A stretch of 64,000 nucleotides of DNA from Scheffersomyces stipitis CBS 6054. Its lineage: Eukaryota > Ascomycota > Pichiomycetes > Serinales > Debaryomycetaceae. Below, piece after piece: positions 1 to 64,000 of the stretch (position 1 is its first letter; every line of letters starts with the position of its first letter). A program made the position numbers and the translations under genes. The notes beneath the pieces were generated by a model. It saw only the letters and a program-made list of their open reading frames with translations, did not search any database and was not told where the DNA came from. The stretch covers positions 3,446,248 to 3,510,247 of the forward strand of contig NC_009068.1 of NCBI RefSeq assembly GCF_000209165.1. The letters are read 5' to 3'.

Positions 1-1
1 G

Positions 2-721
2 GCAGGATCTCAAGTTGGGACAGGTGGCATGACTACGAAGCTCATCGCAGCAGAACTAGCAACAAACGCCGGAGTTACCACCATCATCACCTTGTCGAGT
101 CAGCCTTACTACATTCTAGATATTGTGAAAAACATTCAGAGCACAGCTACGGAGCATTTGACGATAGAGGAACAGATACAGCAGATGGAAAAAGACATAG
201 ATAGCAACAAGATTCCTTTACATACCCGTTTCCAAGGTCTTCCCAGAAACACTCAGATCAAGTCAGACCGCAAGTTCTGGATCTTGCACGGGTTGAAGAC
301 CAAGGGTGACATCATCATTGATGAGGGCTGTTTCAAGGCTCTCACGCGTAAGGACCGAGCTGGGCTCCTCCCAGCAGGAATCATCGATGTGATAGGCACT
401 TTCCATGAAAGTGAATGTGTCTCCATCAAGGTTGTTCCTACGAGGACTTCACCTGTGGATGAAGCTATCGAAGTTGGACATTGTAGAGTTAACTACGCTT
501 CGTCTGAGATCTTGAAGATAAAGGGCTTACGAAGCAGTCAGATCGAATCCACCTTGGGCTATGCTGATTCCGAGTACGTGGCTCACAGAGACAACATCGC
601 CTTTCCACCGGTGTTGCCTCCATCTTCAGAGAACCTTGCCAGTTTGGCGTTGTCTGAAAATGAAAATCATAATCACTACCATAATCATCATAACCACAAT
701 CACAATCATGAAAGGGATTAA
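2..721 (+). CDS. PRO1: Glutamate 5-kinase (gamma-glutamyl kinase), 3' part only
   Basis: This enzyme phosphorylates L-glutamate in the first step of cytosolic proline biosynthesis. The window cuts off the 5' part. The reading frame is open from the first full codon, so the ATG at 29 is internal. The visible part begins with the kinase-fold motif VGTGGMTTK (about residues 5-13 of the fragment), typical of the end of the amino-acid-kinase domain. A PUA-like domain follows (about residues 115-200, around GDIIIDEGCFKAL and GLLPAGI). The domain order matches fungal Pro1 proteins of roughly 430 residues, so a bit over half is present. The last 20 or so residues are a His/Asn-rich tail, which is unusual for this enzyme. 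Identification is by recognition of family motifs. Confidence 0.93.
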   Translation, partial: AGSQVGTGGMTTKLIAAELATNAGVTTIITLSSQPYYILDIVKNIQSTATEHLTIEEQIQQMEKDIDSNKIPLHTRFQGLPRNTQIKSDRKFWILHGLKTKGDIIIDEGCFKALTRKDRAGLLPAGIIDVIGTFHESECVSIKVVPTRTSPVDEAIEVGHCRVNYASSEILKIKGLRSSQIESTLGYADSEYVAHRDNIAFPPVLPPSSENLASLALSENENHNHYHNHHNHNHNHERD

Positions 722-1151
722 ATGCAAAACGGTGGTGGTCTACAACGTAAGTTCGTTGCTGTACATAGGTGTCATAGACTCTAAGAATAGACTATTGGTA
801 ATTAAAATGATATTAAAAAGGAAGAAGAAAGAATATAGCTACGATTTTATGTATTCAAGAGTTCGATGAGTAGATGATAAGTAACTGTCGCAGAAAAGTA
901 AACTATCAGAGACATTTCCTGCGACGTCTAGGATTTAAACGTATTTCCCCGAAGCCTCGACTTCCAAAGACCGAGTCTTTAAAATGACTTCACTATTTTC
1001 TAGAGTTGTTCAGCTCTCTCGTTATAGCCACTCTAAATCGCACATACAGAATCTCGCACATACTTAATCAAGAATCATACTGCACACTCTATAATTCTCC
1101 AGAATCCATTCCTACTATTTATATCTCTTACCCACTCCTTTTCAATACCAT
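722..1151. other. Intergenic region, PRO1 to VPS3-like gene
   Basis: This 430-base stretch separates two co-oriented genes. It is AT-rich. The only structure I see is a 7-bp inverted repeat (GTCGCAG near 889 and CTGCGAC near 921). No RNA gene or credible open frame was recognised. It presumably holds the PRO1 3' end and the promoter of the next gene. Confidence 0.5.
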
Positions 1152-4100
1152 ATGGACCAAAAGCTCGTCGTTAACGGAGGCACCGGTGAGCCGGCGGTGT
1201 TCAAATACCGACTATTGGTGCCCGAAGAAGAAACAGGGTCCGCTGGAAAAATCTCCACTATAGCATCGTACCGGGCCAATCTCTACATAGGAACCACCAC
1301 TGGTCAGTTGCTTCATTATCACCATTTCGAGGACGCCGCTGAGTATATGCTCATTCTGAATCTCCAGCTCTCGGATTCTAGCCGTGTAATTACAAAAATA
1401 TTGATTCTTCCCAATACTGAAAGAGCTCTAGTGCTTATAGGCTCTACAGCCAGTGTCTATTCCTTGCCAGAGCTATCGCCATGTCACATTGGGAAGTTGA
1501 AAGATATCAACGACTTGCTGATGCTCGCATATTCAGCCATTTCAAATGATTCCAGGCTGCAAAAGTCAGTGGCTGTGAACGATAAAATCGTCGCTTTCAC
1601 TTCTTCCAAGATCAGGATCATCCAAATCGATAAGGACCAGATCAAGTTGCTCAAAGACATAAACTACTCTGGTGCTGTGAGTGGAATATCTACTGCGTCA
1701 CGGATGTCATCGAATTACAGCAATTTGGTTTTGGTAGCGAATCCTTCTAATTACGATATCATCGATCTTAAAATGACAAGAAAGATTCCTTTATTCGATT
1801 ATACGGGAAACAGAACAAATGTCCCGCCACATATGGTAAGCTATGATGCAATGGATAAAGAAGGAGCAGAGGAATATCTTTTGACTATCAAAAATGATGA
1901 GAATACTTCGTTAGCCATGTTTATCAACTCATTAGGCGATGTTACCAGAGGCACCCTAACCTGGATAGGGGAAGGATATCCTGTAGGAGGCATAGTGGTA
2001 CGATGGCCCTATGTATTTGGAGTATTTGCCTCTAGTGACCACAGTAACAAGCTCATAGTCAGCTCGCTAGAATCCCTACAAGTATTAAATGTTGTCAGTT
2101 TAGAAGAGATATTTTATGGAAGGAAATCTACGAAACAAGTAGTAGATGAAATAGAAACTGAACTCAAAGGTGAAGAAACTGATAATAAACAAAAAGAAGT
2201 TAAGGATATCGCACAAGAAGAGAATCTTACACAACAAGATATTGACAAGGATAACCTTCTACAACAGGAAAATCAACAAGAACAAGAAAGTGGAGAAGAT
2301 ACAGAACAACATAGGCAAGAACAGCCTTTCTCGCTGGACTCGATCAACTTAACGATCTCTGAACAGAGTGAAATATTTGTAGAAAAGCCTTCGACGGAAT
2401 CCGCACAACTATTAGAGACCATCAAGGATATAAATATTTCGACAGTATCAGATATACTGGTAGAAAACCAAACGGTAGACGGTTTGCTTTCCAAAGTCAA
2501 CCTAATGAATGGTTCCAGAAGTTCCTCGATTGCAAAGCACTTCGACATAGGTAACATCATCCTTCATGACGACTCCAAGGTTTGGATATTATATTCGGAA
2601 AGTGTGTTGATACAACTACAGGATAGTTTCATCTTTGCAATGCAAGAAGGCACTATCAAGTCATTCTCTGAGGAACTAGAAGGAATCGTAGATACGTACG
2701 AGGGAGAGATTCACCAATACATCTTGTACATGCTTGTATTATCCCTTATTGAAATTGAGGATGAGCAAAAGATCTTAAAGTACGTACTACGATTGAAAAA
2801 TGGCCACCTTGTGGTAGATCCTTTGTTTATCATTTACATGTTAAGTGACTTTAAAGAAATCGATACTAGTCATTTTGACTTTTCTGTGTATTCAGGAATC
2901 AGGGAAATAATGGAGCAATGTAAGCCGTCCAGCAGCAGAAGATTGTTGCTATTGAAATACTTTGATTCTGTTTATCCTGATCTCGTTCAAACTAATTCTC
3001 AGACGCAAGACATCATAAGGAGAGCATACTATGCTCTGTTCAAGCTGAATGAAGAGTCCATATTTTTCTTTCAAGGAAAAGACAAGATGAATTGGTCCAC
3101 ATTCAGCCATATAAATTCATCAATTATAGATCTTTGGTATTCTAAGGGATTTATAAAGACCATCTTGCAAGCTTATCGTAGCCTCAAAGCAGCAGACGAG
3201 GAAAAAGAGAAAGAGATTTCAGAGAAACTTTGTACCTTGGTTATTCAGTTGTTATCTCAAGAAAAGGGTGACTCTGATATATCTACGGAACTGTTGGTTG
3301 CGGATACACTAGCGGATATTAAAGCAAATCCACCAGACCCTTCTCTTTATACCAAGTATCTCATTGAGATATTGAAGGTAGACAAAATCAGAGGCTTCGA
3401 ATTCATGAAGAAAAACAACAAACAGCAATATCGATCTGTTCACAAGACTATCATGGATGAGATCTCAGAAACATATGCCAGTGAGAGTGACTTCTCATTA
3501 CTCAAAATTGAATTCTTAGAAAGCACATTACGTGAAAATAAGTTCAAGGCATCTCTTCAAGATGAGCTAGCCTTTGAAATGGCCAAATTAATGTCGTCGT
3601 CCGAATTTTTGGTGGAAGAGTACAGGATTAATTTTGATATCCTTGTTCAAACTTACAAGATCGAAAACTCGCTAACTGATTCAAAATGGCCGAAGATCAG
3701 TTGGGTTGATTTTTTGCATTTGAATTCCAAGTCCAGTGAGTGTAAGGATTTTGTCGACATATATTTGAAAGTCTACGAATTGCTTCTTGTTTCAACTGAT
3801 TTGAAAAAGTCCACTCCAATTCTATCGGAGCTCATTCTGAACGATGAATTATTCTCTTATTATAAGTTTGTTAATCCTGATGACACTACAGTTAGACTGT
3901 TGCTAGACTATTCTGATTTTGAAAGTGCTGAGTTTGTTGCAGTTCACAGAAAGCTTCCGTTTCCCAAATTCCACTTCTATATTGAGAACGATTCTCGCAG
4001 ATTTGATATAGTTGCTCCAAGTCGTATTAGAGATGACTTGTTTACCATCTTAAAGTATTATTTGAAAGAGATCACCTCCGATCCACTTTGCATTTTTGCT

Positions 4101-4337
4101 ATCAGGCATTTCATATCATCATTTGGCAATTCATTTTTCACTCCTTCGGAAATCCTTTCGTATTTGCCCGATCATATCCCAATTGCGTACCTCATGGACT
4201 ACTTAACTGAAGTTATTATAGACCTCCAGGCTGCCAACAGGGAGGTGCAATTGCGGAAGTCGATCAGCAAGGCAGATGCAACGTTTACGAAAAGCGTCTA
4301 CAAGAACTTTGCCAATTCATTCGAGAATGGAACGTAG
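1152..4337 (+). CDS. VPS3: CNH-domain vacuolar sorting protein, probably the CORVET subunit Vps3
   Basis: The 1,061-residue protein starts with a CNH/citron-type beta-propeller (about residues 35-310, with the strand YIGTTTGQLLHYHHF near residue 48). An acidic Gln/Glu-rich low-complexity insert follows (about 335-400). The rest is a long alpha-helical region with no other motif. This layout fits the Vps39/TRAP1 family. In yeasts that means Vps3 of the CORVET complex or Vam6/Vps39 of HOPS, both of which tether endosomal or vacuolar membranes through Rab GTPases. I favour Vps3 because of the length and the propeller-strand wording. The ATG at 1152 is preceded by AT-rich DNA, and no conserved segment is seen upstream. 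The gene converges on COQ2 with only 38 bases between stop codons. Family membership is fairly sure, the paralog less so. Confidence 0.62.
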   Translation: MDQKLVVNGGTGEPAVFKYRLLVPEEETGSAGKISTIASYRANLYIGTTTGQLLHYHHFEDAAEYMLILNLQLSDSSRVITKILILPNTERALVLIGSTASVYSLPELSPCHIGKLKDINDLLMLAYSAISNDSRLQKSVAVNDKIVAFTSSKIRIIQIDKDQIKLLKDINYSGAVSGISTASRMSSNYSNLVLVANPSNYDIIDLKMTRKIPLFDYTGNRTNVPPHMVSYDAMDKEGAEEYLLTIKNDENTSLAMFINSLGDVTRGTLTWIGEGYPVGGIVVRWPYVFGVFASSDHSNKLIVSSLESLQVLNVVSLEEIFYGRKSTKQVVDEIETELKGEETDNKQKEVKDIAQEENLTQQDIDKDNLLQQENQQEQESGEDTEQHRQEQPFSLDSINLTISEQSEIFVEKPSTESAQLLETIKDINISTVSDILVENQTVDGLLSKVNLMNGSRSSSIAKHFDIGNIILHDDSKVWILYSESVLIQLQDSFIFAMQEGTIKSFSEELEGIVDTYEGEIHQYILYMLVLSLIEIEDEQKILKYVLRLKNGHLVVDPLFIIYMLSDFKEIDTSHFDFSVYSGIREIMEQCKPSSSRRLLLLKYFDSVYPDLVQTNSQTQDIIRRAYYALFKLNEESIFFFQGKDKMNWSTFSHINSSIIDLWYSKGFIKTILQAYRSLKAADEEKEKEISEKLCTLVIQLLSQEKGDSDISTELLVADTLADIKANPPDPSLYTKYLIEILKVDKIRGFEFMKKNNKQQYRSVHKTIMDEISETYASESDFSLLKIEFLESTLRENKFKASLQDELAFEMAKLMSSSEFLVEEYRINFDILVQTYKIENSLTDSKWPKISWVDFLHLNSKSSECKDFVDIYLKVYELLLVSTDLKKSTPILSELILNDELFSYYKFVNPDDTTVRLLLDYSDFESAEFVAVHRKLPFPKFHFYIENDSRRFDIVAPSRIRDDLFTILKYYLKEITSDPLCIFAIRHFISSFGNSFFTPSEILSYLPDHIPIAYLMDYLTEVIIDLQAANREVQLRKSISKADATFTKSVYKNFANSFENGT

Positions 4338-4375
4338 AAATGATATGAATATTTACAGTTTATCTAGATTTATAA

Positions 4376-5584
4376 TTACAAGAATCCTGTTAATAACAAG
4401 AGGTAGTCGACTACCATACCCAACCAGAAAATAAACCCTGTTTTGATGTTAGAGGTGAAAGCGCTCCAACAACTCTTTTGATCATCCAAGTTCACTTTTC
4501 TAATTTGGTTGTATAGCCTTGTGAAAGCCCAGACGCCTGTAATGTAGAAGCCTGGACCCATGGAGTTGAGGACACCTGCAGCCGTGTAGAAGGCGGCTTG
4601 GGTGTAAGTTAAGCCTTTCAAGATTGGTTTAGTCTTATCTCCCCAAGCCAAAGCTGTCGACTTAATGCCAGCCTTAATATCGAACTGCTTGTCTTGATGA
4701 GCATAGATTGTATCATAGGTGAGACACCAAATCCAGTTGGCTATGAACAAAGGTCCAGCAACATACCAATTGACAGCAGCCCCAACAGCTGGAAATCCAA
4801 GGAGGCAACCCCAGCTGAAGCAGATCGACAACATAGCCTGTGGGTAGTATGTGAACCGCTTGAACAAGGGATAGGCAGCTACAAAAGGCAAGGACAAAGC
4901 TCCCAAGTAGAAACATTCAAAAGGCAAGGACAACAACACAGCCAAGCCAGCGAAGCACTGCACTCCCATCCAGGCCACAGCCTGCGGCACAGTTACTCTA
5001 CCACTGGTTATCGGTCTTTCCATGGTTCTAGCCACTTGATTATCTAAGTCTCTGTCCCAGATATCGTTGATGGTACAACCTGCACCTCTCATGATTACCG
5101 CACCAATGGAAAAGAGCGCAATAGCGTAAAGAGAAGTGGTCAACGGAGCAGCAATAGAGTAGGAGGCCATGGTAATACCCCAGAAACTGGGAATGAGCAA
5201 CAATAATGTCCCCACTGGCTTTTCTAACCGCATGAGCTCGACGTAGGGAATCCATTTCTCAGGCAATTTCGAAATGTATGGACCCAAGCCAGCGAGTCTA
5301 GCCAAACGAGCAGCTTCCAATTCCTCGGGTTTAAACTTAGACCGAGCTTCCAACACACTCTTGCTATAATTAGGAGTAGTCAAATCGATGACAGGAGTCA
5401 CAACTTTAGCAGCGGTCTTCGTTGGCTCTGGAGATTTTTGGGAGTTTGGGGATTGCTTGAAGGTATTGTAGATAACAGCGGAAGAGGCCAAACCTCTTGC
5501 AAGTTGAACACGACTCGCTGCGACAGTAGACGAGGCTAGCGGCGCTCTTAAGAGCGACTTGGCTACTAATGATATACCCAACAT
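4376..5584 (-). CDS. COQ2: 4-hydroxybenzoate polyprenyltransferase, mitochondrial (ubiquinone biosynthesis)
   Basis: Coq2 attaches the polyprenyl tail to 4-hydroxybenzoate in the mitochondrial inner membrane, an early committed step of coenzyme Q synthesis. The protein carries both aspartate-rich UbiA-family motifs: NDIWDRDLD after the segment GAGCTI, and YDTIYAHQDKQFD later on. It also has about eight hydrophobic segments. I start at the ATG at 5584 (MLGISLVAKSLLRAPLAS), giving 402 residues. The frame stays open further upstream, but only from a GTG codon. The first 35 or so residues are basic, hydroxylated and lack acidic residues, as expected of a mitochondrial presequence. The gene is convergent with the VPS3-like gene. 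The product call is confident. Confidence 0.94.
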   Translation of the reverse strand: MLGISLVAKSLLRAPLASSTVAASRVQLARGLASSAVIYNTFKQSPNSQKSPEPTKTAAKVVTPVIDLTTPNYSKSVLEARSKFKPEELEAARLARLAGLGPYISKLPEKWIPYVELMRLEKPVGTLLLLIPSFWGITMASYSIAAPLTTSLYAIALFSIGAVIMRGAGCTINDIWDRDLDNQVARTMERPITSGRVTVPQAVAWMGVQCFAGLAVLLSLPFECFYLGALSLPFVAAYPLFKRFTYYPQAMLSICFSWGCLLGFPAVGAAVNWYVAGPLFIANWIWCLTYDTIYAHQDKQFDIKAGIKSTALAWGDKTKPILKGLTYTQAAFYTAAGVLNSMGPGFYITGVWAFTRLYNQIRKVNLDDQKSCWSAFTSNIKTGFIFWLGMVVDYLLLLTGFL

Positions 5585-5985
5585 GATGGTTGTGTAGAAA
5601 AACGAAGTTCGCACCTTGTGACAATTTCTAAAAAACGCGAACTTCTATTTGATAAACTCTGTAGCAAATTCTGTATGAAGAAATTCATCCGATCAAAGCG
5701 AGAATTGGAAACGTGAAGAACCAATAGAAGTCGTATGGAAGTCGAATAAATACAGAATGCAGATAATGTAGATACAATCATAGTACTCTTTTCGGTTCTT
5801 TAGGACTCTTCGGAAATCAACGGCAAATAGACGCTCTCTGTTGTATGAATCCAACTCTCTATCTCATGGTAGTCTAAGTTTCAAATCTCTTAGACTCAGA
5901 CTCAGTCATGTTAGGTAGACGTGTAGCCCAATAACGCAGACATGGTAGCAATAGCAATACATACCAAATTCATAATCGCCTCATT
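5585..5985. other. Intergenic region, COQ2 promoter side
   Basis: About 400 bases lie between the COQ2 start and the APC11 stop, both on the minus strand. I see AT-rich DNA with no RNA gene, repeat or supported open frame. Confidence 0.5.
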
Positions 5986-6396
5986 TCAGGTCTCTTCTTC
6001 AAACGCCTCAAACTCCTGGTTATCTTCAGTATACCTTTCTCTCATCACCCTATGGCCATCTATTAAAGTCTTCAAGTTGGCCAACTCCTCCGTCATGTCA
6101 GGATAGCTCTCTTTGTATGTAAATATCTGTCTACACATGGGGCACAACCCCTTGGATGTGTCCTGTTCTAGCCATTTAACAATACAATGCAAATGAAAGT
6201 TATGAGTACAACCCGAGCCCAACACTATGGGACAATCATCTCCTGGATACTTACAATTGGGACAGGTACCATCAAAAGCTACCCGGCAAATTCCACATAA
6301 CTCATCTACATAGGCGCTGGAATTGGCATCGCCATCAGCAGCTAATTTCCAGTGCCATGTCGAGAATCCATGCCATTCCACAATTTTCACCTTCAT
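5986..6396 (-). CDS. APC11: Anaphase-promoting complex RING-H2 subunit
   Basis: Apc11 is the RING subunit of the APC/C ubiquitin ligase. It recruits the E2 for ubiquitination of securin and cyclins. The N-terminus MKVKIVEWHGFSTWHW is the family signature that contacts the Apc2 cullin. The zinc-binding ligands then follow in order: CGICRVAFDGTCPNC, GDDCPIVLGSGCTHNFHLHC and GLCPMCR. The total length is 136 residues. The C-terminus beyond about residue 105 is an acidic extension longer than the minimal domain. The single exon starts at an ATG with no alternative. The gene is oriented like COQ2 downstream and BPL1 upstream. Confidence 0.95.
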   Translation of the reverse strand: MKVKIVEWHGFSTWHWKLAADGDANSSAYVDELCGICRVAFDGTCPNCKYPGDDCPIVLGSGCTHNFHLHCIVKWLEQDTSKGLCPMCRQIFTYKESYPDMTEELANLKTLIDGHRVMRERYTEDNQEFEAFEEET

Positions 6397-6686
6397 TATT
6401 GATGATAAATAGGTTTAGTTGCAATAGAAAATCTGGAGAAACCATTGTTTTGGTTTATATTGTTGGCGCTACCATGTGTCCATATCAGATCCCCATAAGT
6501 TATGAAGTTATCTGAATTTAATCTACTACTTCAATATTGACTTACTTAACCCCAGTTCTCTCCACCTTGACTCTGTAGGAAAAGATATTGTTAGTTCTAC
6601 TCTTATTAATTTGATATTATGTGACTTCATGCTTTCTGCGTTTTTTTGATCTATAATACTGTCCTTCTACTGTTGTACTATCTATT

Positions 6687-8714
6687 CTACTTTTTATAAA
6701 TTAATCCTTTGAAGATATCAAACGAGTTTCCATCGGGTTGTAGAAATAGCAAATCCTTAGTCAGAGTATCCTCAGCTATTAATAATCCGTAATCTGCTGT
6801 GATACCGGTAACCTTTACATCACGTTCGCGGCCATCGCGTTGGAGCTTAACTAACTGATTGGAATGGAACCATCTCTTGTAGTACAATGGCAAGAACGGT
6901 TTCAAACCAGAGTGCTTAAAGACAGAGTAGAACCCATCCATAGTATGCATCAACTTGGCTAAGAGTAGTTCGTGCTGATAAGGTGGAAGTTCGGGTAACC
7001 CCTTTTGAGTTCTTATATTGTTCAATTTCGCCAATACGATATTTAATGAAGTAGTTGGAGCTTCATTAGACACGTTGACACCTCCTCCCCACACCAAGTG
7101 GAATGTATTATTTAAGAATTGGGAGTTGATCAAAGCCCCAGACACTTTGGCCCACTTGGCATCGTCTCCTTCTACAGTCGAACTTGTTTCGTCCTTATTG
7201 CTTATCTTGGTGTAGAATTCTGGCTTCAAGATATAGATATCATTTGGCCATTTCAATCTGACTGGCATGTCTTCGTATCCAACACCCTTTCCATCTTCGA
7301 AGCTTCCGTATCCCAATATAGATTCTATCAATGCCAATCCACATAAGTATTGCAAAGTGACTACTGAAGAAGCATGTGTCTCACCCGATGGGATTTTGAA
7401 TAAAACCGAAGCTGCCATCACTCCTTTGGGGTTGATCCAAACATTGCCTCCACGACCTCTTCCGGCTACTTGTGTAGTAGCAGTTAAAGCGAAGCCATTG
7501 GGCAAATTCCGCAAAAGTTTGGGGTTTCTGTCCATTAACGTATTGGTAGAAGTGACCACTTCTCCATACCCCAAGATGGAACCAAATTCTCCCACCTTTC
7601 CATTGTACAACCGTTCCAAATGACTGAAATATGCACCCATGTGAAAGTAGGGTGTTGTCTTGGGATCAGGCAAGTTACCCTCGCTGAAGAGCTTGATGTG
7701 TTTTGGCACCAGATTGGCGTCCTCCACGTTGTCAGTTGAACTGTCAAGAAAATAGTCGTGGTCGTTTTCGGTCTCATCATGGAACACAAACGTGTCGTTG
7801 TCGTCTTCCAAAGAGTTTCCATGGAAATCCTCCTTTGATTTCAAGGAACTCAACAAGTTATTGACCGTGACCTTATTCAAATGAGATGACAATAATATGG
7901 GAGTAATTTTGGGTACAGTGACGTCTACATTCTCATTAACCTTCAAACCTAGCTTGCCTAAGCACGATTTGAAGAACATTCTACGCCCATGGTCGCCGTC
8001 TCGGATAGTCTGAATGACTTTGGCATACTTTTCATCGCCATCTGATTCCTTTAACAAGGATGGTGTGAACTCAGGATGAGTTCCAGTCAAGATGACGTCA
8101 CCTTTACCAAACTTCTTGTATACCACAGCCGCTCTTTCCGTGTCTTCCACATCTATATCAGCACTATAGGTAGCCAATACTTGCACTCCCGCGTACTTTG
8201 AAGCATTCAAAAAGACTCCTCCACCGTTGTAGTAGTTGACTACTTGAGCAGGAGAGTCTGTCAAGATAGAAGTATTGACGTCTATGAAAGCAGCACGGGA
8301 TCCCTTGTGAGACTCATACACAAATCCCTTATAAGCACAACCTTTTGAAGTTCCTGGGAAAAATTGCAACTCTCGTGGACCTGAAACTTCGAGACGAGGA
8401 TTGCCCACTTCAAACTCAACTCTTGCTGACCCGTAATAGCCACCAGCGCAAAAGCCCAAGAACTTGCCTCCTTTGCGGACAAACTGTGAAATCTTTCTGT
8501 TGCCCTCACCATTAAATACGTTGCAATAAGGCAAATCGGCGCCTCCAGGAATCACCAACAAGGATGTCTTATAAATCCATGGATCGTTGAGAATCGACTG
8601 CTCTGAGATAGTCACCACTGCATAATATGGAGATAAATGGAGCCTTAACGATTCCAAGCAGTGCTTAACGCTTTCGGTGGTCGTTCCCTGTCCAGAATAT
8701 ACTAGCACATTCAT
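6687..8714 (-). CDS. BPL1: Biotin--protein ligase (holocarboxylase synthetase)
   Basis: This enzyme activates biotin with ATP and transfers it to lysines of carboxylases such as acetyl-CoA and pyruvate carboxylase. The protein begins MNVLVYSGQGTTTESVKHCL, which is the conserved eukaryotic start. I therefore choose the ATG at 8714 over the in-frame upstream codon at 8786, which would add 24 hydrophobic residues. The N-terminal half is the class I amidotransferase-like domain (VIPGGADLPY and GFCAGGYYGSARVEF). The C-terminal half is the catalytic domain, with the biotinyl-AMP loop GRGRGGNVWINPKG, the motif LKWPNDIYIL, and the C-terminal cap around TGITADYGLLI. It has 675 residues, close to the family length. 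Confidence is high. Confidence 0.95.
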   Translation of the reverse strand: MNVLVYSGQGTTTESVKHCLESLRLHLSPYYAVVTISEQSILNDPWIYKTSLLVIPGGADLPYCNVFNGEGNRKISQFVRKGGKFLGFCAGGYYGSARVEFEVGNPRLEVSGPRELQFFPGTSKGCAYKGFVYESHKGSRAAFIDVNTSILTDSPAQVVNYYNGGGVFLNASKYAGVQVLATYSADIDVEDTERAAVVYKKFGKGDVILTGTHPEFTPSLLKESDGDEKYAKVIQTIRDGDHGRRMFFKSCLGKLGLKVNENVDVTVPKITPILLSSHLNKVTVNNLLSSLKSKEDFHGNSLEDDNDTFVFHDETENDHDYFLDSSTDNVEDANLVPKHIKLFSEGNLPDPKTTPYFHMGAYFSHLERLYNGKVGEFGSILGYGEVVTSTNTLMDRNPKLLRNLPNGFALTATTQVAGRGRGGNVWINPKGVMAASVLFKIPSGETHASSVVTLQYLCGLALIESILGYGSFEDGKGVGYEDMPVRLKWPNDIYILKPEFYTKISNKDETSSTVEGDDAKWAKVSGALINSQFLNNTFHLVWGGGVNVSNEAPTTSLNIVLAKLNNIRTQKGLPELPPYQHELLLAKLMHTMDGFYSVFKHSGLKPFLPLYYKRWFHSNQLVKLQRDGRERDVKVTGITADYGLLIAEDTLTKDLLFLQPDGNSFDIFKGLIYKK

Positions 8715-9159
8715 AGCAGAACGAAGAGAAAGTAAAACTGATAAGAATAGGTTGTAAATAAAGTTTGAGGTTACTGAAAAACTCAACCAATGGGATATCT
8801 AAGACAATAAATAAAAGAAGACTCCGCTGTCTTTTCTGATTTGAAAAACTAGTATGATGTAGCAGAATATGAGTGCAGTATATGCTATTGAATGCTCTGA
8901 AATGTTTCTTTCTATTGTATACTCTTCTGAATAATTCCTAGTTTAAATAGTACAAATTGGAGAAGAAGAAATAGTCAGAGCCATGAATTTCCACTCTGTG
9001 TAGGAATTGACTCTCGGAGACTCACAGAGACTCAAGCATCCCAAACAAAATACTTCCTGAATCAGATCACGAGATGACTCAAGAACGGGCTCGAGATTTC
9101 TTCCATATAATCATCTGCTACAATTTCACACCCAAACCCATTGACAGTCATCAATCAAA
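8715..9159. other. Divergent promoter region, BPL1 / PIH1
   Basis: About 445 bases lie between two divergent start codons. It must contain both promoters. I see no RNA gene or repeat. Confidence 0.5.
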
Positions 9160-10200
9160 ATGTCTTTGCATGAACAATCTGAGACCATAGCCTTGGATCC
9201 AAGACCTGGATTTGTGGTCAAGACCAAGATTGTGGATGCACCCGATGTTCAGCTCATCGCAAGAAAGGTGTTTATAAACATATGTCACGAGTCTAAAGTT
9301 CCACGACCCCAAATTGACTTTGAGCCTGAAAAAGTGTTTCCACTCATCATCGACAACCAATGGGAGATTCCGATGATTGTACTGGTTCAGAAGGAAGAAA
9401 ACGACAAAAAGGGCTTTCCGCTGTTTGTGTTGGATTGTTGTATCAACTCCGTGTGCTTCCAATGGTGTCAGGTGAATGCGGATTTGCGCTCAATTCTCAT
9501 CGAATGGAGTATTGAGTGTGTTGAGATACTTCATGGTTATGTTCTTGAGAGACAGTATACAATACCCAAGATGATGTCCAAGGGCCAGTTGTCACAGACA
9601 GAGGTGCCAGTTTCTGAGCTCACTGCTTCTGCGCTCCAGGAGAAATGGAACAAGTTGAAAAGCAACGAAACCTTGGGATTGATCGAGGCATTGAACGATC
9701 CAATGGATATTGATGAAGGCGAAGTCGATAATAAACCTCTTCCAAACTTGATGAATATCTCGGGAACGCCAAATGCACAAAAACAGAAAATACTAATCGA
9801 AGAGATTCCAGAGAAGCATATAAAGAGTGTGTCAAAAATCGAAGAAATAGTAGAAACAAAACCAACATCGAAGTTACAAGTATCGAAGAAGTCAGAAATC
9901 CCAATAGAGCCTACTAGATACGAGTTCAACGTAACCTATACGCCGTTTCCCGAGAATCATGATAGCCAGTTGTTGGTTAAGTTCCACAGTGAGCAGATTA
10001 GCTCCGGATCTGACTTGGATGTATTCTACGTGCCTAGCATTCACAGTATTCGAATTGTCAACTTACTGGCTAAACATTACTTCACGAAAGGACTGAAAGA
10101 GGACTACGTGGATCTTCCCTTGGCTGAAGAGGTTATAGTAGACACCAAAGTGAAATCGGCCATTGTCATCGAGGACAACACCTTGTATATACTCATGTAG
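9160..10200 (+). CDS. PIH1: R2TP chaperone complex subunit Pih1
   Basis: Pih1 bridges Hsp90/Tah1 and the Rvb1/Rvb2 ATPases in the R2TP complex, which assembles snoRNPs, RNA polymerases and PIKK kinases. The 346-residue protein starts with a PIH1 N-terminal domain (about residues 10-165). It contains PGFVVKTK, KVFINICHE, VPRPQ and the segment VFPLIIDNQWEIPMIV. A charged linker follows (about 165-245), and then a CS-like beta-sandwich at the C-terminus (about 250-346, ending AIVIEDNTLYILM). This arrangement matches yeast Pih1. It is divergent from BPL1. Confidence in the family is high; I infer the function from it. Confidence 0.88.
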   Translation: MSLHEQSETIALDPRPGFVVKTKIVDAPDVQLIARKVFINICHESKVPRPQIDFEPEKVFPLIIDNQWEIPMIVLVQKEENDKKGFPLFVLDCCINSVCFQWCQVNADLRSILIEWSIECVEILHGYVLERQYTIPKMMSKGQLSQTEVPVSELTASALQEKWNKLKSNETLGLIEALNDPMDIDEGEVDNKPLPNLMNISGTPNAQKQKILIEEIPEKHIKSVSKIEEIVETKPTSKLQVSKKSEIPIEPTRYEFNVTYTPFPENHDSQLLVKFHSEQISSGSDLDVFYVPSIHSIRIVNLLAKHYFTKGLKEDYVDLPLAEEVIVDTKVKSAIVIEDNTLYILM

Positions 10201-10726
10201 AATAAAGTCCCAGTCAAATACAGTTAAGGAATTTCACATATTCATACTTTATGTCCCTGCTCCACTTTTAGATCTCTATGGTGTCTATTCACTCGAAGAC
10301 CGGCGCCAGCATTGTTACCCAATCCATCCATACGGTTATCATGTTCTTCTCCTTGACTGAATGCTCTGAAAACAACAGGAGAAGAAAGGATCTGAAAATT
10401 CCACAAGCTTACCTCAGTCAAGGAACCAGCAAGTGGTTCAAACAAGTGCCATGTCGTTCGACTACGACTCCAGTAGACGTCTTTCTAACAGCAAAGGGCA
10501 TACAGTGGCAGCGCAATTATGACAAAGTACGCGCAATTGTGTACATTCGCGCATGTTACTTCCGAATCTGTAAATCCCGCTCGTCTTTTTTCGCTACCAC
10601 TGTACAGTAATTAATGAGCATCTCAACGATTACCATGTTGGGCATATTATTCCGATAGCAATTTTTAATATATAATCGAAGACTCTCCACCTCTTTTCCT
10701 GGTTGAAGCATTTGCTGTTTGCCAAG
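10201..10726. other. Intergenic region upstream of the MATE transporter
   Basis: About 525 bases with no credible gene. The open frames here are short and give no recognisable protein. It presumably holds the PIH1 terminator and the transporter promoter. Confidence 0.45.
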
Positions 10727-12178
10727 ATGAACACGAACACCGAAGAGCAGTTGTTGATAGGCTCTGTCGACCACGAAAATTATGATGCCATAACTAGACA
10801 TCCATCGCGAAACGAGACTGGCTATATCATTACTCCGAAATCAGAACTCAAATTCGTGTCTTCAGCCTCTGCCCCCCTTGTTGTAACTTTCTTTCTCCAG
10901 TACTTGTTGTCTGTGACGACTATCTATGCCTCGGGAAGATTGGGTGCCAAGGAGCTTGCTGCTGCCTCGTTGGCTGTTTGTACTTTCAATATCACAGGCT
11001 TAGCTGTATATCAGGGCATGGCCACCTCTTTAGATTCGTTTTGTTCCCAGGCTTATGGCTCTGGCAAGTTGACCAATGTAGGATTGTATTTCCAGCGTTG
11101 TTCCTTCATGATGTTGGCCATTACCATCTTCCCCTTAGGTTTCATCTGGTGGTTCTCTGGCTCCATCTTGAGCCTCGTGGTTCCAGACCAAGAATTGGTA
11201 GAAATGACTCAACTTTTCCTCAGAATCAACATCTTCGGCACCCCAGGTCTATTGCTCTTTGAAACTGGAAAAAGATTCTTGCAAGCGCAACATATCTACA
11301 ACGCTGGAACTTATGTTCTTTTATTAGTCGCTCCTCTCAACTTGTTCTTGAATTGGATTCTTGTATGGCATCCAATCTATGGTTTAGGGTTTATTGGCTT
11401 GCCCATCGCTGTTGGTATTGTATACTGGATCATTTCGTTGTTGATGTTAGGATACGTAGTTGTAGTTGACGGTAAGAAGTGTTGGGGAGGTCTTGAGATC
11501 GAAAAGGCATTTATCAACTGGCGTCCTATGCTCCAATTGGCCATCCCAGGCTTGATCATGGTTGAAGCCGAGTACTTAGCATTCGAAGTGTTGACAATAT
11601 TGTCATCTTCATTCGGAACCGCTTCTCTTGCTGCTCAGTCCATTGGTGCCAATGCGGGTTCCTTAGCTTTCCAATTGCCATTTGCTGTAGCCGTAGCCTT
11701 AAGCACCAGAATCGGCCATTTCATTGGTATGGAAGATGTAAAATCGGCCAGAATAGTCACCAACTTGACAATTATATTTGCCACTTCCATTGCTGTATTG
11801 AATGCCTCGCTGATCTTCTTTGGTAGAAAGTGGTTGGCCACTTTGTTCACTGACGACGACGATGTTCTTGAAATATCCACCGATATTCTCAGACTTGTAG
11901 CCATAAATCAGATAGGGGACGCCTACAATGTTATTGGTGCTGGTGTGCTTAGGGGTCAGGGAAGACAAAGAATTGGCTCCATTCTTAACATGATTTCTTA
12001 CTATGTCATTGCTCTTCCTGTGGGCTACTATCTTGCCTTCCACGTGGGACTTGGCTTGCATGGCTTGTGGTTCGGCTTGATTGCTGGAGTTGCCACTTTG
12101 GCATTGGGAGAATTCATTTGCATTTACACGAGTGACTGGAACCGGATCCTAATCGAGTCTAGAGACAGACACGACTAA
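10727..12178 (+). CDS. MATE-family multidrug/toxin extrusion transporter (Erc1-like)
   Basis: The 483-residue protein has about 12 hydrophobic segments from residue 43 to the C-terminus and belongs to the MATE (MatE) antiporter family, as do yeast Erc1 and YDR338C. The two MatE repeats begin near APLVVTFFLQYLLSV and near AIPGLIMVEAEYLAFEV. The family signature ASLAVCTFNITGLAVYQGMATSLDSF and the segment ARIVTNLTIIFA are visible. I start at the ATG at 10727, because the longer frame begins with TTG. The first 40 residues are polar and presumably cytosolic. The substrate cannot be read from sequence. Related fungal proteins confer ethionine or drug resistance. It is downstream of PIH1 and co-oriented with it. 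Confidence 0.85.
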   Translation: MNTNTEEQLLIGSVDHENYDAITRHPSRNETGYIITPKSELKFVSSASAPLVVTFFLQYLLSVTTIYASGRLGAKELAAASLAVCTFNITGLAVYQGMATSLDSFCSQAYGSGKLTNVGLYFQRCSFMMLAITIFPLGFIWWFSGSILSLVVPDQELVEMTQLFLRINIFGTPGLLLFETGKRFLQAQHIYNAGTYVLLLVAPLNLFLNWILVWHPIYGLGFIGLPIAVGIVYWIISLLMLGYVVVVDGKKCWGGLEIEKAFINWRPMLQLAIPGLIMVEAEYLAFEVLTILSSSFGTASLAAQSIGANAGSLAFQLPFAVAVALSTRIGHFIGMEDVKSARIVTNLTIIFATSIAVLNASLIFFGRKWLATLFTDDDDVLEISTDILRLVAINQIGDAYNVIGAGVLRGQGRQRIGSILNMISYYVIALPVGYYLAFHVGLGLHGLWFGLIAGVATLALGEFICIYTSDWNRILIESRDRHD

Positions 12179-12464
12179 TTGTAGCATAGCATAATTGATT
12201 ATAGATGTATATATTTGATGAGCAAATACAATAATGAAGAAAGGCATTAATACTTTATTTCCTTCCTAAACTTCTTTGGAAGCTCTGGATTTTGCACCCA
12301 TTCCAGTCGTTGTATTGATACTTTTGTATGGTAGCGCTGTAGAGATTGCGAAAATATTTTTTTAAATTTTTTTTGTAGAAGATCATCTCTACAAGAAAGC
12401 GCATATCGCACAGCATAGTCTTTCATATTCCAAACGGTTAAGAAGACGTACGGTCCACTAACAG

Positions 12465-13901
12465 ATGCCACCCAGAAGACGATTCGACAAGAAGAACGCG
12501 CAGACATTCCAGATCGTGCACAGAGCGCATGACGATTCTCGTTTCTATGATGAAGAGGCCTCTTCGCACGTTCTAGTATCTGCCCCAAGCAACAAGAATA
12601 AGGTTGTACCACATAATGAAGTCGGTGGCAAGAAAAAGATATATACAATTGCAGAGCTTGAGCAAAAACTTGATAAAGATGAGATTTCTGCCTTAAGAGA
12701 AAACGAAGGTCTTGCTGCTCAGTATGGGATCTTTTTCGATGATTCCAAGTACGATTACATGCAACATTTGAAACCTATCGGCCAGGACAGAGACGCTGTT
12801 TTTATACAAGCCAATAGTGTGAAAAAGAACCAGTTGAAGGCAGCCAATGTTGAGGAATTGTTTAAGGGCCAGTTACCTTCAGATTCTAAGAGAAAAGTCA
12901 CTACCGAGTTGAACCAGAGTATACCTGATGAATTGAAGGGGTTTAATCCAGACATGGATCCCAGATTGAGAGAGGTATTGGAGGCTTTGGAAGACGAAGC
13001 TTATATTACAGATGAAGAAGCTGAAGAAGATACAGTAGGAGGAGGAGAAGGAGAAGTAAAACATGCAGCAAAGGGAGGAGATGATATCTTTTCGCAGTTA
13101 TTGCAATCTGGAGAAGTTGAGAACGAGGAAGAGTTTTATGGTTCTGACTACGATGACTTTGAGGACGGCTATGATGAGTGGGATTTGGACAACTACGAAG
13201 ATGAGTACAATGATAAATATGACCTGGACAACTACGAGGAAGCAGAGAACTTGTATAATGAAGGTGAAGCTCCAGTAGAACTAGCAGATTCTGACATCAA
13301 AGTGCCGAAAACGGGATGGCAGAGCGATTTCTGGAAGTTCAAGGCTGCCAGCAAAAACAAGGTTAACGAGTGGGATTCTGATGACGAGTTTGATGAAGGT
13401 GGCCAGGAGGAAGATGCATTGCAGGACGTGGAAGATGACGATATTGTAGGAGAATTACCAACAAGTGACACATTCAAAAAGTCAGGTACTGCCAGGTCGA
13501 AGACCAAGATGAGAAAGAAGAAGGGTGCTATGACTGCTACTTCTTCATTTTCCATGTCGTCTTCTGCTTTGTTTAGAACAGAAGGGTTGACTTTATTGGA
13601 TGACAGATATGAGCAATTAGCCAAGAAGTTTGAAGACGAACCTGAAGAAAAGTTTGAGGAGTTTGACATGAGCAAAGAGAGAAACGATTTCGAAGACATG
13701 CTAGACGATTTCCTCGACAATTACGAGTTGGAGAGTGGAGGAAGAAAGGTTGTCAGAAAGGACGAAGAGAAGAAAAAGCTCCAGGAGGCAGCAGATTCTG
13801 TGTCTAAAGGGAAGGTTGCAGCCAGAAGAAAGAAGGAAAAGAATATCACCCGTAGTTCTTTGGATAATCTTGGTGGATCTTTAGCCAAATTGAACATATA
13901 G
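12465..13901 (+). CDS. LTV1: 40S ribosome biogenesis and export factor Ltv1
   Basis: Ltv1 accompanies pre-40S subunits from nucleus to cytoplasm and is released by casein-kinase-1 phosphorylation. The 478-residue protein opens MPPRRRFDKKNAQTFQIVHR and soon gives LVSAP, the conserved N-terminal block of the family. The segment YDYMQHLKPIG is another conserved block. The middle is very acidic (about residues 170-340). The C-terminus is basic, with repeated RKKEK stretches. The promoter just upstream (about 12352-12375) has long A/T tracts resembling the RRPE element of ribosome-biogenesis genes, but this is a weak observation. The start is unambiguous. Confidence 0.93.
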   Translation: MPPRRRFDKKNAQTFQIVHRAHDDSRFYDEEASSHVLVSAPSNKNKVVPHNEVGGKKKIYTIAELEQKLDKDEISALRENEGLAAQYGIFFDDSKYDYMQHLKPIGQDRDAVFIQANSVKKNQLKAANVEELFKGQLPSDSKRKVTTELNQSIPDELKGFNPDMDPRLREVLEALEDEAYITDEEAEEDTVGGGEGEVKHAAKGGDDIFSQLLQSGEVENEEEFYGSDYDDFEDGYDEWDLDNYEDEYNDKYDLDNYEEAENLYNEGEAPVELADSDIKVPKTGWQSDFWKFKAASKNKVNEWDSDDEFDEGGQEEDALQDVEDDDIVGELPTSDTFKKSGTARSKTKMRKKKGAMTATSSFSMSSSALFRTEGLTLLDDRYEQLAKKFEDEPEEKFEEFDMSKERNDFEDMLDDFLDNYELESGGRKVVRKDEEKKKLQEAADSVSKGKVAARRKKEKNITRSSLDNLGGSLAKLNI

Positions 13902-14522
13902 ACATGAAGTCGCACGATCCCTAAAGACACTATAGAGGAGTGTGAACTTATGAAAAGAAGGAATAACTAATGTAAAAGGGATCCAATATCCGGACAGTGT
14001 ATAGACATACTAATTGCACAATAATAGCCATCAAATAGATAATAGGCATACACCATAATTCATGAACCATGTAGAAAAGATTAGAATTGCTTAACTGTGG
14101 ATAGCCGGGTTTTGACTTGTCTGCAGTATACTCCTTTATGGTTTTTCAAAATTTTACCAAACAAGACTTCAAACAATTTTTTGCTGCTTAAAAAGCGAGC
14201 TGAAACGCCATACTTCTCTTTCTTTCCACAGAAGCCTATTACTAGGGCATATATATCGTAATCTATCAGCACGCGCATCCATCTGACGAATCCCTCTCCT
14301 GTCGTGATTTGTTTTGATTTTTTTTTGTGCTGGTACGGATAATTTCTGGAAGTATTTTTCCAGGCTCCTTTCTCATTGATACTCCATTAGAAAGTAACAA
14401 AAATACGGGTCTACTACCGGTTTTCCGTGGTACTCTTTGTTGTTGTATACTTTGGCTATTTAACCTATTGCTGTTTTTCATCCAGTCGCTGTCGGTGGCT
14501 ACTGTTTTCTCCGAACGCCGCT
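13902..14522. other. Intergenic region, LTV1 to CK2 gene
   Basis: About 620 bases with no gene recognised. Short open frames on both strands overlap each other and give no known motif. Frame extension upstream of the kinase ATG (from about 14427) lacks conservation and is taken as the 5' leader. Confidence 0.45.
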
Positions 14523-15530
14523 ATGTCCGATCAACATCATGGTGTTACCTCGATTTCTCGAGTGTACTCTGATGTCTTGCTGACCAAGCCACAGGCTTAT
14601 TGGGACTATGACGACCTCAATATCAAGTGGAACTCACAAGACAACTATGAGATCATCAAAAAGCTCGGGAGAGGAAAGTACTCTGAAGTCTTTCTCGGAA
14701 TTGACTTGTCCAAGCAAGAGAAAGTCGTTATCAAGGTGTTGAAGCCAGTCAAAAGAAAGAAAATCAAGCGGGAAATTTCCATCTTGAAAAACTTGTTCAG
14801 TGGACCTAACATTGTAGCCTTGCTTGATGTTGTTCGTGAGCCGCAGCTGAAGACTCCTGGACTCATTTTCGAACACATCAACAACGTAGACTTCAGAAGC
14901 TTATATCCCACCTTTGGTGATTACGATATACGGTACTATATGTATGAGTTGTTGAAGGCTCTTGACTACTCCCATTCTATGGGCATAATGCACCGAGACG
15001 TCAAGCCTCACAACGTCATGATTGACCACGATAAACGGTCTCTTAGACTCATTGACTGGGGTTTGGCAGAATACTACCATCCAGGTACTGAGTACAATGT
15101 GCGTGTTGCTTCTCGTTATTTCAAGGGCCCGGAGTTGTTGGTGGACTTTCGGTTGTACGACTACTCGCTTGATATGTGGTCGTACGGTTGTATGCTAGCA
15201 TCGATGGTGTTCATGAAGGAACCGTTTTTCCATGGCAAGTCCAACACTGACCAGTTGGTGCAAATCGTGAGAGTTTTGGGCTCCAGCAGTCTCAACAAGT
15301 ACCTAGCGAAGTACAACTTGACTTTGAGCGAGGAATATGAGGACATAGGCTATTATAACCGAAGACCATGGGAACGCTTCATCAATGACAACAACCAGCA
15401 TTTGCTTTCCAAAGAGTTCCTCGACTTCATCGACCAGTTGTTGAGATATGACCACCAGGAGCGATTGACGGCCAAAGAAGCCATGGACCACCCGTACTTT
15501 GATCCTGTGAGGGCTGCCGAGGGTAACTAG
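14523..15530 (+). CDS. CKA1/CKA2: Casein kinase 2 catalytic (alpha-type) subunit
   Basis: CK2 is a constitutive acidophilic Ser/Thr kinase acting in nucleus and cytosol as an alpha2/beta2 tetramer. I start at [10 protein letters not shown] (14523), which gives 335 residues, the usual size. An upstream ATG in frame would add 32 unrelated hydrophobic residues. Visible motifs are the glycine loop [11 protein letters not shown] (about residue 49), the basic cluster [11 protein letters not shown] (74-84) that is a CK2 hallmark, [10 protein letters not shown], the activation segment [11 protein letters not shown] (DWG instead of DFG, as in all CK2), and [13 protein letters not shown]. Codon 109 is CTG where human CK2 alpha has Ser, in line with CUG-Ser decoding. 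Which of the two yeast paralogs it is cannot be decided here. Confidence 0.93.
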
Positions 15531-16372
15531 GGTACGACGACGACATAGATCTACGGTATTATATATAGTTCAGTTCTCGTAATATATTAGTAATGTGAAG
15601 AGTATTTATTTGTAATTGAAGCTTTTTAGAATTTACGAGAAGTAGAATCCGAGAATATAAAGGAAGAGTGAGTTAGGAAGAAAGTGCAGAATAGTGTTTG
15701 CTTTAGAGTAGTGACAGCTTCATTGAGTGTATTTGGTTTGAAAAATTACTAGAGGAAAAGTATATTAAACTATACAATAAGATTCATAGTCGGTGAACTG
15801 AAGACTTCCAATACCTCAAAGAATACAATGTTGGCTATAATCCTTGTCCAAACATCATTCATATGGCGTGTTATGGCATACCAATATCTTGACTGGGTGC
15901 AAATTTCCATTACAAGTATTACATTAGCTAGAAATATGGTGAAAAGTGAAAAAAAGTGAAAATAAATCTCATGATCTCCAAAAATAGATTTTACAGAAGT
16001 TTATCTTAAAATATTCACAACAATATCTCTCCTTCTTCGTGGTTCTGGCTAGAGCTTCTTCCCCACTATTTGGTTCATCCCCTACCATCACCATACTTTC
16101 ATTTGACAGGAGTTGATATCTTCACGTGACAAGGTGATTCATTCACCTTCTTCGTTTGCTCGTGCGCTCTTATTAGCGACGTTCGCACCGCCAAAAAAGT
16201 ACCAGAATCTTCCACGAGAAATAGTGAAAAATTCGGAGTATATATACCGAAACAAGACCCTAGGGTTTCGTGGAAAACGAAATTCAGGTCCATTTACTTA
16301 CAATCAGTTGATCCTTTTGCAGAGTTTCTTTCAATTCTAGTCTTACTTCTAGTGTATCTCAAGTTTGTTCAA
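15531..16372. other. Intergenic region, CK2 gene to cyclophilin gene
   Basis: About 840 AT-rich bases. No tRNA, snoRNA or open frame could be supported. It includes the promoter of the CPR6-like gene, with a possible heat-shock element at 16204-16213. Confidence 0.45.
16204..16213 (+). promoter_or_regulatory. Possible heat-shock element upstream of CPR6
   Basis: The bases AGAATCTTCC fit the inverted nGAAnnTTCn unit bound by Hsf1. A further GAA follows after a gap. CPR6 is a known Hsf1 target in Saccharomyces cerevisiae, so the location about 160 bases before the start codon makes sense. A single short match has limited weight. Confidence 0.35.
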
Positions 16373-17473
16373 ATGTCCAATCCCATCGTGTACTTCGATA
16401 TCACTGCCAATGGTGTGGAGAAAGGCAGAGTAGTTTTTGAGCTCTTTTGCGATGTAGTGCCCAAGACGGCAGAAAACTTCCGTGCTCTCTGTACGGGTGA
16501 AAAGGGTATCTCTGCACAGTCTGGCAAGCCTTTACACTACAAGGGTTCCATTTTCCACCGTGTTATCAAAGACTTTATGTGTCAAGGTGGAGACTTCACT
16601 CATGGATCAGGTATTGGCGGAGAATCGATCTATGGTGAGAAATTCGAAGACGAAAATTTTAAATTGATACACGATAAGCCTTTCTTGCTCTCAATGGCCA
16701 ATGCCGGTCCAAACACGAACGGGTCCCAATTTTTCATCACTACAGTTCCTACCTCTCACTTAAACGGAAAACACGTTGTCTTTGGAAAGGTTATCCAAGG
16801 AAAGTCCATTGTTCGCCAGTTAGAAAGATGCGAAAAAGGCGCCAGTGACAAACCTGTTGAAGACTGGATTATCGCCGATTGTGGAGAATTGGCTCCTGAC
16901 TACGTGCCTGAGCCTTCTGGATCCGATGATGGCTTTGGTGATGTTTACGAAGAAGTGCTAGCAGACAACGACCAGATCGACGTGAATGATCCCAAGTCTG
17001 TTTTTGGAGCTGTTTCCACGTTGAAGGAGATTGGCACGAAGTTGTTGAAAGAAGGCAACTTGGAAAAGTCTTACGAAAAGTATAACAAGGCAGCCAATTT
17101 CTTGACGGAATATTTTCCGGACGACTTGTCTGAGGAAGACTTGTCTACATTGTACAGTTTGAAGTCGTCGTTGTATTTGAATGCAGCCTTGGTAGCTCTC
17201 AAGTTGAAGGACGGAAAGAGAACAATTGCTGCTGCATCCAACGCGCTAGATGTTGAGAAAATTGACGACAAGTCGAGAGCAAAGGCTCTCTACCGTAAGG
17301 GCATGGGATTCTTACTTGCTAAGGACGAAGAAGCTGCCCGGATAGCCTTGGAAGATGCCCTCGAGCTTCAGCCTCAAGACGCTGCCATATTGAAAGGATT
17401 ACAGGATGTCAAGCACAGTATCAAAGTTCGTCGTGACAAGCAGAAAAAGGCCATGTCCAAATTTTTCCAATAG
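16373..17473 (+). CDS. CPR6: Cyclophilin 40-type peptidyl-prolyl isomerase with TPR domain
   Basis: This is an Hsp90 co-chaperone with prolyl isomerase activity. The 366-residue protein starts [14 protein letters not shown] (ATG at 16373). An upstream in-frame codon would add 7 residues. The cyclophilin domain spans about residues 1-175, with [25 protein letters not shown] and [10 protein letters not shown]. The position that is Trp in cyclosporin-sensitive CypA is His here (in HLNGKH), as in other cyclophilin 40 proteins. Residues 215-366 form three TPR repeats, for example around [17 protein letters not shown] and [19 protein letters not shown], which dock to the Hsp90 MEEVD tail. Length and layout match Cpr6 (371 residues) and also Cpr7. 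I prefer Cpr6 because the catalytic residues are intact. Confidence 0.9.
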
Positions 17474-18426
17474 GAATAGATAAAATACATGTAATATAGA
17501 AAGAGAGTGTAGATTAATTACAGATACAAAGAAAATAGCATTAGGCTATGGTCGGATTGCTATTAAAACAAGATCATAAAGACAAAGAATACCGCATGCT
17601 TCATACTTGGACAGATATGTCTTACAATTTAATCTGTTACTATACTTAAGTAAGGCGATTCCGTATCTCCTCTGTAGCAGAGTGAAAAATCTAGCTATGA
17701 AAAGCTCAGCATTCTCTACTCAGAGATCTCACATAGCCACTGCCCCTTACATTTCGCCTATGTACTTTAACTGGAAATCCAGATTACACTGCTTCCCCGA
17801 TCCCATCCGACTACAGTGCACTCATTCCAAGCGTAAGATTAGTCCCTAGCCATTGTGCAATCATCCTCAGAGCTTAGTCCCCAGATCTCATGTCTCACTA
17901 TTGCAGACTGATAATTACGCCTAGTCCCCAGCTTCTACCCGTAAATGCTGTACTGAATTTTTCGCTCTTTTTTTCCACCGCCGCCCACTGAAAAATCAAC
18001 TGTCAAAACAGTGTCACACAATTCAGTACTCTACCGTTTCTTCAGGTTTGTTTAATCCATCAACTCTTGCTGTCGTTGTTGTTATCAGATCACATCTCAG
18101 GTAGTGGCACACCTATTGTAGACCGCGTGACAAGTTACCAAGACTTCCCAGCATAGATACACGGAGATCCATATCCACATTTTTTGTATTTCTAAGTCGT
18201 TTCTGATAATCTTTCCAAAAGACGGACACTCATTTGTTTGACTGCGTCCCAGATCTTCCCATCGTCCAGTAAGCTTACTGTTGATATTGCAACTCAGTCG
18301 TTGAAGAATCATCAAAACATTCCATTTATACACTTTTTGTTATTAATTTCATTTTCGATTTTGTTTTCATCTATTTCTTTCTTATAAATTCCATCATAAA
18401 ATCACATAAAAATTCATCACAACGCC
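17474..18426. other. Intergenic region upstream of RPO21
   Basis: A long (about 950-base) promoter region for the RNA polymerase II large subunit gene. I see pyrimidine-rich DNA close to the ATG but no gene, RNA or repeat. Confidence 0.45.
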
Positions 18427-21400
18427 ATGAGTCGCCAGTTCCCTTACTCAAGCGCTCCACTCCGTTCCGTCAAGGAAGTTCAGTTCGGCTTGTTGTCGCC
18501 AGAAGAAGTGCGTGCCATTTCCGTAGCCAAGATTGAATACCCCGAGACCATGGACCAGACCACCAAGACTCCTAGAGAAGGTGGTTTGAACGATCCTCGT
18601 TTAGGTTCAATCGACAGAAACTTTAGATGTCAGACCTGTGGCGAGGATATGGCCGAATGTCCGGGCCATTTCGGTCACATTGAGTTGGCCAAGCCGGTGT
18701 TCCACATTGGGTTCATCGCCAAAATCAAGAAGGTATGTGAGTGTGTATGTATGCACTGCGGAAAGTTGTTGCTCGATGAAAACAACCCCGCCATGGCTCA
18801 AGCTATCAAAATAAGAGACCCCAAGAAGAGGTTCAACGCCGTCTGGCAGTTGTGTAAGGCTAAAATGGTTTGTGAAACCGATATCATAGAAGAGGGAGCT
18901 ACTGAAACCACAACCAGAGGTGGTTGTGGTCATACTCAGCCCACCATTCGTAGAGATGGGTTGAAGTTATGGGGTACCTGGAGACATAACAAGAATTTTG
19001 AAGAAAACGAACAGCCTGAACGTAGATTGTTGACTCCTTCAGAGATCTTGAATGTTCTTAAACATATAAGCTCCTTGGACTGTTTGAGACTTGGCTTCAA
19101 CGAGGACTATGCCAGACCAGAGTGGATGTTGATCACAGTTTTGCCTGTGCCTCCTCCACCTGTCAGACCTTCGATTGCTTTCAACGACACTGCCAGGGGG
19201 GAAGATGATTTAACTTTCAAGTTGGCCGATGTTTTGAAAGCTAACATCAATGTGCAAAGGTTGGAAATGGACGGCTCTCCTCAGCATGTGATCTCTGAGT
19301 TCGAGGCTTTGTTGCAATTCCACGTAGCCACATATATGGATAACGATATTGCTGGCCAGCCCCAGGCTCTCCAGAAGACAGGTCGTCCTATCAAATCTAT
19401 TAGAGCAAGATTAAAGGGTAAGGAAGGTAGATTGAGAGGTAACTTGATGGGTAAGCGTGTCGACTTTTCCGCTCGTACCGTTATTTCGGGTGATCCAAAT
19501 CTTGATTTAGACCAGGTTGGAGTACCAATTTCCATCGCTCGAACATTGTCGTACCCTGAGGTTGTCACCCCATACAATATTCATAGATTGACTGAGTACG
19601 TCAGAAACGGTCCAAACGAACATCCTGGTGCCAAGTACGTTATCAGAGACACCGGTGATCGTATCGACTTGCGTTATAACAAGAGAGCTGGTGACATTGC
19701 ATTACAATACGGCTGGAAGGTTGAACGTCACTTGATGGACAATGACCCTGTGTTGTTCAACCGTCAACCCTCCTTGCACAAGATGTCCATGATGGCCCAC
19801 AGAGTTAAAGTTATGCCATATTCCACATTTAGATTGAATTTGTCAGTCACATCGCCATATAACGCCGATTTTGATGGTGATGAAATGAACTTGCATGTAC
19901 CTCAATCTCCAGAGACTAGAGCTGAATTGTCGGAAATTTGCGCTGTACCTCTTCAAATTGTTTCTCCACAATCGAATAAGCCAGTTATGGGTATTGTGCA
20001 AGATACGTTGTGTGGTATTCGTAAGATGACCTTGCGTGACAACTTCATTGATTACGACCAAGTTATGAATATGTTATACTGGATTCCGAACTGGGACGGT
20101 GTGATTCCTCCTCCAGCTATTGCTAAGCCCAAACCATTGTGGACCGGTAAGCAGTTGTTGTCTATGGCCATTCCAAAGGGTATACACTTGCAAAGATTTG
20201 ATGGGGGAAAAGATTTGTTAAGTCCCAAGGACACCGGTATGTTGATTGTAGATGGTGAGATCATGTTTGGAGTTGTCGATAAGAAGACGGTTGGTGCCAC
20301 AGGTGGTGGTTTAATTCACACTGTTATGAGAGAAAAAGGCCCTCGTGTGTGTGCTCAGCTTTTCAGCTCTATTCAAAAGGTGACCAACTACTGGTTATTA
20401 CATAATGGTTTCTCTATCGGTATTGGTGATACCATTGCTGATGTAAGTACCATGAAAGATATCACTTCAACCATTAGTGAGGCCAAAATCAAGGTGCAGG
20501 AAATCATCTTGGACGCACAACTGAACAAGTTGGAACCTGAACCAGGTATGACATTAAGAGAATCGTTCGAACATAACGTTTCTCGTGTCCTTAATCAAGC
20601 TCGTGATACCGCTGGTCGTTCCGCAGAAATGAATTTAAAGGACTTAAATAACGTCAAGCAGATGGTGGTTTCAGGTTCCAAGGGTTCTTTCATTAATATC
20701 TCGCAAATGTCTGCATGTGTGGGTCAACAGATTGTAGAAGGGAAGAGAATTCCCTTTGGTTTTTCTGATCGTACCTTGCCTCATTTCACAAAGGATGATT
20801 ACTCTCCCGAGTCGAAGGGTTTTGTTGAAAATTCTTACTTGAGAGGGTTGACTCCTCAAGAATTCTTCTTCCACGCCATGGCTGGTAGAGAAGGTCTTAT
20901 CGATACTGCCGTCAAAACTGCCGAAACTGGTTATATTCAACGTCGTTTGGTGAAAGCTTTGGAGGATATCATGGTCCATTACGATGGTACAACCAGAAAC
21001 TCCTTGGGTGATATCATTCAATTCGTCTATGGTGAAGACGGTATCGATGGTACCCAAGTTGAGAAGCAATCTGTTGATACTATTCCAGGATCCAACGATA
21101 GTTTCGAACGTCGTTTCAGAATCGACGTCTTGGACTCTTCAAAATCCATTCCAGAATCATTGTTAGAATCCGGCAAGGAAATTAAGGGTGATGTCAAGTT
21201 ACAGAAGGTTTTGGACGAAGAGTACAAACAGCTCTTGGATGACCGTAAGTACTTAAGAGAAGTCTGTTTCCCTAATGGTGACTTCTCATGGCCATTACCA
21301 GTGAATTTGCGTCGTATTATTCAGAATGCTCAACAGATTTTCCACAATGGTCGTTACAAGGCTTCTGATTTGAGATTGGATGAAGTTATCGTTGGCGTTA

Positions 21401-23646
21401 GATCTCTTTGTGAAAAATTGCTTGTTGTTCGTGGTGATACTGAATTAGTCAAAGAAGCCCAAGCAAATGCCACATTATTATTCCAATGTTTGGTTAGATC
21501 TAGATTGGCATCACGTAGAGTGATTGAAGAATTCAAGTTGAACAGATCTTCATTTGAGTGGGTTGTGGGTGAAATTGAAACTCAATTCCAGAAGTCCATT
21601 GTTCACCCTGGTGAAATGGTTGGTGTGATCGCAGCACAGTCCATCGGTGAACCAGCCACCCAAATGACCTTGAACACTTTCCATTATGCCGGTGTGTCTT
21701 CTAAGAACGTTACTTTGGGTGTTCCTCGTCTTAAGGAAATTCTTAATGTTGCTAAGAACATTAAAACTCCTGCATTGACTGTGTACTTAGATCCAGCGTT
21801 ATCTGACGATATTGAAAAGGCCAAGGTTGTCCAATCTGCGATCGAGCACACAAGTTTGAAAAATGTGACTTCATCCACAGAAATCTACTATGATCCAGAT
21901 CCAAGAACAACTGTAATCGAAGAAGATTACGATACCGTGGAAGCCTACTTCTCGATTCCTGATGAAAAGGTGGAAGAATCTATTGAAAAGCAATCTCCTT
22001 GGTTACTTCGTTTAGAATTAGATCGTGCCAAGATGTTGGATAAACAATTGACCATGGCTCAAGTTGCTGAAAAGATTTCCCAGAACTTTGGTGAAGATTT
22101 GTTCGTCATATGGTCTGATGATACTGCTGATAAGTTGATCATTCGTTGTCGTGTCGTTAGAGATCCAAAGTCTCTTGATGAGGAAGCAGATGCTGAAGAA
22201 GATCAGATATTGAAGCGTATCGAAGCTCACATGTTGGAATCAATTTCTTTACGTGGTATCCCAGGTATCACAAGAGTTTTCATGATGCAACATAAGGTCA
22301 ACACCCCTGATGCCACTGGTGAATTTAAACAAGGAAAGGAATGGGTATTGGAAACTGATGGTGTCAATTTGGCTGATGTCATGGCAGTTCCAGGTGTTGA
22401 CTCTAGTCGTACCTACTCCAATAACTTCATTGAAATCTTGTCTGTTCTTGGTATTGAAGCCACACGTGCAGCCTTGTTTAAGGAAATTCTTAATGTGCTT
22501 TCATTCGATGGTTCTTATGTGAACTATCGTCATATGGCTCTTTTGGTTGATGTTATGACTTCTCGTGGTCACTTGATGGCCATTACACGTCACGGTATTA
22601 ACAGATCGGACACCGGTGCTTTGATGCGTTGTTCTTTCGAAGAGACTGTTGAAATATTGTTGGAAGCTGGTGCATCTGCCGAGTTAGATGATTGTCGTGG
22701 TATTTCTGAAAACGTAATGTTAGGCCAAATGGCTCCATTAGGTACTGGTGCTTTCGATGTTATGCTTGACGACAAGATGTTGCAAACTGCTCCTTCAAAT
22801 GTTGCAGTTGCTGCTGGAAATGACGAATTTGCTGACGATGGAGGTGCCACTCCATACAGAGAGTACGACATGGAAGATGACAAGATTCAATTTGAAGAAG
22901 GAGCAGGTTTCTCGCCGATTCACACTGCACAAGTTCAAGATGTTTCTGGAGGACTTACTTCTTATGGAGGACAGCCAACTTCTCCTTCTGCTACCTCGCC
23001 ATTTAGTTATGGAAGTACTTCTCCATCATTTGGAGGTTCAGTGTCGCCAGGTTACGGAGGAACTTCCCCAAGTTATTCTCCAACATCGCCAAGCTACTCA
23101 CCTACTTCTCCAAGCTACTCACCTACATCTCCAAGTTACTCTCCTACGTCACCAGCATATTCACCTACTTCCCCATCTTACTCACCTACTTCCCCAAGCT
23201 ACTCACCTACTTCCCCAAGCTACTCACCTACTTCCCCAAGCTACTCACCTACTTCCCCAAGTTACTCTCCAACTTCGCCAAGTTACTCACCTACTTCTCC
23301 AAGTTATTCGCCTACTTCTCCTTCTTATTCTCCTACTTCTCCTTCTTACTCTCCTACATCTCCTTCTTACTCACCTACTTCTCCAAGCTACTCACCTACT
23401 TCCCCAAGTTACTCGCCAACGAGTCCCTCATACTCTCCTACTTCGCCTAGTTACTCTCCAACTTCGCCAAGTTATTCACCAACTTCACCACAATACTCAC
23501 CAACCTCTCCTCAGTACTCTCCAACCTCACCACTGTACTCGCCAACCTCACCACAATACTCCCCTACTTCGCCACAGTATTCACCAGGATCTCCTGAATA
23601 TTCGCCTAATTCGCCAAAGACGGAGGATAAGAAGAACGAAGACTAG
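18427..23646 (+). CDS. RPO21: RNA polymerase II largest subunit Rpb1
   Basis: This is the catalytic subunit of nuclear RNA polymerase II, with 1,739 residues. The N-terminal zinc site includes [17 protein letters not shown] (about residues 67-83). The active-site motif [12 protein letters not shown] lies at residues 479-490, with aspartates 481, 483 and 485 coordinating magnesium. The trigger-loop region [16 protein letters not shown] follows near residue 1077. The C-terminal domain holds 26 heptads of the form YSPTSPS, starting at base 23074. The first 20 are near perfect. The last six vary at position 7 (Q, E, K) and in two cases at position 4 (G, N). One heptad has CTG at position 7 (23533-23535), which becomes Ser in the CTG-Ser code. 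A single exon. Confidence 0.98.
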
Positions 23647-23853
23647 AGATATCAGACATGTATTTGATCACATACTTAGCTTATTTGTAATTATATAACG
23701 TAATAAAGATTCTTTGAAACGTGTTTATTTGAATGGTACTGAGTTTATGAATATTGAATTTAAAGAGAATAATCCTGTACATCTATTTTAGACAAATATT
23801 TGTTGATGAGCATCGATCTAATTTTACAACTCTGCTTAATTTCACTACTGCTG

Positions 23854-24702
23854 ATGGCAAAACAGGGCAAAAAAGTGAGGAATAAGTCCTCCAAGGCGAT
23901 CACAGGGTCTCTCAAGGATCTTGACCAGAAGAGGAAGCAGGTCTTCAAGCCTGTATTGGATAATCCATTCACACAGTCTAATCTATGGCCATTTATTAAG
24001 CCTGAGTTGGCAGAACAGATAATTCAGCTTTTAGAACTTATATTGGCTCCAATTGGCAACTACTATAAGCTTCTGCGAGAAATCAAGCAGTCAGGTCGAG
24101 AAATCGCTGTAAAACCACCAGTCCCTCACAATTACCATGACATTTTAGTAGGCTTCAATAGCACAGTTTCGTCTCTAGAAAGACAGGCAAGGAGGAGAAT
24201 AATAAGTTTTAACGACAAAAATGCCGCAACAACGGCTGAGAATACCACTCAAAAGTACTTTAAATATGTGTTTGTAACCAAGTATGATATCACTCCGACG
24301 GTTATCACTAGCATGTTTCCCATGTTAACGTATACTTCTTCTCGTTCCAGCTCAGATCGTGTTAAATTGGTGCAACTTCCGCGAGGAGCTCTGACGAGGA
24401 TTTCTGAAGTTCTCGGTATCGAGAACAGTGGCATTGTAGCTTTGACAGCAGATATCGTCGAGGCTACTGGACTCTACCAATTGATAGATAGCGAGGTAGC
24501 AGACGTAAATATACCCTGGCTCCAACAACTCTTGGATGAGGACCATCTTACTGACTTGGAGTCGCTAGCTAGCAAGTTTCTCGCTACGAGTGCACCTGTG
24601 CTTCCTAAGAAAAACGACCAGAAGGCGAAAAATAGGGAGGAGAAGGCTAGGAAAAAAGAGACGGCTAAGCGGGATGTAGGTATAATATATGAGGCAAGTT
24701 AA
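23854..24702 (+). CDS. POP3: RNase P / RNase MRP protein subunit Pop3
   Basis: Pop3 is a protein component of nuclear RNase P and RNase MRP, needed for tRNA and rRNA processing. The N-terminal block SLKDLDQKRKQVFKPVLDNP followed by FT and a Trp-Pro pair is highly characteristic of yeast Pop3. A later block, VKLVQLPRGALTRISEVLGI, matches the L7Ae/Rpp38-like fold. I start at MAKQGKKVRNKSS (23854), which gives 282 residues. The longer frame from 23800 adds a hydrophobic stretch with no counterpart. The protein is longer than the 195-residue S. cerevisiae version. The C-terminus is a Lys/Glu-rich tail. It lies 207 bases after RPO21 in the same direction. Confidence 0.85.
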   Translation: MAKQGKKVRNKSSKAITGSLKDLDQKRKQVFKPVLDNPFTQSNLWPFIKPELAEQIIQLLELILAPIGNYYKLLREIKQSGREIAVKPPVPHNYHDILVGFNSTVSSLERQARRRIISFNDKNAATTAENTTQKYFKYVFVTKYDITPTVITSMFPMLTYTSSRSSSDRVKLVQLPRGALTRISEVLGIENSGIVALTADIVEATGLYQLIDSEVADVNIPWLQQLLDEDHLTDLESLASKFLATSAPVLPKKNDQKAKNREEKARKKETAKRDVGIIYEAS

Positions 24703-24973
24703 GAGACGCCATTGTAGAATGGTAGAGTAAGATCATATATTTGGTATCTAATGTAACGCTATAATTTACAGATTTGGGTTTAATGTGGTGTGGCAATGAA
24801 GTATCACTAGAGAATAAGCTGCCTAGCTTCTCGCTAGATGCTTTGCTAGGAAACCTGAGAGTCTTGGAGCCGCACCGCTGTATAAGATAATACGCGTCCC
24901 AAATTTTTCGCTTGATCAGCTGAACAATTCTGGAAATCCTATTCAATATTCTAATAAACTTCAGTATTACAGC

Positions 24974-25951
24974 ATGAAAAGAACAGACGAACCGAAGCTT
25001 GAGCTTCCGTGGGTGGAGAAATATCGGCCACGTCGGCTAGATGACGTAGTAGGCAACGAAGAGACCATTGAAAGATTAAAGCTCATAGCCAAAGATGGAA
25101 ACATGCCCCATATGATCATCTCAGGACTTCCAGGGATCGGTAAAACTACGTCCATCCACTGTTTGGCCTATGAACTTCTTGGAGATGACTACTACCAACA
25201 GGCGACATTAGAATTGAACGCCTCTGATGATAGAGGTATCGATGTGGTGAGAAACAGAATCAAGCAGTTTGCCCAGACTAAGATCAAGCTACCACCAGGA
25301 AGACACAAGATCATCATTTTGGACGAAGCCGATTCCATGACGCCGGGAGCACAACAGGCATTAAGAAGAACGATGGAAATTTACTCTAATACAACTCGGT
25401 TTGCCTTTGCGTGTAACCAATCGCTGAAGATCATCGAGCCATTGCAGTCACGTTGTGCCATTTTGAGATATAACAAGTTGGCTGACGACCAGGTGTTGAC
25501 GCGTTTGTTGGAAGTCTCGGCAGCTGAAAATGTGAAGTTCAACTCCGAAGGATTGCAAGCATTGATATTCACAGCCGAGGGCGATATGCGTCAAGCCATA
25601 AATAACCTCCAGAGCACGGTCGCGGGCTTTGGTTTTGTCAACGACATCAACGTATTCAAAATCGTGGACCAGCCTCATCCTCTTGTAATTCAGAGAATTC
25701 TCATTCATTGCACAAAAGATAGGGATATTGACAGGGCGTTAGCGTTGTTGGACGACTTGTGGGCCAAGGGATATTCTGCCATCGACATTGTAACTCTGAC
25801 ATTTAAAGTGTCCAAGACATTGCCAGGTATTGGCGAACAGAAACGGTTGGAATTGATAAAAGAGGTTGGTTTCGTCCACATGAGAGTGTTGGAGGGGGTT
25901 TCGTCATACTTGCAGTTGTGTGGGTTGTATGCAAAGATCTGTGACTTGTAG
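24974..25951 (+). CDS. RFC4: Replication factor C small subunit 4 (clamp loader)
   Basis: This is an AAA+ subunit of the RFC complex that loads PCNA at primer termini. The 325-residue protein has LPWVEKYRP at residues 11-19, Walker A GLPGIGKT at 51-58, the [11 protein letters not shown] segment near 80-90, Walker B LDEAD at 116-120, and the arginine-finger motif SRC at 159-161. The block [16 protein letters not shown] follows. The wording [11 protein letters not shown] and [11 protein letters not shown] is that of Rfc4 rather than Rfc2, Rfc3 or Rfc5. Codon 151 is CTG in a context (NQS-x-KIIEP) where a polar residue is usual, consistent with Ser decoding. It converges on VPS52 with 121 bases between. 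Confidence 0.95.
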
Positions 25952-26072
25952 GTTTTGTAAGTAGTTCAGCTATGTATTGCTACAAATATAAAGTTGAATG
26001 ACACATGATGTCATTTCTTTCTTTGCACTCTACTTCTTCATTTTTATTATTCTTATTCTACCTATTGCTACA

Positions 26073-28118
26073 TTAATGCTTGCTGTATGCTTCACAGAGA
26101 AGTTCGAAATGCTTAATCTGTTCGTCGATGAGTTCGTTGGCTTCTCCACCAGTATTCTCATTCTTCAAGATGCTCACCACAAGGAAGTAGTTGTTGTACA
26201 AGAAAATCTCCTTTTCTGTGACTCTCTTCTTACCACCTCCAAAGGCATGGTTACTGTACTTGGTGAGAAAACTCTCAAAATCATTTCGCAACCTCGACAT
26301 AGATGTATAAAGTGGTTCTCCTTTATAATCCTTGTTTTCACCTTTTAAACTTGACAATTTCAACAACCCCAGCAAAAACTGGGCAAACTGCTGGGTGACG
26401 TTCACAGGTGCAAGAACTGCTTCTTTAGGCGTATGTATAACCGACTTCTTCATGGCTTCGCAGTTAACGTCTATCACCTTAGTGAAATGTGGCCACAATA
26501 TAAGTAACAACGAATTGAGATAGTCATCAAGAATAGGAATGTGAAACTCGTTGTGAAGGATGTTCTGTGAACTCTGTATAAGTCTTATCATAAGCAAAAT
26601 AGCATATCCATCACAGGTTCCATAACTCGATGAAGCAGCAGCACGAGCAGCATTTGCTGCACTACTACTCTTGAGGATAAGTGCAGGCGTATGTGTTATC
26701 AACCATGTCAAGAACTCCCGGCCGATTTTGAAAACATTGTTAAACATGACATGGTACCAGTCATCTTTCTCTGTGGCACCTGAGGCAGCAGCAGAGTTGG
26801 AAGATCCACCAGTGGCTTCTGAAGGGGTTTCTGAAAGTGGTCTTGTGATTATTTCAACTTTTTCAAACTTTTCATCTCCTTGGTAGAAGAACTCCACTAT
26901 GAAAAGATACTCTACAATAATGTTGTCTATGAGGGCCACTGAGAACTGGTTGAACACGAACTCCAACCAGTAGGTAAAGGGAGTTGTCTCTGCGATTTGG
27001 GAAGCTATAGCAGTGACACTCTTACTCTTATCTTCAAGAACACTCAATCTTTTATCGATAGACAGTAAATAGTCTGCCATAGAGATCTGGTTCGGTGCTA
27101 CTGCCTGGTGCGGTTGAGACAGCGTAGAAGTACTTGCTGCCATCCAGCCTTTACTCCAGGAAGAGCCAAAGATTCCTGAGCCTTCGTCACCCTTGCTGCC
27201 CAAGACATAGGTCAGATCGATGTTTCTAATATGCAACTTCTCCAAGGCATAGATGTATTTGGCAAATCTGGTTTGGTAATACCATTTCATCGTGTGGATA
27301 TATGCAAGTTGTAATTGGTTAGCCAATTCTTTGTGCTGTTCTTGAAGGAAATAGAAGGCTTCTTTAACCAACAACAAGTTCTGTTGAATAGTCTGCGATG
27401 AGCACTTTCCAGGGGATCTCAAAGCCTTGATGTTCTTGATGATGTGGTCTCTTATTCTTTCTACAGCCTTGTTTGTTAATAGGGTAATGCCAATTTCCAA
27501 TTTTTCAAACGATTTGGATTCTCCGTACATTTTCAGTAAATCTGTGAGCAGTAGACCAGATTTGATGTTGGCGACCAACTGCAGTTTTTCCGAAAGAAAC
27601 TTCAAGTTGTCCAACCATTTGACATCGACTTCGTCCTGAAGAACCGATTTTACAATTTCTGGAGAAATCACGAGATCAAGTATGATGGGGTTGAGTTTTT
27701 CTGTAATAGTTCTCTGCAAATTTGAGTCGGAAGAAAGTTTCGTGGATTGTTGCTGTAGGGAAACCAAACTCGACAGCAACTGGGTCAAGTCCTTATTAAA
27801 GTCGACAAGTATGGTTTCTACTGGTTCGAGTTTTTTTCTGTACTGTTTTATGGTGACGTTGAATTCGAGAAATTTCTGGTTTAAATGGTCTAACGACTCC
27901 AAGTCTATGCTGTCTAGGTCGAGGACGCTGTCACTGCCCGAAGTTTGGATTCGGAGATGTTCTAAAAGCAACAGCAGGTGTGACGGCTTCTCTTTAGATT
28001 CAAGCTGAATATACTGTTGTAGTGCTGGCAAGCCTTTGAATTCTGGCCCTTTCTTGCTTTCATGGTCGGCAGCTTGCTTTGAAGGCAAGATTTTCTGGAG
28101 TGTTTCGAGTGCACTCAT
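26073..28118 (-). CDS. VPS52: GARP complex subunit Vps52
   Basis: Vps52 with Vps51, Vps53 and Vps54 forms the GARP tether for endosome-to-Golgi retrograde vesicles. The 681-residue protein has an N-terminal coiled-coil region, about residues 70-130, with heptad-like segments such as LNQKFLEFNVTIKQYRKKLEP. A long helical domain follows, containing the conserved stretch VEAFYFLQEQHKEL-like KEAFYFLQEQHKELA and the block YIHTMKWYYQTRFAKYIYAL typical of Vps52/Sac2. A low-complexity Ser/Ala/Gly patch interrupts the later part (around residue 430). There is a single exon with a clear ATG at 28118. It is divergent from the helicase gene. Confidence 0.9.
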   Translation of the reverse strand: MSALETLQKILPSKQAADHESKKGPEFKGLPALQQYIQLESKEKPSHLLLLLEHLRIQTSGSDSVLDLDSIDLESLDHLNQKFLEFNVTIKQYRKKLEPVETILVDFNKDLTQLLSSLVSLQQQSTKLSSDSNLQRTITEKLNPIILDLVISPEIVKSVLQDEVDVKWLDNLKFLSEKLQLVANIKSGLLLTDLLKMYGESKSFEKLEIGITLLTNKAVERIRDHIIKNIKALRSPGKCSSQTIQQNLLLVKEAFYFLQEQHKELANQLQLAYIHTMKWYYQTRFAKYIYALEKLHIRNIDLTYVLGSKGDEGSGIFGSSWSKGWMAASTSTLSQPHQAVAPNQISMADYLLSIDKRLSVLEDKSKSVTAIASQIAETTPFTYWLEFVFNQFSVALIDNIIVEYLFIVEFFYQGDEKFEKVEIITRPLSETPSEATGGSSNSAAASGATEKDDWYHVMFNNVFKIGREFLTWLITHTPALILKSSSAANAARAAASSSYGTCDGYAILLMIRLIQSSQNILHNEFHIPILDDYLNSLLLILWPHFTKVIDVNCEAMKKSVIHTPKEAVLAPVNVTQQFAQFLLGLLKLSSLKGENKDYKGEPLYTSMSRLRNDFESFLTKYSNHAFGGGKKRVTEKEIFLYNNYFLVVSILKNENTGGEANELIDEQIKHFELLCEAYSKH

Positions 28119-28473
28119 ATTCTGGACAGTTTATTTAAACATATATGTCGCTTGTACCAATGGAAAATTGGATTAGAAAGAGATTGATATATACAATTAG
28201 TTGAATCGACTTGATGAAAGCGAGTAGAACTGAAAACGGACTAATATCAACTGTACAAAGAAAGAAAAGAGACAATAGAATGGATTTGAAGAAAAGAAAA
28301 CGTAGTTATATTGTGGAGATTTTATCTTAGTCTTATTTTCAGCCTATGCGAATCTCAATTTCATATTTATACATTTTCTCACCTAAACTACAAGCGAAGT
28401 TGGGTGGGAACGCGACTTTTGAATTCTCTATATTCATATTCCATACCTAGAAGAAGAATGTAAGAAGACCAAG
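28119..28473. other. Divergent promoter region, VPS52 / helicase
   Basis: About 355 AT-rich bases between two divergent start codons. No RNA gene or repeat recognised. Confidence 0.45.
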
Positions 28474-31068
28474 ATGAACCATAAAGACGAGGAGAACGTC
28501 TACCACGACAATCTCAATATAGAACTAAGGATTGGAGTGTTGAATCCCCAAAGTCGACCTCCATTTAATGACTCTGCAACTACTAGCACTTGTGGAGTCA
28601 AGAATTATAATCAAAAACTGAAACAAGATCATAATAAAGATAACCAAGATTTTGCAATAGATATGTCTGAAATGGAAGTGCCCAACAAAAGTATTTCAGA
28701 TTCTCAATCAGCAAAACTTTCGTCTTCACAGATGGAAGTTGTCAGCTTTCCTCCTACACCAAATCTGATTCTAACAGTACAAGCTGGCCCAGGCTCGGGC
28801 AAGACTTTTACTATGGCAAACAGAGTAGCCTATATGATATCCCATTACAACTTGGAACCACACGATATCCTTATTCTATCCATGACGAACCGTGCTGTCC
28901 ATTCGTTACGTCAAACGCTAGATGCTATTGTAGGACCAGAAGTAGCTGGCAATATCGAGTTGCGTACTTTTCACTCCTTTTGCGCTAGTGTAGTAGACCA
29001 ATACGAACATATATATTTCCCTAATAATGCCAGAAAGCAATTGATAGACGATGTAAGTTGGCTGAGCTTTTCGAATATATTTCTGGGGAAAACCATCAGT
29101 CTTTCAGGCAAAAAGGTAGAAGGTACAATAACAGCTTCTACCTTAGAAAAGATCTTGCATGGAATCAAGAGCGGTGAATTCACAACGGAGCAAGCATCGA
29201 ATAAGTTCAAGGTTAGCAAGGATTATATACATGAATTGTTGGTGTATTTGGAACAGAATGGGATGATGCGGTTTCAAGATTTCGTAGCTGACGCTATTTC
29301 CATAATGGATTCTTCGATATCTAGCTCAGACGAAGAATCCTGGATTCCTCAATTGGCAAACTACAAGGTGGTCATAGTAGACGAAATTCAGGACATGCAT
29401 CACCTGCTTTTGCTGGTAATTAAAAAGGTAACATCATACCCTACCTATGATCAGAAAGCTAAGCACTTGACTTTGGCAGGTGATCCCAACCAATGCATCT
29501 ATGAATTCTTGGGTTCATCTCCGGATTTGTTAGAGAATATTGAAAAAGAGTTTCCAACCTTCGATGTCAATCACTATTATATGAGGGAGACGTATAGGCT
29601 AACTCCTGAAATCCTTGACGCGGTAACTGCTTTCTCCATACGACATCATGGCCTAAAAGATGTCTCTCTAACGTCTGTTAAACCAGAAAGCTTCAAACCA
29701 GTAGCATTTTCTCGAAGATCAGCATCTGAAGAATGTGACTTTATGGTGGGTGAAATAACAAGGTTGATATTCGAACTGGGAGGCCTCTTGCGCCCTTCTG
29801 ATTTTCTTATCCTAACAAGAACAAATAAGGAAATTCAAGCCATAGAAGATCAATTGCGAGATCTGTATGGAATGAAGTCCAACAAGTTTTCCCAGAATGC
29901 AACATGGGCCAGTTCCAAGGTGCATGTTCTTTTGGACATTCTAAACGTATTGAAAAAGGGTCCAGGTTCGGATTTTGCTTTATTATGTGTCCTTCTTCGT
30001 CTAGATAAACGTCCTGGTGGAAGATTGAGGCTATCAAAGTTGTTCAACATTTATGATCAGTGGCGCATACGCAACTCCTTGACTAGTAATAGCAACTTAG
30101 AAGATTTTGTAAGATCTGATCTTGAACAGAGCAACAAAACAAGCAAAGGTGTAGTTCAAAGCAAGATTTTCTCCATTTATAAATTGGGAGACAACAGGAC
30201 TACTTTGGATTTGCTATCAACCTTTCTTTCCTCTGTAAGGGAAATGAGGCAAAATTTAGCCGTTCATCAAACGCCAATGGCCATACTAGAATCATTGTTG
30301 AATATCATGGAAAAACTGACCTTGCTTGAGTATCTAAATTCTCCCGAGACTTCCGGAACTGGTAAAGCGCAAAAGTTGAGTATTGAAGAACAAATAGAGG
30401 CGCATAGAATTCGTCTTGAAAGCAGTTTATCTACTTTCTACAACTCGTTACGGAGTTCATACACTAGATATGTTGATACAAATTCATTCAATGAGACGTT
30501 TCTTGAATTCTTCTTGAAAACATACAATGACCACGTTACAATTTTAAACGAAGACATGATTAATCTTTCAACAATTCACATGGCTAAGGGATTAGAGTTT
30601 CCTGTTGTTTTTGTTCCTGGTAATTCTTCTGCGTTTGGAACCTCACAGAATTGGTCCAGTTTATTCACCGATGGAATTGTAGCTCAAGATTCAAAGGCTA
30701 GATTGTTCTATGTTGCTTGTACTAGAGCGAAGAGCTTATTATATATTGGTACTCCAGAAGAAGATACCTCTACTTGTAGAGACTTTTTTCGTCTTCTTAC
30801 TACCAAATTACCCACACTTGCTACTAAGATCAATAGTAGAGGATCATTGCTAGATAACTTGGGAGTGGATTTGAAAAGAACAGTTCCTAATAGACGAAAG
30901 ATAGAACAGGGACGCTCGTTTTATGCAGAGATTCCTCTCCGTAATCATGCAACTGACATTAGCTTACGGGCTACTCGTAATCTACATATTTCACATTGTC
31001 GTACTACTGTTCAAAACAATGTTCGGAGATCAATGATAACATGGGGTAGATATATATTGCATATTTGA
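28474..31068 (+). CDS. HMI1: UvrD/Rep-family superfamily 1 DNA helicase, probably mitochondrial Hmi1
   Basis: The 864-residue protein carries the full SF1A helicase set. Motif I is AGPGSGKT (residues 104-111). Motif Ia is around ILSMTNRAV, and motif II is VDEIQDMH. Motif III is LAGDPNQCIYEFLGS, motif IV is YYMRETYRLTPE, motif V is TIHMAKGLEFPVVFVPG, and motif VI is LFYVACTRAKSLLYIG. Yeast Hmi1 is a mitochondrial 3'-5' helicase needed for mtDNA maintenance. The C-terminal wording (GVDLKRTV followed by RRKIEQGRSFYAE) matches Hmi1 better than Srs2. The first 80 residues are polar and acidic with no presequence character. The last 35 are basic and amphipathic, which fits the C-terminal targeting signal known for Hmi1. 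A single exon. Confidence 0.82.
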   Translation: MNHKDEENVYHDNLNIELRIGVLNPQSRPPFNDSATTSTCGVKNYNQKLKQDHNKDNQDFAIDMSEMEVPNKSISDSQSAKLSSSQMEVVSFPPTPNLILTVQAGPGSGKTFTMANRVAYMISHYNLEPHDILILSMTNRAVHSLRQTLDAIVGPEVAGNIELRTFHSFCASVVDQYEHIYFPNNARKQLIDDVSWLSFSNIFLGKTISLSGKKVEGTITASTLEKILHGIKSGEFTTEQASNKFKVSKDYIHELLVYLEQNGMMRFQDFVADAISIMDSSISSSDEESWIPQLANYKVVIVDEIQDMHHLLLLVIKKVTSYPTYDQKAKHLTLAGDPNQCIYEFLGSSPDLLENIEKEFPTFDVNHYYMRETYRLTPEILDAVTAFSIRHHGLKDVSLTSVKPESFKPVAFSRRSASEECDFMVGEITRLIFELGGLLRPSDFLILTRTNKEIQAIEDQLRDLYGMKSNKFSQNATWASSKVHVLLDILNVLKKGPGSDFALLCVLLRLDKRPGGRLRLSKLFNIYDQWRIRNSLTSNSNLEDFVRSDLEQSNKTSKGVVQSKIFSIYKLGDNRTTLDLLSTFLSSVREMRQNLAVHQTPMAILESLLNIMEKLTLLEYLNSPETSGTGKAQKLSIEEQIEAHRIRLESSLSTFYNSLRSSYTRYVDTNSFNETFLEFFLKTYNDHVTILNEDMINLSTIHMAKGLEFPVVFVPGNSSAFGTSQNWSSLFTDGIVAQDSKARLFYVACTRAKSLLYIGTPEEDTSTCRDFFRLLTTKLPTLATKINSRGSLLDNLGVDLKRTVPNRRKIEQGRSFYAEIPLRNHATDISLRATRNLHISHCRTTVQNNVRRSMITWGRYILHI

Positions 31069-31250
31069 TCCTGCAGAACTCATATCAAACTCAAAAAATA
31101 AAAATTTTATCGCGCGCAATGCCAGAGTCAATGAATCAATTATCTTCTTTTTCGTTGCTATCAATTTTGACTCGGACAAATTATGGAGTATTAATGCAAT
31201 TTTCAACTTGATATTAATTAATGGAGCTATAGCAAAATCAAATTCTTGAA

Positions 31251-32084
31251 ATGCCTTTTTTTCACACAAGGTCAGTTTCAGGTGCCATGGCGACCAATAT
31301 GAGTAACTGCCACATGCCCCTATTGAACGAGAAGCTCTTCAGAGACGAGTACTTGGAATACTCAGAAATACTGAAGTATGTGAGTGCATTTCAGATTAAT
31401 ATGGAGGCAGGAGTTCTTTTAAGCAACTCGAATCTACATTCCCAAAGCGATACACCAAGTAGTCAATTTTATGAAGGTAGCAAGAGGAAGCTTCTAATAA
31501 CGGTTTTCAAGAAGAAAAACTTAAAGAAAGTACAACCCGGAAGATTATCGGATAACATTTATAACCATACTCTTTCCAACCCAGATATAGATATTAGCGA
31601 TCCAGGTAGATCTAAAGTGAGTTGTCTTCGATGTCGTAAGTTTAAAAAAAAGTGCTCAAGGGTTTTGCCTGAATGCTCGAATTGCTTGTCCTCAGAAGAG
31701 TTATGCACATATTTACCCCGCAAGCCGAAAGGCAGAAAGCGTATGGCTAGGTGCTCTCCCGATCCAGTGCAGAAGATTAGAAGTCACTTAAATCACGGCA
31801 ACAATGTTAAAGGCATAGATGTACATACTACATGGAAAAACGAATCCGTAGATGCTGTGACAATCCATAGACAAAGATTGTCATTGCCAAACTTAACTGA
31901 AAATATTCCGCTGGTACAGAATTCTCAGGAAGTGGTGAACGCTTTCGATGAAAGCAAAATAATGGAAGATTCTTTGAGACGCAAATATAGTTCCAGTAGT
32001 TCAGAGACTATTCAATCGGATGAATCGTATTCGTATCTGAGAATTACAAGACATTCCAACGACTTTGGGCTTATATTAAATTAA
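31251..32084 (+). CDS. Small Zn(II)2Cys6 zinc-cluster protein, probable transcription regulator
   Basis: This is a 277-residue protein I cannot assign to a named gene. The zinc cluster sits in the middle rather than at the start: CLRCRKFKKKCSRVLPECSN then C and C (spacing C-x2-C-x6-C-x6-C-x2-C-x6-C, about residues 125-152). A basic stretch PRKPKGRKRM follows immediately. No fungal regulatory domain (Fungal_trans) is present, and the C-terminus is Ser-rich. All six zinc ligands are intact, so it looks functional as a DNA-binding protein. An internal Met 13 codons in is a possible alternative start. It lies between the HMI1-like gene and RTT103, converging on the latter with 71 bases between. 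Confidence 0.75.
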   Translation: MPFFHTRSVSGAMATNMSNCHMPLLNEKLFRDEYLEYSEILKYVSAFQINMEAGVLLSNSNLHSQSDTPSSQFYEGSKRKLLITVFKKKNLKKVQPGRLSDNIYNHTLSNPDIDISDPGRSKVSCLRCRKFKKKCSRVLPECSNCLSSEELCTYLPRKPKGRKRMARCSPDPVQKIRSHLNHGNNVKGIDVHTTWKNESVDAVTIHRQRLSLPNLTENIPLVQNSQEVVNAFDESKIMEDSLRRKYSSSSSETIQSDESYSYLRITRHSNDFGLILN

Positions 32085-32155
32085 GGTTATTATAGAGATT
32101 ATTAATTATAGATGAATATTAATACAATTAGTTCCATTTAAAGAAAAAGTAAAGG

Positions 32156-33697
32156 CTATGCTAGTTTTGAAAGTAAACTCATGATGTCCACCTGCGCCGT
32201 AGACCTTGATTCGTCGTTGTCAGTCGATCCTGGATCGTACTCGTTTCCAGAAGAGGGACTATAGGCATCATCGTCGGCATCTTCATTGGCATCTTCATCT
32301 TCGTCGGTTACTTGCGCATCATGTTGGTGCTTCAATTCTAAGACATCCTTATGGTGTTTGCCGAATTCGCTACTCATTGCCTTCTGCTGGTCCAACTCGT
32401 CATTATCGCTATCATAGACATCGAAGTCACTGGTATCGTCGTCACTCTTTACGATCTTGATGATGTCTGTTTGCTCTTCGCGATCGAACTCCTTGACTTC
32501 AATGTCTTCAGAAAATGCCACTCGTTTCAATGAAGAAGGAGTCGATCCTCCTGAAGGTGTCTGCGAAAGTCTTCTCTTCTTCTTAGAAGGCAATTCGTTG
32601 TCGCTGTTACTTTCATCTTCACCTTCATCGTCGTTCTCGTAGGTCGGTAAATCATCATTATCATCATCGTCAACAAACGTAGGTCTCTTGGATTCAGCAG
32701 TGGTCTCGAACGATGGAGAAGGTTCTTCGTCCTTATCTTCCAATCCAGCATCGTGACTTGCGCCGTTCATTCCATCGTCTAACATTTCCTTCAACTCTTC
32801 TCTAGTCTCGTTCAACCGAATCAACTTGTCGTTTATGATCAGGATCTTGCTGTCTTCAGTCTTTGTTCCTTCGGAGATGATCTTTGATAAGTTCTCCAAC
32901 TGGTTGGAGATTTGCAATTTCACATCTTTTATTTCCTTAATATTTACTATAGAAACCTTGCTTAACTTCTCCAACATATTGAGTTTGGAAATATATATCT
33001 TGGGCGAGGGTAAGTTCTCTGACATCGATGGGTCCAGAGGCAAGTACGTCTTAGACTGAATTCCAAACTGGGTGAGATTAGCCTGGCTGATGTCAGTTAA
33101 TTGGTTTAAGTGTAAGAACAATTCGTTAAGATGATTCAATTCGGGCGCCACACTGGCCGACAGTGAGTCTGTGCTATTACTGCTACTATTGCTACTTGAT
33201 TTTCTAGAGTTTGAAGACTTTGGGCTAGAGTCTGTTGACTTTTCAGAGTTCCCATTATGGGTAGAAGGTGGAGGAGTGCGAAGAGCTTCTTTCATCTGTG
33301 CTATTTGAGGCGGCGAAAAGATTTGTCTTTGTTCCCAAACGCTGATCAAACGTTCAATTTTGGGCTTGGTGGCACTATCAACGTTGTAGAATGTTTTGCG
33401 CAAGACTGCTGGTAAGACGGTGGCAAAATCATTGATGAACTCAAGTTTCCTCTTTCTTCTAGCTTGCTGGACCACATCGTTGCAGAGGTACAACAACGAC
33501 AACTTCTTAGAAGATGGATTTTTCAAGTTGGCAGAAGCTGCGGTGGGAATGCTTAATGTGTACTGCGACCAGAACTTGGCGCTGTCGGCACTATGGCGGT
33601 GATGAAACAAAACCCATTGAGAAATGGAAACAATGGAGTCCTGGGTATCTTGAAGAGATGCCAACTTTTTCTTGAGAATCTCGGGCGAAAAAGACAT
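32156..33697 (-). CDS. RTT103: RNA polymerase II CTD-interacting protein Rtt103
   Basis: Rtt103 binds Ser2-phosphorylated RNA polymerase II CTD and helps Rat1/Xrn2-dependent transcription termination. The 513-residue protein begins with a CID domain (about residues 1-135), with the opening SFSPEILKKKLASLQDTQDS and the conserved KKLSLLYLCNDVVQQARRK. A Ser/Asn-rich linker follows, then a helical segment (about 185-290), and then a long acidic disordered tail with several Asp/Glu runs. The partner RPB1 CTD is encoded 9 kb away in the same window, though this is likely coincidence. It shares a divergent promoter region with CSM1. Confidence 0.9.
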   Translation of the reverse strand: MSFSPEILKKKLASLQDTQDSIVSISQWVLFHHRHSADSAKFWSQYTLSIPTAASANLKNPSSKKLSLLYLCNDVVQQARRKRKLEFINDFATVLPAVLRKTFYNVDSATKPKIERLISVWEQRQIFSPPQIAQMKEALRTPPPSTHNGNSEKSTDSSPKSSNSRKSSSNSSSNSTDSLSASVAPELNHLNELFLHLNQLTDISQANLTQFGIQSKTYLPLDPSMSENLPSPKIYISKLNMLEKLSKVSIVNIKEIKDVKLQISNQLENLSKIISEGTKTEDSKILIINDKLIRLNETREELKEMLDDGMNGASHDAGLEDKDEEPSPSFETTAESKRPTFVDDDDNDDLPTYENDDEGEDESNSDNELPSKKKRRLSQTPSGGSTPSSLKRVAFSEDIEVKEFDREEQTDIIKIVKSDDDTSDFDVYDSDNDELDQQKAMSSEFGKHHKDVLELKHQHDAQVTDEDEDANEDADDDAYSPSSGNEYDPGSTDNDESRSTAQVDIMSLLSKLA

Positions 33698-34413
33698 TCT
33701 AGAGTCAAGACAGCTTCTGCAGTTCTGGAATCAGCAAGATTGAGCTTTGAATGGAGAATGATAGATCTGAGATAGGTAAAATCAGGCGCTATGAGAAGAA
33801 AAGAGTATAAATTGAACATTCTAAGTTTGCTCGCTTGTTAAATTATTCAGTGCGGTATTTTGGTATCATTAGTGAAAGTTAGTGACAAAAGTAAATGAAA
33901 TCAAGTAATTCATACAAAATAGCGAGAAAACCAAGAGTAATTTAGCGAGAACTTTCACTGCGACAAACAAAATTGGGACCAAAGTCTTTTGGCACTACAG
34001 TTAAGTGCGAAGAATTAGTGAAAAGAAATTCGTTAGCTCTCAGAGAAAAATTCAAATACTGTCCGAAGAATTCAAATACTCTACACCAAATACCGCGCTC
34101 CACCATCCACCACATCTCCAGAACATTGTGCATACTACATCAAGAAATGGAATTTCGAATCCAAATAAAGAAATCCAATCCTTCGATAAAGGTTTGAGTT
34201 TTATAGCACTGTATTCGCAAAAGGGCTCGTTTAGTAAATCTTTGGTGTCATACTGTTACACTGCAATAACGATCTCCTTGTAATTCCAATCTCACAATTG
34301 TATTTTGAATTCGTTTTTCAATCTTCACTTGTTGATCAACGCGTCCGATAAATTCAACAACGAACAACATCCGTTTGATTTCATGTTAGTGTAGTAATTC
34401 AGATATTTCAAAT
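33698..34413. other. Divergent promoter region, RTT103 / CSM1
   Basis: About 715 bases between divergent start codons. Short open frames in it carry no known motif, and I see no RNA gene or repeat. Confidence 0.45.
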
Positions 34414-35415
34414 ATGGCTCCCAAAACTCGTAAAACTGTCCAGAAAGTGAAACCCGCTCCTGTGGAAGAAGTTCCCCACCCGAGAGTACGTAAGGTCTCA
34501 GCTAAGGTGTTGGAAAGTATGACAGATGTATCAGCATCAACTCCCTCAATGAAGAAAAAGAACCCCAGCTCACCATCAACTTCAAAAAGATCATCTTCAT
34601 CTTCGTCAGCAGCAGTTTCGGCATTAAGCAAGAAATTGAAGGCTTCCAACCCCATAATAACAGAGCAGGACATTGTTTCTGCTGAAAACGGCCAGGAACT
34701 TATAGAGCTCATAAACGGACTAGTGAACACCAAACAGGACGAGACGTTCGCCAAATACAAATCCAAGGTTCAGAACCAGCTAAATAATGACCACCAAGTA
34801 ATACAAGAGTTGAATGCCGATTTGCTCCAGCGCCAGGAAACCATCAACGGCTTGCTCCAAGAGATAAAGCAGCTCAAGAACGAGGTTAGAACATATTCCT
34901 CATCTAATTCGGCAAGTATGACGGTCGACGGCTCTCTTGATGAAAGCAAGGAGTTTGTCTATGAATCTCCCATCAGAAAGAAGATCAACAAGAAAATCAA
35001 GAACAGCGATACATTGATTAGCCAGGACCAACTATCCAAAGAACTAGAAAATATAGGTTTCACTTTAGACATGTTGGAACTTTTAACTGGTTTGAGAATT
35101 GTCAACTTCGAAGAAGATGAGTCCAAGTATTTCTTTGATGTAAAACAGTCTGGTTCGAATGGCCAAGATGAAATCTACATCAACTACCAACTTGTAATCT
35201 CAAAGTCGTTTGCAACTACTGCTGAGATCAACTACATCCCTACGTTCTTGGAAGCATTGGAAAATGATGACGAGGACCAGGAACAGGTCGATAACGCTAA
35301 CCTCTTGAAGGAAATCCTTCCGGACTACTTGTGTGAGAACTTGTCGTTCCCCTACGATACCTTGTCACAGTTCTACAGTAAAGTCAACCGAGCGGTCAAC
35401 AAGAGGACCAAATGA
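34414..35415 (+). CDS. CSM1: Monopolin-complex kinetochore protein Csm1
   Basis: Csm1 (Pcs1 in fission yeast) forms V-shaped complexes with Lrs4 that crosslink kinetochores and tether rDNA. The 333-residue protein has a basic, Ser-rich disordered N-terminus (1-75). A coiled coil follows (about 85-165), including LNADLLQRQETINGLLQEIK. The C-terminal globular domain lies at about 205-333. The end, ILPDYLCENLSFPYDTLSQF then YSKV, corresponds closely to the conserved end of budding yeast Csm1. The protein is longer than the 190-residue S. cerevisiae version because of the N-terminal extension and linker. It converges on the LYAR-like gene. Confidence 0.85.
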   Translation: MAPKTRKTVQKVKPAPVEEVPHPRVRKVSAKVLESMTDVSASTPSMKKKNPSSPSTSKRSSSSSSAAVSALSKKLKASNPIITEQDIVSAENGQELIELINGLVNTKQDETFAKYKSKVQNQLNNDHQVIQELNADLLQRQETINGLLQEIKQLKNEVRTYSSSNSASMTVDGSLDESKEFVYESPIRKKINKKIKNSDTLISQDQLSKELENIGFTLDMLELLTGLRIVNFEEDESKYFFDVKQSGSNGQDEIYINYQLVISKSFATTAEINYIPTFLEALENDDEDQEQVDNANLLKEILPDYLCENLSFPYDTLSQFYSKVNRAVNKRTK

Positions 35416-35508
35416 GAGTATGTACAATAATTTCTCTATAAATACACTAATGTACACCAGTTATAGTAGTATTCTATGGTACAAATTTTTAGCTTGCTTG
35501 TGTTGTGT

Positions 35509-36021
35509 TCATGCTATTATGATTTGACCAACTTCATTCTTGGTGATTCTCAACTTCTTCAACACTTGCTTTAATTCCTCGGAGTTGTCCTTGGAGAGCT
35601 TCTTGACTATCTTGTACAAATTTTCCTCCTTGTTGGAGTCCAAGTACTTGGCCAAAGAGGCTGTCTTTTTGAATTCCTTCTGATTTTTGAATTCCTTCTG
35701 ATTTTTGAACTCCTTTTCCTTCTTAGCAGGCTTATCAACATTTGTTGGCTCTTTTACAGTTTCTGATTTCGTCTCTGAATGCTGCTGTTGCTTCTGCTGT
35801 TTCTGCTGTTTCTGCTGTTTCTGCTTTGGACCCTTATACAAAGCCTTTTCGTATTTTTCTGCTTCTGAGATGCAACTGGTATGTGCTCTGTATGAGGTGC
35901 CTTGGAAAGTAGTTGAACAATCAATACAGGAGAAGTAGGCACCATAGCACCTTTGAGAGTGCTGATCCAACTTCTTCTTGACCACAGTATCGTTACAGAC
36001 TTCACACGAGAATGAGACCAT
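35509..36021 (-). CDS. LYAR-type C2HC zinc-finger protein (YCR087C-A family)
   Basis: The 170-residue protein opens MVSFSCEVCNDTVVKKKLDQ and continues with HSQRC, then a second finger around YFSCIDCSTTFQGTSYRAHT and SC. That is the LYAR zinc-finger layout found in animal LYAR and yeast YCR087C-A, nucleolar proteins of unclear detailed role. A Gln/Lys-rich tract (KQQKQQKQQKQQ, about residues 68-80) and three copies of KEFKNQ-like repeats (about 103-118) follow. The C-terminus is a basic helix ending EVGQIIIA. I infer nucleic-acid binding from the family. The repeats probably vary in length between strains. Confidence 0.8.
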   Translation of the reverse strand: MVSFSCEVCNDTVVKKKLDQHSQRCYGAYFSCIDCSTTFQGTSYRAHTSCISEAEKYEKALYKGPKQKQQKQQKQQKQQQHSETKSETVKEPTNVDKPAKKEKEFKNQKEFKNQKEFKKTASLAKYLDSNKEENLYKIVKKLSKDNSEELKQVLKKLRITKNEVGQIIIA

Positions 36022-36380
36022 ATTTAGATGGTAACGTTGTTATTGATTCAGAAAACTAAAAATTGGAATTCAATATTTTGTGAGTCTAATTTTTTTTGAA
36101 TGCGATGGCCGAAAAAATGTATGTAGAAGTCTGTGATGGCGTGGCTATATGTTTAATATATGGAAAAGGCTACGCTCTTGAAAAATCCAGTCATAAATCT
36201 TAATGTCCGCCTAATATATTATACATATATGGTATATACAAAAACTCGTCATCTGTAACATATACTATTTACAAGGTTACTTCAGTATCTGGCAACTGCT
36301 CTTAAAATGAAAACGGAGCATATCTCTTCTGGAGCGTAAAAACAACCTGTTACTCTCTTCTTTGTTTTTGATCCCTCCGG
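36022..36380. other. Intergenic region, COX16 to LYAR-like gene
   Basis: About 360 AT-rich bases with several ATAT runs (36213-36240). It serves as promoter for the LYAR-like gene on the minus strand. Nothing else recognised. Confidence 0.4.
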
Positions 36381-36770
36381 TTACCATACTGGCTCATCTT
36401 CCTTCTTTCTCTTCACCCTGACAATCTCGTAGTCGTCGTTGGAACTCACTTCTTTCTCCAAGTGGTCCGATAACAACCCTTGTAATCTGTAGAAATCCTT
36501 CTTCTTGTCAAATTCACGCTTGTTCTCAATCATTGACAACATTTCCTCTTCATTCAACTGGCGATACTTTTCGTCATACTTCTCCCATTTCACACTAGTA
36601 AATTTCTGTAGATAGATGGAACCGGCCACTATCGAAAGCATAAATGGTAAACCAAAGTAAAAAAAATGGTTTTTCTTCAACAACTTCTGGTATTTTCCGG
36701 CAAATGACTTGTCATATGCAGCTTGTTCCTTACTTCCGCGGAAAACTTTCTCTCCTCCCAAGTAAACCAT
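36381..36770 (-). CDS. COX16: Cytochrome c oxidase assembly protein Cox16
   Basis: Cox16 is a small inner-membrane protein needed for cytochrome oxidase assembly. The 129-residue protein has one transmembrane segment (about residues 36-55, FFYFGLPFMLSIVAGSIYLQ). The diagnostic stretch KFTSVKWEKYDEKYRQLNEE follows directly. The N-terminal part is basic and the C-terminus is charged, ending EDEPVW. Length and order match the family. This is the last clearly conserved housekeeping gene before the gene-poor subtelomeric part. Confidence 0.93.
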   Translation of the reverse strand: MVYLGGEKVFRGSKEQAAYDKSFAGKYQKLLKKNHFFYFGLPFMLSIVAGSIYLQKFTSVKWEKYDEKYRQLNEEEMLSMIENKREFDKKKDFYRLQGLLSDHLEKEVSSNDDYEIVRVKRKKEDEPVW

Positions 36771-38417
36771 CTCGGAACACTAGACAGTTGTACAATGGCT
36801 GTTAAAATAACGATAAGTTGTAGGTTATTCTCGTACAACTTTAGTGGTGAAATTAAAATGTCGAAATAATGTCGTATGAAAATAATGTCGTTAATTTTCT
36901 TGTTAACTTTTCCGGACTTAGAGTTGGAGATCATATTTCACTTTTGATGATAACATGTCTTTCAGTTCTAAAGCCTACTGCCATTACGGCTGTTAAGATG
37001 TTAATAGGAATACTACTTCGTTTTATGCTCTCCGATTCCACCTCCATCCTTGTCTGTAGTTCTTATTCTCCTTGACAACCATATTTTTATTTAGCTACTC
37101 ATTTTGTTCGGTCCATTGTTTCGTGTTGCAACTAAATTACAATTTGCAATGTTCCGTAACTTAGTGAGTGAAGCATTCTCAGACTACCAAATATTTTTCG
37201 ATTTCATTCAATAAAATAGTCATCTCTTCCACCGATACAATGCAAGTCTAATCCGTGACATGGTATTGGCCAGAACAACTTGTCTCTGAGGGTGCTTTGT
37301 TTTACAAGATTTGGATGTACCAGTTCTATTCTCCTCTTTGAAGAAGATTTCTGTTAGTAGTCATCACCCAAGTTATATCAAAAATTGCATGTTCCACGCC
37401 TATGTTTCAGATGATTATGCAGTTGAGGGTGAAGAGGACTATGAAGAAGCTTGAGTCTAGAATATTGAATAGTTATGTCAAGGATTGTCGTTGATAGACG
37501 AGTTGATCTTATTTGCATTTATTCTAGTATTCCTCGAAGACTTGGGTATTTGCCTTCACTATACAATGCAGTGTGGAAAACCTTTCTTTGCACCAATATT
37601 AATTGGTTGCAAAATCATAAAACTAAAGGTTAGTCATTTTGTATTTTATTCTGCAAATCCAATTCAGAAATTGAAGTTGCGATTGCAAACTAGTTGGTGT
37701 TAATTTCGTTCATTTTAAATGTATGTTGGCAAATAATGAAATACCTCCATAAGAGCGCACTTTTTCAAAAAACTTGTAGTCAGCAAAGAGGAGTTGCAGA
37801 TGCTCATGGTATAGATATGTACTGTACAAAAGTATAGTATTAATGGGAGCGCCAGCCCTTCCTTTCTGCGACTAAGTGACTGATGAAGATTTATACACTA
37901 TAAGCATAATACTGTAATGCGTTTATGTACATCTGATAGATTCTAGTACTCTGATTCAAAGTATTCTGAACTCATTTTCTGAACTCCAGTCCGGAGGCAT
38001 TGGATTTCAATATAGATGGATTCACTTTGAGAGATAGTCAGACTGCTGTTTCCAACATGAATTTAATAGTTTCCTTTTTGAAAGGACCACAGGCTCTAAT
38101 TCTTCAAAAAATGAGAAATTTTACATAACCAGAAGCTCCTTGAACCTCCACACCACACAGACGTCAATGATAATACATGAATTAATATATTAAGCCAGCT
38201 CATGAATATTTATGATCCTAGTACAAATGTAAACTTCTATAAGAAAAGAGGGGAATCGAATTTTAACGTAGTTGAAAAGAAGAAATAATGCATAGTTGGT
38301 AATAAGCGTAAAAAACTACATTATCTAGTAGCCTCACGACTTAAATAGTGACACGAATTGAATAGTCAAGAAAGAAGTCATTTAAGTGAAAGTGAAAAAA
38401 TTAATATTTTTGGTTAT
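36771..38417. other. Gene-poor stretch between COX16 and the adhesin gene
   Basis: About 1.65 kb of AT-rich DNA without a supported gene. One plus-strand frame (37290-37454, open after a TGA) reads like coding sequence but has no start and no recognised family, and it may be a gene fragment. No RNA gene seen. Confidence 0.45.
37290..37454 (+). pseudogene. Possible gene fragment, unrecognised
   Basis: A stretch of 54 sense codons follows a TGA and ends in TGA. It translates to protein-like sequence with an acidic C-terminus (AVEGEEDYEEA). No ATG opens it, and nothing upstream continues it. I do not recognise the family. It could be the 3' remnant of a deleted gene or chance. Confidence 0.2.
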
Positions 38418-41400
38418 CTAGATCATCAAAATTACGATGAAACTGACAACCATGACAGAAATTGTGGACGACTTTGCCTTACCAGCTGAACCTTCAAGAG
38501 GTACTACAACAGTCGGAGTAACGTCTCCTACGTTGGAGCTTGAATCACCATTTCCAACTTGAGGTGGAGTAAATGTAGACCCAGTGTTAGATCCAGTGTT
38601 GGATCCAGTGTTAGATCCAGTGTTGGATCCAGTGTTAGATCCAGTGTTAGATCCAGTGTTAGATCCAGTGTTAGATCCAGTGTTAGATCCAGTGTTAGAT
38701 CCAGTGTTAGATCCAGTGTTAGATCCAGTGTTAGATCCAGTGTTAGATCCAGTGTTAGTTCCAGTGTTAGATCCAGTGTTAGTCCCAGAACCAAATTCAG
38801 GGGAAGATGATGGCGTTGTACCAGTGCTACCTTCTTCAACAGCAGGAGTAGCTAAGACGGGAGACCCATCTGCTGTAACAGTAAATTCTACACAAGGTGA
38901 TCCTCTGTGACAAACAGTCTGCACGAGAGTGTCCGTTGCGATATAAGTAGTGGTCTCTTCTCCGATGGGGGTACCAACAGATGAACTGGTCGCATTCCAG
39001 TAAGTATTGAATCCTTGCGAAACTCGAGACGAAACATCCAAAATAGAAGTCGTAGTGTACCACAATCCATCTGAGTCAGTAGATACAATCACGTCACCAG
39101 TTTCGGTTGAAACAGATCCATCAGAGTTGGTGGTGGTGAACGTGGTGGTGTATTCAGTGAACTCAGGACCAGTAGATGATTCGCTGATGATAGACGTAGT
39201 GGTATACCACGATCCATCCGAGTCAGTAGATACAATCACATCGCCAGTTTCGGTCGCAACAGATCCATCAGAATTGGTGGTGGTGAATGTGGTTGTGTAC
39301 TCAGTGAAGTCAGGACCAGTAGAAGACACACAATCAGATTCATCTCTACGACAAATAATAAGTGTACTAGACTCGCTGATGATAGAAGTACTGGTGTACC
39401 ACAATCCATCCGAGTCAGTTGAAACAATCACATCACCAGTTTCGGTTGAAACAGATCCATCAGAATTGGTGGTGGTGAATGTGGTGGTGTATTCAGTGAA
39501 GTCAGGACCACTACTAGACTCGCTGATGATAGACGTGGTTGTGTACCACGATCCATCCGAGTCAGTTGAAACAATCACATCGCCAGTGTCAGTAGAAACA
39601 GATCCATCAGAGTTGGTGGTGGTGAATGTGGTTGTGTACTCAGTGAACTCAGGACCAGTAGATGATTCACTAATGATAGAAGTTGTTGTGTACCACGATC
39701 CATCCGAGTCAGTTGAAACAATCACATCGCCAGTGTCAGTAGAAACAGATCCATCAGAGTTGGTGGTGGTGAACGTGGTGGTGTACTCAGTGAACTCAGG
39801 ACCAGTAGATGATTCGCTGATGATAGACGTGGTTGTGTACCACGATCCATCCGAGTCAGTAGAAACAATCACATCGCCAGTGTCAGTAGAAACAGATCCA
39901 TCAGAGTTGGTGGTGGTGAACGTGGTGGTGTACTCAGTGAACTCGGGACCAGTAGATGATTCGCTAATGATAGACGTGGTTGTGTACCACGATCCATCCG
40001 AGTCAGTTGAAACAATCACATCGCCAGTTTCGGTCGAAACAGATCCATCAGAATTGGTGGTGGTGAATGTGGTGGTGTACTCAGTGAACTCGGGACCACT
40101 ACTAGACTCGCTGATGATAGACGTGGTTGTGTACCACGATCCATCCGAGTCAGTTGAAACAATCACATCGCCAGTTTCGGTCGAAACAGATCCATCAGAA
40201 TTGGTGGTGGTGAACGTGGTGGTGTACTCAGTGAACTCAGGACCAGTAGATGATTCGCTGATGATAGACGTGGTTGTGTACCACGATCCATCCGAGTCAG
40301 TTGAAACAATCACATCGCCAGTTTCGGTTGAAACAGATCCATCAGAATTGGTGGTGGTGAATGTGGTGGTGTATTCAGTGAAGTCGGGACCACTACTAGA
40401 CTCGCTGATGATAGACGTGGTTGTGTACCACGATCCATCCGAGTCAGTTGAAACAATCACGTCACCAGTTTCGGTTGAAACAGATCCATCAGAATTGGTG
40501 GTGGTGAATGTGGTTGTGTACTCAGTGAACTCGGGACCACTACTAGACTCGCTGATGATAGACGTGGTTGTGTACCACGATCCATCCGAGTCAGTTGAAA
40601 CAATCACGTCACCAGTTTCGGTTGAAACAGATCCATCAGAGTTGGTGGTGGTGAATGTGGTGGTGTATTCAGTGAACTCAGGACCAGTAGATGATTCACT
40701 AATGATAGACGTGGTTGTGTACCACGATCCATCCGAGTCAGTAGAAACAATCACATCGCCAGTTTCGGTCGAAACAGATCCATCAGAATTGGTGGTGGTG
40801 AATGTGGTGGTGTATTCAGTGAAGTCGGGACCACTACTAGACTCGCTGATGATAGACGTGGTTGTGTACCACGATCCATCCGAGTCAGTAGATACAATCA
40901 CGTCACCAGTTTCGGTTGAAACAGATCCATCAGAATTGGTGGTGGTGAATGTGGTGGTGTACTCAGTGAACTCGGGACCACTACTAGACTCGCTGATGAT
41001 AGACGTGGTTGTGTACCACGATCCATCCGAGTCAGTTGAAACAATCACATCGCCAGTTTCGGTCGAAACAGATCCATCAGAGTTGGTGGTGGTGAATGTG
41101 GTGGTGTATTCAGTGAACTCAGGACCACTACTAGACTCGCTAATGATAGACGTGGTTGTGTACCACGATCCATCCGAGTCAGTTGAAACAATCACATCGC
41201 CAGTTTCGGTCGAAACAGATCCATCAGAATTGGTGGTGGTGAATGTGGTGGTGTACTCAGTGAACTCAGGACCACTACTAGACTCGCTGATGATAGACGT
41301 GGTTGTGTACCACGATCCATCCGAGTCAGTTGAAACAATCACATCGCCAGTGTCAGTAGAAACAGATCCATCAGAGTTGGTGGTGGTGAACGTGGTGGTG

Positions 41401-44400
41401 TATTCAGTGAACTCAGGACCAGTAGATGATTCGCTAATGATAGAAGTTGTTGTGTACCACGATCCATCCGAGTCAGTTGAAACAATCACATCGCCAGTTT
41501 CGGTCGAAACAGATCCATCAGAGTTGGTGGTGGTGAATGTGGTGGTGTATTCAGTGAACTCAGGACCACTACTAGACTCGCTAATGATAGACGTGGTTGT
41601 GTACCACGATCCATCCGAGTCAGTTGAAACAATCACATCGCCAGTTTCGGTCGAAACAGATCCATCAGAATTGGTGGTGGTGAATGTGGTGGTGTACTCA
41701 GTGAACTCAGGACCACTACTAGACTCGCTGATGATAGACGTGGTTGTGTACCACGATCCATCCGAGTCAGTTGAAACAATCACATCGCCAGTGTCAGTAG
41801 AAACAGATCCATCAGAGTTGGTGGTGGTGAACGTGGTGGTGTACTCAGTGAACTCGGGACCAGTAGATGATTCGCTAATGATAGACGTGGTTGTGTACCA
41901 CGATCCATCCGAGTCAGTTGAAACAATCACATCGCCAGTTTCGGTCGAAACAGATCCATCAGAATTGGTGGTGGTGAATGTGGTGGTGTACTCAGTGAAC
42001 TCGGGACCACTACTAGACTCGCTAATGATAGACGTGGTTGTGTACCACGATCCATCCGAGTCAGTTGAAACAATCACATCGCCAGTTTCGGTCGAAACAG
42101 ATCCATCAGAGTTGGTGGTGGTGAATGTGGTGGTGTATTCAGTGAACTCAGGACCAGTAGATGATTCACTAATGATAGAAGTTGTTGTGTACCACGATCC
42201 ATCCGAGTCAGTTGAAACAATCACGTCACCAGTTTCGGTTGAAACAGATCCATCAGAATTGGTGGTGGTGAATGTGGTTGTGTACTCAGTGAACTCGGGA
42301 CCACTACTAGACTCGCTAATGATAGACGTGGTTGTGTACCACGATCCATCCGAGTCAGTTGAAACAATCACATCGCCAGTTTCGGTCGAAACAGATCCAT
42401 CAGAGTTGGTGGTGGTGAATGTGGTGGTGTATTCAGTGAACTCGGGACCAGTAGATGATTCACTAATGATAGAAGTTGTTGTGTACCACGATCCATCCGA
42501 GTCAGTAGAAACAATCACGTCACCAGTTTCGGTCGAAACAGATCCATCAGAGTTGGTGGTGGTGAATGTGGTGGTGTATTCAGTGAACTCAGGACCAGTA
42601 GATGATTCACTAATGATAGACGTGGTTGTGTACCACGATCCATCCGAGTCAGTAGAAACAATCACATCGCCAGTTTCGGTCGAAACAGATCCATCAGAAT
42701 TGGTGGTGGTGAATGTGGTGGTGTATTCAGTGAAGTCGGGACCACTACTAGACTCGCTGATGATAGACGTGGTTGTGTACCACGATCCATCCGAGTCAGT
42801 AGATACAATCACGTCACCAGTTTCGGTTGAAACAGATCCATCAGAATTGGTGGTGGTGAACGTGGTGGTGTACTCAGTGAACTCGGGACCAGTAGATGAT
42901 TCGCTAATGATAGACGTGGTTGTGTACCACGATCCATCCGAGTCAGTTGAAACAATCACATCGCCAGTTTCGGTCGAAACAGATCCATCAGAATTGGTGG
43001 TGGTGAATGTGGTGGTGTACTCAGTGAACTCGGGACCACTACTAGACTCGCTGATGATAGACGTGGTTGTGTACCACGATCCATCCGAGTCAGTTGAAAC
43101 AATCACATCGCCAGTTTCGGTTGAAACAGATCCATCAGAATTGGTGGTGGTGAATGTGGTGGTGTATTCAGTGAAGTCGGGACCACTACTAGACTCGCTG
43201 ATGATAGACGTGGTTGTGTACCACGATCCATCCGAGTCAGTTGAAACAATCACGTCACCAGTTTCGGTTGAAACAGATCCATCAGAATTGGTGGTGGTGA
43301 ATGTGGTTGTGTACTCAGTGAACTCGGGACCACTACTAGACTCGCTGATGATAGACGTGGTTGTGTACCACGATCCATCCGAGTCAGTTGAAACAATCAC
43401 GTCACCAGTTTCGGTTGAAACAGATCCATCAGAATTGGTGGTGGTGAATGTGGTTGTGTACTCAGTGAACTCGGGACCACTACTAGACTCGCTAATGATA
43501 GACGTGGTTGTGTACCACGATCCATCCGAGTCAGTTGAAACAATCACATCGCCAGTTTCGGTCGAAACAGATCCATCAGAATTGGTGGTGGTGAATGTGG
43601 TGGTGTACTCAGTGAACTCAGGACCACTACTAGACTCGCTGATGATAGACGTGGTTGTGTACCACGATCCATCCGAGTCAGTTGAAACAATCACATCGCC
43701 AGTGTCAGTAGAAACAGATCCATCAGAGTTGGTGGTGGTGAACGTGGTGGTGTACTCAGTGAACTCGGGACCAGTAGATGATTCGCTAATGATAGACGTG
43801 GTTGTGTACCACGATCCATCCGAGTCAGTTGAAACAATCACATCGCCAGTTTCGGTCGAAACAGATCCATCAGAGTTGGTGGTGGTGAATGTGGTGGTGT
43901 AATCTGTAAAGTGATCAGTTTCAGATGAGGATGTGTCAGAAGGAACTTCGACGATAACAGTGTCAGTACCACCAACAGTGTCTGAAATAGTCACAGTAGT
44001 TGTCTCGGTACCAGTCCAAGTAGAAGTGATGGTGGTTTGACTGTTGGCTGTAGAAGGTACTTCGACAATAACAGTGTCAGTACCACCAACGGTGTCTGAA
44101 ATAGTCACAGTGGTAGTTTCCGTTCCAGTCCATGTGGACGTGATGGTGGTTTCGCTATTTGAAGGAACTTCGACGATAACAGTGTCAGTACCACCGACGG
44201 TGTCTGAAATAGTCACTGTAGTTGTCTCTGTACCAGTCCATGTGGATGTGATGGTTGTTTGACTGTTGGCTGTAGAAGGTACTTCGACGATAACAGTGTC
44301 AGTACCACCAACAGTGTCTGAAATAGTCACAGTAGTTGTCTCGGTACCAGTCCAAGTAGAAGTGATGGTGGTTTGACTGTTGGCTGTAGAAGGTACTTCG

Positions 44401-47009
44401 ACAATAACAGTGTCAGTACCACCAACGGTGTCTGAAATAGTCACTGTAGTTGTCTCTGTACCAGTCCATGTGGATGTGATGGTTGTTTGACTGTTGGCTG
44501 TAGAAGGTACTTCGACGATAACAGTGTCAGTACCACCGACGGTGTCTGAAATAGTCACTGTAGTTGTCTCTGTACCAGTCCATGTGGATGTGATGGTTGT
44601 TTGACTGTTGGCTGTAGAAGGTACTTCGACGATAACAGTGTCAGTACCACCAACGGTGTCTGAAATAGTCACAGTAGTTGTCTCGGTACCAGTCCAAGTA
44701 GACGTGATGGTGGTTTGACTGTTGGCTGTAGAAGGTACTTCGACAATAACAGTGTCAGTACCACCAACGGTGTCTGAAATAGTCACAGTGGTAGTTTCCG
44801 TTCCAGTCCATGTGGACGTGATGGTGGTTTCGCTATTTGAAGGAACTTCGACGATAACAGTGTCAGTACCACCGACGGTGTCTGAAATAGTCACAGTAGT
44901 TGTCTCTGTACCAGTCCATGTGGATGTGATGGTTGTTTGACTGTTGGCTGTAGAAGGTACTTCGACGATAACAGTGTCAGTACCACCAACAGTGTCTGAA
45001 ATAGTCACAGTAGTTGTCTCGGTACCAGTCCAAGTAGAAGTGATGGTGGTTTGACTGTTGGCTGTAGAAGGTACTTCGACAATAACAGTGTCAGTACCAC
45101 CAACGGTGTCTGAAATAGTCACAGTGGTAGTTTCCGTTCCAGTCCATGTGGACGTGATGGTGGTTTCGCTATTTGAAGGAACTTCGACGATAACAGTGTC
45201 AGTACCACCGACGGTGTCTGAAATAGTCACTGTAGTTGTCTCTGTACCAGTCCATGTGGATGTGATGGTTGTTTGACTGTTGGCTGTAGAAGGTACTTCG
45301 ACGATAACAGTGTCAGTACCACCAACAGTGTCTGAAATAGTCACAGTAGTTGTCTCGGTACCAGTCCAAGTAGAAGTGATGGTGGTTTGACTGTTGGCTG
45401 TAGAAGGTACTTCGACAATAACAGTGTCAGTACCACCAACGGTGTCTGAAATAGTCACTGTAGTTGTCTCTGTACCAGTCCATGTGGATGTGATGGTTGT
45501 TTGACTGTTGGCTGTAGAAGGTACTTCGACGATAACAGTGTCAGTACCACCGACGGTGTCTGAAATAGTCACTGTAGTTGTCTCTGTACCAGTCCATGTG
45601 GATGTGATGGTTGTTTGACTGTTGGCTGTAGAAGGTACTTCGACGATAACAGTGTCAGTACCACCAACGGTGTCTGAAATAGTCACAGTGGTAGTTTCCG
45701 TTCCAGTCCATGTGGATGTGATGGTGGTTTCGCTATTTGAAGGAACTTCGACGATAACAGTGTCAGTACCACCGACGGTGTCTGAAATAGTCACAGTAGT
45801 TGTCTCTGTACCAGTCCATGTGGACGTGATGGTGTTTGTGGGATTAGAAATGCACCCAGCAGTAATAGTGGATGTACTGGTGAACCAAGAGTTGCTTTTG
45901 TCTGTTGAAACTATGATGTCATCAACTTCTGTACATGTAAATCCATCAGAATTGGTGGAAGTTGCAGTAGTGGTGAACTCAGTGGCACTTGTTCCTGGAG
46001 CAGGTGGAAGTTTCTTGCATGGTTGACATACCGATGGAACTGAATTTGGTGGAGGACCAGAGTAGGTTACTGCACCAGCAGGAATCCGAATTATTCCTGT
46101 GTTGTCATCAGTGACAATTTTGAATAGAGATGGATTGTAACCTAAACCAATATTGAAGTTCATGGGCAGTAGAACGCCGCCACCACGAAGAGTCAAGATA
46201 CCGGTTTTTGTATCGTATGTATAACCATTGAGTAAAGGAGGAAGATTAACAAGTGTGACATCTAAACCAATTTTGTTCCCATTTCCAAAGCCAGCTACAT
46301 TGTATGTCTTCGAAAAACTGATGGCATGAACTTGGATGGAAGAAGCAGAATCTGCCAAATAAAAGACCTGATTGGTGTCAATATTCAAAAGGGTATTCGA
46401 TAAGAAAATACTGGAGTTTTCATCTAAAGTAATGCAACCAGTCCCTACAATATTCGTTCTCTGAGTGTACAATTCATTGAAAAAACAAATCTGGCCGTTA
46501 TTTTTTATGTCAAGACCCGATGTACCCAATTCTATACTTGCTGAAGATCTTGTTTTTTGATAGAAAACCAACAAACCGTTATTGTTCCATATTGGGGCGG
46601 TAATCTGGATATTAGGTGAACCGAATGAACCGTCTGCGCCTAAGTACATTTCACCATTATTGGTGAACGAGATACCGACAAGACTGTATGTTGGAGCGAG
46701 TAAAGATTGGACCGCATTTAGAGATATAATACCGTCATTAGTAAGAGAACCCAGCAAAAGAGTTACCAGCATAGAAAGTAAAGGATTGAGACCGCTGATA
46801 TATAATCCAGAGCCAGAACCGACATCAACATTACCTGCAAATGCGGTAGCTAGGTTATCGATGATTGACCAATAGACGCCATCTTCAATGATTGTATCCC
46901 CAAGTCCAAGAGAGATAGCCCCACGATCTATAGTATTTGTAGTGATAGTTCTAGCCATCACGCTAGTTATCAAGGTAAGCACTGCAAGAATGTATTTTCG
47001 AAACAACAT
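38418..47009 (-). CDS. Giant HYR/IFF-type GPI-anchored cell-wall adhesin
   Basis: A 2,863-residue secreted surface protein. Residues 1-19 form a signal peptide (MLFRKYILAVLTLITSVMA). Residues 20-330 resemble the Hyr1/Iff hyphally-regulated cell-wall N-terminal domain (TNTIDRGAISLGLGDT, DGVYWSIIDN, NNGLLVFYQ). A Cys-containing segment (CQPCKK) follows. Then come 17 units of a 36/38-residue Thr-rich repeat (about 390-1024), about 33 units of a 49-residue Ser/Thr-rich repeat (about 1033-2656), a spacer, and a Gly-Ser-Asn-Thr array (about 2740-2810). The protein ends in a short hydrophobic tail (STISVMVVSFIVILMI) after a small-residue segment (EGSAGKAKSS), as in GPI anchoring. The role in adhesion is family knowledge. 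True repeat copy number depends on assembly quality. Confidence 0.9.
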   Translation of the reverse strand: MLFRKYILAVLTLITSVMARTITTNTIDRGAISLGLGDTIIEDGVYWSIIDNLATAFAGNVDVGSGSGLYISGLNPLLSMLVTLLLGSLTNDGIISLNAVQSLLAPTYSLVGISFTNNGEMYLGADGSFGSPNIQITAPIWNNNGLLVFYQKTRSSASIELGTSGLDIKNNGQICFFNELYTQRTNIVGTGCITLDENSSIFLSNTLLNIDTNQVFYLADSASSIQVHAISFSKTYNVAGFGNGNKIGLDVTLVNLPPLLNGYTYDTKTGILTLRGGGVLLPMNFNIGLGYNPSLFKIVTDDNTGIIRIPAGAVTYSGPPPNSVPSVCQPCKKLPPAPGTSATEFTTTATSTNSDGFTCTEVDDIIVSTDKSNSWFTSTSTITAGCISNPTNTITSTWTGTETTTVTISDTVGGTDTVIVEVPSNSETTITSTWTGTETTTVTISDTVGGTDTVIVEVPSTANSQTTITSTWTGTETTTVTISDTVGGTDTVIVEVPSTANSQTTITSTWTGTETTTVTISDTVGGTDTVIVEVPSTANSQTTITSTWTGTETTTVTISDTVGGTDTVIVEVPSTANSQTTITSTWTGTETTTVTISDTVGGTDTVIVEVPSNSETTITSTWTGTETTTVTISDTVGGTDTVIVEVPSTANSQTTITSTWTGTETTTVTISDTVGGTDTVIVEVPSTANSQTTITSTWTGTETTTVTISDTVGGTDTVIVEVPSNSETTITSTWTGTETTTVTISDTVGGTDTVIVEVPSTANSQTTITSTWTGTETTTVTISDTVGGTDTVIVEVPSTANSQTTITSTWTGTETTTVTISDTVGGTDTVIVEVPSTANSQTTITSTWTGTETTTVTISDTVGGTDTVIVEVPSTANSQTTITSTWTGTETTTVTISDTVGGTDTVIVEVPSTANSQTTITSTWTGTETTTVTISDTVGGTDTVIVEVPSNSETTITSTWTGTETTTVTISDTVGGTDTVIVEVPSTANSQTTITSTWTGTETTTVTISDTVGGTDTVIVEVPSDTSSSETDHFTDYTTTFTTTNSDGSVSTETGDVIVSTDSDGSWYTTTSIISESSTGPEFTEYTTTFTTTNSDGSVSTDTGDVIVSTDSDGSWYTTTSIISESSSGPEFTEYTTTFTTTNSDGSVSTETGDVIVSTDSDGSWYTTTSIISESSSGPEFTEYTTTFTTTNSDGSVSTETGDVIVSTDSDGSWYTTTSIISESSSGPEFTEYTTTFTTTNSDGSVSTETGDVIVSTDSDGSWYTTTSIISESSSGPDFTEYTTTFTTTNSDGSVSTETGDVIVSTDSDGSWYTTTSIISESSSGPEFTEYTTTFTTTNSDGSVSTETGDVIVSTDSDGSWYTTTSIISESSTGPEFTEYTTTFTTTNSDGSVSTETGDVIVSTDSDGSWYTTTSIISESSSGPDFTEYTTTFTTTNSDGSVSTETGDVIVSTDSDGSWYTTTSIISESSTGPEFTEYTTTFTTTNSDGSVSTETGDVIVSTDSDGSWYTTTSIISESSTGPEFTEYTTTFTTTNSDGSVSTETGDVIVSTDSDGSWYTTTSIISESSSGPEFTEYTTTFTTTNSDGSVSTETGDVIVSTDSDGSWYTTTSIISESSTGPEFTEYTTTFTTTNSDGSVSTETGDVIVSTDSDGSWYTTTSIISESSSGPEFTEYTTTFTTTNSDGSVSTETGDVIVSTDSDGSWYTTTSIISESSTGPEFTEYTTTFTTTNSDGSVSTDTGDVIVSTDSDGSWYTTTSIISESSSGPEFTEYTTTFTTTNSDGSVSTETGDVIVSTDSDGSWYTTTSIISESSSGPEFTEYTTTFTTTNSDGSVSTETGDVIVSTDSDGSWYTTTSIISESSTGPEFTEYTTTFTTTNSDGSVSTDTGDVIVSTDSDGSWYTTTSIISESSSGPEFTEYTTTFTTTNSDGSVSTETGDVIVSTDSDGSWYTTTSIISESSSGPEFTEYTTTFTTTNSDGSVSTETGDVIVSTDSDGSWYTTTSIISESSSGPEFTEYTTTFTTTNSDGSVSTETGDVIVSTDSDGSWYTTTSIISESSSGPDFTEYTTTFTTTNSDGSVSTETGDVIVSTDSDGSWYTTTSIISESSTGPEFTEYTTTFTTTNSDGSVSTETGDVIVSTDSDGSWYTTTSIISESSSGPEFTEYTTTFTTTNSDGSVSTETGDVIVSTDSDGSWYTTTSIISESSSGPDFTEYTTTFTTTNSDGSVSTETGDVIVSTDSDGSWYTTTSIISESSTGPEFTEYTTTFTTTNSDGSVSTETGDVIVSTDSDGSWYTTTSIISESSSGPEFTEYTTTFTTTNSDGSVSTETGDVIVSTDSDGSWYTTTSIISESSTGPEFTEYTTTFTTTNSDGSVSTDTGDVIVSTDSDGSWYTTTSIISESSTGPEFTEYTTTFTTTNSDGSVSTDTGDVIVSTDSDGSWYTTTSIISESSTGPEFTEYTTTFTTTNSDGSVSTDTGDVIVSTDSDGSWYTTTSIISESSSGPDFTEYTTTFTTTNSDGSVSTETGDVIVSTDSDGLWYTSTSIISESSTLIICRRDESDCVSSTGPDFTEYTTTFTTTNSDGSVATETGDVIVSTDSDGSWYTTTSIISESSTGPEFTEYTTTFTTTNSDGSVSTETGDVIVSTDSDGLWYTTTSILDVSSRVSQGFNTYWNATSSSVGTPIGEETTTYIATDTLVQTVCHRGSPCVEFTVTADGSPVLATPAVEEGSTGTTPSSSPEFGSGTNTGSNTGTNTGSNTGSNTGSNTGSNTGSNTGSNTGSNTGSNTGSNTGSNTGSNTGSNTGSNTGSNTGSTFTPPQVGNGDSSSNVGDVTPTVVVPLEGSAGKAKSSTISVMVVSFIVILMI
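38578..38787 (-). repeat. 12-bp tandem array encoding Gly-Ser-Asn-Thr
   Basis: About 17 near-identical 12-base units (GATCCAGTGTTA on the plus strand) within the adhesin gene. They differ by rare single-base changes (TTGG for TTAG, GTTCC or GTCCC for GATCC). The unit is a multiple of three, so length changes stay in frame. Confidence 0.95.
39040..43910 (-). repeat. 147-bp tandem array (about 33 units) in the adhesin gene
   Basis: Consecutive units are exactly 147 bases apart (for example GTGTACCACG at 39541 and 39688), encoding 49 residues around FTEYTTTFTTTNSDGS and STDSDGSWYTTTS. Units are nearly identical, differing at a few synonymous sites and at three protein positions (E/D, S/T). One unit (about 39330-39375) carries a 15-residue insertion with two cysteines, which breaks the array near its C-terminal end. 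Confidence 0.95.
43936..45840 (-). repeat. 108/114-bp tandem array (17 units) in the adhesin gene
   Basis: Seventeen units of 36 or 38 residues share the core TSTWTGTETTTVTISDTVGG. Two unit ends alternate: VPSTANSQ (114 bases) and VPSNSE (108 bases). The short type is at units 1, 6, 9 and 15, so distances between short units are 564, 336 and 678 bases. This indicates block duplication or conversion, not simple one-unit slippage. Confidence 0.93.
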
Positions 47010-47060
47010 CTTCGCTGACTTTGGTTGAAGTTATTAATCTCAAGAGAAGATCACCGTTTA

Positions 47061-47089
47061 AGCAAGAAAATTCTTGCTTTATATATATT
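47061..47089 (-). promoter_or_regulatory. TATA-like element and palindrome before the adhesin start
   Basis: A run TTTATATATATT (47078-47089) lies about 70-80 bases upstream of the adhesin ATG on the minus strand and is a good TATA box candidate. Next to it, on the gene side, lies a palindrome AGCAAGAA-aa-TTCTTGCT (47061-47078), within the likely leader. Confidence 0.45.
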
Positions 47090-49172
47090 CGGCTCTGATA
47101 CTCCCATTGAGCTCCAGTGTGGGCCGATTTACATCTGGAGTAATGAAATTGAGCGGGTGCAAATATACGGCAGCATGAATTAAAAATCTTATAGTAGCAG
47201 CTTGGTCGAAACGAATGTTTTTCACGCTCAAACAGCAGCTAGAAACTGTAGCAACACAAGATGGTGCATGAAGTACAACTACGCCCTTGCAGCTCTGGTT
47301 AGATCAATTTCACATCCATGTATTTTGGTTTATTAGCATTCTCAAGTCCAATGCACATGTCGCATACATCAATTCCAAGGGTAGTCCAATATTCCCTATT
47401 ATTGTCTCTGACTATTATCTGAAAGTGAAAATAAACTTCGCGAATTTCATGCACATACCGATAACAATGAAGCCCTAATTTATCACAGGCATTTCTATAA
47501 ACCATGGAAGATGTTTCGATCACCCCATTGCAAAACCAACAGATCGTAGATAAATTCAATCTATTTTACAATCCAAACACGCATTTCTCTTCTTTAAGCT
47601 TTGAATTCCCGCGGCTCTAAATGCTATTGGTGTTCATAGATTAATTTAGTGATAGCGCTGGTAACAGTCATAAACCGTTGACTCGAGGCTGAAAGCCTGT
47701 TTCTTAGCCTTTTGCCTTCACACGGCCGCCTTAATCGATATAGCCAGGCGTGCAAGTGTGAGCTTTGGTCGTGTATCATCATCGTGGTAGTTCATAATTT
47801 GCTTTTTTCGCATTTGTAATTATTCACATTAGATAAATTTTGCGTCTAAATTTGACGTTTTCGCTTCTGCACAACTTGTTCGTGGATGTGGCTGCATCCA
47901 CACACCTTCTTATTTGTAGAGCTGCAGATAAACTTTTGTGAGATCCTTGGCGCTAGAGCCAGTGTTGGGTCTAAGTCGGAAAACACGAGTGGATGGCAGC
48001 TTATTCGGCTTACTAGCCTTGTCACACCATCTTGTCTTGTCTTTATCCACTTGCGTTGCTCAAATAATATAAATAGCTTGATAAGTTGGCTCCTCAATAC
48101 ATATATATAAGCACATCGGACCCTTCCCGCTTTGAAGCATGCACATCTAAGTCAGTAACCGACCAACCAATTTACGAATATTTCGAATTTTTTGAAGGCT
48201 GAGGCGAGTCTAAAATTTCATCTTCTCATGACTAACTAACAGTAATTATGGTTCTGGGCCTGTAACTGCCACTGCGTAGAGGAGGAGTTGTGTTTTGTCA
48301 ATAAGTTAAGAAGAACACGTAATGATGTTACGGTTTTCCCCCTCTCCAAGATGACGACAAGAAATAACATCAAATGTCTTCAACTATATTGTAAAGCCTT
48401 CCCAAGCATAGATGTACGATATTGATCAATGAGATCTCCTTAAGCTTGGATAAATCAGGGTCCCGAAGATCTGGTTTTTCAAAGAAAAAAAGCTTACCCA
48501 TTGTCAAAGAAACAGACTTGAACACGTCTGGAACTGAAACACGACTGGAACGTATGAAAAAATTATTATACTGCATATATGGATTCCAAATGTGGACTTC
48601 AAACGCCATTCAATTTGCTGAAAAAGATCACGAATAGTTAAGACGATAAGATCATAGACAACGAAAATTATAAGTCTGCAGCTACAAGTTGGCTCAAATA
48701 ACTCGTCCAATGTTTCTTAGAAGATGCGAAATGAAATATGCTTTTGTCCATTCGCTAATTTATTGGGAGATTTCCAGAAACAGCATATAAGCTTTTTTCC
48801 GACCTGCAGAACAGTGCCTCGCTCTGAAGGACCCTTTGCATAAGTGCTGCAGAATTTTCATGAAATCCGCAACGAAATCTTGGACTTCCAATTGGGAAGT
48901 AACTTGCCGTTATTGTTGGCGCAACAGTTAGCATTCATCGGTCAAGATACTGATAGGACAACGTGAAGTCTATTCTTAGAAGATTGCACCATTCTGCACC
49001 TATTTCACACTTTAAAATTAGTAGATGCCAAGCAAAAAAAAAGTGCAAGAAGTTTCAATACCCCAGTTAGGTAATAAAACCAATGAAATAGGCAAAACTT
49101 GATGTACATGGGACTTGAACTAATGAAGTAGATTGTCTAATTCAAACATAGCCGAAGACAAAGAAACTCAGA
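47090..49172. other. Gene-poor subtelomeric stretch
   Basis: About 2.1 kb without a supported gene. Open frames are short, often lack ATG, and match nothing I know. A hairpin (GTGGATG-6 nt-CATCCAC, 47882-47901) and a TATA-like run near 48102 look like promoter debris with no gene after them. Confidence 0.4.
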
Positions 49173-49328
49173 ATGCAAAGAAACATAATATCAATTTCAT
49201 ATGTTCCAAGTTCCTTTGCTGGTCAAGGTGATGCTGATTTGTGGTACGCAAACTTTACTACAGCTCCAGCTTACACTGGAGTTGTTTCTGCTCTTGAAGC
49301 AGGTGCTCTTAAGAAGCACATCTTTTAA
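49173..49328 (+). pseudogene. Short open frame, possible gene remnant
   Basis: ATG to TAA, 51 codons, with protein-like composition including the stretch GDADLWYANFTTAPAYTG. I do not recognise it. The frame ends abruptly and nothing continues it in other frames, so a truncated gene is likelier than an intact small one. Confidence 0.3.
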
Positions 49329-49614
49329 AAGTTCTTGGATATATCCTGGTTCACTTTTTTATTTTGATATATCAGATTACATTTCGTTGCCAAGAGTACC
49401 TAGTGCCATTTCTACTGGGCTTCTTTTCTGTTCACTGGAGTATGAAATGTTCATACAAGTCCTAGTTATTATTTCATATATAGGAGAACTTTCAGATTCA
49501 TAGAATTTAAAACCATTTTTTTTATTATTATTGTTACTATTATTAACTGCAATTTCTATTCAATATGACAAAGTCATTAATAACTACTTTTCCCAATTGA
49601 AAATGTAAACCACC

Positions 49615-50450
49615 ATTCTTGTGGTTCCAGCTATAACTGGGAGTGTATCTATTAAGGAATGTGTTTGAAGTAGACAACGGGACACATAAATTACTTGCAG
49701 ATTCTAAGGTTGACGCGATTGAGGCAGCTCTTAAATCCTCTTTTGGCTTAATATCTACGCCTTGTGACCAAGGACCATGTGCCCATATTTCAAATGTTTA
49801 TTTTTAGAGTTTTAAGATTTTGTAAGACTCAAAGATAATGAATTCATATTTACTTGAATGAGGGCAATGGAATGTTACTACTTTTGGAGCAGGTGGGATT
49901 TTTTGCAGCAATTCGTAATTTTGTAGTATTTTTCGCATTCTTTCCGGAGATACTATCAGTCCATATTGTTCAGGAATTGAGAAGAGTTATAAAAGTAAGG
50001 GAAAAGTTAAGATTGTAAGAATATGGATATGTAATGTTAGTTATTATTTATAGCATGATGTAGGATTGGCGTGAATGTGTTATTGTTGTATTATATTGAG
50101 TTGTAGTGGTTTTGGATGGAGAATTTTCTATATAGAATCACATGACTAAAATATGGTGGACATGGGGTTATACACAGTCTGTACAATCTTTCCTAGATTG
50201 AAATTGATGGCAAATATATGAGAGAGGTTAATTATATAAAGAAGTCAGACAGGCCAACAACAGAGGGATATTTAGACCAATCACACCTCTCAGTATTTTC
50301 TCACTCCTGGAGTATATACCTCCAATTTTCACTGGTATTCCAGTGTTTTAGGCAAGGAAGAAATCCGAGAAAACATCCTTATCTCAAACATTCTTAGCAT
50401 TAGACCTGAATTGTCCGTCCAAAAGCAAAGTAAGATGGATCAAGTAGTAT
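49615..50450 (+). repeat. Dispersed subtelomeric repeat, copy 1 (left of the metabolic cluster)
   Basis: This segment resembles 62400-63450 in the same orientation. Shared landmarks include TTGCAGATT (49696 / 62476), CTTGTGACCAAGGACCATGT versus the copy-2 CTTGTAACCAAGGACTATGT, TTTGTAGTATTTTTCGCATTC, AGAATATGGATAT, TTGTATTATATTGAGTTGT and TAGAATCACATGACT. A more distant block has TATTCCAGT followed by GGAAGRAAT-like sequence. The copies are diverged by substitutions and indels and hold broken reading frames. I do not recognise a known transposon. A decayed gene family or an LTR-type relic are both possible. Confidence 0.75.
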
Positions 50451-50530
50451 ATATAATTATTGGTTACAGCAAATTTGAGCGGCAAGGATATTTCACATCT
50501 ATGTGGTATGGATCTGACCATAACTTTTAA
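49637..50530 (+). pseudogene. Decayed gene(s) within repeat copy 1
   Basis: Three open segments read like coding DNA. The first is 49637-49807 (includes HKLLADSKVDAIEAALKSS, ends TAG). The second is 49872-50018 (ATG start, 48 codons with a hydrophobic N-terminus). The third is 50276-50530 (84 codons after a TAG, no ATG, includes NFHWYSSVLGKEEIREN). None forms a complete gene of known family. The second and third have counterparts in copy 2. I do not recognise the ancestral protein. Confidence 0.35.
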
Positions 50531-50902
50531 CTACTGTAGTATATGGAAGTTTGTTGCGCTTATTAGCTTCAGGAAATGAAGAACATATTATCTTCTCAGA
50601 TAGTTTTGTTTCTAATGTGTACTCACTTCAGGTTCCAAAAATGAAATGTTCTCTAAAAATATTCCATATTTTCAATATACTTACTGATTCCACATCTTGA
50701 ACTAAATGATAATTTAACTTAAACTGAATGTCATCTTATCTATTTTAGACTAAAACAAGTGAGTGAACAGTAACAAAATATAAAGCTTGAACCAGGGTAA
50801 CAAATAAACCAAAATGTTGAACATCTTCAAATTTTCTATGGTTATTCAATAAAAAGGGTAATCTTTTAATCACAACGGGAAAGCAAACTTCGGTTCGTCA
50901 AC

Positions 50903-52690
50903 TCAATGATTAATTAATTGAAAAGCTCTAATAATTTCATAGACGCCGTAAGCACCTGGGTCTGGAGGAAATTCAGTTTGATCATCAATTCCAACGTATG
51001 TGGCTCTTCCTAACTTTGGAGTTAGTTTTCTGGTGTTTTCAGCGGCCTCTTGGGCCACTGAAATGGCCAACTCAATATCATGGGTTTTGTAAAATTCCTC
51101 AACAAAAGGAACTAAAACGTCCATTATAGTTCTGTCGCCTATTCTGGCGGTGGAAAATTTGTTCAATACTTCAGTAGCTTTTTTCAAAGCTTCGGAATAT
51201 GTAAACGTGTTAACTGAATCTGTGATTTCGATCAACTTCTCAAAATTATTAAGGAATCCTCTTACAAAGATGAACAAAATGGCACCTAATGTACCTCCCA
51301 TGTCCTCTTTGATAATTTTCAATACTACTTGTATTGCATTTATAACAGACCCATCTTCAAAAGCACCTCTTTCCAAAGCTTGAATCACAGCATTTGCTCC
51401 TGTCTCCAAAGTCTTGCCACAATCTCCATCACCCATTTTAGTATCCCAAACAGTGATGTCAGGCTCCCTGTCGATTACATTTTTAGCAGAAGTCTTAATA
51501 ATTCTTTTAAGCAAAGCTTGATCAATTCTAACGTCAACGTGGGACGAAGTTTCCATTTCTTCGTATCCTTTAAAATCCTTAATAATTCTACTCTTGTAGG
51601 TGCTTCTTCCAGGATTACTATAATGTGAGCGTGCCCAACCACTTGCAACTGTTGGGTGATCAAGTAAATCAAATAAAAGTGTGGTACCGAATTCCTTTCC
51701 AGCAGCCTTAGTAACGTTGAATAAGGATATAGTAAAGATTGGTGCGTTTAAGGAAGTAAGAAAAGGTCCTGAGTAAACCCTAGATGGGGAAATATTGTAA
51801 TTTGTCTCAAGAGCCTCAACAACTGTGAATAACAACCCTTTTTCCTCAATAATTGGAATTCCTCCAAGATTATTAAATAGAAGAACTATTTCGTCGTCTT
51901 CATCATAGTTGAAGAAGCCCCGATCCACATCGGTTTCATCAAGAATATATTTCAATAATACAGATACCAACTCTTCGTTTGTTGGGATAAAATTCAATTT
52001 GAGCACCCCTGGTTCGTTGTGAATTCCTAGACCTATTTCAATTTGGTTTGCATTGAGCTTACCGTAGTCCCCTTCAGTCGAATGCCCAGGTATATGAACA
52101 TGATCCAAACCAGCATTTATTGAAGCAATGTTTTTGGCAACACAAGATCCAATCTGATAAATAAAGTCAATCGAGTAACCAAGATTGCTAGCAGCACCCA
52201 TAATTTTAGACACCAAGGTGTAACCGGCTAATGTACGGCGGCCAACTTTAGCACCCTTTTGTCTTCCGACAGCAACATCGTCCGCAACTTTCAAAAGTTT
52301 GACCTTATCGTCTCCAAATCTGGAAATTAATTCTTGGGTTGCCATTCCAAAGTACAAGTTATCGCCAGTATAATTGGTGATAATAAAAATGACACCGGCA
52401 TCGGAATGAGTCACCTTCTCGGCAGCCAAAATGTTGTTGCAATTGGAGCAAGCGAACACTTCACCTTGAGCTGCACTTGTTAACATACCAGTGCCAACTA
52501 ATCCAGACCATCCTGGTTCATGTCCTGAACCTCCTCCACCAATCAACGAGACCTTTTTGCTATCGAACTGGTTGTTGAAGATCACTTTCTCTTTTTCTAA
52601 AAGGGACAAGTTGTCATTCTCGGTGAGTAAACCTTTGAGGCAGTTGGGAACCAATTGAGAAGAATTGGCGGGTAAAAAGTGTTTGTTCAT
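50903..52690 (-). CDS. Dihydroxyacetone kinase-family kinase (Dak-type)
   Basis: The 595-residue protein has the two-domain layout of eukaryotic ATP-dependent DHA kinases. The DhaK domain (1-345) has GGGGSGHEP at 51-59, NYTGD at 106-110 and GIHNEPG at 222-228, whose His224 corresponds to the residue that covalently holds the ketone substrate. The DhaL domain (about 385-595) has the metal site GDGDCG at 420-425. In the nucleotide-binding loop it reads MGGTLG (464-469), where MGG(S/T)SG is usual. The Leu is encoded by TTA, so it is real. No peroxisomal C-terminal signal is seen (ends QLINH). The substrate could be dihydroxyacetone or another short ketose; Yarrowia Eyk1, of this family, uses L-erythrulose. 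Palindromic CGG-N11-CCG sites lie upstream. Confidence 0.9.
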   Translation of the reverse strand: MNKHFLPANSSQLVPNCLKGLLTENDNLSLLEKEKVIFNNQFDSKKVSLIGGGGSGHEPGWSGLVGTGMLTSAAQGEVFACSNCNNILAAEKVTHSDAGVIFIITNYTGDNLYFGMATQELISRFGDDKVKLLKVADDVAVGRQKGAKVGRRTLAGYTLVSKIMGAASNLGYSIDFIYQIGSCVAKNIASINAGLDHVHIPGHSTEGDYGKLNANQIEIGLGIHNEPGVLKLNFIPTNEELVSVLLKYILDETDVDRGFFNYDEDDEIVLLFNNLGGIPIIEEKGLLFTVVEALETNYNISPSRVYSGPFLTSLNAPIFTISLFNVTKAAGKEFGTTLLFDLLDHPTVASGWARSHYSNPGRSTYKSRIIKDFKGYEEMETSSHVDVRIDQALLKRIIKTSAKNVIDREPDITVWDTKMGDGDCGKTLETGANAVIQALERGAFEDGSVINAIQVVLKIIKEDMGGTLGAILFIFVRGFLNNFEKLIEITDSVNTFTYSEALKKATEVLNKFSTARIGDRTIMDVLVPFVEEFYKTHDIELAISVAQEAAENTRKLTPKLGRATYVGIDDQTEFPPDPGAYGVYEIIRAFQLINH

Positions 52691-52867
52691 TTTTTGTCTG
52701 ACAATACTATATAGACGCCTCTGACATTTACGGAGACATGTATGAGAAAATCACAAATATATGTAATTGTTGCTTGTAAAAGGTTGGACAAAGTCCCAAG
52801 CATATTTTTCTACCTGTGTGTCTGATCCGAGTGGGGAATATACCTCTCCAGATCATCTGCCCATAGT

Positions 52868-52888
52868 TGCGGCTAAAATCTAGCCGCA
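52868..52888. promoter_or_regulatory. CGG-N11-CCG palindrome, site 1 upstream of the Dak-type gene
   Basis: The core is CGGCTAAAATCTAGCCG, with 8-base perfect arms (TGCGGCTA / TAGCCGCA) and a 5-base centre. It lies about 180-200 bases upstream of the kinase ATG. CGG triplets in inverted orientation 11 bases apart are the Gal4-type recognition pattern for dimeric Zn(II)2Cys6 activators. One such activator is encoded in this cluster. Confidence 0.7.
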
Positions 52889-53071
52889 GGACCCAAGCGC
52901 ATAGAGAGGGTCTTATAGGTAAATGTGCAAATGGTTTATTTCCCTAGTCATTTGGGTGCGTCAATGACAATTTTAAACAAGGCTTTTACAATTTGTGGGG
53001 CACGGCAACTCCAAATATCACTACCTCAATCTTAACCTCGTAATGGTAATTACGGTGGGTAGGGATGAGAA

Positions 53072-53092
53072 TGCGGCTAAGGTTTAGCCGCA
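53072..53092. promoter_or_regulatory. CGG-N11-CCG palindrome, site 2 upstream of the Dak-type gene
   Basis: The core is CGGCTAAGGTTTAGCCG, with 9-base perfect arms (TGCGGCTAA / TTAGCCGCA) and a 3-base centre. It sits about 380-400 bases upstream of the kinase ATG. It has the same arms and N11 spacing as site 1, so two independent copies of a complex palindrome exist in one intergenic region. Confidence 0.72.
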
Positions 53093-53540
53093 TATTGGTT
53101 TTGCAATCAGTGTATAAGATTAAATGATTATAATAATTGGCATCACAATAGGAAAATGATAGCGATATAGTATTATGGCAACAGTTACGAATACAGAAGG
53201 AAATCCAGGCAAACTGGAAAAGATAGACTCACTAATCAAGCAACATAATTCAATGAAAATTATAACTATTTGGCATCTACAACTATTGACTTAGTATTTG
53301 ATGACACGAAAAATTCTACCTTTCTTTAATAGAGGCTGAGAATCAGGATACATAGAGTTCCTTTGAATGACCTTATTATTACCGTCAGATTAAAGATAAG
53401 CTACTACTCCTGAGAGTGAGATTTCGTGAGAAATCTTCAATTTTTATGAAACAGATACAGTTCTCGTAGATGTTCCCTATTTTCGATTGTAAAAAAAATT
53501 CTCATAACTACTTTAAATAAATTTTGACTCATAGAAATGT

Positions 53541-55091
53541 TCACTCAACTTCAATATGCTCGATTATTGCTCCCTTATCAATTGAAGAGCTTGTGACTTC
53601 TTCTCTCTCGGACGATTCATAGTCGCGCTTAGAATCAACCATGTAACTTTTGTAATCAACCAAGCCCATGAAGATTGTTCTGTTCTCTGAGAACAAATCG
53701 TCAATGGCTTCTAAAGTAAGGTTCTTTGTCTCGGGAAAGAAAAAGTAAAACATTGGTACGAAGGAGAAGTTGCAGCACATAAAGATCAAATATGCTTTCC
53801 ACTTCAACTTTTCAATGATAGTTGGAGTGATCTCAACAACAAAGAAATTCCAAAGCCAGTTACTTGATGTAGCTAATGAAGATCCTTTAGCACGTGCATG
53901 AAGGGGGATAAGCTCTGAAATCATCAGCCATGGAATACAATTACCAGTGGAGCCGAAGACAAGTTGGAAAACGAAAAAGAAAGCCACAGCACCAGCTCCA
54001 CTGCTCTTCTTCAACTTTGGATTGTCTTGAAAACTTAATAAGATTGAAATTAGCATCATACAAACACCACAGCCAAAAGCTCCAACTGCTGAAGGCAATC
54101 TTCTTCCCATCCTATCAGCAAAGAAAGTAGGAACTAATGAACCAACAGTGAAACAGATGACGGCAACACCACCAAGAATTAGGGCCAAGTTGTCTTCGAT
54201 GCCAACACTGTTAATCAAAACAAATGTAATATAGTAATTAACTACATTAACACCACTCAACTGTTGCGCAAACATGCTCATGTATGCCAAGAAGACTCTG
54301 TATCCAGTTCTTGCCTTATCGGGCTTGAAAAGTTTTGCCCACGAGAAAGCTCCTTCTGAAGTTTCCAAAATAACAGCATCATTAATATCATTCCATTCCT
54401 TAAGAATGTCAGGATGATCTCCTGGCTTTCCAAAGACATAAGATAAAATTCTTTTGGCTTCTTCTTTCTCTCCTTTGTAAAACATGTATCTAGGGGATTC
54501 GGGTATTGTGAAAGTGAAACAGAAAACAACAAAGGCGAACACAATCTGAGAGGCAAGAGGAAGTCTCCATGCAATAGGACCAGAAGTGAAAGAAAGAGCA
54601 TAATCAAACCAATATGCATAGATTAAACCAACTCCAACAAACAATGCTTCTGAGCACACCAAACGTCCTCTAACTTTTGGAGGTGAAAGTTCTGCCTGAT
54701 ACATTGGACAAGTAGAAGTTTCCCAACCAGTTCCAAGCCCAGTGATAAATCTTCCAATCATCAATTGTTCAACTGAAAAGGAACTACATTGAAGAGCAAC
54801 ACCAATTGTGATAACTGTCATTGAGGAAGCAATTTTGCTTCTTCTGCCCATTCGATCACCAATGAAGAAGTTCATAACACAACCAAAAAAACACCCTAAG
54901 GTATAGATAGAAACGATAATACCTAAATAACTACCGGTGGGGTTTCCAAAAGTGTTTAGGAAGTCCTGGTTGTTAATAAGATTACCAATAATACCCTGTT
55001 CAATACCAAAAAGAATAAATGCCAATTCACAAGTGAATGTAACAGCGTAGCTTACTTGTTTGCCTGATTTCCAGATTTGAAAATACTTCAT
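53541..55091 (-). CDS. MFS sugar-porter-family transporter
   Basis: A 516-residue plasma-membrane transporter of the sugar porter family with about 12 hydrophobic segments. Signature motifs are GDRMGRR at 78-84 (loop 2-3), RFITGLGTGWETSTCPMYQA with ELSPPKVRG near 114-142, PESPRY at 197-202, QQLSGVN at 276-282 and PETKNLTLEAIDDLF near the end of the last helix. The motif wording (QQLSGVN for QQLTGIN) and the overall sequence are nearer to fungal polyol/disaccharide/Stl1-like porters than to the classic Hxt group. The substrate cannot be read directly. It is divergent from the polyol dehydrogenase with a shared 444-base promoter, which suggests it imports the same substrate. Confidence 0.88.
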   Translation of the reverse strand: MKYFQIWKSGKQVSYAVTFTCELAFILFGIEQGIIGNLINNQDFLNTFGNPTGSYLGIIVSIYTLGCFFGCVMNFFIGDRMGRRSKIASSMTVITIGVALQCSSFSVEQLMIGRFITGLGTGWETSTCPMYQAELSPPKVRGRLVCSEALFVGVGLIYAYWFDYALSFTSGPIAWRLPLASQIVFAFVVFCFTFTIPESPRYMFYKGEKEEAKRILSYVFGKPGDHPDILKEWNDINDAVILETSEGAFSWAKLFKPDKARTGYRVFLAYMSMFAQQLSGVNVVNYYITFVLINSVGIEDNLALILGGVAVICFTVGSLVPTFFADRMGRRLPSAVGAFGCGVCMMLISILLSFQDNPKLKKSSGAGAVAFFFVFQLVFGSTGNCIPWLMISELIPLHARAKGSSLATSSNWLWNFFVVEITPTIIEKLKWKAYLIFMCCNFSFVPMFYFFFPETKNLTLEAIDDLFSENRTIFMGLVDYKSYMVDSKRDYESSEREEVTSSSIDKGAIIEHIEVE

Positions 55092-55535
55092 TATTGTTTG
55101 CTGAAGTTAATAAACAATTGACTACGATTACGGATTTTCAAGAACTGGAATGTCTTTTTTCATATTTATACAAATCTGGGGTATGTACCAGTGCTCTTTA
55201 CAATGAAATGTGGAGAAGAAGGTCTATTGATTATTTCGATGCTTCATCCTACAAAGCACTATACTCCAATTTGTGGTGCACATAGTAAACTGAATTTGGA
55301 GATGTTAGACTAAATCTTGCGGCTAATTTATTACTCGGAATTATGTGTCTGAGTGATTGCCGCAAGTTAGTGGGGAACGTCTAAACGCACTCTTGTTTGA
55401 GAAATAGTAGACTATTTTATCTTGATTGAGAAAATTACTGAGAAGACCAATTCTTCTGCAAAATTTCATTTATTATATTTACTGCTAATCCCCCTTGTGC
55501 TAGCTTTATTTGAACTTCGAGTTAATCGCGCCACT
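55092..55535. promoter_or_regulatory. Divergent promoter of transporter and dehydrogenase genes
   Basis: Between the two start codons lies an 8-base inverted pair CTTGCGGC (55316-55323) and GCCGCAAG (55359-55366), 35 bases apart. The left arm continues as TTGCGGCTAA, as in the kinase palindromes. The right arm, read on the other strand, is CTTGCGGCAA, as in the transketolase and regulator promoters. An additional CGG lies at 55335-55337. Likely binding sites for the cluster regulator. Confidence 0.6.
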
Positions 55536-56681
55536 ATGTCCCCATCAAAAGAATCGTTGAAATTCTCCAAGGAGAACACTTGTCTAAAGCTTACTTCGGA
55601 TCGTCAATTGGTAATAGACAGCGAGCCAATTCCCATCTGTGGACGAAATGAAGTATTGGTTCATATCAAATGCACTGGTATCTGTGGATCAGATATCCAT
55701 GTTTGGAAGGCAGGTGGAATTGGAAATTTGCAACTTAAATCAGATTTGATTCTTGGACATGAGTGTTCTGGCGAAATCATTCATATTGGAAGTGAAGTAA
55801 CCGAAGACTTTGAGATAGGTAACAAGGTGGCTATCGAACCTCAACTTCCTTGTGGTATATGCTTCCTTTGCACCAACGGTAACATGAACTTATGTTTGAA
55901 TGTTGACTTCATGGGCATGCCTGGTATGCCCGGAAGGCTGCCTTCCATTCATGGAAGCATACAGAGATATAAGACATTGGATCCAAGGTTTGTTTACAAA
56001 CTTCCTGATAATGTGACTTACGAGGAAGGTGCTTTGGTAGAAGTTCTTTCTGTTGGTTATCATGGTATCCAGAAGGCAGGTGGTTTGGAATTGGGAAAGC
56101 CTTGTGCTATTGCCGGTTGTGGTCCAATTGGTTTGGCTACTTTGATTCTTGCTGAAGCAGCTGGAGCTTACCCAATAGTTGTAACTGATGTCTCTCAAGA
56201 GAAATTGAACTTTGCAAAGTCATTGGTTCCTTCCGTATACACTTACAAGGTTCAGACAAACTTGAGTCCAAAAGAAAGTGCAGAAAATGTTAGAAAACTC
56301 TTCGGTAAAACTGAGTACGAAATGCCTAGTGTAGTTTTGGAATGCACTGGTGTTGCTTCTTCTATCAATACTTGTGCTTACATTGTAAGAAGAAAGGGAT
56401 GCTTAACTATTTTGGGAGTTTCAGGTAGAAATGAGATTGATGGATTCCCATTCATGCAGCTTTCATTCGGGGAAGTCGATGTGAGGTTTATCAACAGATA
56501 CCATGACTCATGGCCACCTGTTATTAATTTGATCGCAAGTGGAAAGATTGATGTAAAGAAATTTGTCACTCATACCTTCCCTCTTGAAAAAGCTCACGTC
56601 GCTCTTGAAACTGTCAGCAACCCTGCTATCAGCACAATCAAGGTTATGGTTAAAGATGATGAAGATTCTCTAACCTTGTAG
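55536..56681 (+). CDS. Zinc-dependent polyol dehydrogenase (L-arabinitol/sorbitol/xylitol dehydrogenase family)
   Basis: An MDR-superfamily NAD-dependent dehydrogenase of 381 residues that should oxidise a sugar alcohol to a ketose. The catalytic zinc ligands are C50 (GICGSD), H75-E76 (GHE) and E169. Structural zinc cysteines are C106, C109, C112 and C120. The Rossmann motif GCGPIG is at 194-199, and D218 after VVT points to NAD rather than NADP. The sequence around ECTGVASSI, IDGFPFMQLSFGEVD and FVTHTFPLEKA resembles fungal L-arabinitol 4-dehydrogenases more than XYL2-type enzymes, but specificity is not certain. I start at MSPSKESL (55536), because the frame upstream opens only with TTG and would add a hydrophobic stretch. 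Confidence 0.87.
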   Translation: MSPSKESLKFSKENTCLKLTSDRQLVIDSEPIPICGRNEVLVHIKCTGICGSDIHVWKAGGIGNLQLKSDLILGHECSGEIIHIGSEVTEDFEIGNKVAIEPQLPCGICFLCTNGNMNLCLNVDFMGMPGMPGRLPSIHGSIQRYKTLDPRFVYKLPDNVTYEEGALVEVLSVGYHGIQKAGGLELGKPCAIAGCGPIGLATLILAEAAGAYPIVVTDVSQEKLNFAKSLVPSVYTYKVQTNLSPKESAENVRKLFGKTEYEMPSVVLECTGVASSINTCAYIVRRKGCLTILGVSGRNEIDGFPFMQLSFGEVDVRFINRYHDSWPPVINLIASGKIDVKKFVTHTFPLEKAHVALETVSNPAISTIKVMVKDDEDSLTL

Positions 56682-57315
56682 TTTTTAATTTATTATGCCG
56701 TATAGCTAATTTTGTATCAATAAAAAATATTCAGAGCACTTGGGTAAATGCATCGGCAAAAACATGAGCCAAAATGTTTCGGTATTCAGGATACGTTAAT
56801 TTGTTGACTGACACGCCGTCTTTAGAAACATCAAATAAGCTTGTTAAACATGAGCTGCTAAATTGACTCTAACATAATACAGCATGGCAACTTGCCACTT
56901 CTTGTACAGAGAGCACCTTCATGTATTAACGTGATATTCCATACAAGATTATTAAAGATGCGGCTCATGTAATTGTTCTGATTCCATTAAGAGGGGTAAG
57001 GACGCCAAAAAAGTAAAGGAGTACCATAAGAGAAAAAGCTTCCTACATGGTTATTACCAATTTAGTTGCAATAATGGTCACCATTTGTTGGGGTAGGAGG
57101 AGCGTATATTGGTAAACAGGAATTTTTGTTACAACCATTGAATTTGGATATATGCAACACAAGCGCGCGTTACGACAAAAGTTTCCAAATTCAGCTTGAA
57201 CGTTTGCGGCAAATTTAAGCGCAATTTGAGTAAATATTTAATGTTCCTGGATATCTATAAAATGATCAACAATTTCGTTAATACACGGAATCAGATTTTG
57301 ATAGTAACAAGCTAA
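56682..57315. other. Intergenic region upstream of the transketolase gene
   Basis: About 630 bases. It holds TGCGGCT (56959-56965), TTGCGGCAA (57204-57212) about 105 bases before the ATG, and a TATA box (TATAAA, 57256-57261) 55 bases before it. No other gene seen. Confidence 0.55.
57204..57212 (+). promoter_or_regulatory. TTGCGGCAA site in the transketolase promoter
   Basis: A nine-base match identical to sites in the transporter/dehydrogenase and regulator intergenic regions. An imperfect reversed half (GCGCAA) follows 7 bases later. Confidence 0.5.
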
Positions 57316-59418
57316 ATGACTCAGACTGAAAGACACAAAGATTTAGAAAACTATAAGATTCTTCACCCTTACATCCTAAAGGTGTTCAGAGTTTTGATTG
57401 CGGATCTCGTACAGCAATTCAATGGTGGACATCCAGGAGGTGCTATGGGTATGGCTGCAATTGGTGTTGCTTTGTGGAAGTATGTATTAAACTTCTCTCC
57501 AAACAACCCCGACTACTTTAACAGGGACAGATTTGTACTTTCGAATGGACATGCATGTTTGTTCCAATATGCTTTTCACCATTTAGTTGGTTACAAGCAC
57601 ATGACCATGGACCAGTTGAAAACGTATCATTCTACCCACTTGGAGTCTTACTGTCCTGGACATCCAGAAAATGAACACCCAGCTATTGAAGTTACCACTG
57701 GAGCCTTGGGACAAGGTGTTTCTAATGCAGTTGGTTTGGCTATTGCTAGTAAGAACTTGCAAGCTACTTACAACAAGCCAGGTTATGAAGTTGTTTCTAA
57801 CCATACCTTCTGTATGGTTGGTGACGCTTGTTTGCAAGAAGGAATTTCATTGGAAGCAATTTCTTTAGCAGGACACTTGGGCTTGAACAATTTAACAGTA
57901 ATTTATGATAATAACCAAGTGACTTGTGACGGCTCAGTTGATTTAACCAACACTGAAAACATGAATGACAAATTCAAGGCTTGCAATTGGAAGGTAATTG
58001 AAATTGAAAATGGTTCAGAGGATGTAATGGCAATTGTCGCTGCTCTTCAGAAATCTAAAGAGTCTTCGGATAAACCTACTTTCATTAATGTTCACACTTC
58101 CATTGGTATCGGTTCCAACATTGAAGGTCAAGCCAATGCTCATGGAGCTTCGTTTGGTGAAGCTGAAGTTGACAGACTTCATCAGGTCTATGGCTTCGAT
58201 CCAAAAAACCGTATTCATATTCCAGAAGACGTCTATCAATTCTTTTGTGATATTTCTTCAAGAGGTGATATCTTAGAAGTTGAGTGGAAATCGTTGGTTA
58301 AAAGGTATGGAGAGAATTATCCTGAGTTGGGTGCCGATTTTGCTAGACGTGTAAAGGGTGAACTTCCTGAGGATTGGGCTTCATTAATTCCTAAAGAGTT
58401 TCCAACTTCTGATACTGCCTCTAGAGCTTCAAGTGGTATGATTATTAATCCAATTTCTCTGGCAATCAATAGCTTGATTGTTGGTACTGCTGATCTTTCG
58501 CCGTCGGTTAACTTGGCATACAAAGATAAGTTGGATTTTCAAAACCCAAGAATTAAGACTACTTGTGGAATCAATGGAGACTATTCTGGAAGATATATTC
58601 ATTATGGGGTGAGAGAGCATGCAATGGCTGCAATCGCTAACGGTATTGCAGCTTTCAATCGAGGAACCTTCATTCCTTGCACTTCTACTTTCTTAATGTT
58701 TTACTTGTACGCTGCGCCAGCAGTTAGATATGGGGCCTTGTCGAAATTGCAAGTTATTCATGTGGCAACGCATGATTCAATTGGTATTGGAGAAGATGGT
58801 CCCACTCATCAACCTATTGCTTTGCCTGCATTGTATAGAGCAATGCCGAATCTCAACTACATACGTCCATGTGACTCACAAGAGGTAGCAGGGGCTTGGG
58901 AAGTTGCAATCCGCTCCAAAGAAATGCCAACTATTATTTCCTTGTCAAGACACAAGCTCACTCAATTTCCTCAGAATTCGAAGAGAGACCTTGTGGCCAA
59001 AGGTGCTTATTCTTTTCACAAAGAAGAAGACTCAATGTTGAACATTATTGGAGTTGGATCAGAAATGGTTTTCGCGGTTGAGTCAGCCAAGTTATTGAAT
59101 GATAGAGGAATCAAAACTTCAGTCATTTCGTTCCCATCTCAGTACCTATTCAACAAGCAGCCATTGGAATACAAGAGATCATTATTGAAAAGAGGAAAAG
59201 TACCTACTGTCGTTATCGAAGCTTACACTGCCAACGGATGGGAGAGATACGCTACTGCTGGTATTAACATGAAAACTTTCGGTAAATCTCTACCAGGCCC
59301 AGACACCTACAGGTACTTCGGATTCGAATCACTGACCATAGCTGACAAGATCGAACAATATGTTGCAGAGTGGCAAACTGATGACCAGATTCGCCTTGAG
59401 TTCCAGGATTTAAATTAG
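57316..59418 (+). CDS. Transketolase-family enzyme, dihydroxyacetone synthase-like
   Basis: A 700-residue thiamine-diphosphate enzyme. Motifs are GGHPGGAMG (37-45), the FNRDRFVLSNGHACLFQ stretch (68-84), the ThDP-binding GDACLQEG (169-176) with DNNQVTCDGSVD after it, the catalytic Glu434 in YGVREHAM, and HDSIGIGEDGPTHQP. Several segments (NRDRFVLSNGH, YNKPG, CMVGDACLQEG, DNNQV-CDGSVD) are closer to dihydroxyacetone synthase of methylotrophic yeasts than to ordinary Tkl. That enzyme moves a C2 unit from xylulose 5-phosphate to formaldehyde, making dihydroxyacetone and glyceraldehyde 3-phosphate. Unlike those peroxisomal enzymes it ends FQDLN with no PTS1 signal, so it is probably cytosolic. 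No alcohol oxidase is nearby. The true acceptor or donor may be another ketose from the neighbouring dehydrogenase. Confidence 0.88.
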   Translation: MTQTERHKDLENYKILHPYILKVFRVLIADLVQQFNGGHPGGAMGMAAIGVALWKYVLNFSPNNPDYFNRDRFVLSNGHACLFQYAFHHLVGYKHMTMDQLKTYHSTHLESYCPGHPENEHPAIEVTTGALGQGVSNAVGLAIASKNLQATYNKPGYEVVSNHTFCMVGDACLQEGISLEAISLAGHLGLNNLTVIYDNNQVTCDGSVDLTNTENMNDKFKACNWKVIEIENGSEDVMAIVAALQKSKESSDKPTFINVHTSIGIGSNIEGQANAHGASFGEAEVDRLHQVYGFDPKNRIHIPEDVYQFFCDISSRGDILEVEWKSLVKRYGENYPELGADFARRVKGELPEDWASLIPKEFPTSDTASRASSGMIINPISLAINSLIVGTADLSPSVNLAYKDKLDFQNPRIKTTCGINGDYSGRYIHYGVREHAMAAIANGIAAFNRGTFIPCTSTFLMFYLYAAPAVRYGALSKLQVIHVATHDSIGIGEDGPTHQPIALPALYRAMPNLNYIRPCDSQEVAGAWEVAIRSKEMPTIISLSRHKLTQFPQNSKRDLVAKGAYSFHKEEDSMLNIIGVGSEMVFAVESAKLLNDRGIKTSVISFPSQYLFNKQPLEYKRSLLKRGKVPTVVIEAYTANGWERYATAGINMKTFGKSLPGPDTYRYFGFESLTIADKIEQYVAEWQTDDQIRLEFQDLN

Positions 59419-59475
59419 TAAGTAGAAAATTATGTGGTATAGCTTCTCCCCGAGAATCCAAAATATATCTGTAAA

Positions 59476-59484
59476 TTGCGGCAA
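59476..59484 (+). promoter_or_regulatory. TTGCGGCAA site upstream of the cluster regulator
   Basis: Identical to the transketolase promoter site. It lies between the transketolase stop and the regulator ATG, about 210 bases before the latter, so autoregulation is possible. Confidence 0.45.
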
Positions 59485-59691
59485 TTATTTCCAAAAGTAG
59501 TAACCCCAAGTTACTGAAAATGCAATCAAAAAGTGCGGAGATCTCAGTGGAGTATTTTACAGTTGTACACAAAAGAAGTAGTATTTACAGAAAACATTTT
59601 CCAAATGATGAATAACAATTACATTCTTCCTGAGTACAATTGATTTCTTTCTCCTTCACCACAATTATATTTCTCTATATGGTTGTTTACC

Positions 59692-61884
59692 ATGAACACT
59701 AGCACTGAAAGGAGTTTCAAGCGAGTAAAAACTGGCTGTTTGAAGTGTCGAAAAAGACATAAGAAGTGTGATGAAGTTAGACCTAATTGTCTGTCGTGTA
59801 CAAAGAAAAAAGAAGTCTGTGAATGGCCAGTAAGCTATGGAAAGTTCCACAAGAATTCAACGTTCCAATTACCAGCCAACAAAGCTGTTCACAAAACAGC
59901 AACTACAAAGGAACTGAAAAAGTATTCCGAACATCTTGCTAACAATTTCAATCGGATGTCTCATTTAGAAGCAGAAGGAAACTTATCTAGTGAAGCAGAG
60001 ACGTTGCTCTCGATGCTGGTACCTAGATTAAATAAGTCCAAAAGCAATGGTGATATTCAAATTGAAAAGTCCATGTCAATAAGTAAGATTTCAACCCCTC
60101 CTCAAACTTCAAGCTTTTCACAATTACAAATTCTGCCAAAGTCTACTAGTAATCCTCTGGAATTCAATGCTTTATCGTTGAATAGAATATTGAATACTGA
60201 CCCAGATTCTGAGCAATTAGATGGATCAATAATACCAATAGACCCCAACATGGATGGATTGATAGATAGTCGCAATGGCTCCACAACCATATCCAATACT
60301 GATAAAAGTGAACCAAGCATATTTGAAAATATTTCCCCGAGTTCAGCTTCATATGATGACACATACTCATTTAGTCCAGAGTCAATAATGGAACCGTTCT
60401 TGCTTTACAACGAGTTGCACAATACTTTGAGAGAGTATATGTTTTCAAATGTTTCTTCTACAGCAGAAGTTTCAGAGAAAATAAATGGCTCCGATAACAT
60501 CATTTTTTGTCCCACTACTTCAAATAATATCGATAAAGTTGGCGAGCAAATTGAAGGAGATTCTTCACTGTCAAGGGCCAATAACAAACAAGTTGAGGAT
60601 GATTTAGATGCAACCAATGAGCGAGAACCCATTCCAAATAAATCTAATGAATTATTTAATGTACTTATCCACGAGCCCCCCGCGTTGACAGAAATGGAAA
60701 AGTTGTTCCTCTACAAGAACTACTTATATGAAGTTGCCCCATGGTTGGATATGTTTGATTATTCACAGCAATTTGGCATCACTATCCCCCAGCAAGCAAA
60801 TCTGAATGCAGCTCTCATGTTTGCCATTTATGCCGTTTCTTCAAGACAGATCGAGCTTACCAATCCAGATTATGACAAAGATAAAACAATCAAGATTTAT
60901 CAAGAATCTCTCAAATATTTGATTCCTACAGTAGAGCAAACAATGGATAGAGCTATCATTTCTTCTTGTGTTATTCTTTGTGTTCTTGAGATGATGTCAT
61001 CGTCTCCAAAAGAATGGCGACACCATTTGGAAGGTTGTTCTGCACTATTTAGGACCAATAACATTCATGGGTTCAGTGACGATTTGGAAAGAGGACTTTT
61101 TTGGTGCTATGCTAGAATGGATGTAAGTTCAGCAGTTATTGGAGAGCAGTCGACTGTACTTCCCACAGAGTACTGGTTACCTAAAGAATTCAAAATTAAA
61201 GATCTGAAAGAGTACTTTCAAAAAGAAAATAAACCTGATATGTATGCAAATTATATTGTCTTTCTTTGTTCCAGGGTTTTAAATTTGATCTCAAATGAGA
61301 CACCTAATTTTAGAGCTGAATGGGAAAGCTTATTTAGCGAGGTGGTTGCTTGGCACGTGAACCGACCTCCTGAATTGCAACCGTTCATGGAGTTTGAGCA
61401 CTTTCCCTTCCCAGGGCTTCTCTTTTTGAACGGGCCCGCCATTTCATCTAACCAATTATATCACATGGCGATAATACTCTTATCGCAGAACAAGCCAAGA
61501 CTTCTCAAAGTTAAGCCATCGAGGAGTGTAGTAAGTATAGCATTAATGTAGCCGATTTCAATCTCTCTACTAACGCAGACTCTAGAAATCCAACATCTGG
61601 CATGCCAAGCAGATTTGTGCCATCAGTTTGCACAATACCCACCAGTACGTATAAATTCCTTTTGTCTAACTACAATTGAACTACAGGATTGCTAACATTT
61701 TTTCAGTGGATGCTGGAACAACGCCCTACAGCCACTATGGATCGCCGGGAAGCTCCTCAGTAGCGAAGAAGAGCACACCATCATACTCAACCTCCTCGAC
61801 AAAATAGAATCTACAACGGGTTGGCAAATGAATTTCAGGGCGCGGGACTTAAAGAGGTTCTGGGATGGAAAGTTGGTTGAGTAA
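59692..61884 (+). CDS. Zn(II)2Cys6 transcription factor of the cluster, three exons
   Basis: I read exons 59692-61530, 61586-61644 and 61707-61884, giving 691 residues. The N-terminal zinc cluster has Cys16, 19, 26, 33, 36 and 43 (spacing 2-6-6-2-6) in TGCLKCRKRHKKC followed by DEVRPNC. A long linker rich in Ser and Asn follows. The C-terminal half is a Fungal_trans_2-type regulatory domain, as in Uga3, Lys14 and Arg81 relatives. The family's end block, IWHAKQICAISLHNTHH then GCWNNALQPLWIAGKLL, is recovered only after splicing. Read straight through, the frame stops at 61551. The frame before 59692 opens with TTG, so I use the ATG. A short upstream frame (59679-59702) overlaps the start. As last gene of the cluster, it is the obvious candidate regulator. 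Confidence 0.85.
61531..61585 (+). other. Intron 1 of the cluster regulator
   Basis: 55 bases, with 5' splice site GTAAGT, a perfect branch site TACTAAC (61568-61574) and acceptor TAG. A CAG right after the branch site is too close to serve. Using TAG restores the conserved reading frame (phase 0). Confidence 0.85.
61645..61706 (+). other. Intron 2 of the cluster regulator
   Basis: 62 bases, with GTACGT at the 5' end, branch site TGCTAAC (61690-61696) and a T-tract before acceptor CAG. It splits a His codon (phase 2) and joins NTH to HGCWNNALQPLW, which matches the family consensus. Confidence 0.87.
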
Positions 61885-62399
61885 ATTTACAGGGGAACAC
61901 AGACTATGGGGACTTAACTTCTAACCATAATATATTATGTAAATCGCTGTAGTCTACTTCATGATTAAGAAAATATTTAACTCTTAGGTAGTTGCAACCA
62001 TCAAACACCGTTCATTTCTGTACCACAATTGTCCATATTCTCCAAAATGCTCAGAAATAATATGGAAGAACAATATGGGAACTATATGGAGAAATTAACC
62101 TCTACCTTCCTACTAATAAATTGAATGGCAACAAGCATCTGGTTGTTCGAATATGCAAACAAGACGGTTGTAGCTTGGAGCTGATGATTACCCACCATTG
62201 CTCCCGCCATAGTAACCACAACTTTGATATTCTCACTAACAATCTTATTAAAAGCCGCCCTGCACTTTGGGTGGAGATTTTAACTATTCGACAATGGCCG
62301 AGTGAACGAAATACGAACACCGGAAGGTTCTGGAACTAGGTTGGTTGCCGAATTCAATAGTGATTGAATTCAAAAAGAGATTGCCTATTAATAAATACT
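61885..62399. other. Subtelomeric stretch after the cluster
   Basis: About 500 bases with no supported gene. A minus-strand frame around 62100-62270 stays open for about 60 codons but has no recognised motif. Confidence 0.4.
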
Positions 62400-63450
62400 G
62401 TTATTCCAAAAAGTGTGGTATTTAGGGCTATTGCTACATTGAGTTTAGGGAATGGGGATTAATAAATAAATTTAGTTGCAGATTGTAACGTTGACTCTTT
62501 TAGAATAATATTCACGTGTGTTATGTCTTGTAACCAAGGACTATGTGTACATATTTTAAATGGATTTAATAAGAGCATTAAGGTTTTGTAAGAGTCAAAA
62601 GTGATGAATCCTTATTTAATAGAATGAGGACAATCGAATGGTACTACTTTTAGGACAGGTGCAATTTTTGGCAGCAATTAGTATTTTTGTAGTATTTTTC
62701 GCATTCTTTTCAGAAAGACAATCAGTACATGTATACAAGAAAATTGAGAGAAGTAATAAAGGTAAAGGAAAAGTTAAGATTGTAAGAATATGGATATTTA
62801 ATGTTAGTTATTGTGGTAGTGGGAATGTGATATTATTGTTGTATTATATTGAGTTGTTGTGAATTTGGAGGGAGGATTATCCATTTAGAATCACATGACT
62901 GGAATTGAATGATAGGGAATTATGTACAGTCAATATAGAGGTGAAACAATTTAACCGCATTTGATGTGCGTGTATTACTAAAATGAGAACTGAGAGGTAT
63001 AAAAGGATGGCGAGATCCCCAAAGTTTGAAAATAATTATGAAGATCATCAATTGATTCATTTGCAGTAGGATATCCTGGATTTTTATGGAATTACATAAT
63101 GTTCAACAGTAGGATTCTATTAGACCAGGTGGGCGTCTTGTCTAAACAGATGTGCCAAATTAGCAAATCGGTGGTCAGAACAGTAGCGACAGGTCAAGAG
63201 AATATTGTGTGAACAATTGATACCCCTCAATAGGTAGTCACTCCTACGAAAAGTTGGACAAGCTTGATCTAGTCGAGATTGCTCCATTGTGTATTGACAA
63301 CCAGTTGTATGAAGAAGGCTTTGAGGTAGGGTGTTTTTATCCAAGTTTTCACAAGTATTCCAGTTTTTTGTGCGAGGAAGGAATGTGACATACGACATTC
63401 TTCGCGGTAGATGTATCGGATCGCCCAAAAGCAGCCACTCACGTGACCGG
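62400..63450 (+). repeat. Dispersed subtelomeric repeat, copy 2 (telomere side)
   Basis: The counterpart of 49615-50450 in direct orientation, roughly 12.8 kb away. It includes an ATG frame at 62638-62862 (74 codons, hydrophobic N-terminus) that aligns with the 48-codon frame of copy 1. A 55-codon open segment (63221-63388, no ATG) contains SFHKYSSFLCEEG, which corresponds to the NFHWYSSVLGKEE stretch of copy 1. Copy 2 has about 300 extra bases in its right part. Confidence 0.72.
62638..62862 (+). CDS. Small open frame in repeat copy 2, hypothetical
   Basis: 74 codons. The first 25 residues are hydrophobic (LAAISIFVVFFAFF) and the rest is basic. Residues shared with the copy-1 frame at 49872 include LLL, QV, AAI, FVVFFAFF and SVH. 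It could be a small membrane or secreted protein, or simply a relic kept alike because the DNA is duplicated. No known family. Confidence 0.25.
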   Translation: MVLLLGQVQFLAAISIFVVFFAFFSERQSVHVYKKIERSNKGKGKVKIVRIWIFNVSYCGSGNVILLLYYIELL

Positions 63451-63715
63451 AGTGTTGTCTTATCTATTTCTGCAGATGTAAAATGCTTACGTCATATTTT
63501 GCCAATAGTCCTGTATGGAATCGACGCAAATAGGACATAAGGTGAGAAAATTTACGAGATACTAGTTGTTTGCACGGGCATGACATAACGTGACCAAATA
63601 TGTAAGATTTTGGTTGAGGCACGGAAGTTAAGTGAGGCGACCCAAATAGGATATAAAGTGACCAAAGGGGTGTGAGTTAATAGTTGCGGCACGGAGGTAT
63701 AATAGCGGCACGGGC

Positions 63716-64000
63716 CTTTTCACGTCTTGCGGTATGGATCTTTTCACGTCTTGCGGTATGGATCTTTTCACGTCTTGCGGTATGGATCTTTTCACGTCTT
63801 GCGGTATGGATCTTTTCACGTCTTGCGGTATGGATCTTTTCACGTCTTGCGGTATGGATCTTTTCACGTCTTGCGGTATGGATCTTTTCACGTCTTGCGG
63901 TATGGATCTTTTCACGTCTTGCGGTATGGATCTTTTCACGTCTTGCGGTATGGATCTTTTCACGTCTTGCGGTATGGATCTTTTCACGTCTTGCGGTATG
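63716..64000 (+). repeat. 24-bp telomere-type tandem repeat (about 11.9 copies), likely chromosome end
   Basis: Perfect head-to-tail 24-base units, each containing GCGGTATGGATC followed by TTTTCACGTCTT, run to the window edge. Candida-clade yeasts have long homogeneous telomere repeats (about 16-25 bases) with a GGTGT/GGAT-type core, and the GGTATGGAT and TCTT parts align with that pattern. Upstream, variant units such as GCGGCACGGGCCTTTTCACG (63705-63724) look like degenerate copies. The orientation places the chromosome terminus at the right. Confidence 0.88.

Follow-up and report, generated by a model that had tools for sequence, protein, structure and literature searches.

Why does a yeast keep a dihydroxyacetone synthase (DHAS)-type transketolase beside a polyol dehydrogenase at the end of a chromosome, and what do the genes around it do together? 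A dihydroxyacetone (DHA) synthase gene has been described in a yeast without methanol oxidase, its role being left open in excerpts of PMC3866509. We analyze the window: the last 64,000 nucleotides of contig NC_009068.1 (C1) of Scheffersomyces stipitis CBS 6054, where five neighboring genes encode a Dak-family kinase, a sugar porter, a polyol dehydrogenase, a DHAS-type transketolase, and a zinc-cluster regulator. Our answer, to which we assign a probability of about 0.55, is that they form a regulon for the breakdown of a polyol, or of a ketose made from a polyol. The features read from sequence are gene families, conserved residues, a shared promoter motif, linkage in other fungi, and a kinase duplication.

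The first-pass annotation had described five adjacent genes next to a telomere, and all five are found there. Two lie on the minus strand: a 595-aa Dak1+Dak2 ketose kinase with altered loop residues S81C and P82S (50903..52690), and a 516-aa sugar-porter (MFS) transporter (53541..55091), whose best other porters in the genome match at 35% over full length and 37% over one 158-residue stretch. Three lie on the plus strand: a zinc MDR polyol dehydrogenase of NAD type (Asp218) and of an Asn320 subfamily (55536..56681); a 700-aa DHA-synthase-family transketolase with intact catalytic and phosphate-binding residues (57316..59418); and a Zn2Cys6/Fungal_trans_2 regulator of a predicted 691 aa (59692..61884), whose frame must lose two predicted introns (61531-61585 and 61645-61706) to reach its annotated end. 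The telomeric position also stands: the window ends where contig C1 ends (3,510,247 bases), inside a tandem array of 24-bp units (63716..64000, strand not assigned) that is 1.8 kb from the end of the cluster, and excerpts of PMC8546629 give a 24-nt unit for the telomeric repeats of S. stipitis.

The cluster genes share a promoter motif, which supports the earlier proposal of one pathway with its own regulator. TTGCGGC is present in 4 of 4 cluster promoters, and the shorter TGCGGC occurs 9 times in their 2,201 bp, with all four promoters represented; across 1000 dinucleotide shuffles, no 6-mer with at least four G/C reached 9 (maximum 6). All 5 window matches to TTGCGGCWA fall in cluster promoters (0.43 expected for the whole window; 163 matches genome-wide in 15.44 Mb). 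TGCGGC is unusual by its concentration in these promoters, not by its number across the window (14 versus 7.75 expected, a count reached by 7 of 100 shuffles). Upstream of the kinase lie two copies of a perfect palindrome, TGCGGCTA-N5-TAGCCGCA, a candidate site for the regulator, at 52868..52888 and 53072..53092 (178 and 382 bp from the kinase start); they are the only perfect copies of this 21-bp sequence in the genome. Two inverted TTGCGGCWA half-sites occupy the divergent promoter common to the porter and the dehydrogenase (55317..55365). On the plus strand, the transketolase gene is preceded by a TGCGGC half-site (56959..56964) and, 104 bp from its start, by TTGCGGCAA (57204..57212), which recurs upstream of the regulator gene, 208 bp from its start (59476..59484). 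Palindrome matches with up to three mismatches number 17, versus 14 in a reversed control; therefore, no further regulon member was accepted. The best match outside the cluster (2 mismatches, C2:812999-813019) overlaps the 3′ end of a gene that resembles GAPDH by eye.

The suggested resemblance to the erythritol cluster of Yarrowia lipolytica (EUF1, EYI1, EYK1, EYI2, EYD1) is borne out through the kinase. Both clusters group a Dak-family kinase, a polyol dehydrogenase, and a transcription factor; unlike its Yarrowia counterpart, the window cluster is without an RpiB or TIM isomerase and holds a DHAS-type transketolase and a porter. The closer counterpart in S. stipitis is a locus on contig C3 with Zn2Cys6, SDR, Dak, and RpiB genes, where the dehydrogenase is the SDR and the Dak gene faces the RpiB gene. 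Its regulator carries a Fungal_trans domain, versus Fungal_trans_2 in the window. The window kinase is sister to the C3 kinase (support 100/99), with a dN of 0.21 between the two and a dS not estimable by NG86; judged from the tree, it is a fast-evolving, diverged duplicate. It departs at 13 conserved positions, versus at most 8 in 44 relatives, and these departures could be decay rather than a new substrate. NCBIfam names it a glycerone (DHA) kinase (577.5 bits, cut-off 574.95). The single RpiB-family match in the genome is at C3:1812596-1813015 and the single TIM match is on C7, no second TIM-type isomerase being found in the genome. Since a Yarrowia-like locus is already present on C3, the window cluster is an additional route, not a replacement for the first. 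The earlier idea that a transketolase is used in place of isomerases thus holds for the cluster itself, but not as a substitute for the yeast as a whole.

These relationships nourish the best-surviving alternative, tetritol use of the Yarrowia kind, which we consider unlikely, if a serious contender. Here, erythritol or threitol would be oxidized to erythrulose by the dehydrogenase, phosphorylated by the kinase, and converted by the C3 RpiB to erythrose 4-phosphate; DHAS would be an ordinary extra transketolase acting on erythrose 4-phosphate and xylulose 5-phosphate. Besides the sister kinase facing an RpiB gene, it gains from two likenesses in excerpts of PMC10935855: the kinase and isomerase genes of Yarrowia have a common promoter region, and Euf1 up-regulates a half-length transketolase-like gene, YALI0D02277g. 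The 7-mers AGTGGGG and TACCCCA each occur in both C3 regions examined and in two of the four window promoters, so the two loci may share some control. The same two C3 regions, however, are without the TTGCGGC of all four window promoters, the altered kinase fits poorly, and the genome offers no additional TIM-type isomerase. Erythritol as the sole answer was rejected, given the Yarrowia-like set on C3 and the absence of the motif from the two regions examined there.

The transketolase deserves its earlier label of DHA-synthase-like. It is 68-72% identical to proteins named dihydroxyacetone synthase, including those of Yamadazyma tenuis, Wickerhamomyces ciferrii, and Cyberlindnera fabianii, versus 41% to the genome's own TKL1, and by tree and identities it groups with DHAS, not TKL1. 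That TKL1 aligns to PDB 5hje over its full 677 residues with 1532 bits, versus 1082 bits to 1gpu, the S. cerevisiae enzyme, in keeping with S. stipitis as the species. NCBIfam scores it as a plain transketolase (699 bits, cut-off 682.25), with no DHAS model seen among its matches. Residues R359, S386, H469, D477, H481, and R528 (yeast TKL1 numbering), which we take to be catalytic or phosphate-binding in transketolases, are retained in 120/120 DHAS entries compared. A PTS1-like C-terminus occurs in none of the 120, and the cluster protein ends in EFQDLN, which is not a PTS1.

Membership in this family raises the possibility of formaldehyde fixation or detoxification: DHAS would join formaldehyde to xylulose 5-phosphate, the Dak kinase would phosphorylate DHA, and the dehydrogenase would supply or reduce a ketose. 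Methylotrophs assimilate formaldehyde with DHAS and Dak (excerpts of PMC3866509), DHA kinase being the next step in their xylulose-monophosphate route, and the NCBIfam name of the window kinase agrees. We nevertheless regard this explanation as doubtful. Unlike the methylotroph enzyme, S. stipitis DHAS is without a PTS1 and stands beside a polyol dehydrogenase; that dehydrogenase and the porter would be superfluous; and excerpts of PMC6052537 describe S. stipitis as without presumably peroxisomal transketolase genes. In contrast to methylotrophs, S. stipitis has neither an alcohol oxidase gene nor one for formaldehyde dehydrogenase according to excerpts of PMC3364918, which do score DHA synthase as present in S. 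stipitis, and likewise in S. cerevisiae.

Among solved structures, L-arabinitol 4-dehydrogenase comes closest to the dehydrogenase (275 bits), which favors a pentitol pathway: xylitol, D-arabinitol, or ribitol would yield a pentulose serving directly as C2 donor for DHAS, and the Dak kinase would phosphorylate the leftover triose. Xylulose-type ketoses are known transketolase donors. As in L-arabinitol, xylitol, and sorbitol dehydrogenases, the enzyme has C50, H75, E76, E169, C106, C109, C112, and C120, which we take to be zinc ligands, and D218, presumably the NAD-type Asp. Residue 320 points the other way: Asn is found there in 120/120 matches listed (the cluster gene among them), whereas xylitol, sorbitol, and L-arabinitol dehydrogenases (XYL2, SDH, LAD) have Phe or Tyr in this column, presumably a substrate-specificity position of polyol dehydrogenases. 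Moreover, a xylitol-dehydrogenase-like gene, which we assume to be XYL2, already lies at C1:3415993-3417084, so pentitols need no extra route. We consider the pentitol pathway quite improbable.

Linkage in other fungi was approximated by entries of two families on source contigs of exactly equal size, among 120 DHAS, 120 MDR, and 119 Dak entries; the 120th Dak entry (P0351, 1661965) stood outside the comparison, and its size is in neither other list. Eleven of the 120 DHAS entries share a source-contig size with one of the 120 MDR entries (control mean 0.03), and two of these pairs, in Priceomyces carsonii (PRCAT...1448/1449) and in Aspergillus nanangensis (FE257_005679/005680), have consecutive locus tags. 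This dehydrogenase–DHAS pair, seen in filamentous fungi and yeasts, appears to be the older unit, and tetritol use leaves its presence in filamentous fungi unexplained; the 8 MDR–Dak cases of equal size, on the other hand, count in favor of tetritol use. DHAS and Dak gave 0 matches between 120 and 119 entries. The proxy does not recover even the S. stipitis cluster, which the database holds as short fragments (12853, 1916, 5361); a missing match is therefore weak evidence. Of the conserved co-localization that the first-pass annotation had looked to, the DHAS–MDR and MDR–Dak pairs hold up, and all five genes together are not shown elsewhere. That last point, and the gathering of transporters and transcription factors at S. 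stipitis subtelomeres (8/16 each; excerpts of PMC8546629), would suit coincidental neighbors without joint function, a very remote prospect, but the shared promoter motif and the DHAS–dehydrogenase linkage make the five genes more than chance neighbors.

For the polyol or ketose regulon that we favor, we infer regulator–motif binding, step order, cytosolic location, acceptor, and substrate as follows. The Zn2Cys6 protein would bind TTGCGGC-type sites in each of the cluster's promoters, and so control its own gene as well as the other four. Substrate uptake would fall to the porter, and oxidation to a 2-ketose to the NAD-dependent Asn320 dehydrogenase. A cytosolic DHAS-type transketolase would then take C1-C2 from the ketose and, with a phosphorylated aldehyde as acceptor (for example, glyceraldehyde 3-phosphate), form xylulose 5-phosphate. 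The Dak kinase would act at one of two points: on the ketose, before it is cleaved, or on the three-carbon product that cleavage leaves. Such a pathway would be apt for ketoses from which no isomerase can make an aldose phosphate of the pentose phosphate pathway.

The leading candidate substrates are D-apiitol/apulose or a tetritol. D-apiitol would fit best: its oxidation would give D-apulose, branched at C3, and transketolase cleavage of D-apulose would leave DHA or DHAP, which a DHA kinase consumes and makes, respectively. The proposal is drawn from chemistry and from bacterial enzymes. The bacterial apulose-4-phosphate transketolase (EC 2.2.1.13) is split-chain and fed by other enzymes; its route may be analogous in combining a ketose kinase with transketolase cleavage involving glyceraldehyde 3-phosphate. 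Our literature search returned papers mentioning apiitol, none by title on fungal catabolism, and did not find apulose among the papers listed. We advance tentatively, with the odds against it, a broader scheme: an isomerase-free fungal route for a branched or unisomerizable ketose (D-apulose from D-apiitol or D-apiose), running from Asn320 MDR to cytosolic DHAS, would be the original role of DHA synthase and the source of the methylotrophs' formaldehyde-fixing peroxisomal enzyme, to which S. stipitis would have added a re-tuned Dak copy, a porter, and a dedicated regulator.

In filamentous fungi as in yeasts, DHAS is linked to a single dehydrogenase subfamily; together with the proposed S. 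stipitis regulon, this linkage points to polyol or ketose metabolism and bears on the role of DHAS in non-methylotrophic yeasts. If true, yeast methylotrophy took its key enzyme from a plant-sugar pathway, and an industrial yeast is able to metabolize unusual sugars by C2 transfer.

This set of five genes may be specific to S. stipitis, because DHAS and Dak gave no equal-size match and none of 80 bacterial loci, kept from at least 568 MDR relatives, has a Dak match. A plasmid search was uninformative (691 records, every one below 60% identity). Asn occupies the Asn320 column in 6 of the 80 bacterial loci, with transketolase or Dak matches in 0 of these 6; transketolase matches occur in 6 others. 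Two bacterial loci (L094 and L115) are not orthologous to the window cluster (about 30-35% identity, a split transketolase, Tyr in the Asn320 column), yet they too place transporter genes, of the TRAP type, a polyol-type MDR, and a transketolase side by side and in the same direction.

The five-gene cluster is real. Genes for a Dak-type ketose kinase, a sugar porter, a zinc-dependent MDR dehydrogenase, a dihydroxyacetone-synthase-family (DHAS) transketolase, and a Zn2Cys6 regulator occupy 50903-61884, as the first-pass annotation had placed them; the regulator reaches its end at 61884 given two predicted introns. The proposed proximity to a telomere also stands: the window forms the right-hand terminus of contig C1, where the sequence runs out in an array of 24-bp repeats. 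The species is Scheffersomyces stipitis: TKL1 of this genome matches PDB 5hje, the enzyme of that yeast, along its full length and with the highest score. The genome comprises 15,441,179 bases in 8 contigs, and PMC8546629 gives S. stipitis a 15.4-Mbp genome, eight chromosomes, and 24-nt telomeric units. Between 47009 and 64000, no ORF of at least 150 aa with an ATG start is listed besides the five cluster genes. GC3 is uniformly low in all five (0.347-0.361), against 0.477 (sd 0.061) for 16 other window genes; we do not take this as proof of shared origin, because values just as low (0.338 and 0.359) turn up in 2 of 7 genes sampled from other parts of the genome. No published description of this five-gene cluster appeared in the literature searched, a body of accessible text that most subscription papers fall outside.

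Co-localisation in other genomes is borne out for two pairs of families and not for the third. We compared the best 120 protein matches per query for source contigs of exactly equal size, a method by which most entries match nothing and the S. stipitis cluster itself is missed. It returned 11 matches for DHAS-MDR, 8 for MDR-Dak, and 0 for DHAS-Dak; control means with each size displaced 1-100 bases up or down were 0.03, 0.055, and 0.04, respectively. Among the DHAS-MDR contigs are ones of 10,082, 15,779, 37,381 (Wickerhamomyces ciferrii), and 90,167 bases; some of the pairs come from filamentous fungi. Locus tags are adjacent in Priceomyces carsonii and Aspergillus nanangensis, and in Parastagonospora nodorum, a species outside the 11 matches, the shortened tags have HBI09_0872 in common. 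For C. boidinii, Limtongia, Polytolypa, Periconia, and A. aculeatinus, the contigs span at least hundreds of kilobases and the match denotes contig-level co-location only; among the eight MDR-Dak matches, that of Yamadazyma tenuis lies on a contig of more than 1 Mb. W. ciferrii carries two dehydrogenases of the Asn320 subfamily (proteins P0147 and P0153), one on the DHAS contig and the other on the Dak contig. At the core of the cluster stands a pair, DHAS and dehydrogenase, that turns up repeatedly in both yeasts and filamentous fungi.

The label "DHA-synthase-like" is well chosen: the transketolase shares 68-72% identity with proteins that carry the name dihydroxyacetone synthase, including those of Y. 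tenuis, W. ciferrii, and Cyberlindnera fabianii, versus 41% to TKL1, its sole other match in the genome. NCBIfam names it a transketolase, with no DHAS model among the hits. A 55-row tree places it in a 7-row group (100/99) nested within a 25-row group (99/99) that takes in Y. tenuis, P. carsonii, W. ciferrii, C. fabianii, and C. jaroonii; Candida boidinii, Kuraishia, Ogataea, and Lipomyces fall outside. Residues were compared across the window protein and 119 matches, the best 120 of 7999 family members. In this set, the residues that we take to contact donor, acceptor, and phosphate in yeast transketolase are conserved (H103 in 119/120; H30 in 119/120, with one gap), and R94H, G158A, D186N, I191C, N387V, G439T, and G440S are fixed differences. 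Since the contact residues are kept, a phosphorylated donor or acceptor would be expected. A PTS1-like C-terminal tripeptide occurs in 0 of these best 120; true methylotrophic DAS proteins may rank below them. Two family members from the methylotroph C. boidinii (P0047 and P0065) end in DLN, without PTS1, which suggests that this yeast also has a non-peroxisomal DHAS; P0045, P0046, and P0052 share that C-terminus. PMC6052537 reports genes for a presumably peroxisomal transketolase as missing from the S. stipitis genome, PMC3364918 credits P. stipitis with DHA synthase, and PMC3866509 describes DAS genes in a yeast without methanol oxidase, leaving their role open.

The dehydrogenase has the presumed zinc ligands as well as an Asp of the NAD type, and its closest solved relative is L-arabinitol 4-dehydrogenase (LAD). 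One column controls substrate choice in LAD; it holds Asn320 in the cluster enzyme versus Phe in xylitol (XYL2) and sorbitol dehydrogenases and Tyr in LAD, so by that residue the protein is not an ordinary member of any of the three. Asn occupies the column in 120/120 of the best matches listed, the cluster gene included. A 57-row tree sets the enzyme in a 13-row group (94/94) with both Dak-linked and DHAS-linked members.

The genome holds three Dak genes, and the nearest paralogue of the cluster kinase (71% identity) is on contig C3. There, a Yarrowia-like locus (L033, C3:1805645-1813045) contains a Zn2Cys6 gene, an SDR, and a Dak gene divergent from an RpiB isomerase, with no TIM partner; a genome search found no second TIM-type gene. 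NCBIfam names both kinases glycerone kinase and the isomerase ribose-5-phosphate isomerase, the latter scoring 138.6, below the cut-off of 240 for D-erythrulose-4-phosphate isomerase. The locus resembles the Yarrowia erythritol cluster, in which kinase and isomerase genes have a common promoter region (PMC10935855; for the pathway, PMC7232202). By this likeness the C3 locus would serve erythritol, and it could provide a TIM-free route via D-erythrulose 4-phosphate. The cluster and C3 kinases form a sister pair (100/99), and the branch leading to the cluster enzyme is the longer (0.43 vs 0.18). Of 193 positions with at least 95% conservation across 44 relatives, the cluster kinase differs at 13, whereas each relative, left out in turn, shows at most 8 such departures; the dehydrogenase (2/91) and DHAS (4/281) stay within their relatives' range. 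S81C and P82S fall in a loop, presumably substrate-contacting, that is SP in 117/117 others; His57, Asp110, and His224, which we take to be catalytic, are retained.

Promoter sequence points to a regulon beyond mere adjacency. TGCGGC is the commonest 6-mer with at least four G/C in four cluster promoters (2,201 bp), with 9 copies and presence in 4/4. Across 1000 dinucleotide shuffles, no such 6-mer exceeded 6 copies and 34 shuffles had one in all four promoters; the motif was picked after inspecting the promoters, and testing all such 6-mers corrects at the 6-mer level only. All five TTGCGGCWA matches in the window fall inside cluster promoters; genome-wide there are 163, compared with 105 when the motif is reversed as a control. 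The region upstream of the kinase carries the palindrome TGCGGCTA-N5-TAGCCGCA twice in perfect form, with no other perfect copies genome-wide. A single half-site is present in the promoter of the regulator gene itself. Zn2Cys6 regulators fit CGG-type inverted half-sites, and the cluster regulator probably binds TTGCGGC-type sites. TTGCGGC is absent from both C3 intergenic regions examined; AGTGGGG and TACCCCA are each common to these two regions and two window promoters.

In the proposed pathway, the porter would import a substrate, the dehydrogenase would oxidise it to a ketose, DHAS would move a C2 unit to a phosphorylated acceptor, and the Dak kinase would supply the phosphorylation step. 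Relying on a transketolase, not an isomerase, would suit a ketose that cannot enter the pentose phosphate pathway by isomerisation. On chemistry, we infer D-apulose to be the best fit; bacteria possess an apulose-4-phosphate transketolase. Erythrulose and the pentuloses are possible ketoses too, and formaldehyde is a possible substrate. An analogous, non-orthologous layout occurs at two bacterial loci (L094 and L115), where TRAP transporter genes, an MDR dehydrogenase, and a split transketolase run in one direction; no sugar kinase is among the genes annotated there. Of 80 bacterial MDR loci examined, 6 have a transketolase match of some kind and 0 a Dak match. Neighbouring genes include an FGGY kinase at L128 and a phosphofructokinase-family gene at L118, neither locus being orthologous to the cluster.

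Elsewhere in the window, 38418-47009 (minus strand) encodes a 2863-aa adhesin-like protein with tandem repeats (about 31 copies of 147 bp and 17 of 114 bp). At 23062-23606, a 1739-aa ORF ends in 21- and 63-bp tandem repeats that encode YSPTSPS-like heptads, by eye probably the RNA polymerase II tail.
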